Assembly: GCA_030706635.1 (NCBI GenBank)
Contig: JAUZOD010000001.1
Coordinates: 124,001-188,000 of the forward strand
Reading direction: 5' to 3'
From: Bacteroidota bacterium
GTDB taxonomy: Bacteria; Bacteroidota; Bacteroidia; Chitinophagales; Chitinophagaceae
Length of the DNA: 64,000 nucleotides
The notes under the pieces were generated by a model, which was given only the letters and a program-made list of their open reading frames with translations, had not been told where the DNA came from and did no database searches. A program made the translations under genes and the position numbers. This document shows positions 1 through 64,000 of the stretch, piece by piece; the first letter of the stretch is position 1, and the number at the start of each line of letters is the position of its first letter.

Positions 1-1
1 A

Positions 2-1276
2 AAATTCACTATCATCAATAACAAATTGATGTGGTATGGGGAAGGATGGACATTGCATCACTATCATGCGATTCTGGTAAATCCTGTAACAGGAGTCGAA
101 AAATACAGCACATGGGAACCCTTTCTGAATAGTAAGGCAGAGGTTATCGGACCGAATATGGTTGTATTCAGAGGAGATTTTTCAAAATTTGAGGGTGCTC
201 CCGGAGCGGTACTTACCATACGGGATCCCATCCGGGATGAGGTTGGCGCATTTATCAATCATTCCCGGAACATATCTTTAAAGAATATAAACATGCATTA
301 TATGCATGGGCTGGGCATTGTAGCCCAGTTTTCGAAAAATCTTTTTTATGATTCGGTAAATATCGCTCCTGCCGAGAAAAGCGGGCGCGTCATTGCCTCT
401 TTTGCAGATGGCATGCATTTCTCCGGTTGCAGAGGGTATATCCGGATTGAAAACTGCCTGTTGAAAGGCTTTCATGACGACCCGATTAACGTGCATGGGA
501 CCCACTTACAAATAACAAGAATCCTTTCCCCTACATCGCTGCTCATCCGGTTCATGCACCCGCAAACTTATGGCATCCGGGCTTTTTTTAAAAGGGATTC
601 CATCGCGTTTGTTCATTCGCAGACATTACAGATCTATCACTATGCCCGCATCGCCCGCGCGAAACTGATTTCGGAAAGGGAGATGCTGGTTGATTTAACC
701 AGCCCCATACCGGCCGGCGTAAGCATCGGGGATTGTTTGGAAAATATCACCTGGACGCCCTCGGTGATCATCCGCCATTGCCGCTTTGAAGGCACGCCTA
801 CCCGGGGATTACTGGTAACAACGCGCAGGCCGGTCCTGATAGAAGACAATGTTTTCTTCAGAACAGGCATGCAGGCCATTTTGATTGCCGATGATGCGTC
901 CAGCTGGTATGAATCCGGTGAGGTGGAAAACGTGATCATCCGGAATAATACATTTCAGGAATGTGGATACAATGCGGTTCCGAATAATTATATCATCGCC
1001 ATTATGCCTGAAAATCATCAGCTGATCCCGGGTTATATGGTGCATAAAAATATCTTAATTGAAAACAACACATTCAGGATTTACGATTATCCCCTGCTTA
1101 CTGCCCGCAGCACGGGAGGACTGATCTTTAAAAATAATAAAGTTCTGCGGTCAACTTTTATGAAGACTCAGGAAAACCGGGAGGCACAGATCAGCCTGAC
1201 AGCTTGCAGCGACGTGAAGATAAGTGGCAACCAGGGAGATATTCTGGTTGATAGCAGCGGCACAGGAACGAAGTGA
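2..1276 (+). CDS. GH110-type alpha-1,3-galactosidase, 5' end cut by window
   Basis: The reading frame is already open at base 2 and runs without a start to TGA at 1274-1276, so this is the C-terminal part of a longer protein. The visible part is a right-handed parallel beta-helix: short Asn- and Ile-rich strands repeat along the whole length (IENNTF, IIRNNTF). Two motifs recall glycoside hydrolase family 110: DGMHFSGCRG near 410-440 and DDPINVHGTH near 476-505, which carry acidic residues of the expected active site. GH110 enzymes remove terminal alpha-1,3-linked galactose from blood-group-B-like glycans or algal galactans and act in the periplasm or on the surface. The gene converges on the sulfatase with 11 bases between the stops. 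The family call rests on motif memory, not a search. Confidence 0.8.
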   Translation, partial: KFTIINNKLMWYGEGWTLHHYHAILVNPVTGVEKYSTWEPFLNSKAEVIGPNMVVFRGDFSKFEGAPGAVLTIRDPIRDEVGAFINHSRNISLKNINMHYMHGLGIVAQFSKNLFYDSVNIAPAEKSGRVIASFADGMHFSGCRGYIRIENCLLKGFHDDPINVHGTHLQITRILSPTSLLIRFMHPQTYGIRAFFKRDSIAFVHSQTLQIYHYARIARAKLISEREMLVDLTSPIPAGVSIGDCLENITWTPSVIIRHCRFEGTPTRGLLVTTRRPVLIEDNVFFRTGMQAILIADDASSWYESGEVENVIIRNNTFQECGYNAVPNNYIIAIMPENHQLIPGYMVHKNILIENNTFRIYDYPLLTARSTGGLIFKNNKVLRSTFMKTQENREAQISLTACSDVKISGNQGDILVDSSGTGTK

Positions 1277-1287
1277 CCAACGGGCAT

Positions 1288-2667
1288 TTAGTTTTCTGTT
1301 TTCCCGGGAAATTTATCAAATAAGGCTTTCATCTGTTTGGCAATTTCCGGATAGTCATCAATTACATTGGTCCGCTCGCTGGGATCGTAGGACAGGTTGA
1401 ACAATTCGGTTTTGGTCTCCTGCGGTTTTCCCAATATGCCTGTGTTGGCATTACTTTCTTTTGCCTCCCGGTATTTCCAGTCGCCCTGCCTTACCGCTTC
1501 GCAGATTCCGTTGTTTACATAATAGATTTCGCGGTGCTTCGGATGTCCAGGTCCTTTGCCCGATAACAGACCGGCGATGGACTGCCCGTCGAGCGTGCGC
1601 CCATTCGGAAGTGGGGCATCCGTCCATTCGGCCAGGGTTGGCAAAACGTCAAGATTGCTCACCATGCTGGTAAGTGAAACACCAACGGGCGTATGATTTT
1701 TCCAGTAAACGATGAAAGGTTCCCGAACACCACCTTCATAACTTTGTCCTTTGCTGCCGCGGAACATTCCTGCCGTGCCCGCATCCCAGTGTTTTGTTGC
1801 GCCGTCACCCGACATACGCGACGGGAACTCAATCCACGGACCATTGTCGCTTGAAAACATAAATATTGTATTATCGGCCAACCCTTGTTGCTCCAGTACT
1901 TTCCAGATTTCCGCCAGACTCGCGTCCAGTTGTTCAATCACGTCGCCAAGATGGCCGCCGTCTGACCTGCCCTGGTTTCGTTTTGATGACGCGAAAGCCA
2001 CCGGCAGATGCGGCATATTGTGTGCGAGGTATAAGAAAAAAGGCTCACCCTTTTTCTGATCCTTTATATACCGTATAGCCTCTCTGCTGTACAAATCAAC
2101 AATAGATGAATCCGCCGGTTTAATTACTTCAGGGGTATGATTCCGGAATATCTTCAGGGTGGTATCGGTTTTTACATAAGGAGCGCGGTAATCATGACTA
2201 TATAATAATCCATAGTAAGAATCAAAACCCTGCGCCATGGGATGATTGAACGGCTGATGGTCGCCTAAATGCCATTTACCGATCATGGCAGTTTTATAGC
2301 CTATCGCTTTCAGCATCTCGGCTATAGTCACTTCCTGGTCAGGCAAACCCAGCGGCGATCCCGGAGGGATCGGATAAGGCAAATTCATCCGGGAAGCGTA
2401 ACGGCCGGTTAATAATGAAGCTCTTGACGGCGTACAGGAGGGACTTGTTACTACATAGTTGGTTTCCCTGACACCCATCTGAGCCATTTTATCCAGAAAA
2501 GGCGTTTTGATTACCGGATTACCATAGCATCCAAGATCCGAATAGCCCATATCATCGGCCAGCACAAAAATAATATTGGGCCGCTGCGCATGCGATTCCA
2601 AAACAAAACAGCACGCTATGGATACAAGCAGCCCTTTGCCAGAAATTATCCTGATTAAATGATTCAT
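1288..2667 (-). CDS. Secreted S1-family sulfatase (arylsulfatase-like)
   Basis: 459 residues with an N-terminal signal peptide ending near residue 28 (SHAQ). The sulfatase signature CTPSR is at residues 78-82; Cys78 is the residue converted to formylglycine. The metal-binding DD pair is at 38-39 (LADDMGYSD), the GKWHLG motif at 130-135, and a second metal motif (SSDNG) follows in the middle of the protein. The family hydrolyses sulfate esters on glycans or small aryl sulfates in the periplasm. It lies 45 bases downstream of the class III PLP enzyme on the same strand, so co-transcription is possible, and is convergent with the GH110 gene. No functional formylglycine-generating enzyme or AtsB-type maturase is visible in this window. 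Substrate cannot be told from sequence. Confidence 0.9.
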
Positions 2668-2712
2668 ACCAAACGCTGTTTAAGCCAGCTTTACAATCTT
2701 TTTATGCACAGA

Positions 2713-4071
2713 TCATTTCCCTACCTTCTCCAGCGCACTTCTTAACGCAGCAATAATCATATCACAGTGTCCCTTATTGATAACCAGCGAGGGCCGCATC
2801 GTAATCACATTACCTTCAATTATTTTAAAGGCTACGCCCTCTTTCATACAATGATACATGATCCATTCCGCTTCCTTAACGGCTCTCTCTTTGGTTTGCG
2901 GATCTTTTACCAGGTCAATGCCTATATGCAGTCCTTTGCCGGCCACATGCCCGATGATGGGATAAATTTCCTGGAGCGCTTTTAACTGGTCCTGAAGGTA
3001 GTCACCCAGGACTGCCGAATTTTCCACCAGCTTATGTTCTTCAATATATTCAATCGTAGCCAGACCCGCCGCACAACATAAAGGATTTTTTTCATGTGTA
3101 AAATGTCCGATGGAACGGTGCTGCAAGATATTGTAAGCATCCCTGGTCACAATACCCGCAAAGGGCATCAGGCCGCCTCCGAGAGTTTTGCCCATCACCA
3201 GTACGTCCGGCGTTACAAAATGCTCACTGGCAAACAGCTTGCCTGTTCTGCCAAACCCTTCTATAATTTCATCAAATACCAAAAGCATATCGTATCGCCT
3301 GCATAAGGCCTGCACTTCTTTCCAGTAGCTGACAGATGGAACAACCGGCGTGGCGGAGATCGGCTCAGCAACCAGGGCAGCCATATCCGGATTGCGTTGC
3401 AGTATAATCCTGATCTGCCGCAGGTACTCTGCGTCAATATCCTCCGTGTTGGTCAATCCCCAGGGATTTCGGTAGTAATTCGGAAATTCAACATGAAAGG
3501 CTCCGGGCACCATCGGTCCCTGGCCGATATTAAAATGTTCCTCGCCACCCAGGGCCGAGGACTGAAAGCCTGTGCCGTGATAAGAATCCCAGTATGAAAG
3601 GGTCTTCCACTTGCCCGTGACCTGTTTGGCCAGCATCACTGCCATCTCGATCGCTTCTGATCCGCCGGGACAAAATAATACTCTGTTCAGGCCTTCAGGT
3701 GCTATTTCAATTATTTTTTTTGCCAGGCTGATAGCGGCTGTATTGGTATAGCGTCTCGGCGTAAAGGCAAGCGATTGCTGCAATTGCGCCATTACTTTTC
3801 CGATAACATAGGGATTACTAAAGCCCGCATTATGCACCCCGTTGCCATGCAGGTCCAGATAAGCCCTGCCCTGCAGATCGTAGATGAAAGGGCCTTCGGT
3901 TTTGGAAAGCACATTCATCACCGGGGTAGATAAAGCCTGGTGTAAAAAACAGGATGCATCTTCCTCAATAAGCCGTTTGGTATCGTCGTCCAGTTGCAGG
4001 TGATAGGCCTGTCTTAATTCAGACTGGTTTGTATCCCCCTGTTCCCGCGATATGGGTTGCTGTATATTCAT
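2713..4071 (-). CDS. Class III PLP-dependent enzyme, PbfA-like candidate
   Basis: 452 residues from the ATG at 4071, chosen because the 43 residues of a possible upstream extension to 4200 look non-coding. It has the class III aminotransferase fold: Asp267 in VFDEIIEGFGRTG binds the PLP ring nitrogen and Lys295 in MGKTLGGG forms the Schiff base. The motifs DASCFLHQALSTP, GNGVHNAGF, FTHEKNPLCCAAG and FKIIEGNVITM resemble, from memory, the class III proteins linked to phosphonate operons, including PbfA, the (R)-1-hydroxy-2-aminoethylphosphonate ammonia-lyase. That would fit the phosphonate operon at 24-39 kb, but the gene lies 20 kb away beside a sulfatase. An ordinary omega-aminotransferase remains possible. 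Confidence 0.7.
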   Translation of the reverse strand: MNIQQPISREQGDTNQSELRQAYHLQLDDDTKRLIEEDASCFLHQALSTPVMNVLSKTEGPFIYDLQGRAYLDLHGNGVHNAGFSNPYVIGKVMAQLQQSLAFTPRRYTNTAAISLAKKIIEIAPEGLNRVLFCPGGSEAIEMAVMLAKQVTGKWKTLSYWDSYHGTGFQSSALGGEEHFNIGQGPMVPGAFHVEFPNYYRNPWGLTNTEDIDAEYLRQIRIILQRNPDMAALVAEPISATPVVPSVSYWKEVQALCRRYDMLLVFDEIIEGFGRTGKLFASEHFVTPDVLVMGKTLGGGLMPFAGIVTRDAYNILQHRSIGHFTHEKNPLCCAAGLATIEYIEEHKLVENSAVLGDYLQDQLKALQEIYPIIGHVAGKGLHIGIDLVKDPQTKERAVKEAEWIMYHCMKEGVAFKIIEGNVITMRPSLVINKGHCDMIIAALRSALEKVGK

Positions 4072-4082
4072 AAGATTAAAAG

Positions 4083-4346
4083 ATGGGCAAGCTACTGAGA
4101 AAAACGGCAAGGAGGAATGCAGACGAAGAATTTTCCCGTGGAGGGATTGTGCGGACTGCGGGCCTTCCGGCTCCCATATACTATCCGCCGGTTTACCCAA
4201 GGGTCTATGCGCCCGTTTATGGTTACGGCTATGGATACCGGGAACCTTATTATTACCGGGGTTACGGAGATTACCGGGGTTATCATCATAGGCCTTATTA
4301 CAGAGGCGGGTATTATCAGCAGCGTGGAAGGGGAAGAAGGATCTGA
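4083..4346 (+). CDS. Short Gly/Tyr/Arg-rich protein, possibly 5'-truncated
   Basis: An 87-residue frame whose last 55 residues are rich in Tyr, Gly, Arg and Pro (PVYPRVYAPVYGYGYGYREP, then YYRGGYYQQRGRGRRI). Such tails are common in small exported Bacteroidota proteins that begin with a signal peptide. Here the first 30 residues show no signal peptide, an in-frame stop lies at 4077-4079, and the start is only 11 bases from the divergent start of the PLP enzyme, leaving no room for two promoters. I infer that it is either the 3' remnant of an exported protein or a chance frame; the composition argues against pure chance. A small inverted repeat (ATCTGC at 4363, GCAGAT at 4377) follows it. Confidence 0.4.
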   Translation: MGKLLRKTARRNADEEFSRGGIVRTAGLPAPIYYPPVYPRVYAPVYGYGYGYREPYYYRGYGDYRGYHHRPYYRGGYYQQRGRGRRI

Positions 4347-4433
4347 TAATACCCTATTTTATCTGCTGACGCATCGGCAGATCGAAAATCACCGGCAGTG
4401 GATTATCTTCGGCAAAATTTTAAGAACCCGCAC

Positions 4434-4793
4434 ATGACCTATGAAGATCTGGTAAAGAATCACGCCGGCGAAATGATCGAGAAACTGCTGACAGAAGTAA
4501 TGAGCAAGGACGCGGTGGAAGTGAGGTTTGAATTCGAAGACAACGATCAATGGTCAGTCGTCAGCATGCACATCTATGCGGAAGATAAAGAAATATCCTT
4601 AAGATTACACACCAACGACCGGTACGATCTGTATTTCGGCTACTATGATGATAAAGACGAGTTTTTCGAAATCATCCAGCCGCTTACTGAGGAAGAAAAA
4701 AAGATCATCCCGAAAGGGCTTCAAAAAATAATGGAAAAAGTATTGGCCGACGAACAGGGTATACGTTTTCCGGGGAAGCTACTCTCAAAATAG
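4434..4793 (+). CDS. Hypothetical acidic protein, 119 residues
   Basis: I do not recognise a family. The ATG at 4434 is preferred over a GTG at 4398 because it gives a clean start (MTYEDLVKNH). The protein is acidic, has no signal peptide or membrane segment, and alternates short beta-like stretches (VEVRFEFEDN, SVVSMHIYA) with a C-terminal helix rich in Glu and Lys. It looks like a small cytoplasmic alpha/beta protein. It lies between the Gly/Tyr-rich frame and the broken OmpA-like gene, all on the plus strand. Amino-acid composition and sustained frame support real coding. Confidence 0.6.
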   Translation: MTYEDLVKNHAGEMIEKLLTEVMSKDAVEVRFEFEDNDQWSVVSMHIYAEDKEISLRLHTNDRYDLYFGYYDDKDEFFEIIQPLTEEEKKIIPKGLQKIMEKVLADEQGIRFPGKLLSK

Positions 4794-4850
4794 ATCAGGT
4801 GTTTCGTCGTCCTGGCGGGCAATCATATGCTCACCGGTAATACTTGTATT

Positions 4851-5699
4851 ATGGACCACTCTTCCAGACCGGTAAATTTCAAGTACAGGTGTTTAGTTTC
4901 GATCGGTTTCTTTTTATTGTCAACCGGCATTAATGGTCAATCACCGCAAAGGACCAACACCGTGATAACCATATATTTTAAATCAGGATCATTCATCCCG
5001 GAAATTACAGAAGAAAAAAAACTTCTAACCGCATTCCGTAGCAGCGCAAATGTTTCCAATATTAAAGGAATCTCAGGCTTTACCGATTCTACAGGTTCAG
5101 CCAGAAACAATATGCTATTGGCAAAAAAGAGAATTGAATAGGTTATTTATTTGCTGAAAAAACATTTTGTTCTGTCGGGTGATTATGATGTAAACAATTA
5201 CGGCGAACGGGAACCAGCCAGTTACACCGACCTTTCAAAGAACAGAAGGGTTGAAATTTCCCTGTTGCCTTTAAAAATAAATACGCTTATTCCTGATACA
5301 GGCAAACTTAAAGTGATCAGATCTCTGGAGCTGGAACATCTGTATTTCAGGCCTGATGAGCCCATACTGGAACCTTCATCAATGCCATATTTAGATTATG
5401 TGGCGAGTATTCTGAAAAAGGACAACAAGGATATTTTTGAAATAAAAGGTCATGTCAATTGGAGCCCTTCCTCCAATTCTTCTCCGGACCTGGGATATAA
5501 GAAAAAAATGGACCAGCTATCTGCGGACAGAGCCCGGATGATTTATGATATCCTGGTCGACAAAGGAATTCCTCCCGGAAGAATGTTTTGGAAAGGAATG
5601 GGCAATACAGAAATGATTTATCCCAATGCAAGCTCGGATGAGGAAAAGCGAAAAAATATGCGTGTTGAAATCCTCGTGTTAAAAAGAACCGATGAGTAG
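4851..5699 (+). pseudogene. OmpA-like outer-membrane protein interrupted by an in-frame TAG
   Basis: Two open stretches in the same frame, 4851-5138 and 5142-5696, are separated only by TAG at 5139-5141. The first half has a signal peptide (LVSIGFFLLSTGINGQ) and an OmpA-like segment (GISGFTDSTGS, then NNMLLAKKRIE). The second half continues directly (VIYLLKKHFVLSGDYDVNNY, GEREP) and holds a second OmpA-like segment (LYFRPDEPILEPS, LSADRARMIYDILVDKGIP, KNMRVEILV). OmpA domains bind peptidoglycan. The stop falls inside the conserved helix that precedes the next strand, so the first product would be truncated. The second half has only a TTG at 5151 as a possible start. A single nonsense change, a sequencing error or stop read-through would all fit. 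The frame shows no other damage, so any loss is recent. Confidence 0.75.
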
Positions 5700-5706
5700 C
5701 AGGCGA

Positions 5707-6174
5707 CTACGGTTTAATAACTGACCATCCTTCAGCCTGCCGGATGATCAATTCCCCATTTCCGCTGGGCACCACGGCTATGAAATCGTACAACTGATCG
5801 CGGCTGATTTTTCTTTCCTTCAGGGTGTTATTACATTGGGCCACGATCACTCCTTTTTCGGCCAGTGCCTTTAGCTCATCCCCGTATTTTCCACCATTCA
5901 GATAAGCATCCGTTCCTCCGCCAAAAGCCACCAGTTCAATTTTTACTTTCCCCGCAAGCCTGGGGTCGGTTAAAGCGTTATTGATATTGCGAATGGTTTT
6001 TTCAATGATTTTCGGATCGTTATTGTCCAGTTGATAAATGGCATGATAGGATTTCAGGGTTGCTTTAGCGCCTGTAAATGCCCGGTTTTTTGCCAGTGCA
6101 TTGTTTGCCGTTTGAGCATGGATCACTCCCGTGATCAAAATAAATACGAGAAGAATAAGCCTGAATTTTTTCAT
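5707..6174 (-). CDS. Exported DsrE/DsrF-like protein
   Basis: 155 residues with a signal peptide cleaved near residue 20 (GVIHAQ). The rest has the DsrE/DsrF-like alpha/beta pattern: a helix with DPKIIEKTIRNINNAL, strand VKIELVAFG, a helix rich in Lys/Glu, then VIVAQCNNTL with a single Cys and a final AVVPSGNGEL segment. DsrE-fold proteins carry sulfur as persulfides or act in related redox steps; this exported single-Cys type is not well characterised. It lies 52 bases downstream of the TsdA-like cytochrome on the same strand, so the pair probably forms a two-gene operon for reduced sulfur compounds. The link to sulfur is an inference from family and context. Confidence 0.8.
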   Translation of the reverse strand: MKKFRLILLVFILITGVIHAQTANNALAKNRAFTGAKATLKSYHAIYQLDNNDPKIIEKTIRNINNALTDPRLAGKVKIELVAFGGGTDAYLNGGKYGDELKALAEKGVIVAQCNNTLKERKISRDQLYDFIAVVPSGNGELIIRQAEGWSVIKP

Positions 6175-6226
6175 ATTGTGATTTTTAGGAACGTTTGGTT
6201 AAAAGTATTTGATTAGACCCGTATTT

Positions 6227-7216
6227 TTATTTTTTTGCCTCCAGGATTGGCTTAAAGGGCCCATATTTATGCTGTTTTTCCGGAAAGCCATCCGCGTAGG
6301 GGCCAAAGGGAAAGTCAACCGGCTTTTGCTGTATGTTTTTCCAGTCCCCGCTTTGGTCCATATGCGGTCTCGGCTGACTGTTTACAAAAGCAGCTACGTC
6401 CCAGGCTTCTTCGTCTGTTAATTTGGGATGATGATAATCGGTTCCGTATGGCATATTGTCTTTCACAAATCCGGCAAAACTGCTGAGCCGGTAGAGTCCG
6501 GCGCCATCGTTATAGCTGTGCGCTCCCCACAAAGGCGGATAGGTGAACCCGCTTCCTCTGGTGTTCGGCTGACCCTGCCCGTCGTTTCCGTGACAGGATT
6601 GACAATTCATCTCATACACCTGTTTTCCATGGCCCGGATCCGCGGCAGTATCCAGGTATTTTAATTTGAGAATGCCCGTCCCGCCGCGGGCGTCTCCCTT
6701 CGGCACGTCGTCTCCCAGCCATTTAATGTAAGCATACATGGCCTGCATTTCGTGATCAGTGCTGTCCAGCGCTTTACCATTCAGACTTCTTTCCAGGCAA
6801 TCATTGATCCTGTCATAAATACTCTGAATCCGGTTATTTCTTGCCCGGTATTGAGGATAGGTCGCATAGACCTTCCCAAAGTTATTACCGTAAGGCGCCG
6901 TACCCGCATCCATATGGCAATTCTGGCAATTCAGTCCATTGCTGACTTTTGACACTGTTCCTTCAGGGCCGAGGTAATAAGCGGTGTTGGCAATAAGCTC
7001 GCGTCCGTACCAGATCAGTTTCCCGCTGTCGCTGTAGGTCGGAATCTGATATTTATTGTCGCCACGCCAAACGGTATCTACCGGTTCAGCCGCACGATAG
7101 ACGGCAAAAGATTTTTCAGCTGCGTTCCGGTTTTGATAAGCCTGAATGCCTTCTGCCAAAGAAAGAACCACCGCAATTAGAAACAACAGCAGAGGAAACC
7201 AATGTGCTTTTAACAT
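6227..7216 (-). CDS. Dihaem c-type cytochrome, thiosulfate dehydrogenase (TsdA)-like
   Basis: 329 residues with one N-terminal membrane or signal segment (residues 5-22). Two haem c motifs are present: CQNCH at 97-101 and CQSCH at 205-209. After the first motif comes NDCLERSLNG with Cys140, a conserved feature of the TsdA/SoxA-related group, where thiolate ligation of a haem is known. The order of domains (larger N-terminal domain with haem 1, class I cytochrome domain with haem 2) and the length fit TsdA, which joins two thiosulfates to tetrathionate in the periplasm or runs the reverse reaction. Neighbour is an exported DsrE protein, which supports sulfur chemistry. A generic electron-carrier cytochrome is the alternative. 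Divergent from the SRPBCC gene across 167 bases. Confidence 0.8.
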   Translation of the reverse strand: MLKAHWFPLLLFLIAVVLSLAEGIQAYQNRNAAEKSFAVYRAAEPVDTVWRGDNKYQIPTYSDSGKLIWYGRELIANTAYYLGPEGTVSKVSNGLNCQNCHMDAGTAPYGNNFGKVYATYPQYRARNNRIQSIYDRINDCLERSLNGKALDSTDHEMQAMYAYIKWLGDDVPKGDARGGTGILKLKYLDTAADPGHGKQVYEMNCQSCHGNDGQGQPNTRGSGFTYPPLWGAHSYNDGAGLYRLSSFAGFVKDNMPYGTDYHHPKLTDEEAWDVAAFVNSQPRPHMDQSGDWKNIQQKPVDFPFGPYADGFPEKQHKYGPFKPILEAKK

Positions 7217-7291
7217 AAAAAATCATTACAGCCAACAAGCTTCCCGGACCCGCAGCCTGCGACCGGGATTCCGGGGCGGTGGACAGTCACA

Positions 7292-7318
7292 GATTTAAGG
7301 ACAAAGATCCTTTAAATC
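7292..7318. repeat. Inverted repeat between divergent TsdA-like and SRPBCC genes
   Basis: GATTTAAGGA at 7292-7301 and TCCTTTAAATC at 7308-7318 are near-perfect inverse copies (one extra T in the right arm) with a six-base spacer. The site lies in the 167-base divergent intergenic region, about 35 bases upstream of the plus-strand -7 box. Its position suits an operator for one or both genes. No regulator is assigned. Confidence 0.45.
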
Positions 7319-7353
7319 CATGCTCAAAGCAAATGGTTACCGCGTTGAAGCTG

Positions 7354-7361
7354 TAATTTTG
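7354..7361 (+). promoter_or_regulatory. Bacteroidota -7 box for the SRPBCC gene
   Basis: TAATTTTG matches the Bacteroidota -7 consensus TAnnTTTG exactly and lies 22 bases before the ATG at 7384. No clear -33 TTTG is seen at the right distance, so strength is uncertain. Confidence 0.5.
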
Positions 7362-7383
7362 TATTTATCCGATGTAAAAAATA

Positions 7384-7863
7384 ATGACGGACGCACTAAA
7401 CAATATAAGAACTGACAGGGCTTCGAGAGTCATCAGGGCATCCCCGGAAACCATCTACCGGGCATTTTTGCAGCCGGAAGCCATTGCGTCCTGGCGGCCG
7501 CCGGAAGGTATGAAATGTCAAATCTTCGAGTTTAATCCGCGTATGGGTGGAAGCTTCCTAATGTCTTTCGGATATACCGATACCCGTCATGCGGTGCGTG
7601 GAAAAACCTCGGAGCATGCTGATGTTTTTAAAGGGCGTTTTCTGGAGCTGACTCCAAATCAGCGAATCGTGGAATTAATCGAATTTGAGTCTGATGACCC
7701 CGCTTTCGCCGGACCGATGACCATTATCACCAACCTGGTTCCGGTACCCGGAGGCACTGAAGTTGAATTTGTTGCCGAAAATGTACCTGCCGGCATACTG
7801 CCGGGCGATCATGATAAAGGCATGCTATCGACCTTGAAGAATCTGGCGGCTTTTACTGAATGA
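7384..7863 (+). CDS. SRPBCC/AHSA1-family protein
   Basis: 159 residues with the START/AHSA1-like layout: an N-terminal strand and helix (ASPETIYRAFLQPEAIASW), a central set of beta strands (GGSFLMSFGYTD, GRFLELTPNQRIVELIEF) and a C-terminal helix (GMLSTLKNLAAF). This fold makes a deep pocket for small hydrophobic ligands. Many Bacteroidota members are of unknown function, annotated as polyketide cyclase or activator of Hsp90 ATPase homologue. It is a single gene transcribed away from the TsdA-like operon. Nothing in the context gives a ligand. Confidence 0.85.
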   Translation: MTDALNNIRTDRASRVIRASPETIYRAFLQPEAIASWRPPEGMKCQIFEFNPRMGGSFLMSFGYTDTRHAVRGKTSEHADVFKGRFLELTPNQRIVELIEFESDDPAFAGPMTIITNLVPVPGGTEVEFVAENVPAGILPGDHDKGMLSTLKNLAAFTE

Positions 7864-7941
7864 ATGGGTTTAACGGATTAACCAAATGCAGGCCAATGCA
7901 AATGAAAAGCGGGTAAACTGCGGCTGCTTCAACGGCGGCAC

Positions 7942-7972
7942 CCGCACTTGAGCCGCACTTGAGCCGCACTTG
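7942..7972. repeat. Tandem 11-base repeat, 2.8 copies
   Basis: CCGCACTTGAG occurs at 7942-7952 and 7953-7963, followed by a partial copy at 7964-7972. It lies in the untranslated gap of about 330 bases between 7864 and 8189. That gap otherwise shows no gene I can support. Confidence 0.85.
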
Positions 7973-8189
7973 CCAGATAGAATTCATCGGGAAAACAGTT
8001 TTTCGGGTTACTTTCTGCCTAAACCCGGTATTAAGAATATGGCTAATGGAAATCTGCATTTTTTAGTGGCAAACTGACCTGGTTGGGCATCCGGGGTTAT
8101 TTGATCAAAAAAGCGAAAAATAGAAAGAAAGAATAATATTTTTCCACCTGACCCAACGTATATTTAGTTGCCATTAAAACGGATCCTGC

Positions 8190-8384
8190 ATGCCTAACTG
8201 GTTAAGAGCCCTTATAGCAGGTTTAGTAGCAAGGAAACTGGGTTGCGGCTGTTTGAGCACGATCCTGATTTTTGTGTTTGTCTATTACGCGCTGGGCCAA
8301 TGCAATCATACCGCCGTCCGCCATGGCAGCATAAGACCTGCTTCCCATGTTCAAACCGCAAGCGTTCATCACGCGATTCGTTAA
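8190..8384 (+). CDS. Small membrane protein, hypothetical
   Basis: A 64-residue frame with a short basic start (MPNWLRALIAGLVARKLG), one hydrophobic segment (CLSTILIFVFVYYALGQC, residues 22-38) and a polar tail. A Cys-Gly-Cys precedes the membrane segment. Its stop overlaps the stop of the convergent SGNH hydrolase by four bases. A weak -7-like TATATTTA lies about 30 bases upstream. The clean start and the membrane segment support a real gene, but no family is recognised. Confidence 0.5.
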   Translation: MPNWLRALIAGLVARKLGCGCLSTILIFVFVYYALGQCNHTAVRHGSIRPASHVQTASVHHAIR

Positions 8385-9064
8385 TGAATCAATTTTTTGA
8401 TCAGGGGCTCAGCCAGCTTTTCCATAACCTGATATCCCGCTTCGTTCGGGTGCACCCCGTCTTTGGAATAAATTGATTTCATTCCTTTCCGATCATCAAC
8501 AAGCGAAGAATAGTAGTCGAGATAAGCGAATTTATTCTTTTCGGCATACTCTTTTATCCATTGGTTGAGGGCAGTTATTTTTTCTACCGGTTCAATTTCC
8601 GGTTTCCAGGGATACTGGTAAGCTGGCAATACCGAGCAGAGAATCATTTTAATCTTATTCGCCTTTGCCAGTTCGGCCATGGACATGATATTATCCTCGA
8701 TCATTTCCAGGGTTGACGGGCCCGTATTGCCCGCGATATCATTTGTTCCGCACAAAAGAAGAACGGCTTTGGGTTTAAGACTAATTACATCCGCCCTGAA
8801 CCGGACGAGCATCTGGGGTGAGGTTTGTCCGCTGATACCCCGGTCAACATAATGGTTCTTTTCGAAAAACTCCGGTGAAGCATTTATCCAGGCATCCGTT
8901 ATCGAATTCCCCATAAACACAACCCGGTCGCCCGGGGCGGGTGAGGATTTCAGCGCTTCATTTGCGTCCCGGTAGCGGGCAAAGCCGGGCCAATCCTGCG
9001 CTTCACAAAACTGGCATTGGAGAACCTGCAGAAAAACAAAGATGGCCACGCTGAAAATTTTCAT
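8381..9064 (-). CDS. Exported SGNH/GDSL hydrolase
   Basis: 227 residues with a signal peptide ending near residue 22. The SGNH blocks are all visible: nucleophile Ser54 in GNSIT (block I), the glycine in GISGQTS (block II), Asn108 in GTNDI (block III) and Asp202/His205 in DGVHPNEAGY (block V). The family cleaves esters, including acetyl groups on polysaccharides, and this size and layout are typical of periplasmic acetylxylan-esterase-like or lysophospholipase-like members. Among the many carbohydrate enzymes here, glycan deacetylation is a sensible guess. It stands alone on its strand. Confidence 0.9.
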   Translation of the reverse strand: MKIFSVAIFVFLQVLQCQFCEAQDWPGFARYRDANEALKSSPAPGDRVVFMGNSITDAWINASPEFFEKNHYVDRGISGQTSPQMLVRFRADVISLKPKAVLLLCGTNDIAGNTGPSTLEMIEDNIMSMAELAKANKIKMILCSVLPAYQYPWKPEIEPVEKITALNQWIKEYAEKNKFAYLDYYSSLVDDRKGMKSIYSKDGVHPNEAGYQVMEKLAEPLIKKLIH

Positions 9065-9159
9065 ATGCTAAATTTATTCCTGCAAGGAAGCGGATTTCGG
9101 ATAATTATCAAAAAAATGTTTAAGGCTCATGGTTCCCATCCTGCCGGCGGTATAGCTTT

Positions 9160-9192
9160 TTGAAATTGTGATTTGGTAAGGGTTTATCTTTG
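9160..9192 (+). promoter_or_regulatory. Bacteroidota promoter for the DUF2911 gene
   Basis: -33 element TTG at 9160-9162 (within TTTTTG) and -7 element TATCTTTG at 9185-9192, an exact TAnnTTTG match, separated by 22 bases. The ATG follows 24 bases later at 9217. Confidence 0.65.
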
Positions 9193-9216
9193 CAAACCAT
9201 CCATAATAACTTACGC

Positions 9217-10053
9217 ATGAAAAAGACATTACCGGCATTTGTATTCGTTTGTTTCTTATTCCTGAATGGTTTTGCCCAGCAAATAAAGATACCGGCCCCC
9301 TCTCCTGCTCAAAACGTGAAACAGGAATTTGGTCTTTCTGCTATCGAACTTTCCTATTCAAGACCGGGTGTAAAAAGCAGAACGGTTTTTGGCGACCTGG
9401 TGCCCTATGGAAAAGTGTGGCGGACGGGCGCCAACCAGGCCACTACAATCAATTTCGGAGATTCGGTGATCATCGGAGGCACTCCAATACCGCCGGGAAA
9501 ATATGGATTACTGACCATTCCCGGACCCGATGAATGGACCATCATCATTACAAAACAACTGGATGTAACCAATCCTTCTGCGTATAAAGCCGACCAGGAT
9601 ATGGTGCGTGTGAAGGTCAGAACGCAGGCATTTCCCTACCCCATCGAGACGTTCACGATCCTGTTCAGCAATATCACACCCAATAGCTGTGACCTGGCTA
9701 TAATCTGGGATAAGACCCTGGTGGCGCTCCCCATTAAAACAGATATAGATTCCAGGATTATGGCGAAGATCAGTGCGGCTATGGACAAAGACAGTTTTCC
9801 CTATTTCACCGCGGCCACCTATTACCTGGATAATAAAAAAGATATCTACAAGGCCCTGGAATGGTTTAATAAGGCTGTTGAGCAGAATCCAAAAGCCTAT
9901 TATATGTTTTATCAGAAAGCCAGATGCCAGGCGAAAATGGGCAGGAATAAAGAGGCGATGGCAACCGCACAGCGATCAATGCAATTAGCCAAAGAAGCGA
10001 AAAATGAGGATTATGTGGCGTTGAATGAAAAGCTGATCGCTACGCTGAGATAA
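9217..10053 (+). CDS. Exported DUF2911 protein with C-terminal TPR-like repeats
   Basis: 278 residues from the ATG at 9217; an alternative TTG at 9190 is rejected because the signal peptide (KKTLPAFVFVCFLFLNGFAQ) starts at 9217. The first 160 residues match DUF2911: YSRPGVKSRTVFG, LVPYGKVWRTGAN, TINFGDSV and PPGKYGLLTIP are the usual family blocks. The last 90 residues form TPR-like helices (ALEWFNKAVEQNPKAYYMFY, ARCQAKMGRNKEAMATAQRS). DUF2911 is common in Bacteroidota and has no known activity. It probably acts in the periplasm. Convergent with the response regulator. Confidence 0.9.
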   Translation: MKKTLPAFVFVCFLFLNGFAQQIKIPAPSPAQNVKQEFGLSAIELSYSRPGVKSRTVFGDLVPYGKVWRTGANQATTINFGDSVIIGGTPIPPGKYGLLTIPGPDEWTIIITKQLDVTNPSAYKADQDMVRVKVRTQAFPYPIETFTILFSNITPNSCDLAIIWDKTLVALPIKTDIDSRIMAKISAAMDKDSFPYFTAATYYLDNKKDIYKALEWFNKAVEQNPKAYYMFYQKARCQAKMGRNKEAMATAQRSMQLAKEAKNEDYVALNEKLIATLR

Positions 10054-10069
10054 ACAGGGGCCGCGCATT

Positions 10070-10435
10070 TTATTGATTTGAGTCAGTAACCGATTTGATC
10101 ACTTCGCGTATGCGGTGCATGGAAAACGGCTTTTGTAGAAAGCCAGACACACCCTCTTTTGCTGCCTGGGCCAGCAAATTCAAATTCGGATCTGCGGAGA
10201 TCATGATGATCCGGGAATTATCAAATGATTCCCTGTGTTTTTTCAGGAATTCGAGCCCCAAACCATCGGGCAGGTTATGGTCCAGAATAATGATGTCCTG
10301 CTTAAGTTGTAGCTTTTCTTCTGCTTCCCGAAGCGAACGGGCACAGGCGAACTCGAAATCTTCTTTTGCAAAAATACCGCAGATCAATTCACAGAGATCG
10401 CACTCGTCGTCAATGATCAACACTTTAATGCTCAT
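10070..10435 (-). CDS. Single-domain response regulator
   Basis: 121 residues from the ATG at 10435. It is a stand-alone receiver domain: acidic pair in LIIDDECDL, phospho-acceptor Asp52 in IIILDHNLPDG, Ser in MISADP and the conserved Lys in FLQKPFS. There is no output domain, so it must act through a partner protein. No histidine kinase lies in this window. Downstream of two tiny stress-type membrane genes on the same strand, though more than 110 bases separate them. Confidence 0.9.
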   Translation of the reverse strand: MSIKVLIIDDECDLCELICGIFAKEDFEFACARSLREAEEKLQLKQDIIILDHNLPDGLGLEFLKKHRESFDNSRIIMISADPNLNLLAQAAKEGVSGFLQKPFSMHRIREVIKSVTDSNQ

Positions 10436-10548
10436 GCCAGCTTTCAATTAGGCTACAATGACAATTACGTTTTATCCTGCCTAACAGATTGAACGAAATG
10501 ACTAAATTCCCTCACGGTCGGCACCGGGTTTGAGGAATAATGTACTCA

Positions 10549-10728
10549 TTAAATTTCAGGTTGCAGGTTCACCCCGGATTCCCGGACGTCTTCCGACTCA
10601 TCCGTCAGGCAATTCATACAATCATCAAAGGCTTTTACCAATCGCCTCCGGGTCTCAGAACCTTTTGCCGGAGCCATTAGCAGACCGATGGCGATGCCAG
10701 CCAATAAGCCAAATACTATCCTATTCAT
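10549..10728 (-). CDS. YtxH-type small membrane protein, 59 residues
   Basis: ATG at 10726-10728 to TAA at 10549-10551. The protein starts MNRIVFGLLAGIAIGLLMAP, one membrane segment with the glycine spacing typical of YtxH proteins, followed by AKGSETRRRLVKAF, a charged helix. YtxH proteins are general-stress envelope proteins of unknown mechanism. The gene is shorter than most and is easy to miss. It shares the strand with the lmo0937-type gene upstream and the response regulator downstream. Confidence 0.8.
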   Translation of the reverse strand: MNRIVFGLLAGIAIGLLMAPAKGSETRRRLVKAFDDCMNCLTDESEDVRESGVNLQPEI

Positions 10729-10880
10729 AAATCGGTTTGAATAACTAGTTCAATTTCCAGGCCCGCGGAAATAATTCCAACTCCCATTAAACTCGATACG
10801 GCGCCGGTATCGGGGCCCGTCTATGGCGAAACTTCCGCCAGGCCTTGCTGGCATCAGAACCGGTTAATGCACAGGGCAAA

Positions 10881-10923
10881 GCGATAAGAGAGCCTGCCCG
10901 TCATGGCAGGCTCATAATATCGC
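10881..10923 (-). terminator. Hairpin after the lmo0937-type gene
   Basis: Nine-pair stem GAGCCTGCC (10890-10898) and GGCAGGCTC (10905-10913) with loop CGTCAT, extended by GCGATA at 10881-10886 and TATCGC at 10918-10923. It starts 12 bases beyond the stop of the lmo0937-type gene, reading on the minus strand. No long T run follows, so termination is probable rather than certain. Confidence 0.65.
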
Positions 10924-10935
10924 TTGGATTTAATT

Positions 10936-11085
10936 CTAAGCTTCCCGGCGAATAACCTTCAACAGGAAAAGCACAATCGCAATGACCAGCAAAACATGGA
11001 TGATGCCTCCGGCGGCATAGCCGAAAAAACCGATAGCCCAGATAATAACAAGAACGACGGCGATGATGTACAGCAGATTACCCAT
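10936..11085 (-). CDS. lmo0937-family small membrane protein, 49 residues
   Basis: ATG at 11083-11085 to TAG at 10936-10938. The translation begins MGNLLYIIAVVLVIIWAIGF, continues FGYAAGGIIHVLLVIAIVLF and ends in a short basic tail (LLKVIRREA). Two membrane segments around a Gly-rich turn are the hallmark of the lmo0937 family, small proteins often found beside YtxH and other stress genes in Bacteroidota. Function is unknown. Confidence 0.85.
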   Translation of the reverse strand: MGNLLYIIAVVLVIIWAIGFFGYAAGGIIHVLLVIAIVLFLLKVIRREA

Positions 11086-11517
11086 AAAATTGTTTTAAAG
11101 TGAATAAATGAGAGATTCTGGTATGTATTTAAAAGGAGTGCCAGCAATAGCTGAACCTGGTTTCTTTTGGGGGTTGCCTATTTACGCATGTAAGTACCCG
11201 TCGGCCTGCCCCGGATGTCATCAAAGTTTACGGCTCTGGAAGAAATACCGGGCTGACGCAAACCTGGCTTTTCCTCCGGAAGTAGCGCCCAGGACTGACC
11301 GACAACGACAAAACAATTTTTTAAACAACTAAAAATCAAATCAATTGGAAAAGGCTGTATAAATGGCTTTGAGGTATTCCGGGTACAGCGACAGTCAGGA
11401 GCTAAGTGTTAACCTTTAGACCGTCATAACATGCAGGCAATTAGCGGATTAATTGCGCTCTTGTGATAAATACGATCGTAGGTTTACAGACAAATTCAGT
11501 GTTGTTCCTCTATCAGG
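11086..11517. other. Gene-poor stretch
   Basis: No gene supported on either strand. It holds only short frames without protein-like composition and a perfect ten-base palindrome TACGATCGTA at 11471-11480. It leads into a candidate small RNA and a pseudogene, so the region looks like a site of past rearrangement. Confidence 0.5.
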
Positions 11518-11541
11518 ATATCACGCGGTGATATACCTTTG
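11518..11541 (+). promoter_or_regulatory. Palindrome overlapping a -7 box
   Basis: ATATCAC (11518-11524), GCG, GTGATAT (11528-11534) form an inverted repeat. Its right end overlaps TACCTTTG at 11534-11541, an exact Bacteroidota -7 box on the plus strand. A repressor bound here would block the promoter. No -33 element is clear. Confidence 0.45.
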
Positions 11542-11548
11542 ACAGATC

Positions 11549-11660
11549 CAACCCGAAAGAAAAATCAAACCGAAGAAAAACCATTATTGATCCAAATCCT
11601 ACTGTAAGAACAAAAATCCTTTCTTTGAAAAACCGCTGACTTATCCCAGCGGTTTTTTGT
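11549..11660 (+). ncRNA. Candidate small RNA of about 110 bases
   Basis: A -7 box at 11534-11541 and a strong intrinsic terminator at 11629-11658 enclose about 110 bases with no start codon followed by a useful frame. The interior is A-rich and mostly unstructured. This is a candidate only. It could also be the leader and terminator of a gene that has been lost, because a truncated YfiR fragment follows directly. Confidence 0.35.
11629..11658 (+). terminator. Strong intrinsic terminator
   Basis: Ten-pair stem AAAACCGCTG (11629-11638) and CAGCGGTTTT (11647-11656), eight-base loop, followed by more T. It is the clearest intrinsic terminator in this part of the window, and it has no intact plus-strand gene upstream of it. 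Confidence 0.85.
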
Positions 11661-11664
11661 TTTA

Positions 11665-11909
11665 CCTCCCCCGGATCCAAAAAAATCGGAACAGGTTATT
11701 TCCGCCTTAAAAGAATGAAGTATCCTGACCATAAACGACCAGCCCGGTTTCTTAATTCAGGGCGGCATGATAAAATTAATTAAGAAAAATAATAATGTGA
11801 GGTTTGAAATCAATCCCGAGCCTGCAAAAGCAGCCGGCCTGTCCTGTGTTCAACGTTGCTGAGGCTGGCAGAAATCTTCGATCCTTCAAAAACAGGTAGT
11901 TTACCTTAA
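11665..11909 (+). pseudogene. Decayed C-terminal fragment of a YfiR/DUF4154 protein
   Basis: In one frame the segment reads PDPKKSEQVISALKE, a TGA stop at 11716-11718, then SILTINDQPGFLIQGGMIKL and NNNVRFEINPEPAKAAGL. A frameshift near 11840 is followed by CSTLLRLAEIFDP in another frame. These are the end blocks of YfiR/DUF4154 (LTVxD, GGMI, RFEIN, AGL, LLRLA). YfiR proteins are periplasmic inhibitors of diguanylate cyclases. The N-terminal half is missing; the fragment begins straight after the terminator at 11658. It is a clear remnant with a 5' truncation, one stop and one frameshift. It ends across the stop of the Crp/Fnr gene. Confidence 0.75.
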
Positions 11910-12544
11910 TTGTTCTTGAACCCGCTCATGAGTTTTATCTCATTTCTATAAAGTATTATTTTTTTATCATTCTCCAGTTGCTTAAGGAGTCGTGAAATAA
12001 CTACCCTGGACGTTGCCAGTTCGTCCGCAATCAGATAATGCGATGCCTTTATAATGCTGGACCCGGAAAGACGCTGTTTTTCCTTGAGATAAGATATCAG
12101 GCGTTCATCCAATTTATGAAATGCGATGGTTTCAATGGATTTCAGCAGTTCTAAAAAGCGTTCGTTAAAACTTCGCATGATATAGTTTTTCCAGCTGGAA
12201 TATTTGCAAAGCCATTCGTCCAGCTTGTCATGCGGTATGGCGAGCAGTTCCACATCGTCTTCTGCGATGGCCTTTATTTCACTTTTCTTTGCCTCAACAC
12301 AACAGCTGTATGCCATTGAGCAACTTTCATTGCTTGACAAATAGTACAATAGTATTTCCTTGCCATTTTCATCCATCCGTAATACTTTGATTGTTCCACT
12401 AAGAATAAGCGGCATCATCCGTATGTATTTGCCGTAGTCTATAATCACATCGCCTTCTTTAAAAGACCTGATTTTGCCAGACTCCTGCATCTCTTTGACC
12501 AATGCGGGTTCGAAAATGGAGTCTAAGATTGATTTATTCACCAT
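11906..12544 (-). CDS. Crp/Fnr-family transcription regulator with a Cys cluster
   Basis: 212 residues: an N-terminal cyclic-nucleotide-binding-like barrel (residues 15-120), a long dimer helix (about 125-145) and a C-terminal winged helix with the recognition helix in ADELATSRVVISRLLKQLE (173-191). The barrel carries Cys75, Cys81 and Cys82 (NESCSMAYSCC) where cAMP-binding members have other residues. It lacks the Fnr N-terminal iron-sulfur cysteines. I infer redox or sulfur-species sensing rather than cAMP binding. It is the last gene of the efflux cluster but has its own -7 box 47 bases upstream. It is a natural candidate to bind the palindrome at 19236. Confidence 0.9.
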   Translation of the reverse strand: MVNKSILDSIFEPALVKEMQESGKIRSFKEGDVIIDYGKYIRMMPLILSGTIKVLRMDENGKEILLYYLSSNESCSMAYSCCVEAKKSEIKAIAEDDVELLAIPHDKLDEWLCKYSSWKNYIMRSFNERFLELLKSIETIAFHKLDERLISYLKEKQRLSGSSIIKASHYLIADELATSRVVISRLLKQLENDKKIILYRNEIKLMSGFKNN

Positions 12545-12590
12545 AGCGCGTAAGATGCCTGGTTAGCATGATTGCAACCAGTACCTCAGC

Positions 12591-12598
12591 CAAAATTA
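12591..12598 (-). promoter_or_regulatory. -7 box for the Crp/Fnr gene
   Basis: Read on the minus strand, TAATTTTG is an exact TAnnTTTG match in the 68-base gap between the DUF2892 gene and the Crp/Fnr gene. It suggests the regulator can be made independently of the efflux operon. No good -33 element is visible. Confidence 0.45.
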
Positions 12599-12612
12599 GC
12601 GTTTTAAACCGG

Positions 12613-12861
12613 TTATTCTAACGGACCGCATCCCCCCATTTCAGCGTTGCCTTTGTTGATGAATATCTTATCAGCCTGTTCTTTCCCTCCAATAGCATTG
12701 AGTATCTTTTCCAAAGGGCAGAACTTAGTAAAGCCGGATTGTAATAAATTGACTCCCACAAAAACACCCAGCCAGAGCCAGTTCATACTGACAAAGTGGG
12801 CAAGCAAGATGCTGACAAGGACAAATGATCCCGCAACAGCACGAACAATTCTTTCTCTCAT
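12613..12861 (-). CDS. DUF2892 inner-membrane protein
   Basis: 82 residues with two membrane segments (residues 8-22 and 26-40) and the family motif SGFTKFCPLEKIL; the Cys in this motif is conserved in DUF2892. The tail carries another Cys (GGCGPLE). DUF2892 is the membrane part of YgaP-type rhodanese proteins, linked to sulfur and redox metabolism. It lies 18 bases after the PII-like gene on the same strand. A second DUF2892 gene is at 19313. Confidence 0.85.
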   Translation of the reverse strand: MRERIVRAVAGSFVLVSILLAHFVSMNWLWLGVFVGVNLLQSGFTKFCPLEKILNAIGGKEQADKIFINKGNAEMGGCGPLE

Positions 12862-12879
12862 ATTAGTAAATTTGATAGT

Positions 12880-13188
12880 TTACAAACCTGATTTTTCCAC
12901 CGGAACAATAAAGCAACGGATTGGCAAATCCGTTCCTGATGCCTTATTGAAAATTTTGATCAGTTCCATACCACAATCCGCATTCTTTGCTTCAGTAAAA
13001 CTAAACAGCATCATGGAATCCATTTTCTGATCACCACTGGCGAACCAGCTATCCATAATGTCCATTTGTTGGTTGTCCCTGAACCCGATGATCGGCGAGG
13101 CGCTGAATACATGAATATTGGCCTGCTTAAAAATTTTCGCAACGTCGTCCTGAGACTCTCTCAGGCATGTGACTATAAACAATTTCAT
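12880..13188 (-). CDS. Small PII/CutA-like protein, uncharacterised
   Basis: 102 residues without signal peptide. It begins with a strand (MKLFIVTCLRE), a helix (QDDVAKIFKQANI), then two strands with FSFTEAKNADCGMELIKIF and a last strand LPIRCFIVPVE. This alternation is what the ferredoxin-like PII/CutA fold gives, and similar small proteins accompany heavy-metal or RND efflux operons. Two Cys may bind metal. It starts 11 bases after the RND gene stop, so it is surely in the operon. The family assignment is by pattern only. Confidence 0.6.
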   Translation of the reverse strand: MKLFIVTCLRESQDDVAKIFKQANIHVFSASPIIGFRDNQQMDIMDSWFASGDQKMDSMMLFSFTEAKNADCGMELIKIFNKASGTDLPIRCFIVPVEKSGL

Positions 13189-13199
13189 AAAAAAGATTT

Positions 13200-16100
13200 T
13201 TATTTAACCGGATATTTTTTTCGCATCATTCTAAAATACAACAGCGGAACGACCAGTAAAGTGAGGAAGGTAGATGTGATAGTGCCTCCCATCAGCGAAA
13301 TGGCGAGTCCCTGGAAAATCGGGTCAAATAAAATGATGATTGCGCCCAGCGCAACTGCTCCGGCAGTCAAAAGAATCGGCGTGGTCCGCACTGCACCCGC
13401 TTCAATGATGGCCTGTTTAAGGGGTATTCCTTCTCTTAACCGGATATTGATGAAGTCGATCAGGAGCACCGAGTTTCGAACCATCACACCCGCCAGCGCA
13501 ATGAATCCGATCATGGAAGTAGCGGTAAAATACGCACCAAGCAGCCAGTGACCTAATACAATGCCAATCAGGGATAACGGGATAGCAGCCAGCATCACCA
13601 GGGGTACGGTAAAGTTCTGAAACCAACCGACGATTAATATATAGATCAGTAAAATAACCACCGCAAATGCGATTCCCAGATCGCGGAATACCTCGAAGGT
13701 GATCTGCCATTCTCCATCCCATTTGATGGAATAATCGTCATCCATTTCAGGCTGGTGGGTATATTCTTCTTTTAAAGAGAACCCCCTGGGAACAGAAACG
13801 TTTTTCAGACTATCCGAAATATTGGCAATGGCGTAGGACGGGCTTTCCAGTTTGCCGGACATATCCGCCAGTACATACACGACTTCTTTTTGATTTTTTC
13901 TGTATATGTCTTTCTCTCTTATTTTGCGGGTTACGGTTACCAGGTCCCGGATGGGTACAGCGTTTCCCTGCATACCCATTATTTTCAGATCCAGTATATC
14001 ATTCATACTTGTTTTATCTTCATCAGTTAACTGCAGTCTAATGGCTGTCTGGTCGTATGCAGCAGGTTCATATACATTCCCTGCCGGCATTCCGGATAAA
14101 GCCGCCTGGATGGTGGATGTTACCTGTGCAGTGATTACACCATAGCGCATGGCTTTTTCCTTATTCACTTCCACATGATACTCGGGCTGGTCCGCTTCCA
14201 CCATCCAGTCCACATCTACCACGTCCTGCGTTTTTCTAAATAAGGTTTTAACCTGGCTCGCTATACGGATCTGTTCATGATAATCAGGTCCGTAGATTTC
14301 CGCAACCAGGGTAGACAGAACGGGTGGTCCCGGCGGCACTTCTACGATTTTTACATTGGCATCATATTTTTCAGCAATGGCCTGTATGGGCACACGCATC
14401 TGCCTGGCAATGGCATGGCTTTGTATGCTTCTTTTTCCCTTATCCACCAGATTCACCTGGATGTCCGCCACATTTTCCCCTCTTCGCAAATCATAGTGCC
14501 GCACTAAACCATTAAAGCTGACGGGTGCTGACGTGCCGACATAAACCTGGTAATTTTCCACCAGGGATTGATTGGCAATATAGACGGAGATGTCTTTAGC
14601 AACGGCCTGTGTTTTCTCGAGTGTGGTTCCCTCCGGCATGTCAATAACCACCTGGAATTCGTTCTTATTATCAAACGGTAGCATTTTTAATGCCACCGAT
14701 TGGGTATAGAAAAGCATCAGGGAACCCAGCAATATAATCACAATACTGATGATGAAAGTCCAGCGTTTCCAGCGGGTCTCCAGCATAGGCTGAATAAACG
14801 CACGGTAGATTTTATAGATCCTGCTTTCTTCCAGCTTCACGGGTTTGCTTTCTGCATGGCTGTTGCCTTTCTTTTCTTTTTCCCGGAGGAAAATAAAGCC
14901 CAGATAAGGTGTAAGTGTCAGCGCAACAAGAAGGGAAAACATCATGGCGATGGAAGCTCCTATGGGCATAGGGCTCATATAAGGACCCATCATGCCAGAT
15001 ACAAAAGCCATGGGTAAAACGGCTGCGACAACAGTGAATGTGGCCAGTATGGTGGGATTGCCTACTTCATTGATGGCATAAATGGCCGCCTGGAAAGCTG
15101 GCAGCTTTTTCATTTTGAAATGGCGATGCATATTTTCCGCAATGATGATGGAATCATCCACTACAATTCCCGTGATGAATACAAGGGCAAAAAGCGTAAT
15201 GCGGTTCAGGGTATAATCCATAAAATAGTAGCTGAACAGGGTTAGTGCAAACGTAACAGGTACGGAAAGAAACACGACCAAGCCGCCGCGCCAGCCCATA
15301 GCGAGCATTACAAATAGAGTAACTACCACGATGGATATAAATAAATGGAATAACAATTCTGATACTTTATCTGACGCCGTTTCACCATAATTCCGGCTCA
15401 CGGTCACCTGCACTTCATTGGGTATTAATTCTTTTTTCAGGCGTTCAATTTTTGAAATAATCTGTCCGGATAATTTCATCGCGTCAGCGCCCTTCCTTTT
15501 GGCCACACTTAAGGTGATGGCCGGATAATTCGATTTGTATGCATTTGCTTTTGACGTATCGGCTTTCCCATATCCAAAAAGCACATATTGACTGGGGATC
15601 TCAGGTCCTTCCTCCACCCGGGCGATTTGCCTGAGATAAACAGGCTGTTGTTTGTCGATGCCGATCACCAGGTTCGCCACATCATCTGAAGTAGTCAGAA
15701 AATTTCCGGTTTCAACTGAAAATACAGTGTCCTGCCGCAGGATATTGCCGCTTTGCGTCTGCAAATTGCTGCCCTGTATCTGCCGGCTAACGGATAAAAA
15801 ATCCACATGGGTTTCAGCCATTTTATTTTTATCCAGGATGACTTTCACTTCGCGGCTCCTGCCACCTAATATTTTAATATCCGAAACGTCCGTTATCTTT
15901 TTTATTTCGCTGGTCAGTGCCTGTCCGATTTGTTTTAAACGGTAGTCATCATATTTCTCGCTCCAGAGCGTTAATCCCAATACGGGTACATCGTCTATAG
16001 ACCTGGTTTTTATCAGCGGAAGGGTAATTCCCTGAGGCATTTTGTCCATGTTCTTCATCAGCTCACTGTACAATTTTACCAGGGAGCGTTCCACGTCTTC

Positions 16101-16409
16101 GCCCACGTGAAACTGAACAATGATCATCGCCTGCCCTTTCATGGAAGTCGAATACACATACTCCACGCCCTTTATGTTGGAAATGATCTTTTCCATCGGG
16201 GCAGCCAGTTTGGTTTCGACATCCTTTGGTTCAGCGCCGGGATACCCGATAAAGATATCGGCCATCGGCACTTTGATTTGTGGTTCTTCTTCCCGGGGAA
16301 TTAAAAAAGTACTGTAACCGCCAATTAGCAGAAAGGCGATCATCAGCAGAATGGTCAACTTTGACTGAAGAAAAACTTTGGCAATATTTCCCGAAAAACC
16401 ATTTTTCAT
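13200..16409 (-). CDS. RND efflux pump inner-membrane subunit
   Basis: 1069 residues, the usual RND length. An N-terminal membrane helix (residues 17-36) is followed by IPREEEPQI and GYPGAEPKDVE, typical of the periplasmic entry of this group, then twelve membrane helices in two blocks separated by large periplasmic loops. The fourth membrane helix has GIVVDDSIIIAEN, where the paired Asp residues serve proton relay. Substrates of this subgroup include organic compounds and in some cases metals; sequence does not decide. It is third in the operon after TolC-like and adaptor genes. Confidence 0.95.
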   Translation of the reverse strand: MKNGFSGNIAKVFLQSKLTILLMIAFLLIGGYSTFLIPREEEPQIKVPMADIFIGYPGAEPKDVETKLAAPMEKIISNIKGVEYVYSTSMKGQAMIIVQFHVGEDVERSLVKLYSELMKNMDKMPQGITLPLIKTRSIDDVPVLGLTLWSEKYDDYRLKQIGQALTSEIKKITDVSDIKILGGRSREVKVILDKNKMAETHVDFLSVSRQIQGSNLQTQSGNILRQDTVFSVETGNFLTTSDDVANLVIGIDKQQPVYLRQIARVEEGPEIPSQYVLFGYGKADTSKANAYKSNYPAITLSVAKRKGADAMKLSGQIISKIERLKKELIPNEVQVTVSRNYGETASDKVSELLFHLFISIVVVTLFVMLAMGWRGGLVVFLSVPVTFALTLFSYYFMDYTLNRITLFALVFITGIVVDDSIIIAENMHRHFKMKKLPAFQAAIYAINEVGNPTILATFTVVAAVLPMAFVSGMMGPYMSPMPIGASIAMMFSLLVALTLTPYLGFIFLREKEKKGNSHAESKPVKLEESRIYKIYRAFIQPMLETRWKRWTFIISIVIILLGSLMLFYTQSVALKMLPFDNKNEFQVVIDMPEGTTLEKTQAVAKDISVYIANQSLVENYQVYVGTSAPVSFNGLVRHYDLRRGENVADIQVNLVDKGKRSIQSHAIARQMRVPIQAIAEKYDANVKIVEVPPGPPVLSTLVAEIYGPDYHEQIRIASQVKTLFRKTQDVVDVDWMVEADQPEYHVEVNKEKAMRYGVITAQVTSTIQAALSGMPAGNVYEPAAYDQTAIRLQLTDEDKTSMNDILDLKIMGMQGNAVPIRDLVTVTRKIREKDIYRKNQKEVVYVLADMSGKLESPSYAIANISDSLKNVSVPRGFSLKEEYTHQPEMDDDYSIKWDGEWQITFEVFRDLGIAFAVVILLIYILIVGWFQNFTVPLVMLAAIPLSLIGIVLGHWLLGAYFTATSMIGFIALAGVMVRNSVLLIDFINIRLREGIPLKQAIIEAGAVRTTPILLTAGAVALGAIIILFDPIFQGLAISLMGGTITSTFLTLLVVPLLYFRMMRKKYPVK

Positions 16410-16463
16410 TTGCGTGTATTAACTCGTTAAGTCTTTTTCAGATATTCCGTTCGACTGATTCAT

Positions 16464-17573
16464 CTATTTTATTTTTACAGGAATTCCATTGTATAAATTC
16501 CCGTCTGCCCGTGTGATAAACTGTTCGTTCTTTGCCAGACCGCTAAGTACCTCCACGCGGTCACCATAAGTTCTTCCTAAGCGGACCCAGCGAAGCAATG
16601 CCGTATTATCAGACCCGACGGTATATAATCCGGTTAACTGGTCCTTGTATATAATACTGGAAAGGGGAACCAGAACAGCCTCTCCGTCAATTCCTGTGGC
16701 AGTCGTATTTTCGGACGGAATGGAAATATCAGCATACATGCCGGCATACAATCCTCTCTTTTCATTCTCCGGGATACTGACTTTTATAATATACTCACCG
16801 CCGGTATACTGGGATGAAGAACTAATCTGGGTCACCAGGCCATGGATCCTTTTATCAAGAGATTTGATGCTTATCAGGGCATTCGCTCCGGGTTGAATCT
16901 GGCTGATGAGATTTTCAGGAACCGAAGCGCTTACCTGGTAAGAACCGCTTTGTTCCATGGTCAGAATGGGCATAGCGGGACTGGCCATACTACCAGCATC
17001 AGCCAGTTTCTGCGTAATGATTCCTGAGAAAGGGGCCGTCAGACTCGTATACCTGAGCGTAGCATTCACCTCATTCCGGATTTGCTTTGCTGCCTCAAGT
17101 CCGGATAACGCGGAATGATATTGTAACGTAACATTATCCAGCTCTTTTGCCGTAGCACTTTGCTGATTGTATAGAATCGTGAACCGGTCAAAGTCTTTTT
17201 GCGCGTTATTCAGTGCAGCCTGTGCCTCGGCAATCTTGGCGCCGGCCTGAGCTCTTTTAGCCAGGATATCCTGGTTGCTGATGGTAGCCAGTAGCTGATC
17301 TTTATTTACGTGATCCCCGACATTTACTTTTAGCATGGTGATGATTCCCATTACCCTTGTACTGATATTCACTGTCCGGGAGGCTTCAACCTGGCCGCTT
17401 ATACTCAGGTCATGTTGCGCGGCGCCGGAAGGTTCAGCAACCGTTACAACAACAGCAGAATCTATATTGGTGAATGTTCCTCCTTTTTTACCCGCGGAAC
17501 AGGCACTCAAAGCGAGTATGCCCAACGCGGCAAATAGCTGGACAACTCCTGGTCTGTTTATAATTATGCGCAT
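16464..17573 (-). CDS. RND periplasmic adaptor, lipoprotein
   Basis: 369 residues with a lipobox (ALSAC, Cys25), so it is anchored in the membrane by lipid. The layout is that of the HlyD/AcrA membrane fusion family: a lipoyl-like half (VNISTRVMGIITMLKVNVGD), a coiled-coil hairpin rich in Ala and Gln (about 105-175), the second lipoyl half (TSLTAPFSGIITQ), a beta barrel and the membrane-proximal domain (VPLSSIIYKDQ). It bridges the RND pump to TolC. The gene follows the TolC gene by 12 bases. Confidence 0.95.
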   Translation of the reverse strand: MRIIINRPGVVQLFAALGILALSACSAGKKGGTFTNIDSAVVVTVAEPSGAAQHDLSISGQVEASRTVNISTRVMGIITMLKVNVGDHVNKDQLLATISNQDILAKRAQAGAKIAEAQAALNNAQKDFDRFTILYNQQSATAKELDNVTLQYHSALSGLEAAKQIRNEVNATLRYTSLTAPFSGIITQKLADAGSMASPAMPILTMEQSGSYQVSASVPENLISQIQPGANALISIKSLDKRIHGLVTQISSSSQYTGGEYIIKVSIPENEKRGLYAGMYADISIPSENTTATGIDGEAVLVPLSSIIYKDQLTGLYTVGSDNTALLRWVRLGRTYGDRVEVLSGLAKNEQFITRADGNLYNGIPVKIK

Positions 17574-17585
17574 ATTTTAAATCTT

Positions 17586-18929
17586 TTAATGGTTTGCTGA
17601 AGCCGTTAATAATTCTAAGTACGCTTCGGTGACATGGGTATCAAATACAGCCTGGGCCAAAGCGAATTTTTGCTGTGAAAGCTGGGTAGATGCTGTCAGC
17701 ACCTCGGTCGTATTCACCAGGCCTTGCTGATACCGGTTTTGTAAAATGAGTAAGGACTCCGCTGCCTGTTCAACAGCCAGTTCCTGCTGCCTTATACTGA
17801 ACCGGGCATCTGCAAGATCCCGGAAAGCCTTATTCAGTTCCAGCTGGCTTTGATCTTTTTGCAGCGCAAGTTCTGTTGATAATTTATTACGCTCCAACGT
17901 CTGCGTGACGATTGCATTTTTTGTTGTGTTACCCTTGAAAATATCCCAGGAAAGCTGCACACCGGCCAGGTAGGTTCCCGCTCCGAAACCCAGGATATGG
18001 CTGTCGTTAAACTGGTAACTTCCAAACGCATTTAGTTTTGGCAGGTAACTCATTCTATTCGCCCTGATCATAAGATCAGAGAATTCAATTGCTTTTTGCA
18101 TGGCCAGGAAATCAGACCGGGTTGTCATAATCTGTGTGAATTGACTAACCGTACCGGTTTCCACCTGAGCCAGACTGTCTGCTGTATAAATAACCCCGTT
18201 CTTCTGACCCATCAGTAAACCCAGATAATCTGACACATTCCGGATATTGCTTTTTGCTTTCGCCAGACTGTTCTCAATCATTGTTTCCTGCACCTGGGCA
18301 TTCAGTACGTCGGACTTCTGAATTAACCCCTGTTTATAATGGTTTTCCGTAAAGAGGTAAACGGATTGGGCGTTCTTCAGTGCTTCTTTCAAAACCTTAA
18401 CGGCTTCGTAAGCCAGCAACAATTGCAGATAGGCTTTTTTCACTTCAAAGGATAGATATTCCCGGGTGCGCTCTGTTTTATATTGATATAATTCAGTTTG
18501 TTTTTCCGCGGCCTTCCTTTTGTAAAGGAGGTCCATATTCAGAAGGGGCTGCTGAATATCCAATTTGGTGGTGAAGTCGGGTGTAGTGGAGGGATTATTT
18601 AACAGCTGAGGATTGAAATCATTAGCCGTGATGGACTTTTCCTGCAGCTTAAATCCGAAAGCATATAAGGGGTTATTGGTACTCAGGGCTGAATAGGAGA
18701 AGACGATCTGTGGTAAAAAAACGGCTTCCGTTTGTCTATATTGGGATCCAGCAATGCCTTCATCCATTTTTGCCAGCTGTATGGACTTGTTGTTATTTAA
18801 GGCAGACTGGATTGCTTCGCTCATACTCAGATGGCTCGTACTGTCCTGTGCCGAAACCCTTAATGCAAGAGGATTTAAAAAAACGGCCACGGTAACCGCA
18901 AATAATAAAAATGAATGTCTCCTGTGCAT
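17586..18929 (-). CDS. TolC-family outer-membrane efflux protein
   Basis: 447 residues from the ATG at 18929, where a clear signal peptide begins (HRRHSFLLFAVTVAVFL). The frame is open for 64 more codons upstream to 19121, but that extension is Cys-rich and unlike the family. Two OEP repeats are seen: LSMSEAIQSALNNNKSIQLA to the first long helix pair, and MTTRSDFLAMQKAIEF to the last helix with RYQQGLVNTTEVL. It forms the outer-membrane channel of the efflux system and heads the operon. A -7 box lies 17 bases upstream. Confidence 0.95.
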   Translation of the reverse strand: MHRRHSFLLFAVTVAVFLNPLALRVSAQDSTSHLSMSEAIQSALNNNKSIQLAKMDEGIAGSQYRQTEAVFLPQIVFSYSALSTNNPLYAFGFKLQEKSITANDFNPQLLNNPSTTPDFTTKLDIQQPLLNMDLLYKRKAAEKQTELYQYKTERTREYLSFEVKKAYLQLLLAYEAVKVLKEALKNAQSVYLFTENHYKQGLIQKSDVLNAQVQETMIENSLAKAKSNIRNVSDYLGLLMGQKNGVIYTADSLAQVETGTVSQFTQIMTTRSDFLAMQKAIEFSDLMIRANRMSYLPKLNAFGSYQFNDSHILGFGAGTYLAGVQLSWDIFKGNTTKNAIVTQTLERNKLSTELALQKDQSQLELNKAFRDLADARFSIRQQELAVEQAAESLLILQNRYQQGLVNTTEVLTASTQLSQQKFALAQAVFDTHVTEAYLELLTASANH

Positions 18930-18946
18930 CAACCTTTGATTTGCCA

Positions 18947-18954
18947 CAAAACTA
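18947..18954 (-). promoter_or_regulatory. -7 box of the efflux operon
   Basis: On the minus strand TAGTTTTG matches TAnnTTTG exactly, 17 bases before the TolC ATG at 18929. A good -33 element is not evident, which would suit a promoter that needs an activator. Confidence 0.5.
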
Positions 18955-19235
18955 ACGGTCGGCAAATCTTTAAACGGTAACATTTGTAACGCAAAACACA
19001 ACAGGGGGCAGATTTTACAATGGTCGCTTATGCAGCGTTTGAGTCTGATAAAACCGGCATCGAAAATAGTCAGTCCGAAAACCATGATCACCCAGGCTGT
19101 GAATAATATTTGCCATGTCATGGGGAGTTATGCCCCCTTCAGTTGAACCGGATGACCTATTAATATTCTCCGAAGGATATATTTTATAGAGGGCCTGTGT
19201 GGCAGAGTCTGAAAACGTAATAAATCAGCTATTAA

Positions 19236-19251
19236 AGTGATTTTAGTCACT
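19236..19251. promoter_or_regulatory. Crp/Fnr-type palindromic operator
   Basis: AGTGA-TTTTAG-TCACT is a perfect five-base inverted repeat with six-base spacer, the shape of Crp/Fnr half-sites (TGTGA-N6-TCACA). A plausible -7 element TAATTTTA lies at 19273-19280; this puts the palindrome centre at about -40, the usual position for class II activation of the DUF2892 gene at 19313. The regulator at 11906 is the obvious candidate. Confidence 0.6.
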
Positions 19252-19312
19252 AATAATGGCTTAATGCAGTTTTAATTTTACAATGTTGTTTTAAATAGTA
19301 AATATAAATCAG

Positions 19313-19528
19313 ATGAAAAAGAATATGGGAACAGCTGATCGTACTGTGCGCATCCTGCTCGCAATAATAATGGGTGCATTGTACTTCACCAATACGGTAA
19401 CGGGTGTGTTGGGCATCGTTTTGCTGATACTGACTGTTGTTTTTCTTTTAACCGGTTTCATTAGTTTTTGCCCGCTTTATGCAATTTTTGGTTTTACTAC
19501 CTGCAAAACGAAACAGCAAAAGCCTTAG
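19313..19528 (+). CDS. DUF2892 inner-membrane protein (second copy)
   Basis: 71 residues: a basic start (MKKNMGTADRTVRILLAI), two membrane segments and the family motif FISFCPLYAIFG with its conserved Cys, then TTCKTK. It is more typical of DUF2892 than the copy at 12613. A Crp/Fnr-type palindrome sits about 62 bases upstream. A peroxiredoxin gene follows after 121 bases on the same strand, which suggests a redox theme. Confidence 0.85.
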   Translation: MKKNMGTADRTVRILLAIIMGALYFTNTVTGVLGIVLLILTVVFLLTGFISFCPLYAIFGFTTCKTKQQKP

Positions 19529-19649
19529 CCTCAATTTATGCGAAAGTTGCTGGTTTCTGCATTAAAAATCAGCATGTTGCATTGGTTTGATTGACTTGAA
19601 CCAGTAGATAATCCGTTATGGATTCAGAAACATCTTAAATTGATTTTTT

Positions 19650-20375
19650 ATGTCTGAAATTGTAAACAGTGAAAGTGCTATAACCGGCGCAAGGCCGCTG
19701 CCACGAATAGGTGATATAGCTCCTTCCTTTGATGCCATCACCACCCAAGGCAATATCAAATTCCCGGAGGACTATAAGGGGAGGTGGGTAATCCTTTTTA
19801 GCCATCCGGCTGATTTTACCCCCGTATGTACAAGCGAGTTTATGACTTTTGCCAAAATGGAAAATGACTTTAAAAATCTAAATACCGATCTGGTTGGATT
19901 ATCGGTAGATGGTTTATATAGTCATATTGCCTGGTTAAGAACTATTAAGGATAAGATCGAATTTCGGGGATGGGAGAATGTGGAAGTAAAATTTCCGCTG
20001 ATCGAGGATATTACCATGTCGGTGGCCAGGAAATATGGCATGATACAACCCGGAGAGAGTTCCACAAAAGCAGTCCGTGCCGTATTTTTTATAGATCCAT
20101 TAAGTGTAATCAGGGCTATTATCTATTATCCCTTATCCCTGGGAAGAAATTTTGAAGAACTGAAAAGAGTTATTATTGGTCTGCAAACCGCCGATAAGTT
20201 TGCGGTTGCCACTCCTGCAGATTGGCAACCCGGGGAAGATGTCATTGTTCCCACTGCAGGAAGCTGTGGTGTTGCTGAGGATCGAATGAGCGGTAAAGAA
20301 AATGGGGGAGTTTATTGCAAAGACTGGTTTTTTTGTATGAAACCTCTGACAAAGGAGAAAGTTCTGGCGCGTTAA
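19650..20375 (+). CDS. Peroxiredoxin, Prx6/1-Cys type with extra C-terminal cysteines
   Basis: 241 residues. The peroxidatic Cys60 is in PADFTPVCTSEF and the active-site Arg follows in the TSTKAVRAVFFIDP region. The long C-terminal extension (PADWQPGEDVIVP) is typical of the Prx6 group. Further cysteines occur in GSCGV and YCKDWFFC, as in archaeal-type members that form extra disulfides. The enzyme reduces peroxides in the cytoplasm. It follows a DUF2892 gene and precedes a methyltransferase gene on the same strand; spacing allows either one or separate transcripts. Confidence 0.95.
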   Translation: MSEIVNSESAITGARPLPRIGDIAPSFDAITTQGNIKFPEDYKGRWVILFSHPADFTPVCTSEFMTFAKMENDFKNLNTDLVGLSVDGLYSHIAWLRTIKDKIEFRGWENVEVKFPLIEDITMSVARKYGMIQPGESSTKAVRAVFFIDPLSVIRAIIYYPLSLGRNFEELKRVIIGLQTADKFAVATPADWQPGEDVIVPTAGSCGVAEDRMSGKENGGVYCKDWFFCMKPLTKEKVLAR

Positions 20376-20431
20376 ATTGACTGCTATTATCTTTTCAGGA
20401 TAATTTTTTCAAAATGGTGAAAATTTGAATA

Positions 20432-21028
20432 ATGGAAATATCTACATTTTGGGATAATCGCTATACTGAAAATGAAACCGTTTATGGCAATGAGCCGAAT
20501 ATATTCTTCAGGGAATTTATTGATAAAGCCATTCCGCGATCTCTTCTACTGCCCTGTGAAGGGGAGGGCCGGAATGCCATATACGCCGCAGGGAAGGGTT
20601 GGCTTGTTGATGCTTTTGATTTCAGCCGGGTAGCTGTACAAAAGGCTTTACAAAGAGCAGAAAAAGAAAATCTATCCTTTCATTATGTACAAAAAAGTTT
20701 AGAAGATTTCGAATCTGAAAAAAAATATAAACTCATTGCCTCCATTTATGTTCATATGGGGCCAACTATTCGACAGATCTTTCATCATAAGATTATTGAC
20801 TCCCTGGAAGATGGAGGCGCCATCATATTGGAAGCATTTAGTAAAAAGCAGATACAATTCCAGTCAGGAGGACCAAGAGATGTGAATATGATGTATTCGA
20901 AGCAAGAGCTATTAGAAGATTTCGCCAATCTGAAAATAGAGGTATTGGAAGAAGTTCTAATTGACCTGGAAGAAGGCGGGTTTCATAAAGGGGAAGCCTC
21001 GGTAGTAAGAATGATCGCAGTCAAATAA
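20432..21028 (+). CDS. Class I SAM-dependent methyltransferase, TehB-like
   Basis: 198 residues. The start FWDNRYTENETVYGNEPN is the usual entry of the TehB/thiopurine-like methyltransferase group. The SAM-binding motif is LLLPCEGEGRNAIYAAGKGW (about 38-57), with the acidic residue that binds the ribose in DAFDFS. The protein ends in strands typical of the fold. Substrate is unknown; TehB methylates tellurite, others small thiols. It lies 56 bases after the peroxiredoxin. A small GCCC-TACA-GGGC hairpin follows the stop. Confidence 0.9.
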   Translation: MEISTFWDNRYTENETVYGNEPNIFFREFIDKAIPRSLLLPCEGEGRNAIYAAGKGWLVDAFDFSRVAVQKALQRAEKENLSFHYVQKSLEDFESEKKYKLIASIYVHMGPTIRQIFHHKIIDSLEDGGAIILEAFSKKQIQFQSGGPRDVNMMYSKQELLEDFANLKIEVLEEVLIDLEEGGFHKGEASVVRMIAVK

Positions 21029-21197
21029 ATAACTCAGCCCTACAGGGCCATTTGTAATTTGGTATTTGGAGTTTTAATAATTTGAAGTAGTCAAGATTTA
21101 ATCTGACAGTTGGGATTAACTTTAAGTAACCACACTTATTTAAGTAAGAGGCGGCCAGCCGCGGTGAAAAATGACACTCGCTTGGCTCTCCTAAAAA

Positions 21198-21230
21198 CGA
21201 AAAAAACTTGTAAATCAATGACTTACAAGT
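21198..21230 (-). terminator. Intrinsic terminator of tRNA-Leu
   Basis: Read on the minus strand, ACTTGTAA (21230-21223) pairs with TTACAAGT (21213-21206), nine-base loop, followed by a run of T. It begins ten bases past the tRNA 3' end. Confidence 0.85.
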
Positions 21231-21239
21231 TCATTAAAG

Positions 21240-21323
21240 TGCCCGGGACTGGATTCGAACCAGCACATCCTTGCGAACGCTGCGACCTGAACACAGTGCG
21301 TCTACCAATTTCGCCACCCGGGC
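21240..21323 (-). tRNA. tRNA-Leu, anticodon CAG
   Basis: 84 bases on the minus strand. Acceptor stem GCCCGGG/CCCGGGC pairs perfectly; the D arm is GCG/CGC around AAATTGGTAGA; the anticodon stem CTGTG/CGCAG encloses loop TTCAGGT, giving anticodon CAG for codon CUG. The long variable arm (GTTCGCAAGGAT region) and the discriminator A are typical of leucine tRNAs. The T arm has GGTTCGAATCC. CCA is not encoded. A consensus promoter lies upstream and a terminator downstream, so it is a single-gene transcript. Confidence 0.97.
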
Positions 21324-21329
21324 GGGCTG

Positions 21330-21358
21330 CAAATGTAGAAGGATTCATTGAAAACAAA
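21330..21358 (-). promoter_or_regulatory. Promoter of tRNA-Leu
   Basis: On the minus strand: -33 TTTG at 21358-21355 and -7 TACATTTG at 21337-21330, spacer 17 bases. This is an exact Bacteroidota promoter and the tRNA starts six bases beyond the -7 box. Confidence 0.8.
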
Positions 21359-21378
21359 AAATCACATCAATCCCGTTG

Positions 21379-22854
21379 CTATTTCCACTGTACAATGGCC
21401 ACCGCAAAAGGTTTAAGGGTGATGAACCGGTCTGTTAGTTGCATCCTTGCGGGAGGAAGTTCATTGGTGGAGGCATCAACATAATCCGCAGAACCTCCTT
21501 TCGTTTCTTCAGGCAGCCTAATCTGCATGTCCTTATTATTCTGGTTGATGAGTAACAGTCTTTTGCCTTTAGCAGTAATGAATGCCTGGCTAATAATTCT
21601 GGCATAACCCTGATTGGTCTCCACCAGCTTATCGCCCGGCCCCAGGTTATCTTTCAGCAGTTTTAAGATCCAAAACCGTGGGTTGGGATTTCCATTTTCC
21701 CAATTGGTCATGCTCACGTCAGGATAATTGGACGGATATCCCATCAGTTGCGATTCACCGGCAACATCAATCCCAAGTTTCGTAAGCTCCAGAAACATAT
21801 AGGCATACATGGCTCCTGATAAACAATAATATTCTTTCGTCGGAATTTCGCTGATGATGGTTCCGATTTCATTGATGGTCGTAATGGTTTTGGGAGAATA
21901 CCGTTTCCGGATGCTTTCGATATACCGCACTTTGTCCAAAAAATCATCCACCCGGTCGAAAAATATATACTGCCATTGCTCAACACCCTGTCCGGGACCG
22001 GAAGGACCCGAATAATGATGATAAGAAATACCGTCCAGCGGAATGCCCGGCTGATGATGCGCAGGATTTAAAAAATATTCAAACCATTCGGGATCGCTTT
22101 CGTAGGCCAGCGACATGCCGATAAATTTTGTGCCGGGCGATACTTTTCTCATTTCGGCTACGATAGCATCGTACATTTTGCAGTATATCTGCGGGTTGAT
22201 ATTGTGCTCCAGATCCGGCTCGTTCAATACTTCCCAGTAGGGTATTTTATAGTGCAGTCCCGATTTGTGAAACTTGCCGTGTTCATCCGTAAAGCCACCC
22301 CGGGTGTACCAGCCCAGCAGTCTTCCAAAATAACCGGTCAGCTCTTTCAGCGTGGTATCCCTCAGTTGCGAGCCCTGGTTGTAGTCCCAGACGGTCTGAT
22401 AAGGATCGTCGGGAACGTAAACGGGGGACTCTGTCTTCCACATCCATGCCGGAATGGTACTGAAATTGATCACCACGGAATGTCCCTGGGTGGCCTCCAT
22501 CAAGGCTTTCATGGTACTGTCCAGAAAAGTAAAATCCCAGAATGTCTGATCGCGGGTTGGCGGTTTCAATTCTGCCACCGCCAGCCTGGGATAAGGAAAC
22601 CAGGGCACATAACGCACATAGTCCGCACCCAGTTCTTTCAATGCCTTAAACACCTGATCATGAACATTTGCGGGGAAACGAAGTCTTGGCATTTCCACCA
22701 CCTGCAGCGTGGGCGTCGTTTTGGAAACGGCCGTGACCTTATTCCAGTCAATGGAAACTGAATCCTGCTGCGCCCGAAGAGGCATTGAAGATCCCAGTGC
22801 GGTTAAGCTCATCAATAACGGAAGCCCGTAGTTCATTAGTCTGTTCCTTTTCAT
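21379..22854 (-). CDS. Secreted clan GH-A glycoside hydrolase, GH39-like
   Basis: 491 residues from the ATG at 22854, preferred because the signal peptide (LMNYGLPLLMSLTALGSS) fits it; a second ATG lies four codons upstream. The catalytic acid is Glu in YWEVLNEPDLE and the nucleophile is Glu in TTINEIGT, spaced by about 117 residues, as in TIM-barrel clan GH-A enzymes. The NEPD form and a beta-sandwich-like tail (RFITLKPFAVAIVQWK) recall GH39 (beta-xylosidase, alpha-L-iduronidase) but other small GH-A families fit. It is a single gene, transcribed towards the tRNA. Confidence 0.75.
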   Translation of the reverse strand: MKRNRLMNYGLPLLMSLTALGSSMPLRAQQDSVSIDWNKVTAVSKTTPTLQVVEMPRLRFPANVHDQVFKALKELGADYVRYVPWFPYPRLAVAELKPPTRDQTFWDFTFLDSTMKALMEATQGHSVVINFSTIPAWMWKTESPVYVPDDPYQTVWDYNQGSQLRDTTLKELTGYFGRLLGWYTRGGFTDEHGKFHKSGLHYKIPYWEVLNEPDLEHNINPQIYCKMYDAIVAEMRKVSPGTKFIGMSLAYESDPEWFEYFLNPAHHQPGIPLDGISYHHYSGPSGPGQGVEQWQYIFFDRVDDFLDKVRYIESIRKRYSPKTITTINEIGTIISEIPTKEYYCLSGAMYAYMFLELTKLGIDVAGESQLMGYPSNYPDVSMTNWENGNPNPRFWILKLLKDNLGPGDKLVETNQGYARIISQAFITAKGKRLLLINQNNKDMQIRLPEETKGGSADYVDASTNELPPARMQLTDRFITLKPFAVAIVQWK

Positions 22855-23015
22855 ATGCTTTTCCATTTTGGGCGCTGAAACAATTGTTTTCCAAATTACA
22901 AGAACATCGGAATCAGCAATCCGGCCTGCCAGTGACGGCTTTTTTCCTTAGTTTTAAAACTAAATTTAATTTCTTATTCTGGAAAAAGAGGCTTTAATTT
23001 TTTATACCATGCTGA

Positions 23016-24119
23016 ATGAAAGCATCTAATCAACTCGGGTCTGCACTTACGCTGTCGAGATACAGCCTGCTTTCTATGTTGCGCAGTCCGACCTCAGTCG
23101 TGTTTTCCCTGCTTTTTCCCATCATTTTTATCGTGGTATTCGGTTCTATGGTTGGGGAGCAGATGCCGGTGATCAAGCTCGGTGTGGCGCGGACTTGTGA
23201 CACAACAAATTTAATTTTCGGGGCCATCACGAAAATATCGTCCATCAAACTGATCCGGAATCTTTCTCCGGAGGAACAATCGGATGCGTTGAAAAAAGGA
23301 ACACTTACGGCCGTATTAAATATTTCTCCCGAAAAAGACAGATCACCCGGCAGCAGTTATCACATCAACCTCTTTTCTGCCGGAGCAACGCCTCCAACAT
23401 TGTCTTTACTCAAAACCACTGTACAGGAAACCATCCGACAGATCAATGAGCATCTCTTCCCGAACAATTCCAGCATAGCATCGCTGGACATGACCCAGAC
23501 GCCCGGGCGTGTTTACCGGCAGATTGATTTCATCCTGCCTGGTCAGCTGGGGTTTTCATTGCTGATGGCCGGTGTTTTCGGATCTTCCTTTCTCCTGTTT
23601 CATCTGCGTCAAAGCCTGGTATTAAAGCGACTAAGGGTAACCGCCATCCGCAAAGGCAGCATCATCGGCGGGGAGATGCTGAGCCGTCTTTTTTTTCATG
23701 TGATCGCCTTTATCATTATGGTCGCGCTGGGTTATTATGCGTTCCGGTTCACGCTCGTCAACGGCCTGAATACTTTTCTCGAAATGCTGCTGTTCTCTCT
23801 GTTCGGTCTGGGCATTTTTATGGGAACAGGTTTTATCATCAGCGGGGTGGTGCAGAACGAGAGCTCGATTACGCCAGTTGCCAATACCATTACACTGCCC
23901 CAGATCCTCTTATGCGGATTATTCTTCCCCATAGAAAACTACCCGCACTGGCTTCAGAGTTTTTGCAACCTGCTCCCCCTCACTTTTTTTGTGGACGGAC
24001 TACGTAAGATCGCTTTTGAAGGGACGCCGATATGGCAATTGCAGCGGGAACTTGCTGGTCTTATGATATGGACTGTTGTTATCGGCTTATGGTCGATCAG
24101 GTCTTTTAAATGGGAGTAA
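23016..24119 (+). CDS. ABC-2 type transporter permease
   Basis: 367 residues with one N-terminal membrane helix (FSLLFPIIFIVVFGSMV), a soluble periplasmic domain of about 130 residues, and five more membrane helices after residue 175. This is the YhgE/DrrB-like ABC-2 permease layout. FCNLLPLTFFVDGLRKIAFEG is the usual end motif. The family exports drugs, lipids or polysaccharides together with an ATPase. No ATPase gene is adjacent; the neighbours are a glycosidase and the phosphonate operon end. It may use an ATPase encoded elsewhere. Confidence 0.85.
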   Translation: MKASNQLGSALTLSRYSLLSMLRSPTSVVFSLLFPIIFIVVFGSMVGEQMPVIKLGVARTCDTTNLIFGAITKISSIKLIRNLSPEEQSDALKKGTLTAVLNISPEKDRSPGSSYHINLFSAGATPPTLSLLKTTVQETIRQINEHLFPNNSSIASLDMTQTPGRVYRQIDFILPGQLGFSLLMAGVFGSSFLLFHLRQSLVLKRLRVTAIRKGSIIGGEMLSRLFFHVIAFIIMVALGYYAFRFTLVNGLNTFLEMLLFSLFGLGIFMGTGFIISGVVQNESSITPVANTITLPQILLCGLFFPIENYPHWLQSFCNLLPLTFFVDGLRKIAFEGTPIWQLQRELAGLMIWTVVIGLWSIRSFKWE

Positions 24120-24151
24120 CAGAGCTTTAAAAACGGTTCGTGGCCAGGTCA

Positions 24152-26959
24152 TCAGGTCAATGCTCTTTCCAAAAAATCTACAGGCAATTCATGCGTTGGA
24201 TTAAATGCGGGACCGACAGCATAGTTCAACAGAGAATTTTTCAACTGCCGGGCAGCCGGCCGGCTATCTGCATCTGTATCCAGGTCCAGCGCACAGATCA
24301 ATAATTTCCCCTTTCCGACGCGCGTTTCAAAAATAAGCCCGAGTTTATAGTTGCGTTCATAATTGTCGATCATCTGAACAATGGGTCGATAGTCTGCCGG
24401 CGTTTCGTTGAGAATAATGCACTTGGATCTGTCAGACACGTCTCCCCAATCATGTTTTTTTTCATCCCCGGCAATTTCATAAGAATCCATGGCGGTAAAC
24501 CTTCCCAGAATATCCGCCCATTGCCAGTCGCTGTGCGACTCCGTTGGAAATCCTGATAACGCGGGATGTTCCGGATCACACAGAATACTCAATGTGCCGA
24601 TCTGGTTAAAAAGGCGAAGGTTCCAAAAAGCGGGCATGAACGAACCGGGTATGGCGTTTTTTCCTTTAGTTACCGGGGGAAACTGTCTGGTCGCGTCCGG
24701 GCCCAGCATCTCTCTTTTTATTTCGAACAGGCCCTGTTTCGGAGAGGAAAATAAAACGACGCGGGCCCCGTTTGAAAGCGCCTGGCGCGTCCCGGGATCG
24801 AAGACATTGGTTACATGCACTTCATGATTTTGAACAACCGGCCTGATTTCAGGATATACCCAAATATTCCAATGATTGGTATTGCCACCCGCACAAAGAC
24901 TAACTATAAGTTGCGCCGGTTCTGATATATCATTTAAGGACACTTTAATTTCATCCCATTTATTCAATTTCCCTGTTGTAATTGTTTTCTTCGGGAAAGC
25001 TCCGCTATATAATAATTTATCTTTTGTGCTTTCGATTTTCCATTGTGCGCCGGTAAAAATATCACCGGGGCCGTAATGAGCAATTTCTGCTTTCGCCACG
25101 AAAGTTTCCGTGCTGGTGTAAATTCTCCGGGGCATACGCAGTAAACAAACCGTTGGCCCGCAGAAACGCCGGAATGCCTCCGGCGTGATCAGCCCTTTGG
25201 AATCCCAGAACGCGTCCAGCCATCCGATGATGGCGCATCCTTCACCGGGAAAATCCCGCGCCTCCACGATTTGAAATCCGCCGTGGGGATAGGTTCGCAG
25301 GCAACCCTCAATTTCTTCTTTGTAGAGAGATACCGCAAATTTTCCGCTTTCCAGGGCAAATACCTTGTTCTGATCCAACATCTCATGCTCAGCAAGCGAT
25401 CGCTGAAAGCGTTCATAGTTATGCGGTTTAAGCGTTCCGGTAAATTTGGGTAACTGGCCGAAATCGGGATAGCTGGACCATTGACCGACTTCGTGCGCCA
25501 GGGTGGGCAGATCGAGTGCCTGATATTTACGAACGTCAGGATCATCTATCAATGACCACCTGTCCCAATCGGTGCGGGGACCTTTTATACCGCGCTGACC
25601 AATCTCTGTTCCTCTTTCGGCGTAGTCGCCATTTGCTCTTACGTCTCCGTTCTGACAGCGATACAATCTCCGGCCGTCCTTCTTTCTTCCTTTGTTAACC
25701 AATACCTCCATCGGGCCACCGGATTCATTGCCCATGGCCATAAAAGCAAAAGAAGGGTGATTTCCATAACTGTCCAGAATAAGGTAGAGTTCATCCAGCA
25801 GGAATTGATCGCGCTTCTCATCTTCTCCGAATTCCGGAGCGCCCATTGACCAAAATGGAATCTCAATCTGCAGGAAGATGCCCAAGTCATCTGCAGCCTG
25901 GAAAGCGGCTTCGGGCGGACACCAGGAATTAAAGCGCATAAAATTAAATCCGTACGATTGAACGATCTGCAAAACACGCGTCCATGATTTCTTATCCATC
26001 GGTGGATATCCCGTCAACGGATATACGCATTCATTTACGGGTCCTCTCATCATCACCGGCCGGCCATTGATCCTGAACTGACCCTTCTCCGCGGTCATCA
26101 TACTGAGACCATAAGAAATCGTTTTTCTATCCGTATAACGAGTTGAATGAAGCACGAGGGTCAGGCTGTTTATCCGGGGAGAAAATTCATCCCAGGGAGT
26201 GCCGGCCTGAAAAGGGATATTAAACAGACCGCCCCCGACCGGTATGGAAATAGTTTGTTGTAACAGGCCGGCCTGTTGTGGCTCTCCGGTGGCATTGCCA
26301 ATCTTTACCTGGAGATGACCGGCGTAAACCTGAACATCACGGATCCATAGCAGGTCTGTTGCCCGCCAGGTTATTTTTCCGATGATTCCGTTCCAATTCC
26401 CCTGTGTATCATCGGTGATGGCAAAACCCCATTTCCCTATGGCTAATTTATAGCTGTTGTCTATCCGTATGCTCAGGGTGTGTTTGCCCGGAGAAACGAT
26501 TCCCAGATCATAGAGATGAGGAGCAGATAGGCTCGATTGCGAGCCATAGAGTTTTCCATCGAGCCATACCGAAGATGCCCAGTGACATCTTTCCAGGAAC
26601 AACTCCAACCGTTTCCCATTCCATGTGTCGGGAACCTCTACTATTCTTTGATACCAGGCCGCTCCTTCATACTTTATGGACCGTGTTAACCGCTCCACTT
26701 CAGGTATGGTTGTTTTTACACCAAACCCGCGTTGTTCACAGGAACCCGGTAGTTGGATATTATCCGTTAGCGCTTGATCAAACCATCTATCCGCTTCGCC
26801 ATTGTTCCCGGGATCAAGGCGGAATTTCCATTGACCGGCTAAGGATTGCTCATTGGGTGTTAGCAGTTCTGAATTATTCGCCAGGCTGGCTCCTGGCAAG
26901 AGAGAGAAACCAATGGCCGAAGCCATTATATTCTGCAAAAAGTCACGCCTTGAGTTCAA
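24152..26959 (-). CDS. GH2-family glycosidase, Tat-type export signal, TTG start
   Basis: 935 residues from TTG at 26959. The TTG is chosen because the twin-arginine signal NSRRDFLQ needs it; the next ATG (26926) would remove it. Domains: jelly-roll sugar-binding domain (about 40-190), immunoglobulin-like domain (200-300), TIM barrel (300-600) with the GH2 acid/base in AMGNESGG near residue 410, then C-terminal beta domains. Family activities include beta-galactosidase, beta-glucuronidase and beta-mannosidase. The start overlaps the stop of the HD oxygenase gene as TTGA, so the gene is translationally coupled and belongs to the phosphonate operon. Acting on the glycan part of a phosphonate-bearing substrate is an inference. 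Confidence 0.85.
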   Translation of the reverse strand: MNSRRDFLQNIMASAIGFSLLPGASLANNSELLTPNEQSLAGQWKFRLDPGNNGEADRWFDQALTDNIQLPGSCEQRGFGVKTTIPEVERLTRSIKYEGAAWYQRIVEVPDTWNGKRLELFLERCHWASSVWLDGKLYGSQSSLSAPHLYDLGIVSPGKHTLSIRIDNSYKLAIGKWGFAITDDTQGNWNGIIGKITWRATDLLWIRDVQVYAGHLQVKIGNATGEPQQAGLLQQTISIPVGGGLFNIPFQAGTPWDEFSPRINSLTLVLHSTRYTDRKTISYGLSMMTAEKGQFRINGRPVMMRGPVNECVYPLTGYPPMDKKSWTRVLQIVQSYGFNFMRFNSWCPPEAAFQAADDLGIFLQIEIPFWSMGAPEFGEDEKRDQFLLDELYLILDSYGNHPSFAFMAMGNESGGPMEVLVNKGRKKDGRRLYRCQNGDVRANGDYAERGTEIGQRGIKGPRTDWDRWSLIDDPDVRKYQALDLPTLAHEVGQWSSYPDFGQLPKFTGTLKPHNYERFQRSLAEHEMLDQNKVFALESGKFAVSLYKEEIEGCLRTYPHGGFQIVEARDFPGEGCAIIGWLDAFWDSKGLITPEAFRRFCGPTVCLLRMPRRIYTSTETFVAKAEIAHYGPGDIFTGAQWKIESTKDKLLYSGAFPKKTITTGKLNKWDEIKVSLNDISEPAQLIVSLCAGGNTNHWNIWVYPEIRPVVQNHEVHVTNVFDPGTRQALSNGARVVLFSSPKQGLFEIKREMLGPDATRQFPPVTKGKNAIPGSFMPAFWNLRLFNQIGTLSILCDPEHPALSGFPTESHSDWQWADILGRFTAMDSYEIAGDEKKHDWGDVSDRSKCIILNETPADYRPIVQMIDNYERNYKLGLIFETRVGKGKLLICALDLDTDADSRPAARQLKNSLLNYAVGPAFNPTHELPVDFLERALT

Positions 26960-27543
26960 CTGGAGGCATTGCGTTCCTTTAAATAATTCTCCACGTCTTT
27001 GATATATTCCTGCATCGGCACCATTTTCAGGTCGCGTTCTTTCGCGCCTTCATCCCAGAATCTCACCCGGATGATGTCTTCAAAATAAGGTTGCTTTTCG
27101 AATTCAGCTGCTTCCGCCTCATTCATCGGGCCGCCCTGATATTCCAGTGTTTTCAGGCTCGCCAGAGATAGTTTTTCCTTATATCCCGGTTTCGCAGTCA
27201 CTAAATATCGTTTGGCATCAACATGTTTATCCACCACGGCGCAGATCCTGTCAGAAAATCCGCGGGATGCCAGGTATTTGGCGCCAATGCCCTCATGGTT
27301 CACAACACCAAAATTACCCATAGCTTCAGTCTTTTGCTGGTGACGAAGCAAATGACCGATATCATGGAGGAATGCGCCAAGCACCAGCTCAACATCCGCT
27401 CCTTCACGCTGGGCCTGCATAGCGCACTGCACCATATGGGAAGTCTGGGAGACCGGCTCGCCATCATAATCCTCATCTCCGTATTTTTCAAATAAAAAGA
27501 GCAGGTCTTTGCTTATCTGGCTGGCGTCTAATTCTTTCTCCAT
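26956..27543 (-). CDS. PhnZ-type HD-domain diiron oxygenase for hydroxy-aminoalkylphosphonates
   Basis: 195 residues. All iron ligands of the PhnZ/TmpB group can be placed: His36, His60-Asp61 (FLHDIGH), His83, His107 and Asp164. Tyr26 and Glu29 (YDGEP) match the substrate-gating Tyr24 and Glu27 of PhnZ with the same spacing. PhnZ cleaves (R)-1-hydroxy-2-aminoethylphosphonate with oxygen to glycine and phosphate. The usual partner hydroxylase (PhnY* or TmpA) is not in this window. The gene follows PhnW by 74 bases and overlaps the GH2 start by four bases. Residue numbers of the reference enzyme are from memory. Substrate might differ in N-methylation. Confidence 0.85.
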   Translation of the reverse strand: MEKELDASQISKDLLFLFEKYGDEDYDGEPVSQTSHMVQCAMQAQREGADVELVLGAFLHDIGHLLRHQQKTEAMGNFGVVNHEGIGAKYLASRGFSDRICAVVDKHVDAKRYLVTAKPGYKEKLSLASLKTLEYQGGPMNEAEAAEFEKQPYFEDIIRVRFWDEGAKERDLKMVPMQEYIKDVENYLKERNASS

Positions 27544-27617
27544 ATAATGATATATTTTAAGTTCTGCCGAATTGTAAAAATAAATATCTCTTCGTCACAA
27601 AAATATAATATTTACGA

Positions 27618-28739
27618 TTACGCTGTTACCGTCAGGGAAATCTTCTCTTCGGCCAGCACTTCCCTTATGGCAACTATCAGCGCCGACACATCATCCGGGA
27701 ATATTTGCCCGATATTGCCAATACGGAAAGCATTGGCTTTACTCAGTTTTCCGGGATAGATCACAAACCCGCGGTCATTCAGTTTATTGTAGAAGCGGTC
27801 GAAATTGAAATGTGGATTATCCGGATAAAGAAAAGAGGTAATGATATAACCCTGAATCTCCTTATTGAGGTATTGCGAAAATCCCAGCTCTTTCATTCCT
27901 TTATCCAAAACCATTTTATTGGTTCTGTACCGTTTTTCCCTGGCACTGACCCCTCCTTCCGCTTCGAGCTCTTTCAGCGCCTGACGAAACGCCATAATGC
28001 TTAGGGTTGGCGGCGTGAAGCGGAACTGACCGTTGGTTTCAAGCCCCTTCCACTGATCATAGAGATCGAGGCTCAGACTCCTGGCCTGTCCTTTTGCTTT
28101 TGCCAGTTCAGCGTTTTTGCACAGCACAAAAGCAAATCCTGGAACGCCTTCAATACATTTGTTTGATGATGAAACCAGAAAATCAATCTGGCTTTCTTTT
28201 ATATCCAATTCAATGCCACCAAAACTGCTCATCGCATCTACAATGAATACGGCATTCTGTTTCCTGCACACCGCCCCGATCTCTGCGATCGGATTGAACA
28301 GACCGGTTGTGGTTTCACTGTGAATACAGGCTACATGGGTAATCTCCGGATGCGCCTGCAGATATTTCAGGCTGGCTTCGGGTGTAACGATCTCATCTTC
28401 TTCAAAACGCAATACCTGGTGGTTCAACTGATGAATGACGGCCATCTTCACGATGCGCTCCCCATAAGCTCCATTGACGAGCACCAGCAATGTATCATTC
28501 TTCTTAATTACGCTGCTGACCACGCTTTCTATTCCGAATGTCCCCGAGCCCTGCATAATCACGCACTCATATCCTTCTTCTTTCGATATATGGCCGATGC
28601 GCATCAATTCACTGCCGATCTCTTTGACGGCGTTCACAAATTCGTGATCCCTGGATCCGACATCCTCCAGCATGGCTTGTTTTACCGTTTCGGAAGTGGT
28701 CAGCGGCCCCGGCGTAAAAAGCAGTTTTCTTACTCGCAT
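27618..28739 (-). CDS. phnW: 2-aminoethylphosphonate:pyruvate transaminase
   Basis: 373 residues, the usual PhnW length. LLFTPGPLTTSETVKQAM and DVGSRDHEF are the characteristic opening blocks. Lys194 in SSSNKCIEG is the PLP lysine at the same number as in Salmonella PhnW, and Asp168 in VDAMSSFGG binds the cofactor nitrogen. The enzyme moves the amino group of 2-aminoethylphosphonate (AEP) to pyruvate, giving phosphonoacetaldehyde and alanine in the cytoplasm. The next steps, PhnY and PhnA, are encoded upstream in the same operon. No phosphonatase PhnX is seen, so the oxidative route is used. Confidence 0.95.
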   Translation of the reverse strand: MRVRKLLFTPGPLTTSETVKQAMLEDVGSRDHEFVNAVKEIGSELMRIGHISKEEGYECVIMQGSGTFGIESVVSSVIKKNDTLLVLVNGAYGERIVKMAVIHQLNHQVLRFEEDEIVTPEASLKYLQAHPEITHVACIHSETTTGLFNPIAEIGAVCRKQNAVFIVDAMSSFGGIELDIKESQIDFLVSSSNKCIEGVPGFAFVLCKNAELAKAKGQARSLSLDLYDQWKGLETNGQFRFTPPTLSIMAFRQALKELEAEGGVSAREKRYRTNKMVLDKGMKELGFSQYLNKEIQGYIITSFLYPDNPHFNFDRFYNKLNDRGFVIYPGKLSKANAFRIGNIGQIFPDDVSALIVAIREVLAEEKISLTVTA

Positions 28740-28791
28740 GGTTTTGTTTTTATGATGCTCCGTTAAAAATAGAATTTTTCATTTCAAAAAA

Positions 28792-30009
28792 TCATCCGCT
28801 CACTTTTGTGGATCGCGCCAGGGCACATCTGTCCAGCCATGCCGGACTGAAAGGATCAATCTGACCGAAACGTGCAATATCAAAATACGAAAAATCGAAA
28901 GGGTTAGGTCTTCCGGCAGCCAATTCCGCAAAGGCCAGTCCTACACCACCCGAAACGGATATGCCTGCTCCGACACAACCCGTAGCAAGCAGTAAATGAT
29001 GAACGCCTGGTGGTACGCCCATCGTTAAATTATTATCCGGCGTATAACCTGAAAATCCGGCTACATAAAATTTAATCCCAACATCATATACCGACGGGAA
29101 AAAGCGGGCGAGTTTGTCAATTACTTCCGTGAGGTCAGCCATGCCTTTGTCCGGGCTGAAAGAGAAATCGCTGATGTCTGCCGGAATGTTTTTGGGTGAA
29201 GCAGTGAATGATTTTTTTTCCCGGATTCCGAATAAGAGACTGCCACCTTCGGGTCTTGCATAAGCCTGTGCGTCCGGAAGCAAAACGATGGGAGAATTTA
29301 CCGGAAAGATGTCTTTCTTCTCCGTGATCCAGTACTGACTTCTTACGGGCGCCATCGGTAACCCGATACCCGCCTGTGCGGCCAGCAGGGGCGACCATGC
29401 GCCGGCGGCGATCACAACGGTGTCTGCCCGGATACTGCCTTCAGTAGTGACGACCCCGACGGCGGTATTGTTTTCCATCAAAATCTTCTCCACTTCAACA
29501 CCCTGACGAAATTCAGCTCCCTGCAACTTTGCACAGCGACTGAAAAACGTGCCCAGCAGGTAGGGATCACAGTAAGCTTCTCCGGGCAGAAAAGCAATTT
29601 TCCTGGCCTCTTCTGTTCTTAACCAGGGAGATAATTGTTGGGCTTTTTCACCTGAAATATATTCAGCCGGTTGACCGAATTCACGGGCAATTTTTATTAA
29701 TTCTGTGAGCGAGGCTTCGTTGGATTCACTGGCGGCCACGTGCATCACGCCCACGTATTTCATATCCATGCTTTCCCCCAGCAGTTTCTCCATCTCCGGA
29801 ATTACACGGTAGGTTTCCAGCGATAAGGGAACGAAATGTTTTTTTGTCCTTATTTTCGTAACCAGTGCAGCCGCGCGGCTCGTGGCTGAATTGCACAATT
29901 CGTTTCTTTCCAGAACAATCACTTTCTTATCGGGGTTGTTCCGGGTATAATAGTAGGCAATGGCACATCCGAAAATACCACCCCCAACGATGAGCACATC
30001 GGCTTTCAT
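28792..30009 (-). CDS. FAD-dependent amine oxidoreductase, phosphonate-operon type
   Basis: 405 residues of the DAO (glycine/sarcosine oxidase-like) superfamily. FAD binding is shown by VGGGIFGCAIAYYY at the start and the acidic end of the second strand (VIVLERNE). AAGAWSPLLA and FSGYTPDNNLTMG are further family blocks, and the C-terminal GCVGAGISVSGGVG closes the cofactor site. FAD oxidoreductases are known companions of phosphonate operons; PbfD oxidises N-methyl-AEP and related amines. I infer a role in bringing N-alkylated AEP into the pathway. Its start overlaps the previous stop as ATGA. Confidence 0.8.
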   Translation of the reverse strand: MKADVLIVGGGIFGCAIAYYYTRNNPDKKVIVLERNELCNSATSRAAALVTKIRTKKHFVPLSLETYRVIPEMEKLLGESMDMKYVGVMHVAASESNEASLTELIKIAREFGQPAEYISGEKAQQLSPWLRTEEARKIAFLPGEAYCDPYLLGTFFSRCAKLQGAEFRQGVEVEKILMENNTAVGVVTTEGSIRADTVVIAAGAWSPLLAAQAGIGLPMAPVRSQYWITEKKDIFPVNSPIVLLPDAQAYARPEGGSLLFGIREKKSFTASPKNIPADISDFSFSPDKGMADLTEVIDKLARFFPSVYDVGIKFYVAGFSGYTPDNNLTMGVPPGVHHLLLATGCVGAGISVSGGVGLAFAELAAGRPNPFDFSYFDIARFGQIDPFSPAWLDRCALARSTKVSG

Positions 30010-31088
30010 TTCATAACGCTGTTTACCGGTTCTCCAACAGGATGGTTTGCTGTAAAGTGAAATCCCAGGAGCATGGCCATGGTTTGAGCATACTGATCCT
30101 GGTAGATCTGACCCTGGGTTTTCTGTTCTCCCGTTGCCGGTGTGTCGGGGCCCATGACCATGAGGTAGGTCTCATCGGAATGCGGGGCTTTTTGTCCGTG
30201 TGAAGTCCACTGGCTTCCTTCTCCCCGGCCATGGTCGGGGAAAATGAGCAGGGTCGTTTGTCCTTTATAAAACGGATCCTGTTGCAGATAGTTCCACAGA
30301 TCGCTGATCATGATATCGGTCTTATTCGCCCCGTCCAGATAAAAATCATATCGGCCTCCGTGAGCATACTCATCGGTATCACCAAAATCAATGTAAACCA
30401 CTTTGGGATGTTTGGCCATGATATAAGCCTTTGACATCAGATAGGTGTCTGCATCAGGTCTTTCGCCGGGCCCAAAGATATCCGGAGAATAATGCTGAAA
30501 GCGGTTGGCTTCTTTTTGCAAGCTGGTAAGATCGTCGCCTTTCACATCTTCCCCATCGATATTCACCAGCATGCCATTCCGGTCGCGGTTGAGTATACGC
30601 GCCACCGCATCCCAGGAAGCAAAGCTGACCACTTTTCCTTCATAGCCCTTTTTCTTATTGATGAATTCCAATACATTCTCGTTGGGGTTATCGGGATAGT
30701 CGTTGGAATTGACAGCCGGATCAAAGTAACCAGTCTGTACTTCACTGCGTCCCGGATAAGAAAACCAGAATGTATTCCGGACATTCACTTTATTGCCGAG
30801 GTCCCTGTTGCCATACAATTGCCCATACTGTGCGATGTGCTGCCATACAAAAGGCATGAGTTTTTCCCGCCGGGTCTGTTCATCCGGACCCCAGAATTTT
30901 TGCACGTATCTGGCGGAATCTATGGAATTGTATTTTTTCGAGAATATCAGGCTGGAATCCGCTCCGCGGAAAAGTTCATGCCAGCGAAATCCATCCATGG
31001 AAATCATGATGATATTCTTCGTTTTGAAAGGCTGTGCGGATACAGCAGTCACCAAAAACAACGCGGCGACAATGATCAATGCTTTCAT
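30006..31088 (-). CDS. Secreted alkaline-phosphatase-superfamily hydrolase
   Basis: 360 residues with a signal peptide cut near residue 18 (VSAQP). Metal ligands of the superfamily are visible: Asp32 in ISMDGF, Asp/His in DTDEYAHGG, and Asp-His in FPDHGRGEG. The nucleophile is expected in FWFSYPGRSEVQTG (105-118). Similar proteins in Bacteroidota are labelled phosphoglyceromutase or type I phosphodiesterase without proof. It lies inside the phosphonate operon, 19 bases after PhnY and overlapping the FAD gene, so a phosphoester or phosphonate-ester substrate in the periplasm is likely. Freeing AEP from a glycan or lipid ester is a reasonable inference. Confidence 0.8.
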   Translation of the reverse strand: MKALIIVAALFLVTAVSAQPFKTKNIIMISMDGFRWHELFRGADSSLIFSKKYNSIDSARYVQKFWGPDEQTRREKLMPFVWQHIAQYGQLYGNRDLGNKVNVRNTFWFSYPGRSEVQTGYFDPAVNSNDYPDNPNENVLEFINKKKGYEGKVVSFASWDAVARILNRDRNGMLVNIDGEDVKGDDLTSLQKEANRFQHYSPDIFGPGERPDADTYLMSKAYIMAKHPKVVYIDFGDTDEYAHGGRYDFYLDGANKTDIMISDLWNYLQQDPFYKGQTTLLIFPDHGRGEGSQWTSHGQKAPHSDETYLMVMGPDTPATGEQKTQGQIYQDQYAQTMAMLLGFHFTANHPVGEPVNSVMK

Positions 31089-31107
31089 GCCAGAGGAAAT
31101 TTTATGT

Positions 31108-32589
31108 TTACCAGGCCATTGAAAATGTCTTCACGAAAGTGAAACATTTAATAGCTTCTATCACCCCTTCTTTAATGCCCAGGCCTGAATCTTTAATTCC
31201 GCCAAAGGGGGAACTCTCAATACGATAGCCCGGCACTTCGTTAATATTTACGGTTCCAACCTTAAGTTCTTTTACAAACCGGATAGCGTGTTCCATATTT
31301 TTGGTCACCACGCCGGAGGATAAACCGAAATCTGTGGAGTTGGATAAAGCAATAGCATCATCAATATCTTTAAATCCAAGAATGGGAGCCAGCGGACCAA
31401 AAGATTCCTGCATGACCATCTGGGCATCCCGGGGAACATCAACGATTACGGTCGGCTCCAGCAAGGCGCCCTGCCGTTTACCTCCCATCAGTACTTTGGC
31501 ACCCTGTTCCACCGCTTTCTTAACAACCGATTCCAGGTAGATCGCAGATTGTTCATCAATCACAGTACCCACTTTTGTTTCCGGGTCTGCGGGATCCCCG
31601 CAGGTATATTCTTTTGTTTTTTCCAATAAGCGTTTCGTAAATACTTCCCGGATACTGTCCTGCACCAGGATACGCTTAACCGCTGTGCAGCGCTGACCTG
31701 AGTTCCGGTAGGCACCTTCTGCGGCAAGTGTTACGGCCAGATCCATGTCTGCATCTTCTAAAATGATCAGCGGATCGTTACCGCCCAGTTCGAGGATCAC
31801 TTTTTTATAGCCCGCCGTTTCTGCTATTCTTTTACCCACGGCTACGCTGCCGGTAAATGATACGAGATCAATACGCGGATCTTTCACCAAAATCTCCGCC
31901 ACTTCTTTTGTAGGTCCCAGCAAAACGCTTAACATGTAGTGTGGCAATCCCGCCTGATATAATAACTCAGCCAATTTAATAGCCGTTAAAGGTGTTTTCT
32001 CTGAAGGCTTCAAAATAACCGGGGTTCCGGCGGCAATAGCCGGAGCGATTTTGTGAACAACCTGGTTCAGGGGATGATTGAACGGGGTGATGGCAACCGC
32101 CAATTTCAGCGGTTCCCGCAGGGTGAATATTTTTCTTGCTTTGCCGCTGGGAGAAATATCGCATGAAAAGATCTGTCCGTCATCTTTTAAACATTCGATG
32201 GCGGCGAACATCAATACATCATGTGCGCGGCCCGTTTCATACCGGCCTTCTTTTATTGCCAGGCCGGATTCCGCGCTGATCGTCTGCGCAAATTCTTCCT
32301 TCCGCTCCATCAGCAGCTGTCTGGTTTTCTCCAGGATGCTGTAGCGCTCATATCTCGATAATCGGGGTCCGCCTTTCAATGCCGTACGGATGGCCAGTTC
32401 GGTATGGGATGCATTGACCAGTTGGACCGTTCCCACGATGCGGCGGTCATAAGGACTGTAAACTGTAAGGATATTTTCAGAACTGACCGGCTTTCCATCC
32501 ACCCAGCAATTCATGTTCATCGCCGCCGCATCATATCCGTTTTCTGCGCCAGCCTTTTTTGAAGGCTGGGCATCTGTTGCTATACTCAT
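31108..32589 (-). CDS. phnY: Phosphonoacetaldehyde dehydrogenase
   Basis: 493 residues of the aldehyde dehydrogenase superfamily. Cys301 in NSGQRCTAVKR is the nucleophile, with the Arg-Cys-Thr-Ala-Val-Lys-Arg form typical of phosphonoacetaldehyde dehydrogenase. Glu267 in LELGGNDP is the general base and FTGSVAVG (245-252) binds NAD. The N-terminal 23 residues before MNMNCWVDG look like a variable extension. The enzyme oxidises phosphonoacetaldehyde from PhnW to phosphonoacetate for PhnA. It starts nine bases after the phnA stop. Assignment is helped strongly by the neighbours. Confidence 0.93.
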   Translation of the reverse strand: MSIATDAQPSKKAGAENGYDAAAMNMNCWVDGKPVSSENILTVYSPYDRRIVGTVQLVNASHTELAIRTALKGGPRLSRYERYSILEKTRQLLMERKEEFAQTISAESGLAIKEGRYETGRAHDVLMFAAIECLKDDGQIFSCDISPSGKARKIFTLREPLKLAVAITPFNHPLNQVVHKIAPAIAAGTPVILKPSEKTPLTAIKLAELLYQAGLPHYMLSVLLGPTKEVAEILVKDPRIDLVSFTGSVAVGKRIAETAGYKKVILELGGNDPLIILEDADMDLAVTLAAEGAYRNSGQRCTAVKRILVQDSIREVFTKRLLEKTKEYTCGDPADPETKVGTVIDEQSAIYLESVVKKAVEQGAKVLMGGKRQGALLEPTVIVDVPRDAQMVMQESFGPLAPILGFKDIDDAIALSNSTDFGLSSGVVTKNMEHAIRFVKELKVGTVNINEVPGYRIESSPFGGIKDSGLGIKEGVIEAIKCFTFVKTFSMAW

Positions 32590-32598
32590 ACTCCGTGT

Positions 32599-33840
32599 TT
32601 AATTTGTTCCGTTAATAGCAAAATCAAATACGTCAAAATTTCTTGGATCTCCCGCGGCCTTGAGCTTATAGATTTTGTTCAGGGGATGAGAAATAACCAG
32701 GGGAACCATTTCTTCATATCTTCCGCCGTGCGATCGCAGGGTGCCGTCGAGCGCTTTCAGATCGTGATGGGCTGCTGTTTTTCCCACCACCACGTCGCGC
32801 CCGGACAAAACCATAAGATCGCCGGTCCGGTCCGCAGGTTGCTCCAATAAACGGCAACCGGTTTCCCTGTCATATACTTCGGTGATACCCGGCTGAAAAG
32901 CCAGCCATTTTTTCACCTCATCGATTCTGGAAAGATCACTCAGATGAACCACCACATAAGAGCCGAGGGCGCCATGGTGCTTCACATAGGGGTCTGTGAT
33001 CGGACAAATGACCCGGAAGCCATCACCAAACTTTTCCTTCAGCATGGTTTCCACAAACAATACATTCGGCGACCCGTCTGCTTTTATTTTTGCATTCATG
33101 CCATGATCAGCCGTGGCGCCTATGATCGCACCCAGGGCCAGCATTTTTCCCAATTCCTTATCCTGCGCTTCGTAAAACGCCAGGGATGCCTCCGTATCGG
33201 GGGCGTATGTGTGCTGCATATAATCCGTGAGTGACAGATAAAGAAAATCCGCCAATCCTTTTTCGATTAGGGCAACACCGGCTCTCAGGACAAATAAACT
33301 GGCATCGGCGCTGTAAATAGCAGGTGTTTTGTGGCCAACAACGGCTTCAACATCACCGATACCATGTGTTTCCGGCTTTGCCTGGTTTGCTTTTTCAGCC
33401 GAGAAGGCAATGCCCTTTAGTTTATAGGAAAGAATATCCCTCAGTTTTTCTTTAGCCGTAACAACGGCCACTTTCCTGCCGGCATCTGCAGCCGCGGCCA
33501 GAATGGTATCCACCCGGAGGTATTCCGATGAGTTCATCATCACCTCCTGGTCTTTGGCCACATCGTAAAAGAAATTGCCGCAAATCCCATGCACTGCCGG
33601 AGAAACACCGGTTACGATGGAAGAATTATTCACGTTGGTGAACGACGGCAGCGCATCCCGTGCCATGCCCCGGTAGCCCGTTTTAGCCATCTGTTTCAGA
33701 TTAGGCATCCTGTCGAAAGCCATCGTATTGTCTAAATATTCATCTGCCGATCCATCCATGCATATCACCACGATGGGTTTTGCCGCGGGCTGATATGTTA
33801 TTCCATTTACCGAGAATGCCTTCGTCGAAATATTTGTCAT
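32599..33840 (-). CDS. phnA: Phosphonoacetate hydrolase
   Basis: 413 residues from the ATG at 33840; an upstream start (33888) is rejected because numbering from 33840 places Asp29 (ICMDGSADEY) and the nucleophile Thr68 (PSFTNVNN) exactly as in the characterised Sinorhizobium enzyme. Further zinc ligands appear as Asp206/His210, Asp244-His245 (ADHGMNAK) and His370 (SHGG). It splits phosphonoacetate into acetate and phosphate using two zinc ions. No signal peptide is present, so it is cytoplasmic. It follows the SusD gene by 67 bases on the same strand. Confidence 0.96.
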   Translation of the reverse strand: MTNISTKAFSVNGITYQPAAKPIVVICMDGSADEYLDNTMAFDRMPNLKQMAKTGYRGMARDALPSFTNVNNSSIVTGVSPAVHGICGNFFYDVAKDQEVMMNSSEYLRVDTILAAAADAGRKVAVVTAKEKLRDILSYKLKGIAFSAEKANQAKPETHGIGDVEAVVGHKTPAIYSADASLFVLRAGVALIEKGLADFLYLSLTDYMQHTYAPDTEASLAFYEAQDKELGKMLALGAIIGATADHGMNAKIKADGSPNVLFVETMLKEKFGDGFRVICPITDPYVKHHGALGSYVVVHLSDLSRIDEVKKWLAFQPGITEVYDRETGCRLLEQPADRTGDLMVLSGRDVVVGKTAAHHDLKALDGTLRSHGGRYEEMVPLVISHPLNKIYKLKAAGDPRNFDVFDFAINGTN

Positions 33841-33907
33841 TACCGTTCTAAAATTATGATATATCTTCCTCATCGTGAAGTTAAACAAACTTCATCGCAG
33901 GCATCGC

Positions 33908-35509
33908 CTATTTAACCAGCCACATATCCTGATTGATATCATCGTTTCCTCCATATTGCGACTGCAATGCGGCCTGCAGGTTCGTGCCATTTGCCGTGAT
34001 CTCGTTTTGAGGATACTGCCATCTTCTGGGTATTACTCCGCCGTTGCCCGTGCCAGGACCTTGATCGAAAGTGGGTACCCCCGTTCTGCGCCACTGGTAG
34101 TAAGCCTGATAGCCAGAGTTCCTTGCATAAGCCAGATATTTCTGCAACAGGATCTGGGCCAACCCTGTTGGATTGTCTCCCGCATATTTTACCGCCGGCT
34201 GATTGAAATACGTACTGTAATAAAAGTGAACAGAATAAGGGATTTCAGCACCTGAGCCCGCCTGCAGCGTAACCGTGTTAACGCCATCCTCGATACCATA
34301 AAAGGCAAACTGGGAAGTAATTCCGTTCACATACCATTGACTGGCATCACCCGCTATCCATCCGCGGTTAATAGCTTCCGCAACACAAAAACAAACTTCG
34401 GGATAGCTGAGGATGTAGGTGGGTTCTCCCGCCAGGTTAGAAGGATTATAGAAATGATTCCTGTTGAACAGCGACACTTTAGAATCAGCAATCCCGGACT
34501 GGATCAGGGCATTCATCGTACTCAGATCCATCCCAGATGGCGCTCCAACGAAAGACTGGTAGGAGGTATCACTAAAACCCAATCCCCGGGCCGGCTCACC
34601 CAATACCATGCAGCGCAGGTCATGAAGAGAACTCAAATTGTTTTCGAGGGTTGCAGCCAGGTTTATCCGCGTCTGGTTATTCCCGAGATTGGTAAAGTTG
34701 TCAGGGTAATAATTATAACTGTTATTATAAACATACTGCAGGTTATCTGTATTGCTGGTAAAAATTGGATAGGTGGTCGGATTATTAAATATCGTAGCGA
34801 ATTGCTGGGGAATATTCAAGTCAGGATTATCCGCTGCGCGTTTACTTAATTCGATCAGCACGCGTAGCTTATAACTGTTCACTACCTTCTGCCATTGAAT
34901 CAGCGCATCCCTGGGAGATAAGGCGTTGCTGAGCCTTTCCGCATAATAAAAATCACCGCTAAATTCAAGAAAGCCGTTTTGTATCAGGCCGCCGAGCAGG
35001 GTGTTTGCAGAATCCAGCCAAAGAAGAGACTGCTTAAAAACATCCTTTTGGGCATCATATTTAGGCGTGACGTTGCCCAGTCCCTGCAGTGCTTCCGTCA
35101 TGGGCACGTCTCCCACTTTTTCACTCATAGAGACAAAGAAAAATGCGCGGAAAAATAAACCCAGAGCGTGATAGGGATTGTTATCCGTTCCAGCCAATCG
35201 CCTGGCTTCTGCTTCCATGGCCAGGGTATTGTTCAAATCGCCATAATTTAAAGATGCACTACCTGTCCAGTACTGGTTATCCCCATAATAAACATAGTTG
35301 GAACAATAATCCTGACAAGCCTTATCTGAAGTACTTCCCGGATAAACAACGAGATCGGCCAGAATGGTTTTGAGCACGATCCCCGGGGGCACTTTACCCG
35401 GTACCGGCTGGTTTCCGTTTTGCGAATAATCACTAAACTTCTTCGTACAACCGGAAGCTGCCAAAGCAACCAGAAGTATCTGTATGATGGGAGATTTAAT
35501 CAATTTCAT
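33908..35509 (-). CDS. SusD/RagB-family surface lipoprotein
   Basis: 533 residues with lipobox AASGC (Cys21). The SusD-like features are the start CTKKFSDYSQNGNQP, the TPR-rich helical part (AMEAEARRLAGTDNNPYHALG), the AERLSNALSPRD region and the C-terminal YYQWRRTGVPTFDQGPG block typical of the SusD_2 branch. SusD forms the lid of the SusC transporter and picks up large substrates at the cell surface. It lies 42 bases downstream of the SusC gene and 67 bases upstream of phnA, all on one strand, which ties the transporter to phosphonate breakdown. Confidence 0.95.
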   Translation of the reverse strand: MKLIKSPIIQILLVALAASGCTKKFSDYSQNGNQPVPGKVPPGIVLKTILADLVVYPGSTSDKACQDYCSNYVYYGDNQYWTGSASLNYGDLNNTLAMEAEARRLAGTDNNPYHALGLFFRAFFFVSMSEKVGDVPMTEALQGLGNVTPKYDAQKDVFKQSLLWLDSANTLLGGLIQNGFLEFSGDFYYAERLSNALSPRDALIQWQKVVNSYKLRVLIELSKRAADNPDLNIPQQFATIFNNPTTYPIFTSNTDNLQYVYNNSYNYYPDNFTNLGNNQTRINLAATLENNLSSLHDLRCMVLGEPARGLGFSDTSYQSFVGAPSGMDLSTMNALIQSGIADSKVSLFNRNHFYNPSNLAGEPTYILSYPEVCFCVAEAINRGWIAGDASQWYVNGITSQFAFYGIEDGVNTVTLQAGSGAEIPYSVHFYYSTYFNQPAVKYAGDNPTGLAQILLQKYLAYARNSGYQAYYQWRRTGVPTFDQGPGTGNGGVIPRRWQYPQNEITANGTNLQAALQSQYGGNDDINQDMWLVK

Positions 35510-35551
35510 ATAAATATTTTTACTATTTAATAATAAATTAAAAAATAGAAT

Positions 35552-38500
35552 TTAGAATACCACGTTTATGTTAAAGCCATAGGTTCTCGTAGTGGGCGTT
35601 TGCAGGGTATGTTCCCTGCCAATTCCATTAAACTGGTCTCTGCCGGGAAACTGATCCACGTCAATATCATGAAAATCCTTGTGAAAGAAATAGAGCAGGT
35701 TCCTGCCAACCAGTGAGAAATCAATTCTGGTAATGAAAGATTTTTCAAGCAAGCGCCCCGGCAAGGAATAGGTCAATACCACTTCGCGGAGTTTTGCATA
35801 CGTTTTGCTGGTACTGGTGTGTTCTGCATCGTCGTAGAAATCACTCACATAGTCCTGCATCCAATACGTAGCGACTGTATTGGGTGTATAAGTAAGCGAT
35901 TTCCCATTGGTGATTACGCCGGTTTTCGGATCATAAGCAATATTGCCGGAACCGCCAACAACCTGCCTTTCACCCCCGCTGATGATGGGTTTGCCATTTT
36001 CCACCGCCCCGTTATAACCCGGATCACCCCAATGGGCTGCTTCATAGGCACGTGCTTTACCTATATCACCCGTAACCGTATTCAACCCACGGCCGCCCTC
36101 TGTTAATTTACGCTTTACATAATCCCCGATCACACCACCCACCATGCCATCAAACTGAAAAGAAAGCGTGATGTTTTTATAGGCTAAACTATTATGAATT
36201 CCCCAAGCCCAGTCCGGATCGCCGTGTCCGAATTTCTGGGGTTTGGGAAGATAGATCGGATAGCCTGATTCATCCAGAATGGATATGCCGTCCGGCGTTT
36301 TTGCGTGTTCACTGGCAAAAAACTGATCCACCCGGTCTCCGACATGATAGGGATATCCCGTACCATTGGATAATTCCGTGGCACCCCCGGCAAATGCAGA
36401 AAATACTTCTTTATAGGTAGACCAGTTAACCAATACGTTCCAGCTAAAATTCTTCCGGAGAATAGGCGTACCCTGCAAAGAAATTTCTCCCCCGGTTCTT
36501 TTCGTCGTAAAACCGTTCGTTATAAAACCAGTCAATCCGCTGGTCTCTGATATCGGCTGCGAGGAAATAACGGGTCCATCTTTGTATTGGAAATAAGTGG
36601 CGCTCAATCCCAGGCGGTTTTTCAGGAAGCGGATGTCCGTTCCAAATTCAAAATTACTCCTGGACGAGGGCTTGATGCTTTTATTAATAGAATTCAGAGG
36701 AGCTGTAAGTCCGATCTGGTTATTGTACGTATAGACACTGTAATAAAATGGATTAGCCAGCCCATAGGTTGGACCATCATACGGCGTATAATAAGTAAAG
36801 CCATAACCCAGAGGACTCGCAGCACCGAGTGCGGAGAAGGCGGGACCTATCAACGGTGTTGTTCCTCCATCCTTTACGTTAGCAAAGCTGGTTCTTACTT
36901 TCAGAAAAGAGATTGCTTTCGGCATGGTCAGATAGTCTGATATAGCTGAACTGAATGACACCGAAGGATAGAAAAAGGAATTGTTTCCAACCGGCAGCGC
37001 CGAAGTCTTATCCATCCTGCCTGTCGTAGCAATGGTAAAATAATTCTTGTAAGTAATATCTGCTGAATAATACGCACTCAACATCAACAGATCTGACCCG
37101 TAATTAAAAGATCGGACGGGAAGGGTGGAATTCGCAAAAGTGTACACTTCCGGAACCGTCAGCTGATTTGTGCTGACAAAGCTGGATCCGTACTTCATAC
37201 TACGAGAAGTTCCTCCCGCATTAGCGGTGATAGATATTCCGGTGTTGCCAATATTTTCTTTATTAAAATTAAATATCAGGTCGGTATTGTTTTCCCAAAG
37301 ATCGCGACGGTCTTCCCGATAATTGCCATGGTTGTGTTCATCACCATAAGGATGTGCAGACCAAGGCTCCTTTTCGGTCCTTAAAACATCGTAGGAGGTG
37401 ACATTGGAGCGAAGCAATACATTGAAATTTTTATTGAACCGGTAGGTGAAGGCGACCCAGCCATAGAGATCGTTTTTGTAATGACTTCTCAGCCATTCGT
37501 AACTCATGAAATAGGGATTCTGATAACGCTTATACTCGACAAACATGGACTGAATACCTTCCTTGCCCGGTTGCCAGATGGCCTTAATCTTGGGATCTTC
37601 CACATTCCAGTCAGCGCCGGTCCAAATGTCTATATCATAAATAAGGCTGTTTGGACCATAATTCACATCCGGAATATTGGGTGTAAACTGACGGTTATAA
37701 TTGAGATTCGCTTCAATTTTAAATTTGCTGGTTACATCATAACTTTCAATGAGGTTTATATTCACGGTGTTCAATCCGGTATTGGGCGTAATGCCGTTTT
37801 GATAGGACTGAGATACCGACATCCGCAGGTTGGAGCGATCGGTAACGGAGGAAAAGCTAATATTATTCTTGGTCAAAAAACCGGGTTTCAAGAAGTTGTC
37901 CAGATTATTAGCTCCACGCGAAACCCAGGGTGTCGCCTGGATATGACTCTGATGGACCTGGCCATCTCCTGAAGTATAATTAAAATACTGGGTTGGGTCG
38001 TACGGACCGTCAAACTGCGGCAGTTTTAAGCCGGCATCCAATTTGGGGCCCCACACATCATAATCTTCATCATTGGTACCATCAACAGAGTTCCCGTTAC
38101 TATTATAATCACCAAAGGCATATTGTTGTTTTTCACCACCTCCGTATTGATTCTGCACCTTAGGATTGGCAATAAACCCTTTCTCGATCTGGTTACTGCT
38201 GTTGAACTCAACCGTAAATCCCTTTTTGTTCTTTGCGCCCCTTTTGGTAGTGATCAGAATGGCACCATTGATACCCCGGCTTCCGTAAAGGGCCGCGGCT
38301 GTGGCGCCTTTCAATACCGTATAGGTTTCGATATCATCCGGGCTGATATTCCAGGTATCTGAATTGATGGGAATACCATCTACAATATAGAAATTGAGCG
38401 GCGAACCACGCAACAGTACGGTGGGTGTTGACAACAGCTCCTGGTTGATGCCTATATTCAGACCGGCTACTTTGCCCACCAGGCCATTGATCGGGTTGGG

Positions 38501-38923
38501 TTCCCGGGCCTTCAGCAATTCTGAACCCTTAACTTCCTGAACCGAATACCCAATGCGCTTGGTCTCCTTGCGGATACCCAAGGCCGTTACGATCACTTCG
38601 TTGAGATCCTTGGCCTGGGCCACTACGCTGATGACAATATTCTGCATTTCCTTTCCTATGGTATATTCCTGGGTGGTAATACCCACGCCGGAAATCGTGA
38701 GCACATCTCCGGACTTTGCCCTAATGGAAAATCTTCCGTCAATGCCAGTGGATGTGCCCGCTTTCGATCTGTTGACCAGGATCGTGGCTCCCGGAATCGG
38801 AGACTGATCCGAAACAGAGAGAATGCGGCCGGTAATCACATTCTGAGCCATCGTCAGGAATGGAACTAATAAAACCCACAAGATTAATTTAAACCGGAGA
38901 GCTCCGGCACTAGTGTGATTCAT
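35552..38923 (-). CDS. SusC/RagA-family TonB-dependent transporter
   Basis: 1123 residues. Signal peptide (1-26), carboxypeptidase-like regulatory domain (about 29-110: ITGRILSVSDQSPIPGATIL), the SusC signature DLNEVIVTALGIRKETKRIG, a plug domain with VLKGATAAALYGSRGINGAI, and a 22-strand outer-membrane barrel ending in an aromatic residue (TYGFNINVVF). It imports substrates too large for porins, using TonB energy. It heads the phosphonate operon. Peptides, glycans and some cofactors are known substrates of SusC-type transporters; a phosphonate-bearing substrate is my inference from the operon. Confidence 0.96.
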   Translation of the reverse strand: MNHTSAGALRFKLILWVLLVPFLTMAQNVITGRILSVSDQSPIPGATILVNRSKAGTSTGIDGRFSIRAKSGDVLTISGVGITTQEYTIGKEMQNIVISVVAQAKDLNEVIVTALGIRKETKRIGYSVQEVKGSELLKAREPNPINGLVGKVAGLNIGINQELLSTPTVLLRGSPLNFYIVDGIPINSDTWNISPDDIETYTVLKGATAAALYGSRGINGAILITTKRGAKNKKGFTVEFNSSNQIEKGFIANPKVQNQYGGGEKQQYAFGDYNSNGNSVDGTNDEDYDVWGPKLDAGLKLPQFDGPYDPTQYFNYTSGDGQVHQSHIQATPWVSRGANNLDNFLKPGFLTKNNISFSSVTDRSNLRMSVSQSYQNGITPNTGLNTVNINLIESYDVTSKFKIEANLNYNRQFTPNIPDVNYGPNSLIYDIDIWTGADWNVEDPKIKAIWQPGKEGIQSMFVEYKRYQNPYFMSYEWLRSHYKNDLYGWVAFTYRFNKNFNVLLRSNVTSYDVLRTEKEPWSAHPYGDEHNHGNYREDRRDLWENNTDLIFNFNKENIGNTGISITANAGGTSRSMKYGSSFVSTNQLTVPEVYTFANSTLPVRSFNYGSDLLMLSAYYSADITYKNYFTIATTGRMDKTSALPVGNNSFFYPSVSFSSAISDYLTMPKAISFLKVRTSFANVKDGGTTPLIGPAFSALGAASPLGYGFTYYTPYDGPTYGLANPFYYSVYTYNNQIGLTAPLNSINKSIKPSSRSNFEFGTDIRFLKNRLGLSATYFQYKDGPVISSQPISETSGLTGFITNGFTTKRTGGEISLQGTPILRKNFSWNVLVNWSTYKEVFSAFAGGATELSNGTGYPYHVGDRVDQFFASEHAKTPDGISILDESGYPIYLPKPQKFGHGDPDWAWGIHNSLAYKNITLSFQFDGMVGGVIGDYVKRKLTEGGRGLNTVTGDIGKARAYEAAHWGDPGYNGAVENGKPIISGGERQVVGGSGNIAYDPKTGVITNGKSLTYTPNTVATYWMQDYVSDFYDDAEHTSTSKTYAKLREVVLTYSLPGRLLEKSFITRIDFSLVGRNLLYFFHKDFHDIDVDQFPGRDQFNGIGREHTLQTPTTRTYGFNINVVF

Positions 38924-39255
38924 AAAGAGAAGTTTTGGTTTGTCCTTTTAAAAATGGAAAATAAGGGTGAAATAAAAATATATAAGTTTCTGTTAAAATC
39001 AACAAATACTAAACAAATAGTTATCCACATTCTGAAAGGATAAAATTAGGAATTCGGGCTGTAATCCCTTCTATTGCTGGAATTATTAATGAATTTGTCA
39101 TAATAAATTGACAATAGTTTAATGCAGGTGCCCGGCATGCTGAAATTACTATATTTAGTATTTGTAAACACGTGACGGGCAGGGAATAAGATGGGATTTA
39201 GCCGGATACCCCCGGCTGCCTGCCCCGACAGCATTCATATATTGGTAACAGGTGT
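38924..39255. other. Control region upstream of SusC
   Basis: 332 bases, AT-rich near SusC, no gene. It holds direct and inverted AACAAATA-type repeats (39001-39019 and 39154-39165) and, close to the regulator gene stop, a hairpin AGCCGG (39200-39205)/CCGGCT (39212-39217) nested in GGGCAGG (39177)/CCTGCCC (39219) that may end regulator transcription. Confidence 0.6.
39002..39165. repeat. Inverted 12-base repeats with direct octamers before SusC
   Basis: ACAAATACTAAA at 39002-39013 is repeated as its exact inverse TTTAGTATTTGT at 39154-39165, 140 bases apart. Within the left copy AACAAATA occurs twice (39001-39008, 39012-39019), offset by 11 bases, one helical turn. Read on the minus strand these give TATTTGTT, close to promoter -7 elements. 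They could be operator copies for the adjacent XRE regulator or alternative promoters. Confidence 0.6.
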
Positions 39256-39837
39256 TTAAGAATTCTTAACAGAGAAACAGTAGACTACCAGGATCATCGC
39301 ATCAACACTGCCGGTATTGGCGAGGGTATGCCCCATACTTCCATCGAAGAAAAGCGAGTCGCCTTCGTGTAAAATATATTTTTCATTTTCGATGGTATAT
39401 TCGACCGTCCCCCTGATCATATACTTAAATTCCATGGCATCGGTGTGCACGGTTTGTTTTCGGCGGGCGCCTTTCTTTAATTCCAGCAGGATAAAATCTG
39501 CGGGATTACAATTTAAATTCAGGGTCATGATTCGCCTGTAAAAAAACCCCCTGGCTGCCTCCTTTTTAAAAAGCTGCTGATCATTTGGCCTGATGATAAT
39601 TACTTTGGAATGGTTGCCTGAAGAAATGCTGCTGAAAAATTCTGTCATGTCGAAATCAAGCGAATCCACGATATTCATCAGCACGGGCAGGGAAGGGATG
39701 GTCCGGTTATTTTCAATCTGCGATATCAGGCCCTTGCTGACCCTGGCCTTATTGGCCAGTTCCTGAATCGTGATATTCTTCGCCAGCCGCTTCTCTTTGA
39801 TTTTAGAACTGATCTGTATCAGGAAATTTTCCTGCAT
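39256..39837 (-). CDS. XRE-family regulator with cupin domain
   Basis: 193 residues. The helix-turn-helix (about 10-64) shows NITIQELANKARVSKGLISQ and IENNRTIPSLPVL. The C-terminal cupin (about 115-185) has HTDAMEFKYMIRGTVEYTI and LHEGDSLFFDGSMGHTLANT. This layout (like PuuR) usually senses a small amine or amino acid through the cupin. It lies between the SusC control region and the DUF5690 transporter, 29 bases after the latter and co-transcribed with it. It may control the phosphonate operon downstream, the divergent amine operon, or both. Confidence 0.93.
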   Translation of the reverse strand: MQENFLIQISSKIKEKRLAKNITIQELANKARVSKGLISQIENNRTIPSLPVLMNIVDSLDFDMTEFFSSISSGNHSKVIIIRPNDQQLFKKEAARGFFYRRIMTLNLNCNPADFILLELKKGARRKQTVHTDAMEFKYMIRGTVEYTIENEKYILHEGDSLFFDGSMGHTLANTGSVDAMILVVYCFSVKNS

Positions 39838-39866
39838 ATGGCTTGCTTAATAAGATTTATATACTA

Positions 39867-41174
39867 TCAAACGGATTGCAATTCTTCAAAAGATTCCTCG
39901 GCCCGTCTGTGGCTTGCTGATTTACGTGCAAAAAATATTGAAGCCGTGATGATCAGCATAAGGCCCACAGCCGCCTGCAGGTAGCTGAACTGCATCAGCA
40001 CTTTGGACCAGCTCATGCTCTTCATAAAAAATTCTTTGTACAACAACATCATCACACTGCCCAGATATCCGATCGAATCACAGAGATAGACAAAAAAGCC
40101 GGCATTGGCCCTGATCCGGAATACAGCAATCATGCGTTCAAAAAGAGCCACCTGAACGGGGATATATGCGAGGAACATGCCCATACCCACGAGGGACATC
40201 CACCAGAAGGGCGACAGCATGTGGATATGAAATAATAAGGTGCTTCCGCCGCTGATCAAAAGGCCGGAAGCCATCAGCCACAAGGTAGCCCGGAAACCTC
40301 TGAGGTTGCTTTGTATCAGGGACAACGAGGCTATGGCGATCAGCACGATCAAACCGGTGATTGATTCAGTTTCAGAGAACACTGCTTTGTTCCAGGAGGG
40401 ATCGATCTGGTTCCAGATCTCTACGGAAAAATTATCCCGGAAATCCCGCATGGTAGCCAGCATGGTATACAACAACAGGATGGAAAATATGCCCCATCCG
40501 TATTTTCGCAACACATTTCGTTTATCTGCATTCGTCATGGGTAACCGTTCCACCCGGCTGCTCTTATCCTCCTCTGATGGCTTCGGCATTACGGAAAGCA
40601 TCCAGACAAACAACAGGAACAATGGAAGAAAAAGAATGCCGATCAGGGCCGGCAGCCAAAACTCGGAAAGAGCAGGAAACCAGTCATGCACCATGAAATA
40701 AGTAGTCTTCAAAATACCGGAAGAAACAATCAGGCTGATGCACAGCCCCATGCCCAGTACTTCCGTAAACCGCCGGCCCTCGAGATAGCTGAATACAATT
40801 CCCCACACCATGCCAAGAGGCAGTCCGTTCAGGAACAGGAAAACAAAATTATAGGGATAAGGAACGAGTCCGAAAAATATCAGGCTGAGTTCAGCAAACA
40901 GGATCAGGCCGATGATCAGGCCCTTCCGCTGGGAGGGCCTGAGTTCAGATATCACCTTGATGCCGATGAATTTGGACAGCATGTAACCAAATACCTGGGC
41001 AATGATGAGGATGATCTTATAGTCAAATCCCCCGAGGTACAGTCCCTGGTAAGTGCCTGCATTAAAGGGCTTGCGGAAGGCATACATACAGAAATAGGTT
41101 CCAAAGGCTGCCAGCATGCTCCAGACAATAAAGAAGATCCTGGAACGGTTCAGCAGCGTGCGTAATGAATTCAT
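39867..41174 (-). CDS. DUF5690-family MFS-like transporter
   Basis: 435 residues from the ATG at 41174; the TTG at 41195 only adds seven residues. About twelve membrane helices in two groups of six separated by a hydrophilic loop rich in Glu/Lys/Ser (near residue 205). The family recalls major-facilitator sugar-phosphate or phosphonate antiporters (FRKPFNAGTY, GMVWGIVFSYLEGRRFTEVL). Members are found almost only in Bacteroidota and are untested. With an XRE-cupin regulator it forms a two-gene unit facing the amine operon and just upstream of the phosphonate operon. It is a candidate for moving AEP or an amine over the inner membrane. Confidence 0.8.
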   Translation of the reverse strand: MNSLRTLLNRSRIFFIVWSMLAAFGTYFCMYAFRKPFNAGTYQGLYLGGFDYKIILIIAQVFGYMLSKFIGIKVISELRPSQRKGLIIGLILFAELSLIFFGLVPYPYNFVFLFLNGLPLGMVWGIVFSYLEGRRFTEVLGMGLCISLIVSSGILKTTYFMVHDWFPALSEFWLPALIGILFLPLFLLFVWMLSVMPKPSEEDKSSRVERLPMTNADKRNVLRKYGWGIFSILLLYTMLATMRDFRDNFSVEIWNQIDPSWNKAVFSETESITGLIVLIAIASLSLIQSNLRGFRATLWLMASGLLISGGSTLLFHIHMLSPFWWMSLVGMGMFLAYIPVQVALFERMIAVFRIRANAGFFVYLCDSIGYLGSVMMLLYKEFFMKSMSWSKVLMQFSYLQAAVGLMLIITASIFFARKSASHRRAEESFEELQSV

Positions 41175-41503
41175 GTCAGATACTTGTGGGTGCAATTTAG
41201 ATACTTCAGGATTTAAACTGCCAACCCGAATTTTGAGATCTGCATTTCAGGCTGGTACGGATAAATATAATAATTGTTTTTCCGGAATCGCATTAATTTT
41301 TGAAGAAAGTCTGCCGGGCTACCGCGCCGCAGGCTTCCTTCAAAAACAGCCCGTCCTGAGCGATTCCTCACACGGGCAAAGTATGGCGACATAGAATATA
41401 TTACATAATTTGCCGCCTTAAAAACGGAGTTAATGCGTGCCAGGGGATCACCAGATGCTATAGGTGATCTGCCCGAGCCCTTCACCAACGCCAAATCTTT
41501 ATT
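41175..41503. other. Divergent control region with two inverted repeats
   Basis: 329 bases without a supported gene between the transporter/regulator unit and the glutamine-synthetase-like gene. A palindrome of about 50 bases has outer arms TTTTTGAAG (41297-41305) and CTTCAAAAA (41338-41346) and inner arms AAGTCTGC/GCAGGCTT. A second inverted repeat GATCACC (41446-41452)/GGTGATC (41463-41469) lies 35 bases before the plus-strand ATG. Either could bind the XRE-cupin regulator. Confidence 0.6.
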
Positions 41504-42862
41504 ATGCAAACCAGGGAAATCGTTCAATACGTAAAGGACCACCCGGCCGGGAAAGTAAAGCTTGCCTTTGTGGATATTGACGGGATATTAAGGGGGAAAT
41601 ATATATCGACAGAAAAATTTCTTTCCGTCATGGAAACCGGAACCACTTTTTGTGACGTGCTTTTCGGATGGGATGCGGCAGATGTGGCCTACGATAATTC
41701 GGAATTCACCGGCTGGCATACAGGATATCCAGATTCGCCTGCCAGTATAGACTTGTCCACTTTTCGAAAAATCCCCTGGGAAGACGATCTGCCCTTTTTC
41801 CTGGGCGAATTAAATACCAGAGATGGTCAGCGGTCTTATGTGTGCCCGAGACAACTATTGAAGCGGGTTTTGCAGGAAGCAAAAGACCTGGGCTTTACGC
41901 CTTTTTTTTCCCAGGAATTCGAATGGTTTAATTTTGCAGAAACACCGCAGAGCGCACATGACAAACAATTTACCAACCTGACGCCCCTGACGCCCGGCAT
42001 GTTCGGTTATTCGATTTTACGAAGCACGCTGAAAAACCCGTTTTTTTCTGACCTGTTCGAATTGTTGCGCAAATTCAATATCCCCCTGGAGGGCCTCCAT
42101 ACCGAAACCGGCCCGGGGACTTACGAAGCAGCCATCGTTTATGCGGGAATCCTGGAAGCTGCCGACCGGGCAGTGCTCTTTAAAACAGCGGTAAAAGAAA
42201 TCGCCTACAAACATGGAATTATGGCCACTTTTATGGCCAAGATCAATGAAAATCTGCCGGGCTGCGGCGGTCATGTACATCAGAGTTTATGGGATGCGGA
42301 TGCCGGTAAAAATCTTTTTTACGATGAGAAGGACGAATGGAAAATGAGCAGCCGGATGAAGAGTTATATTGCTGGTCAGCTTTATTTCCTGCCACAGATC
42401 CTGCCCCTGTTTGCACCCACCATCAATAGCTATAAGAGACTGGTGGAAGGCGCCTGGGCGCCCACAACGCTCACCTGGGGCGTGGATAACAGAACTGCAG
42501 CGCTCCGGGTTTTATCCGGCAGCAGCAAATCCTGCCGCCTGGAAACAAGAGTCATCGGCGCGGATGTGAACCCATACCTGGCTATGGCAGGGTGCCTTGC
42601 CAGCGGTCTCTACGGTATAAAAAATGAAATGAAATTAACACAACCGATTACCCGCGGCAACGGTTATCTGGATTTCTCCAACGGTTCGCTTCCACACACG
42701 CTGCATGAAGCCACCCAGATGATGCGCCAATCCAAAGATGCAAAGGAAATATTGGGGGAAAAATTCGTTGAACATTTTACCCTAACCCGGGAATGGGAAT
42801 GGAAACGCCATTTGAAATCCGTGACCGACTGGGAATACAAAAGATATTTTGAGATCATATAA
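41504..42862 (+). CDS. Glutamine-synthetase-like gamma-glutamylamide synthetase
   Basis: 452 residues with the glutamine synthetase fold. Visible motifs: VKLAFVDIDGILRGK in the N-terminal domain, FFSQEFEWFNF with metal-binding Glu, ETGPGTYEAAI, GGHVHQSLWD, and EGAWAPTTLTWGVDNRTAALRV with the substrate loop. It is shorter than housekeeping GlnA and lacks its adenylylation region, as do PuuA- and GlnA4-type enzymes that attach glutamate to amines. Its operon partners are an alcohol and an aldehyde dehydrogenase, so I infer gamma-glutamylation of an amino alcohol or polyamine. The expected gamma-glutamyl hydrolase is not adjacent. Confidence 0.85.
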   Translation: MQTREIVQYVKDHPAGKVKLAFVDIDGILRGKYISTEKFLSVMETGTTFCDVLFGWDAADVAYDNSEFTGWHTGYPDSPASIDLSTFRKIPWEDDLPFFLGELNTRDGQRSYVCPRQLLKRVLQEAKDLGFTPFFSQEFEWFNFAETPQSAHDKQFTNLTPLTPGMFGYSILRSTLKNPFFSDLFELLRKFNIPLEGLHTETGPGTYEAAIVYAGILEAADRAVLFKTAVKEIAYKHGIMATFMAKINENLPGCGGHVHQSLWDADAGKNLFYDEKDEWKMSSRMKSYIAGQLYFLPQILPLFAPTINSYKRLVEGAWAPTTLTWGVDNRTAALRVLSGSSKSCRLETRVIGADVNPYLAMAGCLASGLYGIKNEMKLTQPITRGNGYLDFSNGSLPHTLHEATQMMRQSKDAKEILGEKFVEHFTLTREWEWKRHLKSVTDWEYKRYFEII

Positions 42863-42900
42863 ACCAAAAACCAGAACCTGAGATTTAAAATTTATTTCAC

Positions 42901-44049
42901 ATGGAATTTGATAAAATTTACCAGTACAATTTCCCAACCACCATTCGTTTCGGCGCCGGCTCCAGTAAAGAGCTTGGAGATTATCTGCTGAGCAATAAAT
43001 TGCTGAAACCACTGATCGTTACGGATCCCAACGTGGCCCAGCTTGATTTTTTTAAAACTATCCTGAAAGATCTGGAAAGGAAAAACATTTCGGTGGAAGT
43101 GTTTTCCGACATCCACAAGAATCCCGTTAAATCGGATGTGTACAAAGGAACGCAACAGTTTGATGATACCGCGCGCGATTCGGTTGTTGGTATCGGCGGT
43201 GGTGCGGGCCTGGATGTAGCCAGGTCCATCGTGTTAAGGGTAAACCACCGCGAAGACCTTTTTAAATACGACGACCTGATCGGCGGTGATATCTACGTAA
43301 CCAATGATGTGCCTCATTTTATCACCATTCCAACCACAGCGGGTACCGGCAGCGAAGTCGGGAGAAGCGCTGTTATCTCCGATGATATCACCCATCAGAA
43401 AAAGATTTTATTTTCACCCAAACTGCTGGCGAAAATTGTGTTTGCGGATCCCCTGCTCACCATGGGACTTCCCGCACCGGTAACCGCCGCAACCGGCATG
43501 GATGCGCTTACCCACAACATGGAAGCGTTCCTGGCCAAAATGCCCCATCCGCTTTGTGATGGCATTGCACTGGAAGGTTTATTTCTGATCAATCAGTCTC
43601 TGGAGAAAGCAGTGAATAAACCTGATCTGGAATCGCGCAGCAAAATGCTGATCGCTTCACTCATGGGCGCCGTGGCATTCCAGAAAGGATTGGGCGTAGT
43701 GCATTCGCTGGCACATCCGCTCTCTTCCCTGCTGGATACCCACCACGGACTGGCCAATGCCGTCAATATCCCGTATGGCATGCAATTCAATATAGCGGGC
43801 TTTGAATCTAAATTCAGGCGTATCGCCAGAACGCTGGAACTGAAGGATGAAAGCGGCGAAGGCGTAGTGAACTATTTATTCGAGCTTAATTCGAAAATCA
43901 ATATCCCGCACAAGCTCACCGGCATCGGCGTAAAGGCTGAACATATTGAGCCCCTCGCCGATCTCGCCTTTGCTGATTTTGCACATCCCAACAATCCCAA
44001 ACCCGTTAGTCGGGAAGACTTCAAACAAATTTATCTGAAAGCATTATAA
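42901..44049 (+). CDS. Iron-containing alcohol dehydrogenase (group III)
   Basis: 382 residues. NAD-binding GIGGGAGLDVAR is near residues 97-108 and PTTAGTGSEVG near 144-154. The four metal ligands are placed at Asp201, His205, His268 and His282, with the same spacing as lactaldehyde reductase. Such enzymes interconvert alcohols and aldehydes in the cytoplasm. It follows the synthetase gene by 38 bases and the next gene starts 4 bases later, so the three are one operon. It would oxidise a gamma-glutamyl amino alcohol. Oxidation of 2-hydroxyethylphosphonate to phosphonoacetaldehyde is another option given the nearby phosphonate genes. Confidence 0.92.
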   Translation: MEFDKIYQYNFPTTIRFGAGSSKELGDYLLSNKLLKPLIVTDPNVAQLDFFKTILKDLERKNISVEVFSDIHKNPVKSDVYKGTQQFDDTARDSVVGIGGGAGLDVARSIVLRVNHREDLFKYDDLIGGDIYVTNDVPHFITIPTTAGTGSEVGRSAVISDDITHQKKILFSPKLLAKIVFADPLLTMGLPAPVTAATGMDALTHNMEAFLAKMPHPLCDGIALEGLFLINQSLEKAVNKPDLESRSKMLIASLMGAVAFQKGLGVVHSLAHPLSSLLDTHHGLANAVNIPYGMQFNIAGFESKFRRIARTLELKDESGEGVVNYLFELNSKINIPHKLTGIGVKAEHIEPLADLAFADFAHPNNPKPVSREDFKQIYLKAL

Positions 44050-44053
44050 AATT

Positions 44054-45418
44054 ATGAAAATCATTAATCCCGCAACAGAAGAACAGATTGGAGAAATAAA
44101 AGAAGACAGCCGGGAATCCCTGACCCGGAAACTCGAACTGCTTCGTTCGGCACAGCCCGCCTGGCAAAAAGTTCCTGTATTGGAAAGAGCACGGGTTATG
44201 ACCCGGTTTGCTGAACTGCTGAAAGAAAACATCGAGCAGCTGGCAGGTGTGCTGACTTCTGAAATGGGAAAACCGCTGCAGCAATCCCGTAACGAAGTCA
44301 ACGGCGCCATAACCAGGATGAAATGGCTTACAGATCATGCCCATCAATACCTGTCGGATGAAATCATGAATACAGGACAGGGAATGGAAGAACGCATTGT
44401 GTACGAATCCCTGGGTGTGATCTGTAATATCTCCGCATGGAATTATCCTTATCTGGTTGGCGTAAATGTGTTTGTGCCGGCCCTGCTCGCGGGGAATGCC
44501 GTGATGTACAAACCATCCGAATACACAACGCTCACGGGTCTGCAAATTGAAAAATTCCTGAAGCTGGCGGGCATTCCGGAAAACGTTTTTCAGGTAGCCG
44601 CCGGGGCAAAGGAAGTGGGACAACTTTTATTAGATCTTCCCTTCGATGGATATTTTTTTACCGGTTCCTACAAAACCGGAAAATATATTTATGAAAAAGT
44701 GGCTCCAAAAATGGTACCCTGTCAGTGTGAACTGGGCGGAAAGGATCCGGTGTACATAACTGATGACATCAGTGATATAAAATCCGTTGCGGCCGCCACG
44801 GCAGATGGTGCTTTTTATAACAATGGGCAAAGCTGTTGCTCGGTGGAACGGATTTATGTACATGAATCCGTTTATGATGAATACAGCAGGGAGTTTGTAA
44901 AGGAAGTGAAGTCGTGGAAAATAGGAGCTCCGGGGGAAGACGGCGTTTACATCGGTCCGTTGAGCAGAAAGGAACAGCCTGCTTTTCTAGAAAAGCAGGT
45001 TACAGATGCAGTGAAAAAAGGGGCAACCCTACTCACCGGTGGCAATATCATTTCCCGGAAGGGATACTACTTTGAGCCCACGGTGCTGACGGGTGTAAAC
45101 CACAATATGGAAGTGATGAAGGAAGAAACCTTCGGGCCGGTTGTGGGTATTATGAAAGTGAAAAACGATGCGGAAGCCATTCAGCTCATGCAGGATTCGG
45201 AATACGGTCTTACCGCCTCGGTTTATGGAGCTGATCAGTCCCGGGCAGAGAAAATACTTCAGCAGATCAATGCCGGCACAGGCTATTGGAATTGCTGTGA
45301 CCGCGTAAGTGCCGCACTTCCCTGGAGCGGACGTATGCATTCGGGATTTGGCACTACTCTTTCTCATGCAGGACTGCGGGCATTCACCAAACCAAAATCC
45401 TATTATTTGAAAAGCTGA
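44054..45418 (+). CDS. Aldehyde dehydrogenase
   Basis: 454 residues. Catalytic Cys261 in NNGQSCCSVER, general base Glu226 in CELGGKDP, NAD-binding FTGSYKTG (202-209). It is shorter at the N-terminus than PuuC-type enzymes and closer to the succinate-semialdehyde or short-chain groups. It starts four bases after the alcohol dehydrogenase stop. It probably oxidises the aldehyde made by that enzyme. It is quite distinct from the PhnY-type dehydrogenase at 31108. Confidence 0.93.
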   Translation: MKIINPATEEQIGEIKEDSRESLTRKLELLRSAQPAWQKVPVLERARVMTRFAELLKENIEQLAGVLTSEMGKPLQQSRNEVNGAITRMKWLTDHAHQYLSDEIMNTGQGMEERIVYESLGVICNISAWNYPYLVGVNVFVPALLAGNAVMYKPSEYTTLTGLQIEKFLKLAGIPENVFQVAAGAKEVGQLLLDLPFDGYFFTGSYKTGKYIYEKVAPKMVPCQCELGGKDPVYITDDISDIKSVAAATADGAFYNNGQSCCSVERIYVHESVYDEYSREFVKEVKSWKIGAPGEDGVYIGPLSRKEQPAFLEKQVTDAVKKGATLLTGGNIISRKGYYFEPTVLTGVNHNMEVMKEETFGPVVGIMKVKNDAEAIQLMQDSEYGLTASVYGADQSRAEKILQQINAGTGYWNCCDRVSAALPWSGRMHSGFGTTLSHAGLRAFTKPKSYYLKS

Positions 45419-45469
45419 TCATTTCGGGCCTTGCGATGAGATAAAATAATGGCATTATAAAATACGCAC

Positions 45470-45709
45470 ATGAGCCATACAAAGAACCTGCTGCTGTTTT
45501 TCCCGATATTATTTCTTGCCTCCTGCGTTGCCGCTACCGGACATTATGATTATGTTCAGCCGGTGTATGTCGGGCCCGGAGTAGGTCTTGGAACCATTAT
45601 AGCCGTAGTGATTTCCTGGAGCAGGAACAAATCCATTCTATGGGCGATCATTCATGGCATTTTAGGATGGCTTTATGTGATTTACGCGCTATTATTCAGC
45701 AAGAAGTAA
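45470..45709 (+). CDS. Small membrane protein, superinfection-immunity (Imm) type
   Basis: 79 residues. A signal-like segment ends in LASCVAATG, so it may be a lipoprotein (Cys near 19). Two membrane segments follow, the second containing SWSRNKSILWAIIHGILGWL, which resembles the T4 Imm/superinfection immunity family. In bacteria this family is widespread and mostly unrelated to phage. It lies after the amine operon and converges with the FGE-fold gene, 12 bases between stops. Confidence 0.6.
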   Translation: MSHTKNLLLFFPILFLASCVAATGHYDYVQPVYVGPGVGLGTIIAVVISWSRNKSILWAIIHGILGWLYVIYALLFSKK

Positions 45710-45721
45710 AACAGGAGTAAA

Positions 45722-47857
45722 TTACCGATCCACCACGCAACGAAAACCGATCGTGCCGGCCCGGTCCGTCCCCGGCGACAGCAATAAATATTTGCCATAC
45801 TTATCCAACTCATAAGCCTGTGGGAAATACCAGGATGAAGTTTGCGGATGATAATAACTTCCCCCCTTTAATATTGCGGAACGGGTGTGGTCGTCCCGGC
45901 ACTCATCCGTCCATTGCCACACATTTCCCACCATATCCATCACCCCGAAAGGGCTGGCGCCCTGCGGATACGCGTTCACGTTAGAAGGCAACCTGACATT
46001 CCGGCTGGAATCCGGCAAAGGCATTTTTTCACTGTCCATCACGTTCCCCCAGGGATAAATAAATCCCTGTTTTCCCTGGCCGGCATATTGCCACTCCCAT
46101 TCGTGGGGTAATCTTTTTCCCGCCCAGGAAGCATAGGCCCTGGCATCCTCTATCGAAACCCAGGTTACCGGCTGTTCCTCACTACCGGTCGGATAGGATC
46201 CGTTTTTCCAGTCTTTTAAAAAATGATGGCCATCCTTTGGATGGTATTTGGATGCGTCCAGGAATTTCTTGAACTGTTTGTTTGTCACAGGATATTGATC
46301 AATACAGAAAGAAGGTATATCCATGACTCGTTTTTGTGAGCGGGCAGGATGTTTCTCCCAGGGATGCTGAACACCAATGGCATCCGGCAATTCGTCTCCT
46401 TCAATCATCACGCCTTTGGATTCAAACGTGAAGTTTTTCACAGCTGGAATCAGGATCATCCCTTCCGGGGTTGTGGCAGAAATGGGGGTTTTGTTTTCAG
46501 TAAGCATCAGCTGGGTCAACACGGTTCGCTCCGTAGAAAAGCTCTTCAGCGGTTTCGCCGACAACACATGCATCTTCGCGATAAAAGCATTCAATGATTG
46601 ATTTGCGGCACCCGATGCAATTACCAGAACGGCCCCAAATCCGCGGGACTCGATGGCAAAACGGAGATAAACAGAATCACCCTGCTTCTGTGGACTTAAT
46701 TCCACTCCATGATAGAGATCAATATATTTCATTCCATGTCGAAAAAGAAGTTTCAGTTGTTGTCCTTCGCGATCCGTGGAGTCTCTGTTCACCAGCGTAT
46801 AGAGCGTTTGGTTTGCATCCGGAAAGGCAGTTGCAAAAATCCCTTTTTGAATTGTTGGAATATGGGGCTGCCAGCCGGGGCTGCTCCAGATTTCGGGAAA
46901 TTGACGGTATATAGCTGCGATCCGCCGGATCGCGGCCGCATAGCGGTCAGTAACCTGATTCCAGATTCCCCAGATATTTTCCCAGGCCGTATATCCGATG
47001 CCATTAAAAAAAGCATATTGCAGGTCATCCGTTTTATCAGTAACCCAGCGATTGGTGACCAGCACCTGGTGTTTCGGCTCGAACCATTTATATGTGCTTA
47101 CACCCGGAATCCGTTCATAGTTCCAATAGTAGCCCCAGGTATTGCCATTCCACTCTATCATTTTTAAATCACCCAGATTTAGTTCGGGCTGAAATGCCAG
47201 TGAATAGTGAAGGCTATCGGCAGCTTTTAAAAAATCTTCTGTTATGCCGGTCATGGTATCTCCGTTTAATCCGTCCGCGCCAATCTGTTGCATTTCTTTT
47301 ACGAGAGCTGCCGCCATTGGCTCACGCTGTGCCCTTGTACCTTTGTCCCAGATCATTATCGGAAAGAAAACCCGCACTCCCCTTTGCTTAAAGTGGCTGA
47401 TCATGCCCTTCACTCCCTGCAAGCCTCCGGGCATATCCGAAACCCAATCGAATTGATTGCGATTATCTATACCTATATTGGGATATGTGGGCCAGATCAG
47501 GACGGCATCGAGTCCTCCAAAGCGTTTTTTAACGTCATCCAGATACCGGTCTACAGTGTATTTTCCGCTGACCGGATCAAATAAATACCGGTCCGACCCC
47601 ATCGTTAGCGTATAAATAAAAATTTTATGCTGCCAGCCGGCTCCGTGCTTCCTGTACATGGAATCATTATAATTGAACCGGCTTTTTTCCGATATTCTCC
47701 AGTTTTTCATTTCGGAAAGCCAGTTTTCATATTGGGCCGGATTGGCCGGACCCTTCAATAATTCTTTAAGATCTCCCTGCTGTTCCGGCGACTGCGCGTA
47801 TTGAGCATGGGAAAAAAATAACAGTCCCCATACCATGAGCAGTTTTCGTTTTTTCAT
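45722..47857 (-). CDS. Secreted glycosidase-like protein fused to an FGE-fold domain
   Basis: 711 residues with a signal peptide (MLWGLLFFSHAQYAQ-like start, cut near 21). Residues 50-450 look like a TIM-barrel glycosidase-type domain (GGLDAVLIWPTYPNIGIDNR, QIGADGLNGDTMTG, FFNGIGYTAWENIWGIW). Residues 465-711 have the formylglycine-generating-enzyme fold: EGMILIPAV, IDQYPVTNKQFKKFLDA, VTWVSIEDARAYASWAGKRL and GPDMVGNVWQWTDE-type blocks. True FGE has two cysteines after the GGSY motif; here GGSYYHPQTSSWYF has none, so it should not mature sulfatases. Its stop overlaps nothing downstream; its start overlaps the PYROXD2-like stop by four bases (coupled). Confidence 0.8.
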   Translation of the reverse strand: MKKRKLLMVWGLLFFSHAQYAQSPEQQGDLKELLKGPANPAQYENWLSEMKNWRISEKSRFNYNDSMYRKHGAGWQHKIFIYTLTMGSDRYLFDPVSGKYTVDRYLDDVKKRFGGLDAVLIWPTYPNIGIDNRNQFDWVSDMPGGLQGVKGMISHFKQRGVRVFFPIMIWDKGTRAQREPMAAALVKEMQQIGADGLNGDTMTGITEDFLKAADSLHYSLAFQPELNLGDLKMIEWNGNTWGYYWNYERIPGVSTYKWFEPKHQVLVTNRWVTDKTDDLQYAFFNGIGYTAWENIWGIWNQVTDRYAAAIRRIAAIYRQFPEIWSSPGWQPHIPTIQKGIFATAFPDANQTLYTLVNRDSTDREGQQLKLLFRHGMKYIDLYHGVELSPQKQGDSVYLRFAIESRGFGAVLVIASGAANQSLNAFIAKMHVLSAKPLKSFSTERTVLTQLMLTENKTPISATTPEGMILIPAVKNFTFESKGVMIEGDELPDAIGVQHPWEKHPARSQKRVMDIPSFCIDQYPVTNKQFKKFLDASKYHPKDGHHFLKDWKNGSYPTGSEEQPVTWVSIEDARAYASWAGKRLPHEWEWQYAGQGKQGFIYPWGNVMDSEKMPLPDSSRNVRLPSNVNAYPQGASPFGVMDMVGNVWQWTDECRDDHTRSAILKGGSYYHPQTSSWYFPQAYELDKYGKYLLLSPGTDRAGTIGFRCVVDR

Positions 47858-49296
47858 ATTTCATTTTTTTTATACACTGTCGGGAAAATATCTTTCAGAA
47901 CACGCTTTGCCGCATGATAACCGCACATGCCATGAACGCCTCCGCCCGGCGGTGTGGAAGAAGAGCAGATATAAATGCCTTTTGCCGAAGTCCTGTAAGG
48001 CGAAAACCGCAGGGCTGGCCGGGCAAATAACTGGTCCAGATCAAAAGCGCCTCCATTGATATCTCCACCGATGTAGTTGGGATTTTCCGCTTCCATCTCT
48101 TCCGTATTCATGATATGCTTCGCCAGTATTCGTTCTCTGAAGCCCGGAGCAAATCGTTCCACCTGCTGTTCAATGGCTTTTGTCATATCGAGCGTGGAGC
48201 CATTCGGAACGTGGCAATAGGCCCAACCGGTATGTTTACCTGCGGGCGCACGGGTATGATCAAATAAACTCTGCTGGGCCAGTATCACAAAAGGTTTCTC
48301 CGGATGTTTTCCATTCCATACCATTTGTTCTGCGGCTTCAATTTCTTCGAATGTATTTCCCAAATGAACAGTACCTGACTGCCTGCAGGAAATTGACTTA
48401 AAAGGAATGGGTTCGTCCAGGGCCCAATCGATTTTAAAAATACCCATGCCATAACGGAATCTTTCCAGTTGGCTCTTATAAAATGAGGAGAACCGATAAC
48501 CCGCAATGGACAACAATTGTTTTGGCGTAATATCCAGTAATATGGCTTTGGCTGAAGGAAGCTGGTCCAATGAATTTATATACAAACCGGTTTCAATCCG
48601 GCCGCCCAAAGAAACGAAGTAAGAAGTCAGCGCCCTGGCAATGGTATAGGAGCCACCTACGGCTACGGGCCAGCCCTGAGTATGTCCCGCAGCCAGCAAC
48701 ACCAGACCAATCGCCGAGGTAGCGCACTTTTTTAAGGATTGCATCGCATGTGCGGACATTCCCGCCCACAAGCCTCTGGATTCTTTTGTTGAAAATCTTT
48801 CAACCAAATGGCTTGCAGATCCCAGTGCCTTTATCCCAAAGCGGGCCATGGCCAGCGGTGATTTTGGAAAATGCAGAGGAGCCAATACATCCACAATAGT
48901 CCGCGGCCAGTCTTTTACCAGCGGCTGCATGAAGGTCAAATAGGCTTCATCATTCAAACCCTTCGCCGTTTCCTGTACAGAACGCATTAAAAAAGCTGCA
49001 CGACCATCATCAAACGGGTGAGCCGCATCAATTGCCGGATATACAAACTGTAATCCATGCGCTTCCAACGGTAAACTGGTAAAAAATGGCGACCCTGCTG
49101 CCAGGGGGTGAATGGCCGAGCAGGTATCATGAATAAAACCGGGCAATGTGAGTTCGCGGGAAGACAGACCACCTCCGATTTCTCTTTTACCCTCAATCAA
49201 TAGTACAGAAAGTCCATTTTGTTGCAACAGAATGGCTGCGGCCAGTCCGTTCGGACCAGATCCGACAACAATCGCATCATAGTCTTTTTTATCCAT
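47854..49296 (-). CDS. FAD-dependent oxidoreductase, PYROXD2/phytoene desaturase-like
   Basis: 480 residues. FAD binding at VVGSGPNGLAAAILLQ (11-26) and the acidic strand end LIEGKREIGGG. SSTPPGGGVHGMCGYHAA near the C-terminus is the second cofactor motif of the CrtI/PYROXD2 family. The middle part has the membrane-associated helices usual for this family. Substrate unknown; the PYROXD2 branch is not carotenoid-specific. No carotenoid genes are adjacent. The stop overlaps the start of the FGE-fold gene (ATGA), so the two are translated together, an unusual pairing. Confidence 0.88.
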   Translation of the reverse strand: MDKKDYDAIVVGSGPNGLAAAILLQQNGLSVLLIEGKREIGGGLSSRELTLPGFIHDTCSAIHPLAAGSPFFTSLPLEAHGLQFVYPAIDAAHPFDDGRAAFLMRSVQETAKGLNDEAYLTFMQPLVKDWPRTIVDVLAPLHFPKSPLAMARFGIKALGSASHLVERFSTKESRGLWAGMSAHAMQSLKKCATSAIGLVLLAAGHTQGWPVAVGGSYTIARALTSYFVSLGGRIETGLYINSLDQLPSAKAILLDITPKQLLSIAGYRFSSFYKSQLERFRYGMGIFKIDWALDEPIPFKSISCRQSGTVHLGNTFEEIEAAEQMVWNGKHPEKPFVILAQQSLFDHTRAPAGKHTGWAYCHVPNGSTLDMTKAIEQQVERFAPGFRERILAKHIMNTEEMEAENPNYIGGDINGGAFDLDQLFARPALRFSPYRTSAKGIYICSSSTPPGGGVHGMCGYHAAKRVLKDIFPTVYKKNEI

Positions 49297-49347
49297 GGAT
49301 TTAGAGGAGCCGGGACTTCTTGCAAATAAAATTGACCATGAAGATAA

Positions 49348-49560
49348 TCAATCTGAAAGCCACCAGTCTCTTTCCGAGGGATTGTCTGCTGCAAATACCT
49401 TCAGATTAAAGCAACCGTTATCATGAATGGCATAGATCATCCCATTCGCAATATTCTTTACTGTGTAAGATTTCGCTTTTTCGGGTTCCGCGTGATCAAG
49501 CAGGGTATCGCCGACTGCCAATTGCTGAATATCTTTTATGGAACTGATTTTCCTGAGCAT
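49348..49560 (-). CDS. Small hypothetical protein, 70 residues
   Basis: A 70-residue soluble protein (MLRKISSIKDIQQLAVGD opening) with three or four short beta strands (AKSYTVKNIANGMIYAIHD, CFNLKVFAAD) and a Trp-Trp near the end. No signal peptide or membrane segment. It lies 51 bases upstream of the PYROXD2-like gene on the same strand. Composition supports a real gene; no family is recognised. Confidence 0.55.
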   Translation of the reverse strand: MLRKISSIKDIQQLAVGDTLLDHAEPEKAKSYTVKNIANGMIYAIHDNGCFNLKVFAADNPSERDWWLSD

Positions 49561-49686
49561 ACAAAGGGTTTATCATAATAAAAAGGGCCATAAACCACTT
49601 GTCTTTCGCTTCAACTTAATATGGATAAAAAGTATGCCAAAATTGGATGAGAGCCCGAATGGGTGAGATAGAGATGGGTCAACCTC

Positions 49687-50661
49687 TTAATGCGCCAGCG
49701 GCCTTTTTTTTAACATGCCTCCCTTCGTGTCTTTAACACTACTCATGACGACAAACGAATTGGAGTCAATTTTTTCGATTTCCGAATTTAATTTATTCAG
49801 TTCCAGCCGGGTTACCACGGTATATAGGATATCAATCTCCTGTGCTTCACCTCTTTTCCCAAAACCACGTTTTCCACTGTAAACCGTAAATCCGCGGCCC
49901 AGGCTGTTCATAATCATGTGCCGGATTTCCTCATGATGACTAGATATGATGGTAACCCCAATATATTCCTCTATACCTTCAATAATAAAATCCAGTGTTC
50001 TGGAAGCCGCTATATAGGTAATCATTGAATAGAGTGCAATTTCTGTGGAGAGAAAATAGGCGGCGGCGGAAAAGATCATCACGTTGATGCCAATGATGAT
50101 GTCTCCGATGGTAGTACCCAGCTTTCGGCTTAAGAAAATGGCCAATACCTCTGTTCCATCAATCACTGCCCCTCCGCGTACGGAAAGACCGATCCCCGCA
50201 CCCAGAAAAAAACCTCCAAAAACCGCTACCAGTAATTTATCCTGTGTTACATCGGGGAAATTAACGGTCGCCAGCACCAGGGCAAGTCCGGAGATGGCCA
50301 GTGCGGTTTTAATGGCGAATGCCTTACCCATGACCTTATATCCCAGAAGAATAAAGGGCAGGTTGATGCAGATGATCAAAAGATATAAAGGGAGCGAAGT
50401 AATGGCCGAGATTAAAAGAGAAATGCCCGTTGCTCCGCCATCGATAAAATGATTGGTTAATAAAAATCCTTTAAATCCAAAGGCAGCTGAAAAAATGCCG
50501 GCAGTCATTAACAAAGCATCCTTGATCAGCCTGATCATCGTCATCTTCAGCTCACGCAGCCCCCTTGCGAGTTCATAATCAGAATAAGCCTTATCGCTCT
50601 TGCCAGCCTTCTTGCCCCGAAGGGTTGTTCTGACGATAATCTGTGCTAAAATGCTATTCAT
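49687..50661 (-). CDS. YitT-family membrane protein (DUF161/DUF2179)
   Basis: 324 residues from the ATG at 50661; a possible start 20 codons upstream adds unlikely sequence. Five or six membrane helices (about 50-230) with GGATGISLLISAITSLPLYL and GGAVIDGTEVLAIFLSRKLG, the signature of the YitT family, then a soluble C-terminal DUF2179 domain (TVYSGKRGFGKRGE, ILYTVVTRLELNKL). The function of the family is unknown; transport or lipid roles have been suggested. Monocistronic, with a promoter region of about 230 bases shared with nothing. Confidence 0.92.
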   Translation of the reverse strand: MNSILAQIIVRTTLRGKKAGKSDKAYSDYELARGLRELKMTMIRLIKDALLMTAGIFSAAFGFKGFLLTNHFIDGGATGISLLISAITSLPLYLLIICINLPFILLGYKVMGKAFAIKTALAISGLALVLATVNFPDVTQDKLLVAVFGGFFLGAGIGLSVRGGAVIDGTEVLAIFLSRKLGTTIGDIIIGINVMIFSAAAYFLSTEIALYSMITYIAASRTLDFIIEGIEEYIGVTIISSHHEEIRHMIMNSLGRGFTVYSGKRGFGKRGEAQEIDILYTVVTRLELNKLNSEIEKIDSNSFVVMSSVKDTKGGMLKKRPLAH

Positions 50662-50761
50662 TGTAATTTTGGTTAAGTCTGCAGCCGATGATGTGCTATC
50701 CCGATAATGCAAGCCGTTCAAATATAAAATAATTACCGTAGCTGCTTCCTTAAAACAAAAA

Positions 50762-50813
50762 AATCAATGAGAGCGATTGTATCCAGTTATGAAAACAACC
50801 GATCTCATTGATT
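50762..50813 (-). terminator. Intrinsic terminator after the repeat protein gene
   Basis: AATCAATGAGA (50762-50772) and TCTCATTGATT (50803-50813) form a perfect 11-pair stem, extended inwards by CGATTGT/ACAACCG with one mismatch. On the minus strand the stem is followed by a T run (50761-50754). It lies about 75 bases past the stop of the gene at 50890. Confidence 0.8.
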
Positions 50814-50889
50814 AATAAAACCGCATACATCATGGAATTCGAAAACTCAACGTTTCCGTTCTTTCCATGAATCCGCGCCAGGGAAGATA

Positions 50890-51231
50890 CTAATTCACGT
50901 AAGCAACATCCAGGCTTAATTTAGCCGGTTTTGTTGTATCACCGGGAACGGTATCTCTGATCACCCGATTTACCTGATTTGCATTGGCTAAATCGAGACC
51001 TGCTTTAGATGCCTTGGTAGTATCCGGAGGAACAGTATCCCTAACCAAATAATTAGCCTGATTTGCATAAGCAAGATTCAGATCTGCCTTAGATGGTTTT
51101 GTTGTGTCGGGGGGAACTGTGTCTCTTAGAGTTTGCCTGAAGCCAAGCTCGCTTCCTGTTCTGCTTGTAAACGCCGTTGTGGCACAAATGATCGAAAGGC
51201 CCGCAAAAGCGGACAGTAGGACTTTTTTCAT
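50890..51231 (-). CDS. Small secreted protein made of 28-residue repeats
   Basis: 113 residues. A signal peptide (KKVLLSAFAGLSIICATTAF) is followed by a short linker and three tandem repeats of 28 residues starting at residues 36, 64 and 92 (the last is 22 long). Each starts RDTVPPDTTKPSKADL or a close variant and ends in an Asn/Ala-rich part (NLAYANQAN). The PPDTT core is typical of Bacteroidota secreted proteins of unknown role. There is no known domain. It is a single gene followed by a terminator. Copy number may vary between strains because the repeats are also similar in DNA. Confidence 0.75.
   Translation of the reverse strand: MKKVLLSAFAGLSIICATTAFTSRTGSELGFRQTLRDTVPPDTTKPSKADLNLAYANQANYLVRDTVPPDTTKASKAGLDLANANQVNRVIRDTVPGDTTKPAKLSLDVAYVN
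50893..51126 (-). repeat. 84-base tandem repeat inside the secreted protein gene
   Basis: Two full 84-base units (51126-51043, 51042-50959) and one partial unit (50958-50893) encode the 28-residue protein repeats. Units share the codons for RDTVP and DTTK; the rest has diverged, so the duplication is not recent. Confidence 0.8.
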
Positions 51232-51412
51232 AACTGCTCAATTTTTAATGTTTATAAAAGAAATCCTACGATTTAGGAAAAGGTTTATTTTTCATCCTGC
51301 GCCCATGCACTGTGGGATTCCAATAGTAGGGATGTAAAAACCATGCCAATTATCGAGCGGGAAAATGGGGCGGGTGACCCGCACCAGGGAAGAATTTTTT
51401 GTTATGGTAATA

Positions 51413-52516
51413 TTAACGTTCGGGAGAACGGGCAAAATCTGAAGCCAAACGATTCAGCTCATCTGCCGGAATCGTTTTATTATTCTCATCTACTACGATC
51501 CGGTATCTGAAACGGACTGAATCGCCCTTTTTTAACCTAAGATTGAGTGAATCTTTGCCCTGGGTAAAAACCTTTTTCCCCAGGGGATTTGCAGCAAATA
51601 ATCCATATCCGCGGGCATGCCAGAAAGTTGGATAATCCGGGTTTTGGGGGTGATCAATGATAGCGACACTCACGGAGTCGCTGCCCATTTTTCCATAAAC
51701 CTTGCACCAGACCCCGCGCGTGCCCCACGCTGCGTCCCCCTGCCGGCCTTCACTGGTCATATAATTTCCATTGGCAATCTTATCCATACCCGCTTTTACC
51801 AGGGTAACATTTCCCTTGTCATCAGAGAACTTTTGATCTTCCCTGGAGGGTATCTGCAGTTCGTGTGCTAAACGCAATCCAAGCATGCCATCTTTGGCAT
51901 CTGCAAAAAACACATCTTTATCCGCTTTCAATTCAGTTATCCGATCTATCATCCGACGGCCAGCTTTTCCGCTGAATTCAAAACGGGTTGTTTCTTCCAG
52001 CAATACATCGCCGCGCTGATTGCACCAGTTAGCATGGTAAACCAGTAATCCCGGTGTACCATCCGACATTTTTTCTATCCGGTCCGTTTTTATCCAACCG
52101 TAGGAATGTTTTTTCTCAGCCGGAATCGCGTAGGAGTTATTCCAGAAATCCAATCCGTTTACATTTTCATAGTTGAGCCACAGACCCAGATGATGCGGAT
52201 GATCGGTGGGATCGCCCGGCCTGTTGTGCATCGGAAAGCTTCGGGTTATCTGGGTTCCGTCAGCAGTAAATATTGGATATAGTACCGGCTTCTCCAGGGT
52301 GTCCGGGTATAAAAACTGAGTAAACAATTTGTTTCCGACAAAAATATCGATCCTGTTTTTATTATCCGCCTTCACCAGTTTCACCTTATCCTGATGTTGC
52401 GATTTGACCACCGGAACAAAAAGGATCAGGAGCAGGGCTAACTGAATAATGCGGAGATTCCATTTCACAATGTATCTGTTTTCTTCTTGTTCTTTAATAC
52501 CGGAATACTTTACCAT
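51413..52516 (-). CDS. DUF6807 (PmoA-type) exported protein
   Basis: 367 residues with an N-terminal signal segment (LRIIQLALLLILFVPVVKS, about 20-38). The DUF6807/PmoA features are TDHPHHLGLWLNYENVNG and DFWNN in the N-terminal half, and FFADAKDGMLGLRLAHEL and AIIDHPQNPDYPTFWHARGYGLFAANP in the second. The His and Asp residues in these blocks suggest a metal or sugar site. Function is unproven; the family is frequent in sugar-degradation clusters with Gfo/Idh and DUF1080 proteins. It is last in the GH32 operon and its start overlaps the Gfo/Idh stop by 23 bases. Confidence 0.85.
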   Translation of the reverse strand: MVKYSGIKEQEENRYIVKWNLRIIQLALLLILFVPVVKSQHQDKVKLVKADNKNRIDIFVGNKLFTQFLYPDTLEKPVLYPIFTADGTQITRSFPMHNRPGDPTDHPHHLGLWLNYENVNGLDFWNNSYAIPAEKKHSYGWIKTDRIEKMSDGTPGLLVYHANWCNQRGDVLLEETTRFEFSGKAGRRMIDRITELKADKDVFFADAKDGMLGLRLAHELQIPSREDQKFSDDKGNVTLVKAGMDKIANGNYMTSEGRQGDAAWGTRGVWCKVYGKMGSDSVSVAIIDHPQNPDYPTFWHARGYGLFAANPLGKKVFTQGKDSLNLRLKKGDSVRFRYRIVVDENNKTIPADELNRLASDFARSPER

Positions 52517-53849
52517 CGGCCATCACCTCCTGGGTACCTTCATCAAAAGTGACCTTTGCACCGGTATGAACCGCGGCATTGGTCATGATGGTGGCAATAG
52601 AATGGCTATACCCGGCTTCCACAGGTGCGTGTGGTTGTTTCCGGCTGCGAACACATTCCATCCAGTTCCGGATATGATTTGACGTGAGTGAATCCCCGCC
52701 GGTATTGGCGGAAGTGACTACTTTCTCCGCTGCAGATAAACTCATTTCCGGAAGGAGGTTGGGTTGCATACGCATGGCATCCGCATATTTTTTGGTAAGG
52801 CCACCGGCCGGAGAGACCTTATTGGTAACCAGGTTCAGTTCACCGCCATTGGAAAAATAAATTTCAGACGGGTCATCATCCCCGTTATGCATGCGGGAGG
52901 CAAAGGTTACCTGAAAGCCACTGGAGGGATCATTTTCAGGTCCATAGTCAAATGCCGCCGTAATGGTATCCCAGTTTTTCCGTCCGTCTTTCCACATATA
53001 GATACCGCCGTTGGCAACCACGCTGCGGGGATGCTGCAATCCCGAGAACCAGTGAACAGTATCAATCTGGTGGCTCATCCATTGTCCGGATAACCCGGAT
53101 GAATAAGGCCAGAACAAGCGGAATTCCAGATATTTTCTCGGATCGAATTCCGCTTTTGGTCTGTTGAGCTGAAATCTTTCCCAATCGGTATCTTCCTTCT
53201 TTAACAATCCCGTAAGTTCGGTTCTGCGCCAGCGCCCCGGCTGATTAACGTTCCAGGTCAACTGTACCATGGTGATCGGCCCGAACTTACCCGAACGGAT
53301 AAATTCATTGGCGGACTGATAATTGGCGCCGCTTCTTCTCTGTGAACCGATCTGCACGATCTTTCCACTGGCCTTAATGGCTTTCAGTGCAACCCGGTTG
53401 TCTTCCATCGATTCGGCAAAGGGCTTTTCCACATAGGCGTCACAACCTGCGTTCACCGCTTCTGCGGCATGCAGGGCGTGCTGAAAATCCGCCGTGCTTA
53501 CAAATACCGCGTCAACCAGTTTCCTGCCGTACAGCTCCTCGTTATTGCGACAGGCCACGATATCGTGCTGCATCTTTTCTTTCCATTTGGCGGCGCCTTC
53601 TTCCCTTCTCCTGCTCCAGATATCCGACACCGCTACCACATCAAAATTCAATTCCTTGTAATGATTCATAAAGCAGGGCATGTGGGCTGACCGGTGGCGA
53701 TCGGAAAAACCAACCACGCCAACACGCACCCGGTCATTTGAACCCATAATCCGTCTATAGCTGCTGGCCGTCCAGCCCATTTTTGAAACAAGGATACCCG
53801 TTCCTGCCAAAGATGCCTGCTTAACAAATGCCCTGCGCGAATTTTTCAT
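52494..53849 (-). CDS. Gfo/Idh/MocA-family oxidoreductase with Tat-type signal
   Basis: 451 residues. The N-terminus has a twin-arginine signal (NSRRAFVKQASLAGTGILVS). The NAD(P)-binding Rossmann part begins VRVGVVGFSDRHRSAHMP, with GFSD in place of the usual GxGxxG. EKPF (AYVEKPFAESM) holds the catalytic-site Lys of the family. Exported Gfo/Idh proteins often keep a bound NAD(P) and oxidise sugars at C3. The DUF1080 protein upstream and the GH32 enzyme support a 3-keto sugar pathway for fructosides. It lies 80 bases after the DUF1080 gene. Confidence 0.9.
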   Translation of the reverse strand: MKNSRRAFVKQASLAGTGILVSKMGWTASSYRRIMGSNDRVRVGVVGFSDRHRSAHMPCFMNHYKELNFDVVAVSDIWSRRREEGAAKWKEKMQHDIVACRNNEELYGRKLVDAVFVSTADFQHALHAAEAVNAGCDAYVEKPFAESMEDNRVALKAIKASGKIVQIGSQRRSGANYQSANEFIRSGKFGPITMVQLTWNVNQPGRWRRTELTGLLKKEDTDWERFQLNRPKAEFDPRKYLEFRLFWPYSSGLSGQWMSHQIDTVHWFSGLQHPRSVVANGGIYMWKDGRKNWDTITAAFDYGPENDPSSGFQVTFASRMHNGDDDPSEIYFSNGGELNLVTNKVSPAGGLTKKYADAMRMQPNLLPEMSLSAAEKVVTSANTGGDSLTSNHIRNWMECVRSRKQPHAPVEAGYSHSIATIMTNAAVHTGAKVTFDEGTQEVMADGKVFRY

Positions 53850-53929
53850 TTCAGTGATTTATACGATAAATGTAATAATCATCGGGGAATTCCGGAATTA
53901 CAAATTGGAAAGCCGCGGGGGAAGGGATT

Positions 53930-54703
53930 TTATTCCAACTTTTTTAAACGGAAGTTCCGGTAGGCGATCTTCATCGGCGGCCCCACGTGCACCTGTACAC
54001 CAAGCAAACCATTAAACCTTCTGTTTACTGTATCATTATCGGTGACATCACTCATCAGGATACCATTTACATAATGCTGCATATGATTGCCCCTGACGAT
54101 AATATGGTATTCGTTCCAGTCATTCACTTTAATATTTTTTTTCAGGCTATCTATATTACCCAACGACGCGGTTACTATTTTAGGCATCCACTGATTATCC
54201 GAAATATGGGTCTTTAATGAATCCCGGTCTCCGACAGTTGGCAAAATAACTTTCTGCCCCCGCGAGGCCAGCGTTGTTCGTCCACGTTCTTCATAGTTAC
54301 TGCCCGTGTATTCATTGGGTCCGTTTAAATCTGCCTGGTATCCCCTCAGTGCATAGGGTAACCCATCTACCTGAACGCTCCGGTAATTGATTCCGCTGTT
54401 GCCCTGATCGGAAACTTTGTAGTCAACTTTAATTTCAAAATTTTCCGGCATATCTCCCTGCCAAATAATAAACGTATTTCGCTTCAGGAGCGTTTCGGGT
54501 GTTACCACGCCTACCAGGCAACTATCTTCTACCCGCCAGTACACACTATCTCCCTTCCAATGGTCCAGGGTTTTACCGTCGAAGATTTGCACAAACCCTT
54601 CCCCATCCGGAGAATGCTTATTATTGAAGTTACCGCAACTACTAATGATTAGAAATAAAGCGGAGAGCAGGAACGGTCCTTTTAAGGAGTGGATAGATCC
54701 CAT
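53930..54703 (-). CDS. DUF1080 (3-keto-disaccharide hydrolase) lipoprotein
   Basis: 257 residues with lipobox ISSC (Cys23). DUF1080 features: FVQIFDGKTLDHWKGDSVYW, the aromatic strand WRVEDSCLVGV, FEIKVDYKVSDQGNSGINYR and a C-terminal LGVQVHVGPPMKIAYRNFRL. It is a concanavalin-like beta sandwich. Members are reported to split 3-keto-glycosides or bind sugars. Its start overlaps the end of the GH32 gene by 22 bases, so they are translated together. With the Gfo/Idh enzyme downstream it suggests oxidation followed by hydrolysis of a disaccharide such as sucrose. Confidence 0.88.
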   Translation of the reverse strand: MGSIHSLKGPFLLSALFLIISSCGNFNNKHSPDGEGFVQIFDGKTLDHWKGDSVYWRVEDSCLVGVVTPETLLKRNTFIIWQGDMPENFEIKVDYKVSDQGNSGINYRSVQVDGLPYALRGYQADLNGPNEYTGSNYEERGRTTLASRGQKVILPTVGDRDSLKTHISDNQWMPKIVTASLGNIDSLKKNIKVNDWNEYHIIVRGNHMQHYVNGILMSDVTDNDTVNRRFNGLLGVQVHVGPPMKIAYRNFRLKKLE

Positions 54704-56220
54704 ATTTTAACAGATTTAAAGATTGCATTCCCGCCGGCAGAAAAGGCTGATATCGCGTTAGCGTCTGCCCCGGGAAAAATATAAGTGGTTAAAACCTTTT
54801 CGCCGTCATTCACAAAAACCTCCAGGGAAGATTTATCGAGCAGAATATCCAATCGAATGCGATCTCTCGCATCCGGCAGATCGATCGTTTGCAGCAGCCT
54901 GTCCTGATTCATCCCTTTGGCATTTCCGGAACGGGTGCGATCCACATACAGCCGATGATTTACTTTATCATAACCGATAACTGTTTCCGCTGTTACCTGA
55001 TTATACCTGTTGTTTTCCTGGGCTATTTTAAATCCGGCGGCCGTTCCCGATTTGACTACGAATTCTGCCGTCAGCCAATAGGCATTCGCGGGAATTTTGT
55101 GCTGTTTATCAATGTTCGTCTCCTGATTATTTATTTCTAAATTTTTGATTTCAATAACGCGGTGATGAGAAAGCCCGGGCAAATTATTCCGGATAAGAGC
55201 TGCCGGTTTTTGCAGCAGGCGTAGGCCTTCTTTGGTTTCTTTTAAACTCAGGTCGCGGGGAATAGACATCTGCCCTCTCCAGGGATAAGTTTCCTGCGGG
55301 TTGGGAACCATCCAGCCTATATATGTTTTATCAGGTCCCGGCAGATTATTCCAGGGAATGGCTGCATAAACACAATCTCCATAGTCGACGGGTAAAATCA
55401 GGTCGGCCGGATTGTCATTGCTAAATTCCCTGCCGTTAAACTCCCCAACGAAATATTGCATAAAAGCTCCCCTGCGGGTTCCACCGACCGAATTCATGAT
55501 CACCCATTTTTCCCTTGTGGGATTTCCTTCGACAGGCAATTGAATCAAAAAGGGGCATTCCCATACGGCGGGTGCAAGTCCCTGGGGACCAAAATCGCTC
55601 AAAAAATTCCAATTTTTCAGATCCGGTGACCCATAAAACCTAACTTTGTTTTCAGACGGCATGGACACGATCATGATCCATTGTGAAGCCGGGGCATACC
55701 AAAAAACATTCGGGTCCCGGAAGTCTTTCTGATGGAGATCAATGACGGGATTATGTTCATAATTCGTATATGTTGTTCCACCATCATTACTGTATGCAAT
55801 AAACTGTGACTCTTTTTTCAAGTTTGGCTGGTCGGCCGTATAAACCGCGACCAGGCAACCGCCATGCTTGCAAAATCCACTGGTGTTATTTTTATCCCAG
55901 ACATTGCATCCCGAAAAGATCCAGGTGGTATCTCTGTCAATTACTTCCGGTATGGCAATCGGAAGGTGTTTCCAATGTATCAGATCCGTGCTCGTTGCAT
56001 GACCCCAGCTCATGTGACCCCAGGCATTGTCATAAGGATTCTGCTGGTTAAATAAATGATATACCCCGTTAAGATAAACCAGACCGTTCGGATCGTTGGT
56101 CCAGTTCTTCTCTGGCGTAAAATGATACACGGGTCTCCACTGGGGCGTTGGCAGAGACTGCGAAAATGCAAGCGATGAGAATAAAAAGGCAATCAGGCAA
56201 AACATAAATCGCTTCTTCAT
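54682..56220 (-). CDS. Secreted GH32 fructan beta-fructosidase
   Basis: 512 residues with a signal peptide (LIAFLFSSLAFSQ, cut near 20). The GH32 catalytic residues are all visible: nucleophile Asp43 in WTNDPNG, transition-state stabiliser Asp169 in DFRDPNV and acid/base Glu221 in ECPFL. The C-terminal beta-sandwich ends in IRLDILLDKSSLEVFVNDGE, typical of levanase/inulinase-type enzymes. It acts on beta-fructosides (sucrose, inulin, levan) in the periplasm or outside. It heads the operon with DUF1080, Gfo/Idh and DUF6807 genes and has a good promoter. Confidence 0.95.
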   Translation of the reverse strand: MKKRFMFCLIAFLFSSLAFSQSLPTPQWRPVYHFTPEKNWTNDPNGLVYLNGVYHLFNQQNPYDNAWGHMSWGHATSTDLIHWKHLPIAIPEVIDRDTTWIFSGCNVWDKNNTSGFCKHGGCLVAVYTADQPNLKKESQFIAYSNDGGTTYTNYEHNPVIDLHQKDFRDPNVFWYAPASQWIMIVSMPSENKVRFYGSPDLKNWNFLSDFGPQGLAPAVWECPFLIQLPVEGNPTREKWVIMNSVGGTRRGAFMQYFVGEFNGREFSNDNPADLILPVDYGDCVYAAIPWNNLPGPDKTYIGWMVPNPQETYPWRGQMSIPRDLSLKETKEGLRLLQKPAALIRNNLPGLSHHRVIEIKNLEINNQETNIDKQHKIPANAYWLTAEFVVKSGTAAGFKIAQENNRYNQVTAETVIGYDKVNHRLYVDRTRSGNAKGMNQDRLLQTIDLPDARDRIRLDILLDKSSLEVFVNDGEKVLTTYIFPGADANAISAFSAGGNAIFKSVKIWDLSTP

Positions 56221-56246
56221 AATGGCATATTTAAAATCAGGCTGAT

Positions 56247-56276
56247 CAAATTTACGTCTAGTTCTGCCGGATTCAA
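56247..56276 (-). promoter_or_regulatory. Promoter of the GH32 operon
   Basis: Read on the minus strand: -33 TTG at 56276-56274 and -7 TAAATTTG at 56254-56247, an exact TAnnTTTG match, spacer 19 bases. The GH32 ATG follows 26 bases later at 56220. Confidence 0.75.
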
Positions 56277-56326
56277 GAATAGAAAAAAAAGGGCAAAATA
56301 AGTCCGCTTTCGATTAATTTTATTTC

Positions 56327-57877
56327 ATGAAAAGGCCAGTCATCCTCATTCTTCTTTCGCTCTGCTGTCATTCCCTGATAGCACAAAACGACCAGCCGGC
56401 GGCCACCCCGCTCCGGGATCAGGAAAACAGCTTCGTGAGAGACAGCATTGACCAGTACGTCACTCAGGGACTAAAGGACTGGGCGCTGCCAGGGCTTGCT
56501 GTGGTTATCGTAAAAGACGGTAAGGTGATATTGATGAAGGGCTATGGGGTGAGAGATGTGGTTACAAAAGCGCGGGTTGACAGCAACACATTATTTATGA
56601 TTGCCAGCAACACCAAGCTTTTTACAGCCAGTTCGCTGGCATTACTGGAGACCCGGGAAAAGCTTTCTCTCGATGATCCGATTACCAAATACTTCCCCGA
56701 TTATCGTCTGTACGACTCCGTCTCCACCACACTGGTCACCATCCGGGATCTGCTCAGTCACCGGATCGGAACGAAAACATTTGAAGGCGATTTTACATTC
56801 TGGAATACTTCTCTCAGCAGGGAGGAGATCATGAAAAGAATGCGGTTGTTGAAACCGGTTCAACATTTTCGACAGGACTTCGGTTATTGCAACAGTTGCT
56901 TTTTGACGGCTGGACAGGTGATCCAGGTAGTCACGGGTAAGCCCTGGGAAAATTTTGTGCAAACGAATATTCTAGACCCGCTCGATATGCATCGCACGCG
57001 GGTATTATCCACTGCAATTGATCTGCAAACGGATGTAGCCACTCCTTACACGACTTCCTATTCAGACACGTTAACCCAGGTACCCTATGATAACTGGAAC
57101 AACCTGGCGCCTGCAGCCAGCATCGTAAGTAATGTCAACGATCTTTCCCACTGGCTGCTGATGCAGCTGGATAGTGGAAAATACAACGGAATCCAGGTGC
57201 TTCCGTGGAAAGCAGTACAAAAAACCAGGGATGTAAACATCATGATCAGCAGCCGGAAATCAAACTATCTGCCCACCCATTTCACCGGCTACGGACTCGG
57301 TTTGTTTGTCGGCGATTATCAGGGACGTCAGATCTACTGGCACACCGGGGGAGCCGGGGGCATGGTAAGCAATGTTTGTTTTGTTCCGGAAGAAAAACTC
57401 GGTATAGCCATCTTAACCAATAACGATAACCAGGATTTTTTTGAATCCCTCCGATATCAGATCCTGGATTCCTATCTCGACGTGCCTTACGTAAACAGAA
57501 GTCTGCATGACCTGGCCGGTTTTGAACACAAACGAAAGGCGCAGGCAGATCAAATCCACAAATGGAAGACGAACGTTAAAAGAAATAAACCTCAACTTCC
57601 CCTGTCTTCCTATACAGGCTTGTACTCCAATCCGCTATATGGTCCCATTCAAATTGTTCAGCAGGAAAACCAGCTCATTATTCATTTTGGCACAAAACCC
57701 GAACTGTCAGCAACGCTGGATTATCTAGATAATGGATATTGGCTGCTTAGCTACAACAATATCGAATACGGAATCTTTAAGGTTAAATTCAGGATACAGG
57801 ATGGCAAGGTTAAATCCATCACGACCAAGCAAAACCCTTTTGTGGAATACGATCCCTACCTGTTTACCAAAGACTGA
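56327..57877 (+). CDS. Exported serine hydrolase, class C beta-lactamase fold
   Basis: 516 residues with a signal peptide (ILILLSLCCHSLIAQ). The beta-lactamase-like residues are Ser94 and Lys97 (SNTK), Tyr187-Cys-Asn (YCN) and HTGGAGG near residue 345. A C-terminal domain (LPLSSYTGLYSNPLYGP onwards) is of the DUF3471/lipocalin-like type. Such proteins are usually D-aminopeptidases, esterases or peptidoglycan hydrolases, not drug-resistance enzymes. It is a single gene divergent from the GH32 operon. Confidence 0.9.
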   Translation: MKRPVILILLSLCCHSLIAQNDQPAATPLRDQENSFVRDSIDQYVTQGLKDWALPGLAVVIVKDGKVILMKGYGVRDVVTKARVDSNTLFMIASNTKLFTASSLALLETREKLSLDDPITKYFPDYRLYDSVSTTLVTIRDLLSHRIGTKTFEGDFTFWNTSLSREEIMKRMRLLKPVQHFRQDFGYCNSCFLTAGQVIQVVTGKPWENFVQTNILDPLDMHRTRVLSTAIDLQTDVATPYTTSYSDTLTQVPYDNWNNLAPAASIVSNVNDLSHWLLMQLDSGKYNGIQVLPWKAVQKTRDVNIMISSRKSNYLPTHFTGYGLGLFVGDYQGRQIYWHTGGAGGMVSNVCFVPEEKLGIAILTNNDNQDFFESLRYQILDSYLDVPYVNRSLHDLAGFEHKRKAQADQIHKWKTNVKRNKPQLPLSSYTGLYSNPLYGPIQIVQQENQLIIHFGTKPELSATLDYLDNGYWLLSYNNIEYGIFKVKFRIQDGKVKSITTKQNPFVEYDPYLFTKD

Positions 57878-57972
57878 GCGGATCAACGCCGTTTGGCCCT
57901 TGCGGTTTTCGCGGGCATAAAAAAGAACCACCTTAGGTTTCAATTTCAAAAATCCTTGTTACCTTAGCTTCA

Positions 57973-58031
57973 AAGGAAATGGTGTCTTCCTACTTAACCG
58001 TTCCGGCTTACAGGAACTAATGGCGCCTACA
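57973..58031 (+). promoter_or_regulatory. Fluoride riboswitch (crcB motif)
   Basis: The sequence AGGAA-ATGGTGTC-TTCCT forms P1 with the characteristic loop; AACCGTTCC and GGAAC form P3; TAATGGCGCCTAC closes the motif. GGTGTC of the loop pairs with GGCGCC near the 3' end, giving the expected pseudoknot (with two G-U pairs). It sits about 150 bases upstream of crcB, a fluoride channel gene and the usual target. Fluoride binding should raise expression. Small departures from consensus are AATG in place of GATG. Confidence 0.85.
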
Positions 58032-58069
58032 AATTATTGATCCGATTCGTCACTATTATAATTTGTAGG
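58026..58069 (+). promoter_or_regulatory. Alternative hairpin of the riboswitch
   Basis: CCTACAAATTAT (58026-58037) and ATAATTTGTAGG (58058-58069) form a perfect 12-pair stem with a 20-base loop. Its left arm uses CCTAC of the riboswitch 3' end, so this stem and the fluoride-bound pseudoknot exclude each other. There is no T run after it, so it probably controls by another mechanism than intrinsic termination. Confidence 0.7.
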
Positions 58070-58179
58070 AATGAGCCTCGTCAAGCATTTTAATACACGC
58101 AACCATATCCCCATCTCATTTTACGTATTGCTCCGCTTACTTAATCTATTCCCGCACATTCAATATTAAATGATAAACA

Positions 58180-58548
58180 ATGAAACTGGTATTCATCATC
58201 GGTCTGGGCGGCGGCATGGGTAGCATGCTCCGCTATTTAGTACAAGCTTTTGTAAGCCGCCATATGCCCATCGCTTTTCCCTGGGGCACCTTTCTTATTA
58301 ATTGCTCCGGATGTTTTCTGATCGGGGTTTTGTATGCACTCTCTGCCAAATATGCCTGGATGACGGTGGAATGGAGAATGCTACTGATAACGGGACTTTG
58401 CGGGGGGTATACCACGTTTTCCAGCTATTCCTATGAGAGCATCATCCTTTTCAAACAAGGTGCGTATAGTTATTTCCTGTTGTATACCCTCCTGAGTGTG
58501 GTATTGGGTTTGCTGGCAACAGTTGGTGGGGCAGCGATTTTTAAATGA
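58180..58548 (+). CDS. crcB: Fluoride channel CrcB/Fluc
   Basis: 122 residues with four membrane helices. Family motifs: GLGGGMGSMLRYL (8-20), WGTFLINCSGCFLIG (35-49) with the conserved Asn41, and GLCGGYTTFSSYSYE (72-86) with the Phe-box and the Thr-Thr-Phe-Ser turn. It forms a dimeric fluoride-selective channel in the inner membrane that protects the cell from fluoride. The riboswitch 150 bases upstream confirms the assignment. A universal stress gene follows after 15 bases. Confidence 0.97.
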   Translation: MKLVFIIGLGGGMGSMLRYLVQAFVSRHMPIAFPWGTFLINCSGCFLIGVLYALSAKYAWMTVEWRMLLITGLCGGYTTFSSYSYESIILFKQGAYSYFLLYTLLSVVLGLLATVGGAAIFK

Positions 58549-58563
58549 TCTAAACCATAAATC

Positions 58564-59004
58564 ATGGAATTTAAAAAAATATTAATTGCCGTGGACGATA
58601 GTGCAAATGCGATGGGAGCAGCCAAATTAGGCTTTGCACTGGCCCATAACCTAAATTCCCAGATCGGGCTCGTTTATGTAGTGGACAGATCCAGGGAGGT
58701 CGTTAATGCTGACCTGGGCATCACGCCGGAACAGAGCAGAACAGTGCTTCTGTATGAAGCAGAAAATACCATTGAACAACTGATCCGGATCAATCAAAAT
58801 ATTGAAGAGATAGTTCGCTTTACACCGGAAGGTTCACCGGAAAAAGAAATATTGCATATTGCCAGGGAATGGGAAGCCGATCTGATCGTCATGGCCACAC
58901 ATGAAAAATCGGGTCTGGAACGGCTCCTTACCGGCTCCGTAACAAAATATGTCGTCAGTCATTCGGCAATACCGGTGTTGTTGGTTCCTGAGATAAAGCC
59001 ATAA
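58564..59004 (+). CDS. Universal stress protein, UspA family
   Basis: 146 residues, a single Usp domain. It begins KKILIAVDDSANAMGAAKLG and ends with GLERLLTGSVTKYVVSH and IPVLLVPE. The ATP-binding motif is present but its first glycine is Glu (EKSG), so nucleotide binding may be weak. Function is general stress response. It lies 15 bases after crcB, so it is likely under fluoride riboswitch control, and converges with the next gene. Confidence 0.93.
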   Translation: MEFKKILIAVDDSANAMGAAKLGFALAHNLNSQIGLVYVVDRSREVVNADLGITPEQSRTVLLYEAENTIEQLIRINQNIEEIVRFTPEGSPEKEILHIAREWEADLIVMATHEKSGLERLLTGSVTKYVVSHSAIPVLLVPEIKP

Positions 59005-59007
59005 TTT

Positions 59008-61422
59008 TCAATCATCTCCTTTTGCCTCGTTGATATTCACAAATGCCGCGCGCTTCGGCGCTGGAACAACAGCATCTGCTCCTTTCACAGCTTTCCAGAT
59101 CACTTCGGTAAATATTCTGTCCGGCACCCGGTCTTCTTTTGAAAAATCAAAAGTTTCACTTTTGCGCTGCCAGGCATTCTCTACGAAATTGCGTTTGTTG
59201 ATGTCCGTTTGCAATGGTTTTGCATCAAATGGCGTAAGATCCGCTGTTTTCGAGAAGCAGCGCCACATAGGTGTTGCAGCAGCATCGTACTGACTCATCG
59301 GAGGAACGCCAAGGATGAGTTCAATGGTATGAAGAACGGAAGTGGTAGAATACATGGTATGATCAACCATATGTCTTCTCACAAATCCCCCGGCCACATA
59401 CACCGGGCTCCGGTGTGCGTCAACATGATCGGGGCCATCCTGCGCATCATCTTCGAGAATAAACACAACACTTTCTTTCCAAACCGGACTTTTGCTTAAA
59501 TAGTCCACAAACATGCCTACGGCCAGATCATTATCGGCGCAATGCGCAAAGGGCGTTGGCCGTCCTTTCCGGAGTCCTTCCGTATGATCATTGATAATAC
59601 GCAACGTATTGAGCTGTGGCAGTGCATGGATGGCAACCAACGAATCAAAATCTCTTTTCCACTGTCCTACCCTGGTGGTATCTCTTACGGTTTGATCCCA
59701 ACTGGTATAATAATGACAATAGTGTCCCTTCAAAACAGGGATATTGGGTTTGTAATCATCCGCAAATTCCCCGTAAGTCCGGTAACTCACGCCGGCACGG
59801 GCGCAATGATCCCAGATAAAACCGCCTTTGTTATTGGCAATGGCCCGGTTGCCTTCTCCGGAATAATCCCCTCCGCGGTCACCGTAGCCCGTAGGCCAGG
59901 TCTTTTCCAGATAATCCGTAGCGTATCCGCCCATGCTCCAGTTATGTCCGTCCTCACTCACTTCCGCATCCACATAAAAATTATCCATCAACACAAATTC
60001 CCTGGCAAGCGCATGCAGATTGGGTGTAATTTTTTCTCCGAATATGCACAGGCTTGTATCTCCGTTACCTTCCGGCATATCTCCCAAAACCTGATCGTAG
60101 GTCCTGTTTTCCTTGATTATATAAAATACGTATTTAATGGGTGAAGAATCCCCGATCCTGCGAGGCACCGGGTTTCCTTCCTCGCCCGGCGCCGTTAGCT
60201 CATTTTTTTTATTATAGCGGCAATTCTCATACACCAGGCGGGAATAATGGCTTAAAGTGGCCGGGCCCGGTTCTTTAAAAATACTCAGACTACCGGTAAA
60301 CAAACCACCGATATACTGGCTTTTTGCGGCTCCCTTCTGATAGGATAAGGTAGCACTCGTATCAAATGCCCTGTATCCCGGGTTGGGCAGGGAAGTAAAT
60401 CCTTTTCCATTGGCCACAAAAACCCTTTTGCCGATCACTTTTACCGCTGTCGGATACCAGCCTACGGGAATAAAACCTTTGGATTTACTGTATCCCGGAT
60501 GGGATACATCGAATATTGCAAGACAATTGTTATCCGCGTTGGCAATGTACAACGTCTTTTCATCTGCGCTCAGCGCCAAGGCATTTGACGTAGAGCCGGC
60601 AGGCGACGCGGGATACAGTGCCGCATTCAGCGTTTCCAGCAGTTTTCTTTTTTGAATATCCATCACGGAAACACTATTGTCATTGGCATTGGCGACAAAA
60701 AGATATTTCCCGTTCTTCGTCAAACAGATATCATTCGGGTTATCCCCTACCGCGATGCGGTTCGTTATTCTTTTCAGCCTCGTATCATAAATTAAAATTC
60801 TATCGCCGCCCCATAGAGAAATATACAATTCCCTTTTATTGGGTGACAGAAGGCAGGTATAAGCCTCCGCACCCAGAGCAACGGAATCTGATCTCTTTGT
60901 TTTTAAATTAACGATATACAAATGATTATTTTCCTTGGTAACCACATACAGAATTTGACTGGCGTCGTCGAGATCCATTCCGGCGGGTGAAATCTTTTCC
61001 GGCCAGGGTTTCCCAAGAATGATGCTGTCTGTCAATATCAGTTTCCGATTTACAATGCCATATTTCAGGATCCGGTTATCGTTGCCTCCCGAAGCGTACA
61101 ACCATTTCTCATCCCCGCTAAAAACCAATCCCAGCCAGCTTTTTGGGATGATGACCTCGCTCAGCAGCGCCGGATGCACAGCATCAAACAACTGAATAGT
61201 TTGAGTGCTTTGCCCGTTGTTGGTAACGGCAATGAGCTTTTTGGATGGAGACACCGCTATGTTCAGTGGAAGGTCTCCCAACGATAAAGATGCCCCAACC
61301 GGCGTTAGGCTCCAGCCATTCGGTAACTGAATTCTCGGAGCTATGGGATCCTGCTGGGCCCTGGAAATTCCTGAGAAAACAAACAGAGACAATACAATAA
61401 GTAAGTATTTCCTGCAGATCAT
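59008..61422 (-). CDS. Bifunctional YncE-like beta-propeller and phosphatase-superfamily protein
   Basis: 804 residues from the ATG at 61422, where a signal peptide begins (ICRKYLLIVLSLFVFSG); the longer frame to 61578 adds unlike sequence. Residues 50-400 form a YncE-like seven-bladed propeller (IAVSPSKKLIAVTNN, NPNDICLTKNGKYLFVANAN, repeated YIANADNN). Residues 440-780 belong to the alkaline phosphatase superfamily (FYIIKENRTYDQVLGDMPEG, DAEVSEDGHNWSMG, FILEDDAQDGPDHVDAHR). Such fusions are common in Bacteroidota and Acidobacteriota; the activity is not known. It is exported. A single gene. Confidence 0.92.
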   Translation of the reverse strand: MICRKYLLIVLSLFVFSGISRAQQDPIAPRIQLPNGWSLTPVGASLSLGDLPLNIAVSPSKKLIAVTNNGQSTQTIQLFDAVHPALLSEVIIPKSWLGLVFSGDEKWLYASGGNDNRILKYGIVNRKLILTDSIILGKPWPEKISPAGMDLDDASQILYVVTKENNHLYIVNLKTKRSDSVALGAEAYTCLLSPNKRELYISLWGGDRILIYDTRLKRITNRIAVGDNPNDICLTKNGKYLFVANANDNSVSVMDIQKRKLLETLNAALYPASPAGSTSNALALSADEKTLYIANADNNCLAIFDVSHPGYSKSKGFIPVGWYPTAVKVIGKRVFVANGKGFTSLPNPGYRAFDTSATLSYQKGAAKSQYIGGLFTGSLSIFKEPGPATLSHYSRLVYENCRYNKKNELTAPGEEGNPVPRRIGDSSPIKYVFYIIKENRTYDQVLGDMPEGNGDTSLCIFGEKITPNLHALAREFVLMDNFYVDAEVSEDGHNWSMGGYATDYLEKTWPTGYGDRGGDYSGEGNRAIANNKGGFIWDHCARAGVSYRTYGEFADDYKPNIPVLKGHYCHYYTSWDQTVRDTTRVGQWKRDFDSLVAIHALPQLNTLRIINDHTEGLRKGRPTPFAHCADNDLAVGMFVDYLSKSPVWKESVVFILEDDAQDGPDHVDAHRSPVYVAGGFVRRHMVDHTMYSTTSVLHTIELILGVPPMSQYDAAATPMWRCFSKTADLTPFDAKPLQTDINKRNFVENAWQRKSETFDFSKEDRVPDRIFTEVIWKAVKGADAVVPAPKRAAFVNINEAKGDD

Positions 61423-62080
61423 TTGAAATAAATTTAGCTCCAGCCGAATACCGGATGTGTCGCCAGGTTCCACTTGGAATCTCTCGTAGAACGATACTGG
61501 TTTTGCAACCGGCTGGACCGTTGTATGAAAGGCGATCAATCCAAAAATAAATTGCGGTTTCTCTGCCAGAACGGTCAATTTTTTATATGAGCGGTATCCG
61601 ATAATCCGTAATTCACGAATATATTCGTATTAGAATTCCGACTGACCAAAGCGCGCGGAACAAAATATTGAACGCAAAATTATTTTCTCATGTGACCGTG
61701 AGGTCCATAACCAAGCTATTGTTTCTACAATTGGCTTGCTTTAAAGATCCTTTCCTAAAGATAAATGAAAAATCTTAATTTAATTTGAAGGGGTGATGGC
61801 CTTCTTCCGGCAATTTTCTATGCCCCTTCCGGAAAATCAGCCGATGCGCTGGTTTCCGCCCAGTCTTCAACATCTTTTTTTGTCAGCAGATCCGGCTTGG
61901 TCCGGGCATTTCTCAATGCCGATTTTCTCAAAACCAGCCTCAGCGGGGGTTGGGAGATTCAACCGCTGCTGCAATAATTACCTTAATGCCCAGGGGCGTG
62001 ACGGATATGAGGTGCTGATCCGAACATAAAGTCGGTCAACCGTCATCCGTCATCCGTCAACCATTCTTATATTTACCCAA
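61423..62080. other. Intergenic region of about 660 bases
   Basis: No supported gene. A plus-strand frame at 61793-62029 has poor composition. On the minus strand short frames such as TKPDLLTKKDVEDWAETS (about 61870-61930) look protein-like but are broken by stops, so a decayed gene fragment is possible. The 3' end holds a 7-base tandem repeat (62036-62062). Confidence 0.5.
62036..62062. repeat. Tandem 7-base repeat upstream of the MFS gene
   Basis: TCAACCG, TCATCCG, TCATCCG, TCAACC: 3.9 copies of TCAWCCG, ending 18 bases before the ATG at 62081. Length change here could alter the leader of the MFS gene. Confidence 0.8.
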
Positions 62081-63223
62081 ATGGCCGAAATCTCTCTTGC
62101 CCGTTTGAGAAGGGCAAATGCAGTTTATTTTTTTATTTCGGGATTTGGATATTCCAGTTGGACCTCGCGTATTCCCGTAGTCAAGGAATCTCTCAAATTA
62201 AACGATGCGCATTTCGGTACCCTTTTGTTCATGCTGCCGGTGGGGCTGCTCGTCACCATGCCTTTCACCGGGAAACTGCTCGACCATTTTAAAAGCAGAA
62301 CCATCATGTTATGGGGAGCCATGATCTACAATGTGGTGCTCGCATGCCTGGGATTCAGTCCTTTTGCCTGGATACTCGCCATCGTGCTATTCTTTTTTGG
62401 TGCATCCCGAAACCTCATGAACCTTTCGATGAATGCGCAGGCCATCGGTGTTCAGGCGCTTTACCAACGCTCCATCATGAGTTCATTCCATGCGGTCTGG
62501 AGCCTGGCGGGATTCGCCGGCGCCGCTATGGGTTATGTTATGGTAGCAACCCATGTAATTCCAGGCTGGCATTTACTGGGCGTCAGCCTGTTGTTGTCTG
62601 GCCTCAGTGTGTATTACTACCGGGACACCCTCGATCAGAAACCGGATCATAAAAATAGAAGACCGATATTTTCCTTACCGCCAAAAGGGATGCTTGTTTT
62701 CTCTCTCATCTGCTTTGCCTCGATGGCTTGCGAAAATACGATGTACGACTGGAGCGGGGTGTATGTGAAACAAGTACTTCACGGGTCCAATGGTATGGCG
62801 ACCATTGCTTTCGCCTTATATATGGTGGCCATGACCACCGGCAGGATTTTCGGCGACCGGGTAGCGGACAAATTCGGTATCCGGTTCGTCCTGAGGGGCA
62901 GCGGCATACTCATTCTTACCGGACTGCTCATTACGGTAGTCTCTCCGTTGATCGGCCTTACTCTAATTGGATATCTGTTTACCGGTTTCGGAGTTTCCTG
63001 CGTAGTGCCTTTCATATTCAGTCTCGCGGGAAAAATCCCGATGTCAAATCCCGGTGCTGCGCTGGCTTCCATTTCATCCATTGGATATCTGGGATTTTTA
63101 CTTGTTCCGCCCATGATTGGCTATGTGGCGCAATCTTCCAGTCTTCGTGTTTCCTTCGCCATCATTTCCACTATGGGGATATTGATCATTGTGCTGAGCA
63201 GAAAAATAAACAAAGCGGTTTAA
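62081..63223 (+). CDS. MFS transporter
   Basis: 380 residues with eleven or twelve membrane helices. The start LARLRRANAVYFFISGFGYS and SSWTSRIPVVKESL, with GRIFGDRVADKFG between helices, resembles the YbjJ-like MFS branch. The usual loop motif after helix 2 is KLLDHFKSRT. Substrate is unknown. It is a single gene, convergent with the CBM9-like gene (2 bases between stops). Confidence 0.9.
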   Translation: MAEISLARLRRANAVYFFISGFGYSSWTSRIPVVKESLKLNDAHFGTLLFMLPVGLLVTMPFTGKLLDHFKSRTIMLWGAMIYNVVLACLGFSPFAWILAIVLFFFGASRNLMNLSMNAQAIGVQALYQRSIMSSFHAVWSLAGFAGAAMGYVMVATHVIPGWHLLGVSLLLSGLSVYYYRDTLDQKPDHKNRRPIFSLPPKGMLVFSLICFASMACENTMYDWSGVYVKQVLHGSNGMATIAFALYMVAMTTGRIFGDRVADKFGIRFVLRGSGILILTGLLITVVSPLIGLTLIGYLFTGFGVSCVVPFIFSLAGKIPMSNPGAALASISSIGYLGFLLVPPMIGYVAQSSSLRVSFAIISTMGILIIVLSRKINKAV

Positions 63224-63225
63224 CA

Positions 63226-63975
63226 TCATTCAAACACAATCGACCCGAATTTTCTGAATTCATGAAAACTATGTTCGATCGGAGCCCAGGACCATTTCAC
63301 CATGCTGCCACTGTCATAATCGAGTCGGTAAAAATTGGCGCGCCAAACCGTGCCGCTTGCCGGAGGAACATTTTGAAGGGGACTGAATATGCCGTAGGGG
63401 AAAAACAATTCGACACTCCAGGACTTGATCGGAGCATTCATCCCCGCTTTACCCCCGGTTATATGGACCATTTTTTTAACCTGTCTTCCATTTTCATAGT
63501 GCCAGGGAAGCCAGCCAGAAGCCCTGCCGTTTAAATTCGGGACCAGTAAAACCAATTCCTTATTCAGTGCATTGACTTCGTATTCAAGGTACAGCGGCAT
63601 CGCGGTATCGGGATGAAAAAAAACCTCAAACACATCTGCTTTGAACAGATCCTGAAAATCCTGATCAAAACTTGTCGTGATCCGGTTATCTTCCCCATCG
63701 AACAATACATAAATTCCTTTTGCGGAATACAGTATTTTGAAGCGGGTGGCATAGTTCAGGCCGGCTGAATCAAGCCGGGTTAAGGGATGCCAGACGGTTT
63801 TCCCCCATTCCGGATTACTTCCATCTCCACTCAACGTAAAGTCACTGCATTTCGAAACCTTTAACGGGTCGGTACTGAATGCAATTTTTTGGGAATACAG
63901 ACTGCCGCCCTGGATATGCATTCCTAAAATGATCAGCATACCCAACAATCGTACCCGCCGTACAGAAAAATTCAC
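63226..63975 (-). CDS. Secreted CBM9-like carbohydrate-binding protein
   Basis: 249 residues from GTG at 63975, with a signal segment (VRLLGMLIILGMHIQGGSLY); an ATG at 63939 is possible but shortens the signal. The body is a CBM9-type beta sandwich: LSGDGSNPEWGKTVWHPL, FKILYSAKGIYVLFDGED, DLFKADVFEVFFHPD and SWSVELFFPYGIF. CBM9-like proteins bind reducing sugar ends; stand-alone exported ones are widespread in Bacteroidota with no defined job. The frame is complete: an in-frame stop lies at 63988-63990, just upstream. Confidence 0.85.
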   Translation of the reverse strand: MNFSVRRVRLLGMLIILGMHIQGGSLYSQKIAFSTDPLKVSKCSDFTLSGDGSNPEWGKTVWHPLTRLDSAGLNYATRFKILYSAKGIYVLFDGEDNRITTSFDQDFQDLFKADVFEVFFHPDTAMPLYLEYEVNALNKELVLLVPNLNGRASGWLPWHYENGRQVKKMVHITGGKAGMNAPIKSWSVELFFPYGIFSPLQNVPPASGTVWRANFYRLDYDSGSMVKWSWAPIEHSFHEFRKFGSIVFE

Positions 63976-64000
63976 CTGATTACTTTTTTATATGATGATT

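Follow-up and report, generated by a model that had tools for sequence, protein, structure and literature searches.

A SusC/SusD-linked phosphonate utilisation locus in Bacteroidota and its possible role in the uptake of esterified aminophosphonates

A 64,000-nucleotide stretch of a Bacteroidota genome (hereafter the window) contains a gene cluster in which a SusC/SusD pair (SusCD) is encoded directly beside enzymes for phosphonate degradation. We propose that this is a phosphonate utilisation locus whose outer-membrane SusCD importer would serve esterified aminophosphonates, a reading to which we assign a probability of roughly 0.6. The gene identities, their conservation and their co-localisation are observed directly. 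Biogenic phosphonate occurs in part as a bound pool, within lipids and glycans, and the carriers of these gene clusters may feed on such bound aminophosphonates, e.g., phosphonate lipids or glycans.

All genes of the locus lie on the minus strand. An earlier sequence-only reading had described a run of nine genes with gaps of at most 74 bases and 4-base overlaps at two junctions (secreted enzyme/FAD and HD/GH2), and this layout is borne out by the ORF coordinates. The run starts with a SusC TonB-dependent outer-membrane transporter (35552..38923; TIGR04056, 415 bits, cut-off 368) and a SusD-like_2 lipoprotein (33908..35509; PF12771, 184 bits, cut-off 27; lipobox identified by eye). These are followed by the phosphonoacetate hydrolase PhnA (32599..33888; TIGR02335, 488 bits, cut-off 407.6; 1EI6, E=2.7e-112), the ORF of which starts with TTG and has in-frame ATGs at 33873 (the first) and 33840, and the phosphonoacetaldehyde dehydrogenase PhnY (31108..32589; TIGR03250, 666 bits, cut-off 635.7). 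Next are a secreted hydrolase of the alkaline phosphatase superfamily (30006..31088; PF01663, 22.8, just below the Pfam cut-off of 23; signal peptide by eye), an FAD amine oxidoreductase, possibly PbfC/PbfD-like (28792..30009; DAO, 197 bits), the 2-aminoethylphosphonate-pyruvate transaminase PhnW (27618..28739; TIGR02326, 480 bits, cut-off 400.8), a PhnZ-like HD-domain oxygenase (26956..27543), and a GH2 glycosidase (24152..26959; PF02837, 50.3, cut-off 28; PF02836, 25.5, cut-off 21; twin-arginine-like signal by eye). As PhnA, PhnY, and PhnW each score above their NCBIfam curated cut-offs, their earlier assignments stand, and the three PhnWYA equivalogs co-occur in the locus. Two further same-strand neighbors had been overlooked: a putative HTH-cupin regulator (39256..39837; HTH_3 and Cupin_2 domains) and a DUF5690 major-facilitator protein, a candidate inner-membrane aminophosphonate importer (39867..41195; PF18943, 511.8 bits). 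The 332-base gap between the HTH-cupin gene and SusC (38924..39255, minus strand) may be a promoter region.

At the SusD-PhnA junction, no minus-strand terminator-like site was found, and one weak sigma-70-like site matched 9/12 positions; such sites occurred at chance density overall (28 against 30.3 expected). A Bacteroidota-type promoter pattern gave 2 matches, with 2.4 expected, neither of them at the locus and none in 38924..39255. Across the organism's own genome, the C-P lyase component PhnJ gave 0 matches, and PhnX was matched only far below its cut-off, in line with the reported absence of both from the stretch, and we reject them as an alternative route in this genome. PepM was likewise matched only far below cut-off, and we reject recycling of self-made phosphonate on this ground.

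The reactions of PhnW, PhnY, and PhnA are known from the named families, and allow a route to be proposed. SusCD would import an ester-bound aminophosphonate carrier, such as a phosphonolipid head-group fragment or a phosphonylated oligosaccharide, after which the secreted hydrolase would cut the P-O-C ester in the periplasm, and the DUF5690 carrier would move the free aminophosphonate over the inner membrane. PhnW would convert 2-aminoethylphosphonate (AEP) to phosphonoacetaldehyde, which the FAD enzyme would probably also form from N-methylated AEP; PhnY would oxidize this to phosphonoacetate, to be cleaved by PhnA into acetate and phosphate. A further compound, 1-hydroxy-AEP, may be a substrate of the PhnZ-like HD enzyme, and the HTH-cupin protein may act as the regulator of the locus.

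The sequence-only reading had named a lack of conservation in relatives as one outcome that would speak against it; we looked at this and found the SusCD-phn linkage to be kept. Of the 24 family PhnA loci flanked by 8 kb or more on both sides, 12 had SusCD within 9 kb, versus 2 of 40 control stretches, which were hand-picked, non-random positions in related genomes. A phn-type label, for a PhnY-like gene, was found in 1 of the 40 control stretches in this family set. Within the 24 well-flanked loci, DUF5690 and SusCD occurred together in 11, SusCD only in 1, DUF5690 only in 2, and neither in 10 (Fisher p=6e-4). No SusCD was found within 9 kb in 18 of all 31 family PhnA loci (7 of the 31 being short-flanked), which makes SusCD dispensable for PhnYA use.

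In a wider set of 65 PhnA loci, taken from the matches listed (73 minus 8 duplicates; 3 from Balneolaceae), 27 were SusCD-positive. Another 18 loci among the matches listed (L094-L107 and L109-L112; Verrucomicrobia, Planctomycetes, Proteobacteria, and one Rhodothermaceae) were left out of this set, and carried no SusC/SusD labels. Neighborhood labels are BLAST best matches to representatives rather than curated assignments, those for PhnX-like and FAD proteins being the loosest. In three of the 27 loci (L056, L059, and L076), SusCD lies on the opposite strand and PhnY is missing, so that the pair may be unrelated. In three others (L067, at a contig end, L083, and L089), SusD or SusCD is present and was missed by the 9-kb rule. 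Cultured carriers with a locus of this type include Ilyomonas limi (L053), Segetibacter koreensis (L055), and Limnovirga soli (L063).

The linkage was recovered from three anchors: PhnA, DUF5690, and the secreted hydrolase. Searches anchored on the latter two returned a shared front end (SusCD, hydrolase, HD, FAD enzyme, and DUF5690), with a PhnX-like gene replacing PhnYA. Two PhnX-like proteins of relatives were scanned and fell below the TIGR03351 cut-off of 218.9 (189.4 for L208 and 215 for L232), which makes their C-P activity a guess; the other PhnX-like genes were labeled by BLAST only. A lysine at the PhnX position, presumably the catalytic residue, is invariant in 8/8 aligned PhnX-like sequences. 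One could extend these observations to a dedicated outer-membrane system for esterified phosphonates (phosphonolipids/phosphonoglycans) in several Bacteroidota families, in which SusCD would be combined with a dedicated secreted phosphonate-ester hydrolase subfamily, DUF5690 as a new family of inner-membrane aminophosphonate carriers, and interchangeable PhnYA or PhnX-like back ends, but we consider this extension tentative, at slightly under even odds.

The secreted hydrolase belongs to the alkaline phosphatase superfamily by its fold and its metal-ligand pattern. Residues D32, S110, D239, H243, D285, H286, and H297, which we take to be the metal and nucleophile residues, are invariant across 16 sequences. 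All 29 places matched by the hydrolase were read (22 newly retrieved). The 12 matches above 500 bits, 7 of which were in the search profile, had phn-type genes and DUF5690 nearby in 12/12 cases and SusCD in 11/12; for the 5 outside the profile, these counts were 5/5 and 4/5. SusCD accompanied 2 and phn labels 1 of the 17 weaker matches, suggesting that the wider hydrolase family has other roles. More generally, the recurrent secreted partners of SusCD-phn loci are phosphoesterases of the alkaline phosphatase superfamily or PF04185, which favors esterified aminophosphonates as the substrate. These partners suggest ester cleavage in general.

The solved proteins nearest to the FAD enzyme are dimethylglycine dehydrogenase, sarcosine oxidase, and glycine oxidase. 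No NCBIfam cut-off was reached among its best 25 matches, and the related model TIGR03329 scored 31 bits against 632.8. The HD protein had been called a PhnZ-type oxygenase. PhnZ is indeed its nearest solved protein (4MLM, E=1.1e-50, followed by TmpB at 9.4e-33), but it scores 205 bits with TIGR03276, below the cut-off of 214.6, and we therefore describe it as PhnZ-like only. This resemblance is shared with the PhnY*-PhnZ oxidative pathway, whereas a PhnY*-type hydroxylase was absent among the locus genes scanned.

DUF5690 is probably the importer missing from the sequence-only account. Among the matches listed, it was found near PhnA in 31 of the 65 loci, and the HTH-cupin gene in 38. Neighborhoods anchored on DUF5690 (32 of the 53 places listed, picked to spread over genera) contained phosphonate-type labels in 22 cases and a complete SusCD in 5, leaving 10 and 27, respectively, without. 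The AlphaFold model of the protein (pLDDT 91.6) gave NorA as the first Foldseek match, with G6PT/SLC37A4 and GlpT among other MFS matches. With regard to possible membership in the organophosphate antiporter (OPA) family, the DUF5690 profile had 0 matches among PDB sequences, and aligned weakly with Escherichia coli GlpT in hhalign (37% identity over 98 columns; E=0.013, at a probability of only 3.4%) over a stretch that spans a Y..RKxF segment. Residue R35 of DUF5690 is invariant. A literature search returned no paper on DUF5690.

Earlier work provides several points of comparison. The sequence-only reading held that no SusCD-type locus for phosphonates had been described; this needs some qualification in view of PusCD loci of Flavobacterium, which a 2020 study reports, in one sentence, to co-localise with phosphonate-degrading enzymes (PMC8115612, section 19), and by which this locus type is foreshadowed. 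Shared with these Pus loci are the SusCD-type pair by phosphoesterases, phosphonate-degrading enzymes, and organophosphorus transporters, as well as the logic of the whole locus; here, too, the SusCD pair adjoins phosphorus-releasing enzymes. In contrast, PhnA, PhnW, and AEP are not mentioned in the main text of that study, whereas PhnWYA is complete here; Pus loci were found by proteomics to be induced at low phosphate; and our loci extend to other Bacteroidota families with a linked HTH-cupin regulator (PMC8115612). PhnW, PhnY, and PhnA with an FAD amine oxidoreductase resemble the hydrolytic AEP pathway with PbfC/PbfD, and phnY-phnA has already been noted in Bacteroidetes (PMC10590968, PMC12366243). 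Compared with those accounts, in whose main texts the term "TonB" is absent, our locus additionally contains SusCD, a secreted hydrolase, and DUF5690. The major-facilitator carrier recalls AepP, a GlpT-related AEP permease encoded beside PhnWAY/PhnWX genes; the same study describes a Pseudomonas putida BIRD-1 mutant that lacks its AEP transporters (PMC8316502). DUF5690, whose RK segment resembles that of GlpT in the weak alignment, probably shares its general fold with AepP, but AepP is 27.75% identical to GlpT, while the DUF5690 profile matches no PDB sequence. A review of phosphonates describes chiefly ABC and facilitator transporters, which act on small free molecules (PMC10574752). If our proposal is true, SusCD joined to C-P cleavage would be a Bacteroidota route to the bound phosphonate pool, DUF5690 and the secreted hydrolase subfamily would gain a testable function, and the combination could serve as a metagenome marker for bound-phosphonate use.

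It had also been proposed that the substrate is a phosphonate-decorated glycan or lipid. The SusCD-phn link itself is supported, but the glycan part is weak, with GH2 found close to PhnA in only one of the 65 loci among the matches listed, namely our own. We regard as unlikely the narrower version in which SusCD would serve phosphonate-decorated glycans specifically, with GH2 and the periplasmic hydrolase doing the trimming. In its favor, GH2 overlaps the HD gene by 4 bases, and five Mucilaginibacter loci (L044, L045, L048, L050, and L051; family Pfam-confirmed for L050) have GH29 alpha-L-fucosidases placed between SusD and PhnA. Moreover, 1-hydroxy-AEP was first isolated from amoeba polysaccharides, and this phosphonoglycan also contains AEP (PMC8154272), which would fit PhnW plus a PhnZ-like enzyme. 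Against this, GH29 was found near PhnA in only 7 of the 65 loci (among the matches listed), and the secreted partners that recur are of the phosphoesterase type. Among 195 family genomes, the best GH2 homolog (63%; G514, of the same genus) occurs in a genome with no PhnA match, and has no phn labels nearby. Together with the single occurrence, this leads us to reject GH2 as a core component; it is probably a local addition. Its NF049890 score was 735 bits, against a cut-off of 1500.

Less likely still, SusCD could take up scarce free small aminophosphonates, with the secreted enzyme acting as a general phosphatase under shared control. The catabolic enzymes do act on free AEP-type compounds, and among the matches listed the hydrolase lies within 9 kb in only 10 of the 27 SusCD-bearing PhnA loci. 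However, porins presumably admit free phosphonates (PMC10574752), and the hydrolase directly follows SusD in 5/5 SusCD-bearing loci anchored on DUF5690; in our own locus, it is not immediately behind SusD. The Foldseek matches of the hydrolase model (pLDDT 88.2), namely sulfatases, lipoteichoic acid synthases (LtaS), phosphodiesterases (NPP), and the phosphatase PafA, are compatible with either free or esterified aminophosphonates.

A chance or historical neighborhood of an unrelated SusCD unit and a phn operon is very improbable: SusD-like_2 genes are common (at least 640 matches in about 160 Mb of 31 family genomes), but about 0.3 would be expected on the same strand within 5 kb upstream in the 31 loci against 11 observed, counted by the near end of the gene, and both the conservation from three anchors and the contrast with the control stretches disfavor it. 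The loci are related, and some genomes contributed at most 40 scored candidates, which makes a p-value for this enrichment only indicative, and the genome-to-locus mapping behind the SusD density and the 31-locus count was manual.

In a tree of SusD proteins, 27 of 28 phn-linked sequences, including that of our locus, form one clade. PhnA-anchored entries required >30% identity. RagB-type SusDs from seven loci are not in the tree, nor are the near-copies found in L093 and L132 or the divergent linked SusDs of L300 and L313. A SusD paralog from the same clade adjoins a phospholipase C gene elsewhere in the organism's own genome.

An ORF reading of the window reproduced the order, gaps, and overlaps that the sequence-only reading had claimed for the nine minus-strand genes of the studied locus (24152-38923). 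In a profile scan of the locus proteins, PhnA, PhnY, PhnW, and SusC passed their NCBIfam cut-offs and SusD scored above its Pfam cut-off. The HD protein fell just short of the cut-off of TIGR03276 (205 against 214.6), and the solved structure closest to it is PhnZ. PhnA aligned over nearly its full length to a solved phosphonoacetate hydrolase, while the FAD enzyme is related to dimethylglycine, sarcosine, and glycine oxidases. The secreted protein, which by eye begins with a signal-like segment, scored slightly short of the Pfam cut-off for PF01663; it carries the residue pattern of the alkaline phosphatase superfamily, invariant in 16 of 16 aligned sequences, and the fold modelled for it (pLDDT 88) resembles those of sulfatases, lipoteichoic acid synthases, nucleotide phosphodiesterases, and PafA. 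The claimed absence of C-P lyase and PhnX was borne out by a search of the organism's own genome, which returned no match to PhnJ and none over the cut-off for PhnX or PepM; thus, no other route of C-P cleavage was found there, nor any sign of phosphonate synthesis via PepM.

The proposed link between SusCD and phn genes recurs in relatives. PhnA was detected at E<=1e-60 in 31 of 394 family genomes, with SusCD within 9 kb at 13 of these 31 loci and at 12 of the 24 flanked on either side by 8 kb or more. Of 40 control stretches from related genomes, 2 had SusCD and none had a window-type SusD or a gene for a DUF5690 protein. Across 65 PhnA loci, de-duplicated among the matches listed, the 9-kb rule scored SusCD as present at 27, 3 of which appear unrelated, and as absent at 38, 3 of which have a SusD or SusCD that the rule overlooked. 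Many loci without SusCD contain scarcely more than regulator-PhnA-PhnY. Carriers include Pedobacter, Mucilaginibacter, Chitinophaga, Ilyomonas, Segetibacter, Limnovirga, and the flavobacterium Sinomicrobium.

Two more minus-strand genes lie upstream of SusC, which the sequence-only reading did not include. They encode an HTH-cupin regulator and a DUF5690 protein, found at 38 and 31, respectively, of the 65 de-duplicated loci among the matches listed. At the 24 well-flanked family loci, SusCD and DUF5690 were both present in 11 cases, both missing in 10, and mixed in 3 (p=6e-4, p-values being only indicative because the loci are related by descent). DUF5690 is predicted to fold as a major-facilitator protein (pLDDT 92); Foldseek ranked NorA first and returned many entries for the glucose-6-phosphate transporter G6PT, as well as GlpT, with other MFS proteins scoring alike. 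A profile alignment with GlpT spans 98 columns at 37% identity (E=0.013, probability only 3.4%). In this weak alignment, the conserved RK segment of DUF5690, in which R35 is invariant and K36 almost invariant, falls on the RK segment of GlpT, where the arginine aligned to R35 is presumably the phosphate-binding one. No mention of DUF5690 was found in the open-licence literature. In two Pedosphaera (Verrucomicrobia) neighbourhoods, L099 and L107, DUF5690 labels (38-41%) lie about 5 kb from PhnA-PhnY, so that the association extends outside Bacteroidota. Contig C78 of the own genome apparently carries a decayed DUF5690 paralogue, broken into two short fragments and interrupted by a TAG in frame (approximately 23744-24167).

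In a class-wide search of 295 genomes, 42 were over the cut-off for DUF5690. Phosphonate-type labels were present in 22 of the 32 DUF5690 neighbourhoods read, versus 0 of 20 class controls and 1 of 20 family controls, and in 2 neighbourhoods (L230, with PhnX over the cut-off, and L237) DUF5690 immediately adjoins PhnX and PhnW. Five of the 32 combined SusC-SusD with the secreted hydrolase (outside the 9-kb count in 2 of them), HD, FAD enzyme, and regulator; a PhnX-like gene was present in 4 of these 5 and PhnYA in none. In a sixth, L231, a contig end cuts SusC, and SusD, PF04185-type, HD, FAD, and PhnX-like genes are present. One front end thus occurs with two different candidate back ends, which argues that the front end concerns phosphonates. 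This is the strongest single argument for such a role, and it presumes that PhnX-like proteins act on phosphonates; both of those scanned fall short of the curated cut-off. A PHP-domain histidinol-phosphatase-like gene also lies near DUF5690 in 8 of the 32 neighbourhoods (L209, L212, L213, L214, L215, L216, L219, and L221; family model checked for L212 only).

The secreted hydrolase profile matched 28 of 395 genomes, with 29 hits. All 12 hits above 500 bits, 7 of which were in the search profile, had phn-type genes and DUF5690, and 11 had SusCD; for the 5 new to the profile, these counts were 5 and 4. Among the 17 weaker hits, SusCD was found twice and phn labels once. SusC-SusD-hydrolase triplets with no phosphonate labels nearby were seen in L301 (9164-15214) and L313 (4253-10246), and the three genes may form a portable unit that serves other esters as well.

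In a quick SusD tree, built without the RagB-type SusDs of seven loci, one clade (SH-aLRT 99) held 27 of the 28 phn-linked SusDs included and left out 13 of 15 other own-genome SusDs, a result that is supportive, not conclusive, because the background is one genome. The RagB-type SusDs indicate that SusCD of a second type was recruited at some loci. One own-genome paralogue in the clade directly precedes a phospholipase C (PF04185 + PLipase_C_C), and another lies near an opposite-strand GH92 gene. Besides the SusCD of the studied locus, neighbourhood L250, on own-genome contig C73 (7353-16614), has another whose SusD falls in this clade, followed by phospholipase C and a GH43-like gene; the genes upstream resemble, by eye, an ECF sigma/anti-sigma pair.

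Secreted partners recurred among the 65 listed loci: an alkaline phosphatase-superfamily hydrolase at 12, a metallophosphoesterase at 6, a PF01663 protein at 5, and a PF04185 phosphoesterase at 3. As these are phosphate-ester cutters by family, their recurrence suggests that SusCD may import bound phosphonate. The intracellular enzymes would fit a mixture of aminophosphonates: PhnW would act on 2-aminoethylphosphonate (AEP), the FAD enzyme perhaps on N-methyl-AEP, an activity shown for the FAD enzymes PbfC/PbfD (PMC10590968), and the PhnZ-like HD enzyme on 1-hydroxy-AEP, first isolated from Acanthamoeba castellanii polysaccharides (PMC8154272). Of the original interpretation, the SusCD-phosphonate link is supported; the glycan part, built on GH2, is weaker, as GH2 lies near PhnA in the own genome alone among the 65 listed loci. 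Five Mucilaginibacter loci (L044, L045, L048, L050, and L051) have a GH29 alpha-L-fucosidase between SusD and PhnA. These observations would accord with a phosphonate borne on glycans in some lineages and on lipid or other esters elsewhere.

The locus belongs, as a variant, to the known phosphorus-scavenging SusCD loci. According to PMC8115612, SusCD-type Pus loci of Flavobacterium co-localise with phosphonate-degrading enzymes. No description of SusCD-type phosphonate loci fuller than this was found in the open-licence literature searched; in contrast to the locus studied here, PhnA, PhnW, and AEP are absent from the main text of that paper. phnY-phnA in Bacteroidetes has been recorded (PMC12366243), and one Bacteroidetes species is among the hosts of AepP, a GlpT-related AEP permease (PMC8316502). 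The most testable new elements are DUF5690 and the dedicated secreted hydrolase subfamily.

Divergent from DUF5690 and head-to-head with it are glutamine-synthetase-like, iron alcohol dehydrogenase, and aldehyde dehydrogenase genes (41504-45418), which may process amine by-products; a glutamine-synthetase label occurs near PhnA at 1 of the 65 listed loci, the own locus. Elsewhere, the window contains a fluoride riboswitch (57966-58036; RF01734, 47.9 bits), a gene for a GH39-like protein (21379-22866; 24.9 bits, under the cut-off of 26) past an opposite-strand ABC-2 permease gene, and consecutive minus-strand efflux genes of the AcrB-HlyD-OEP type (13200-19121).
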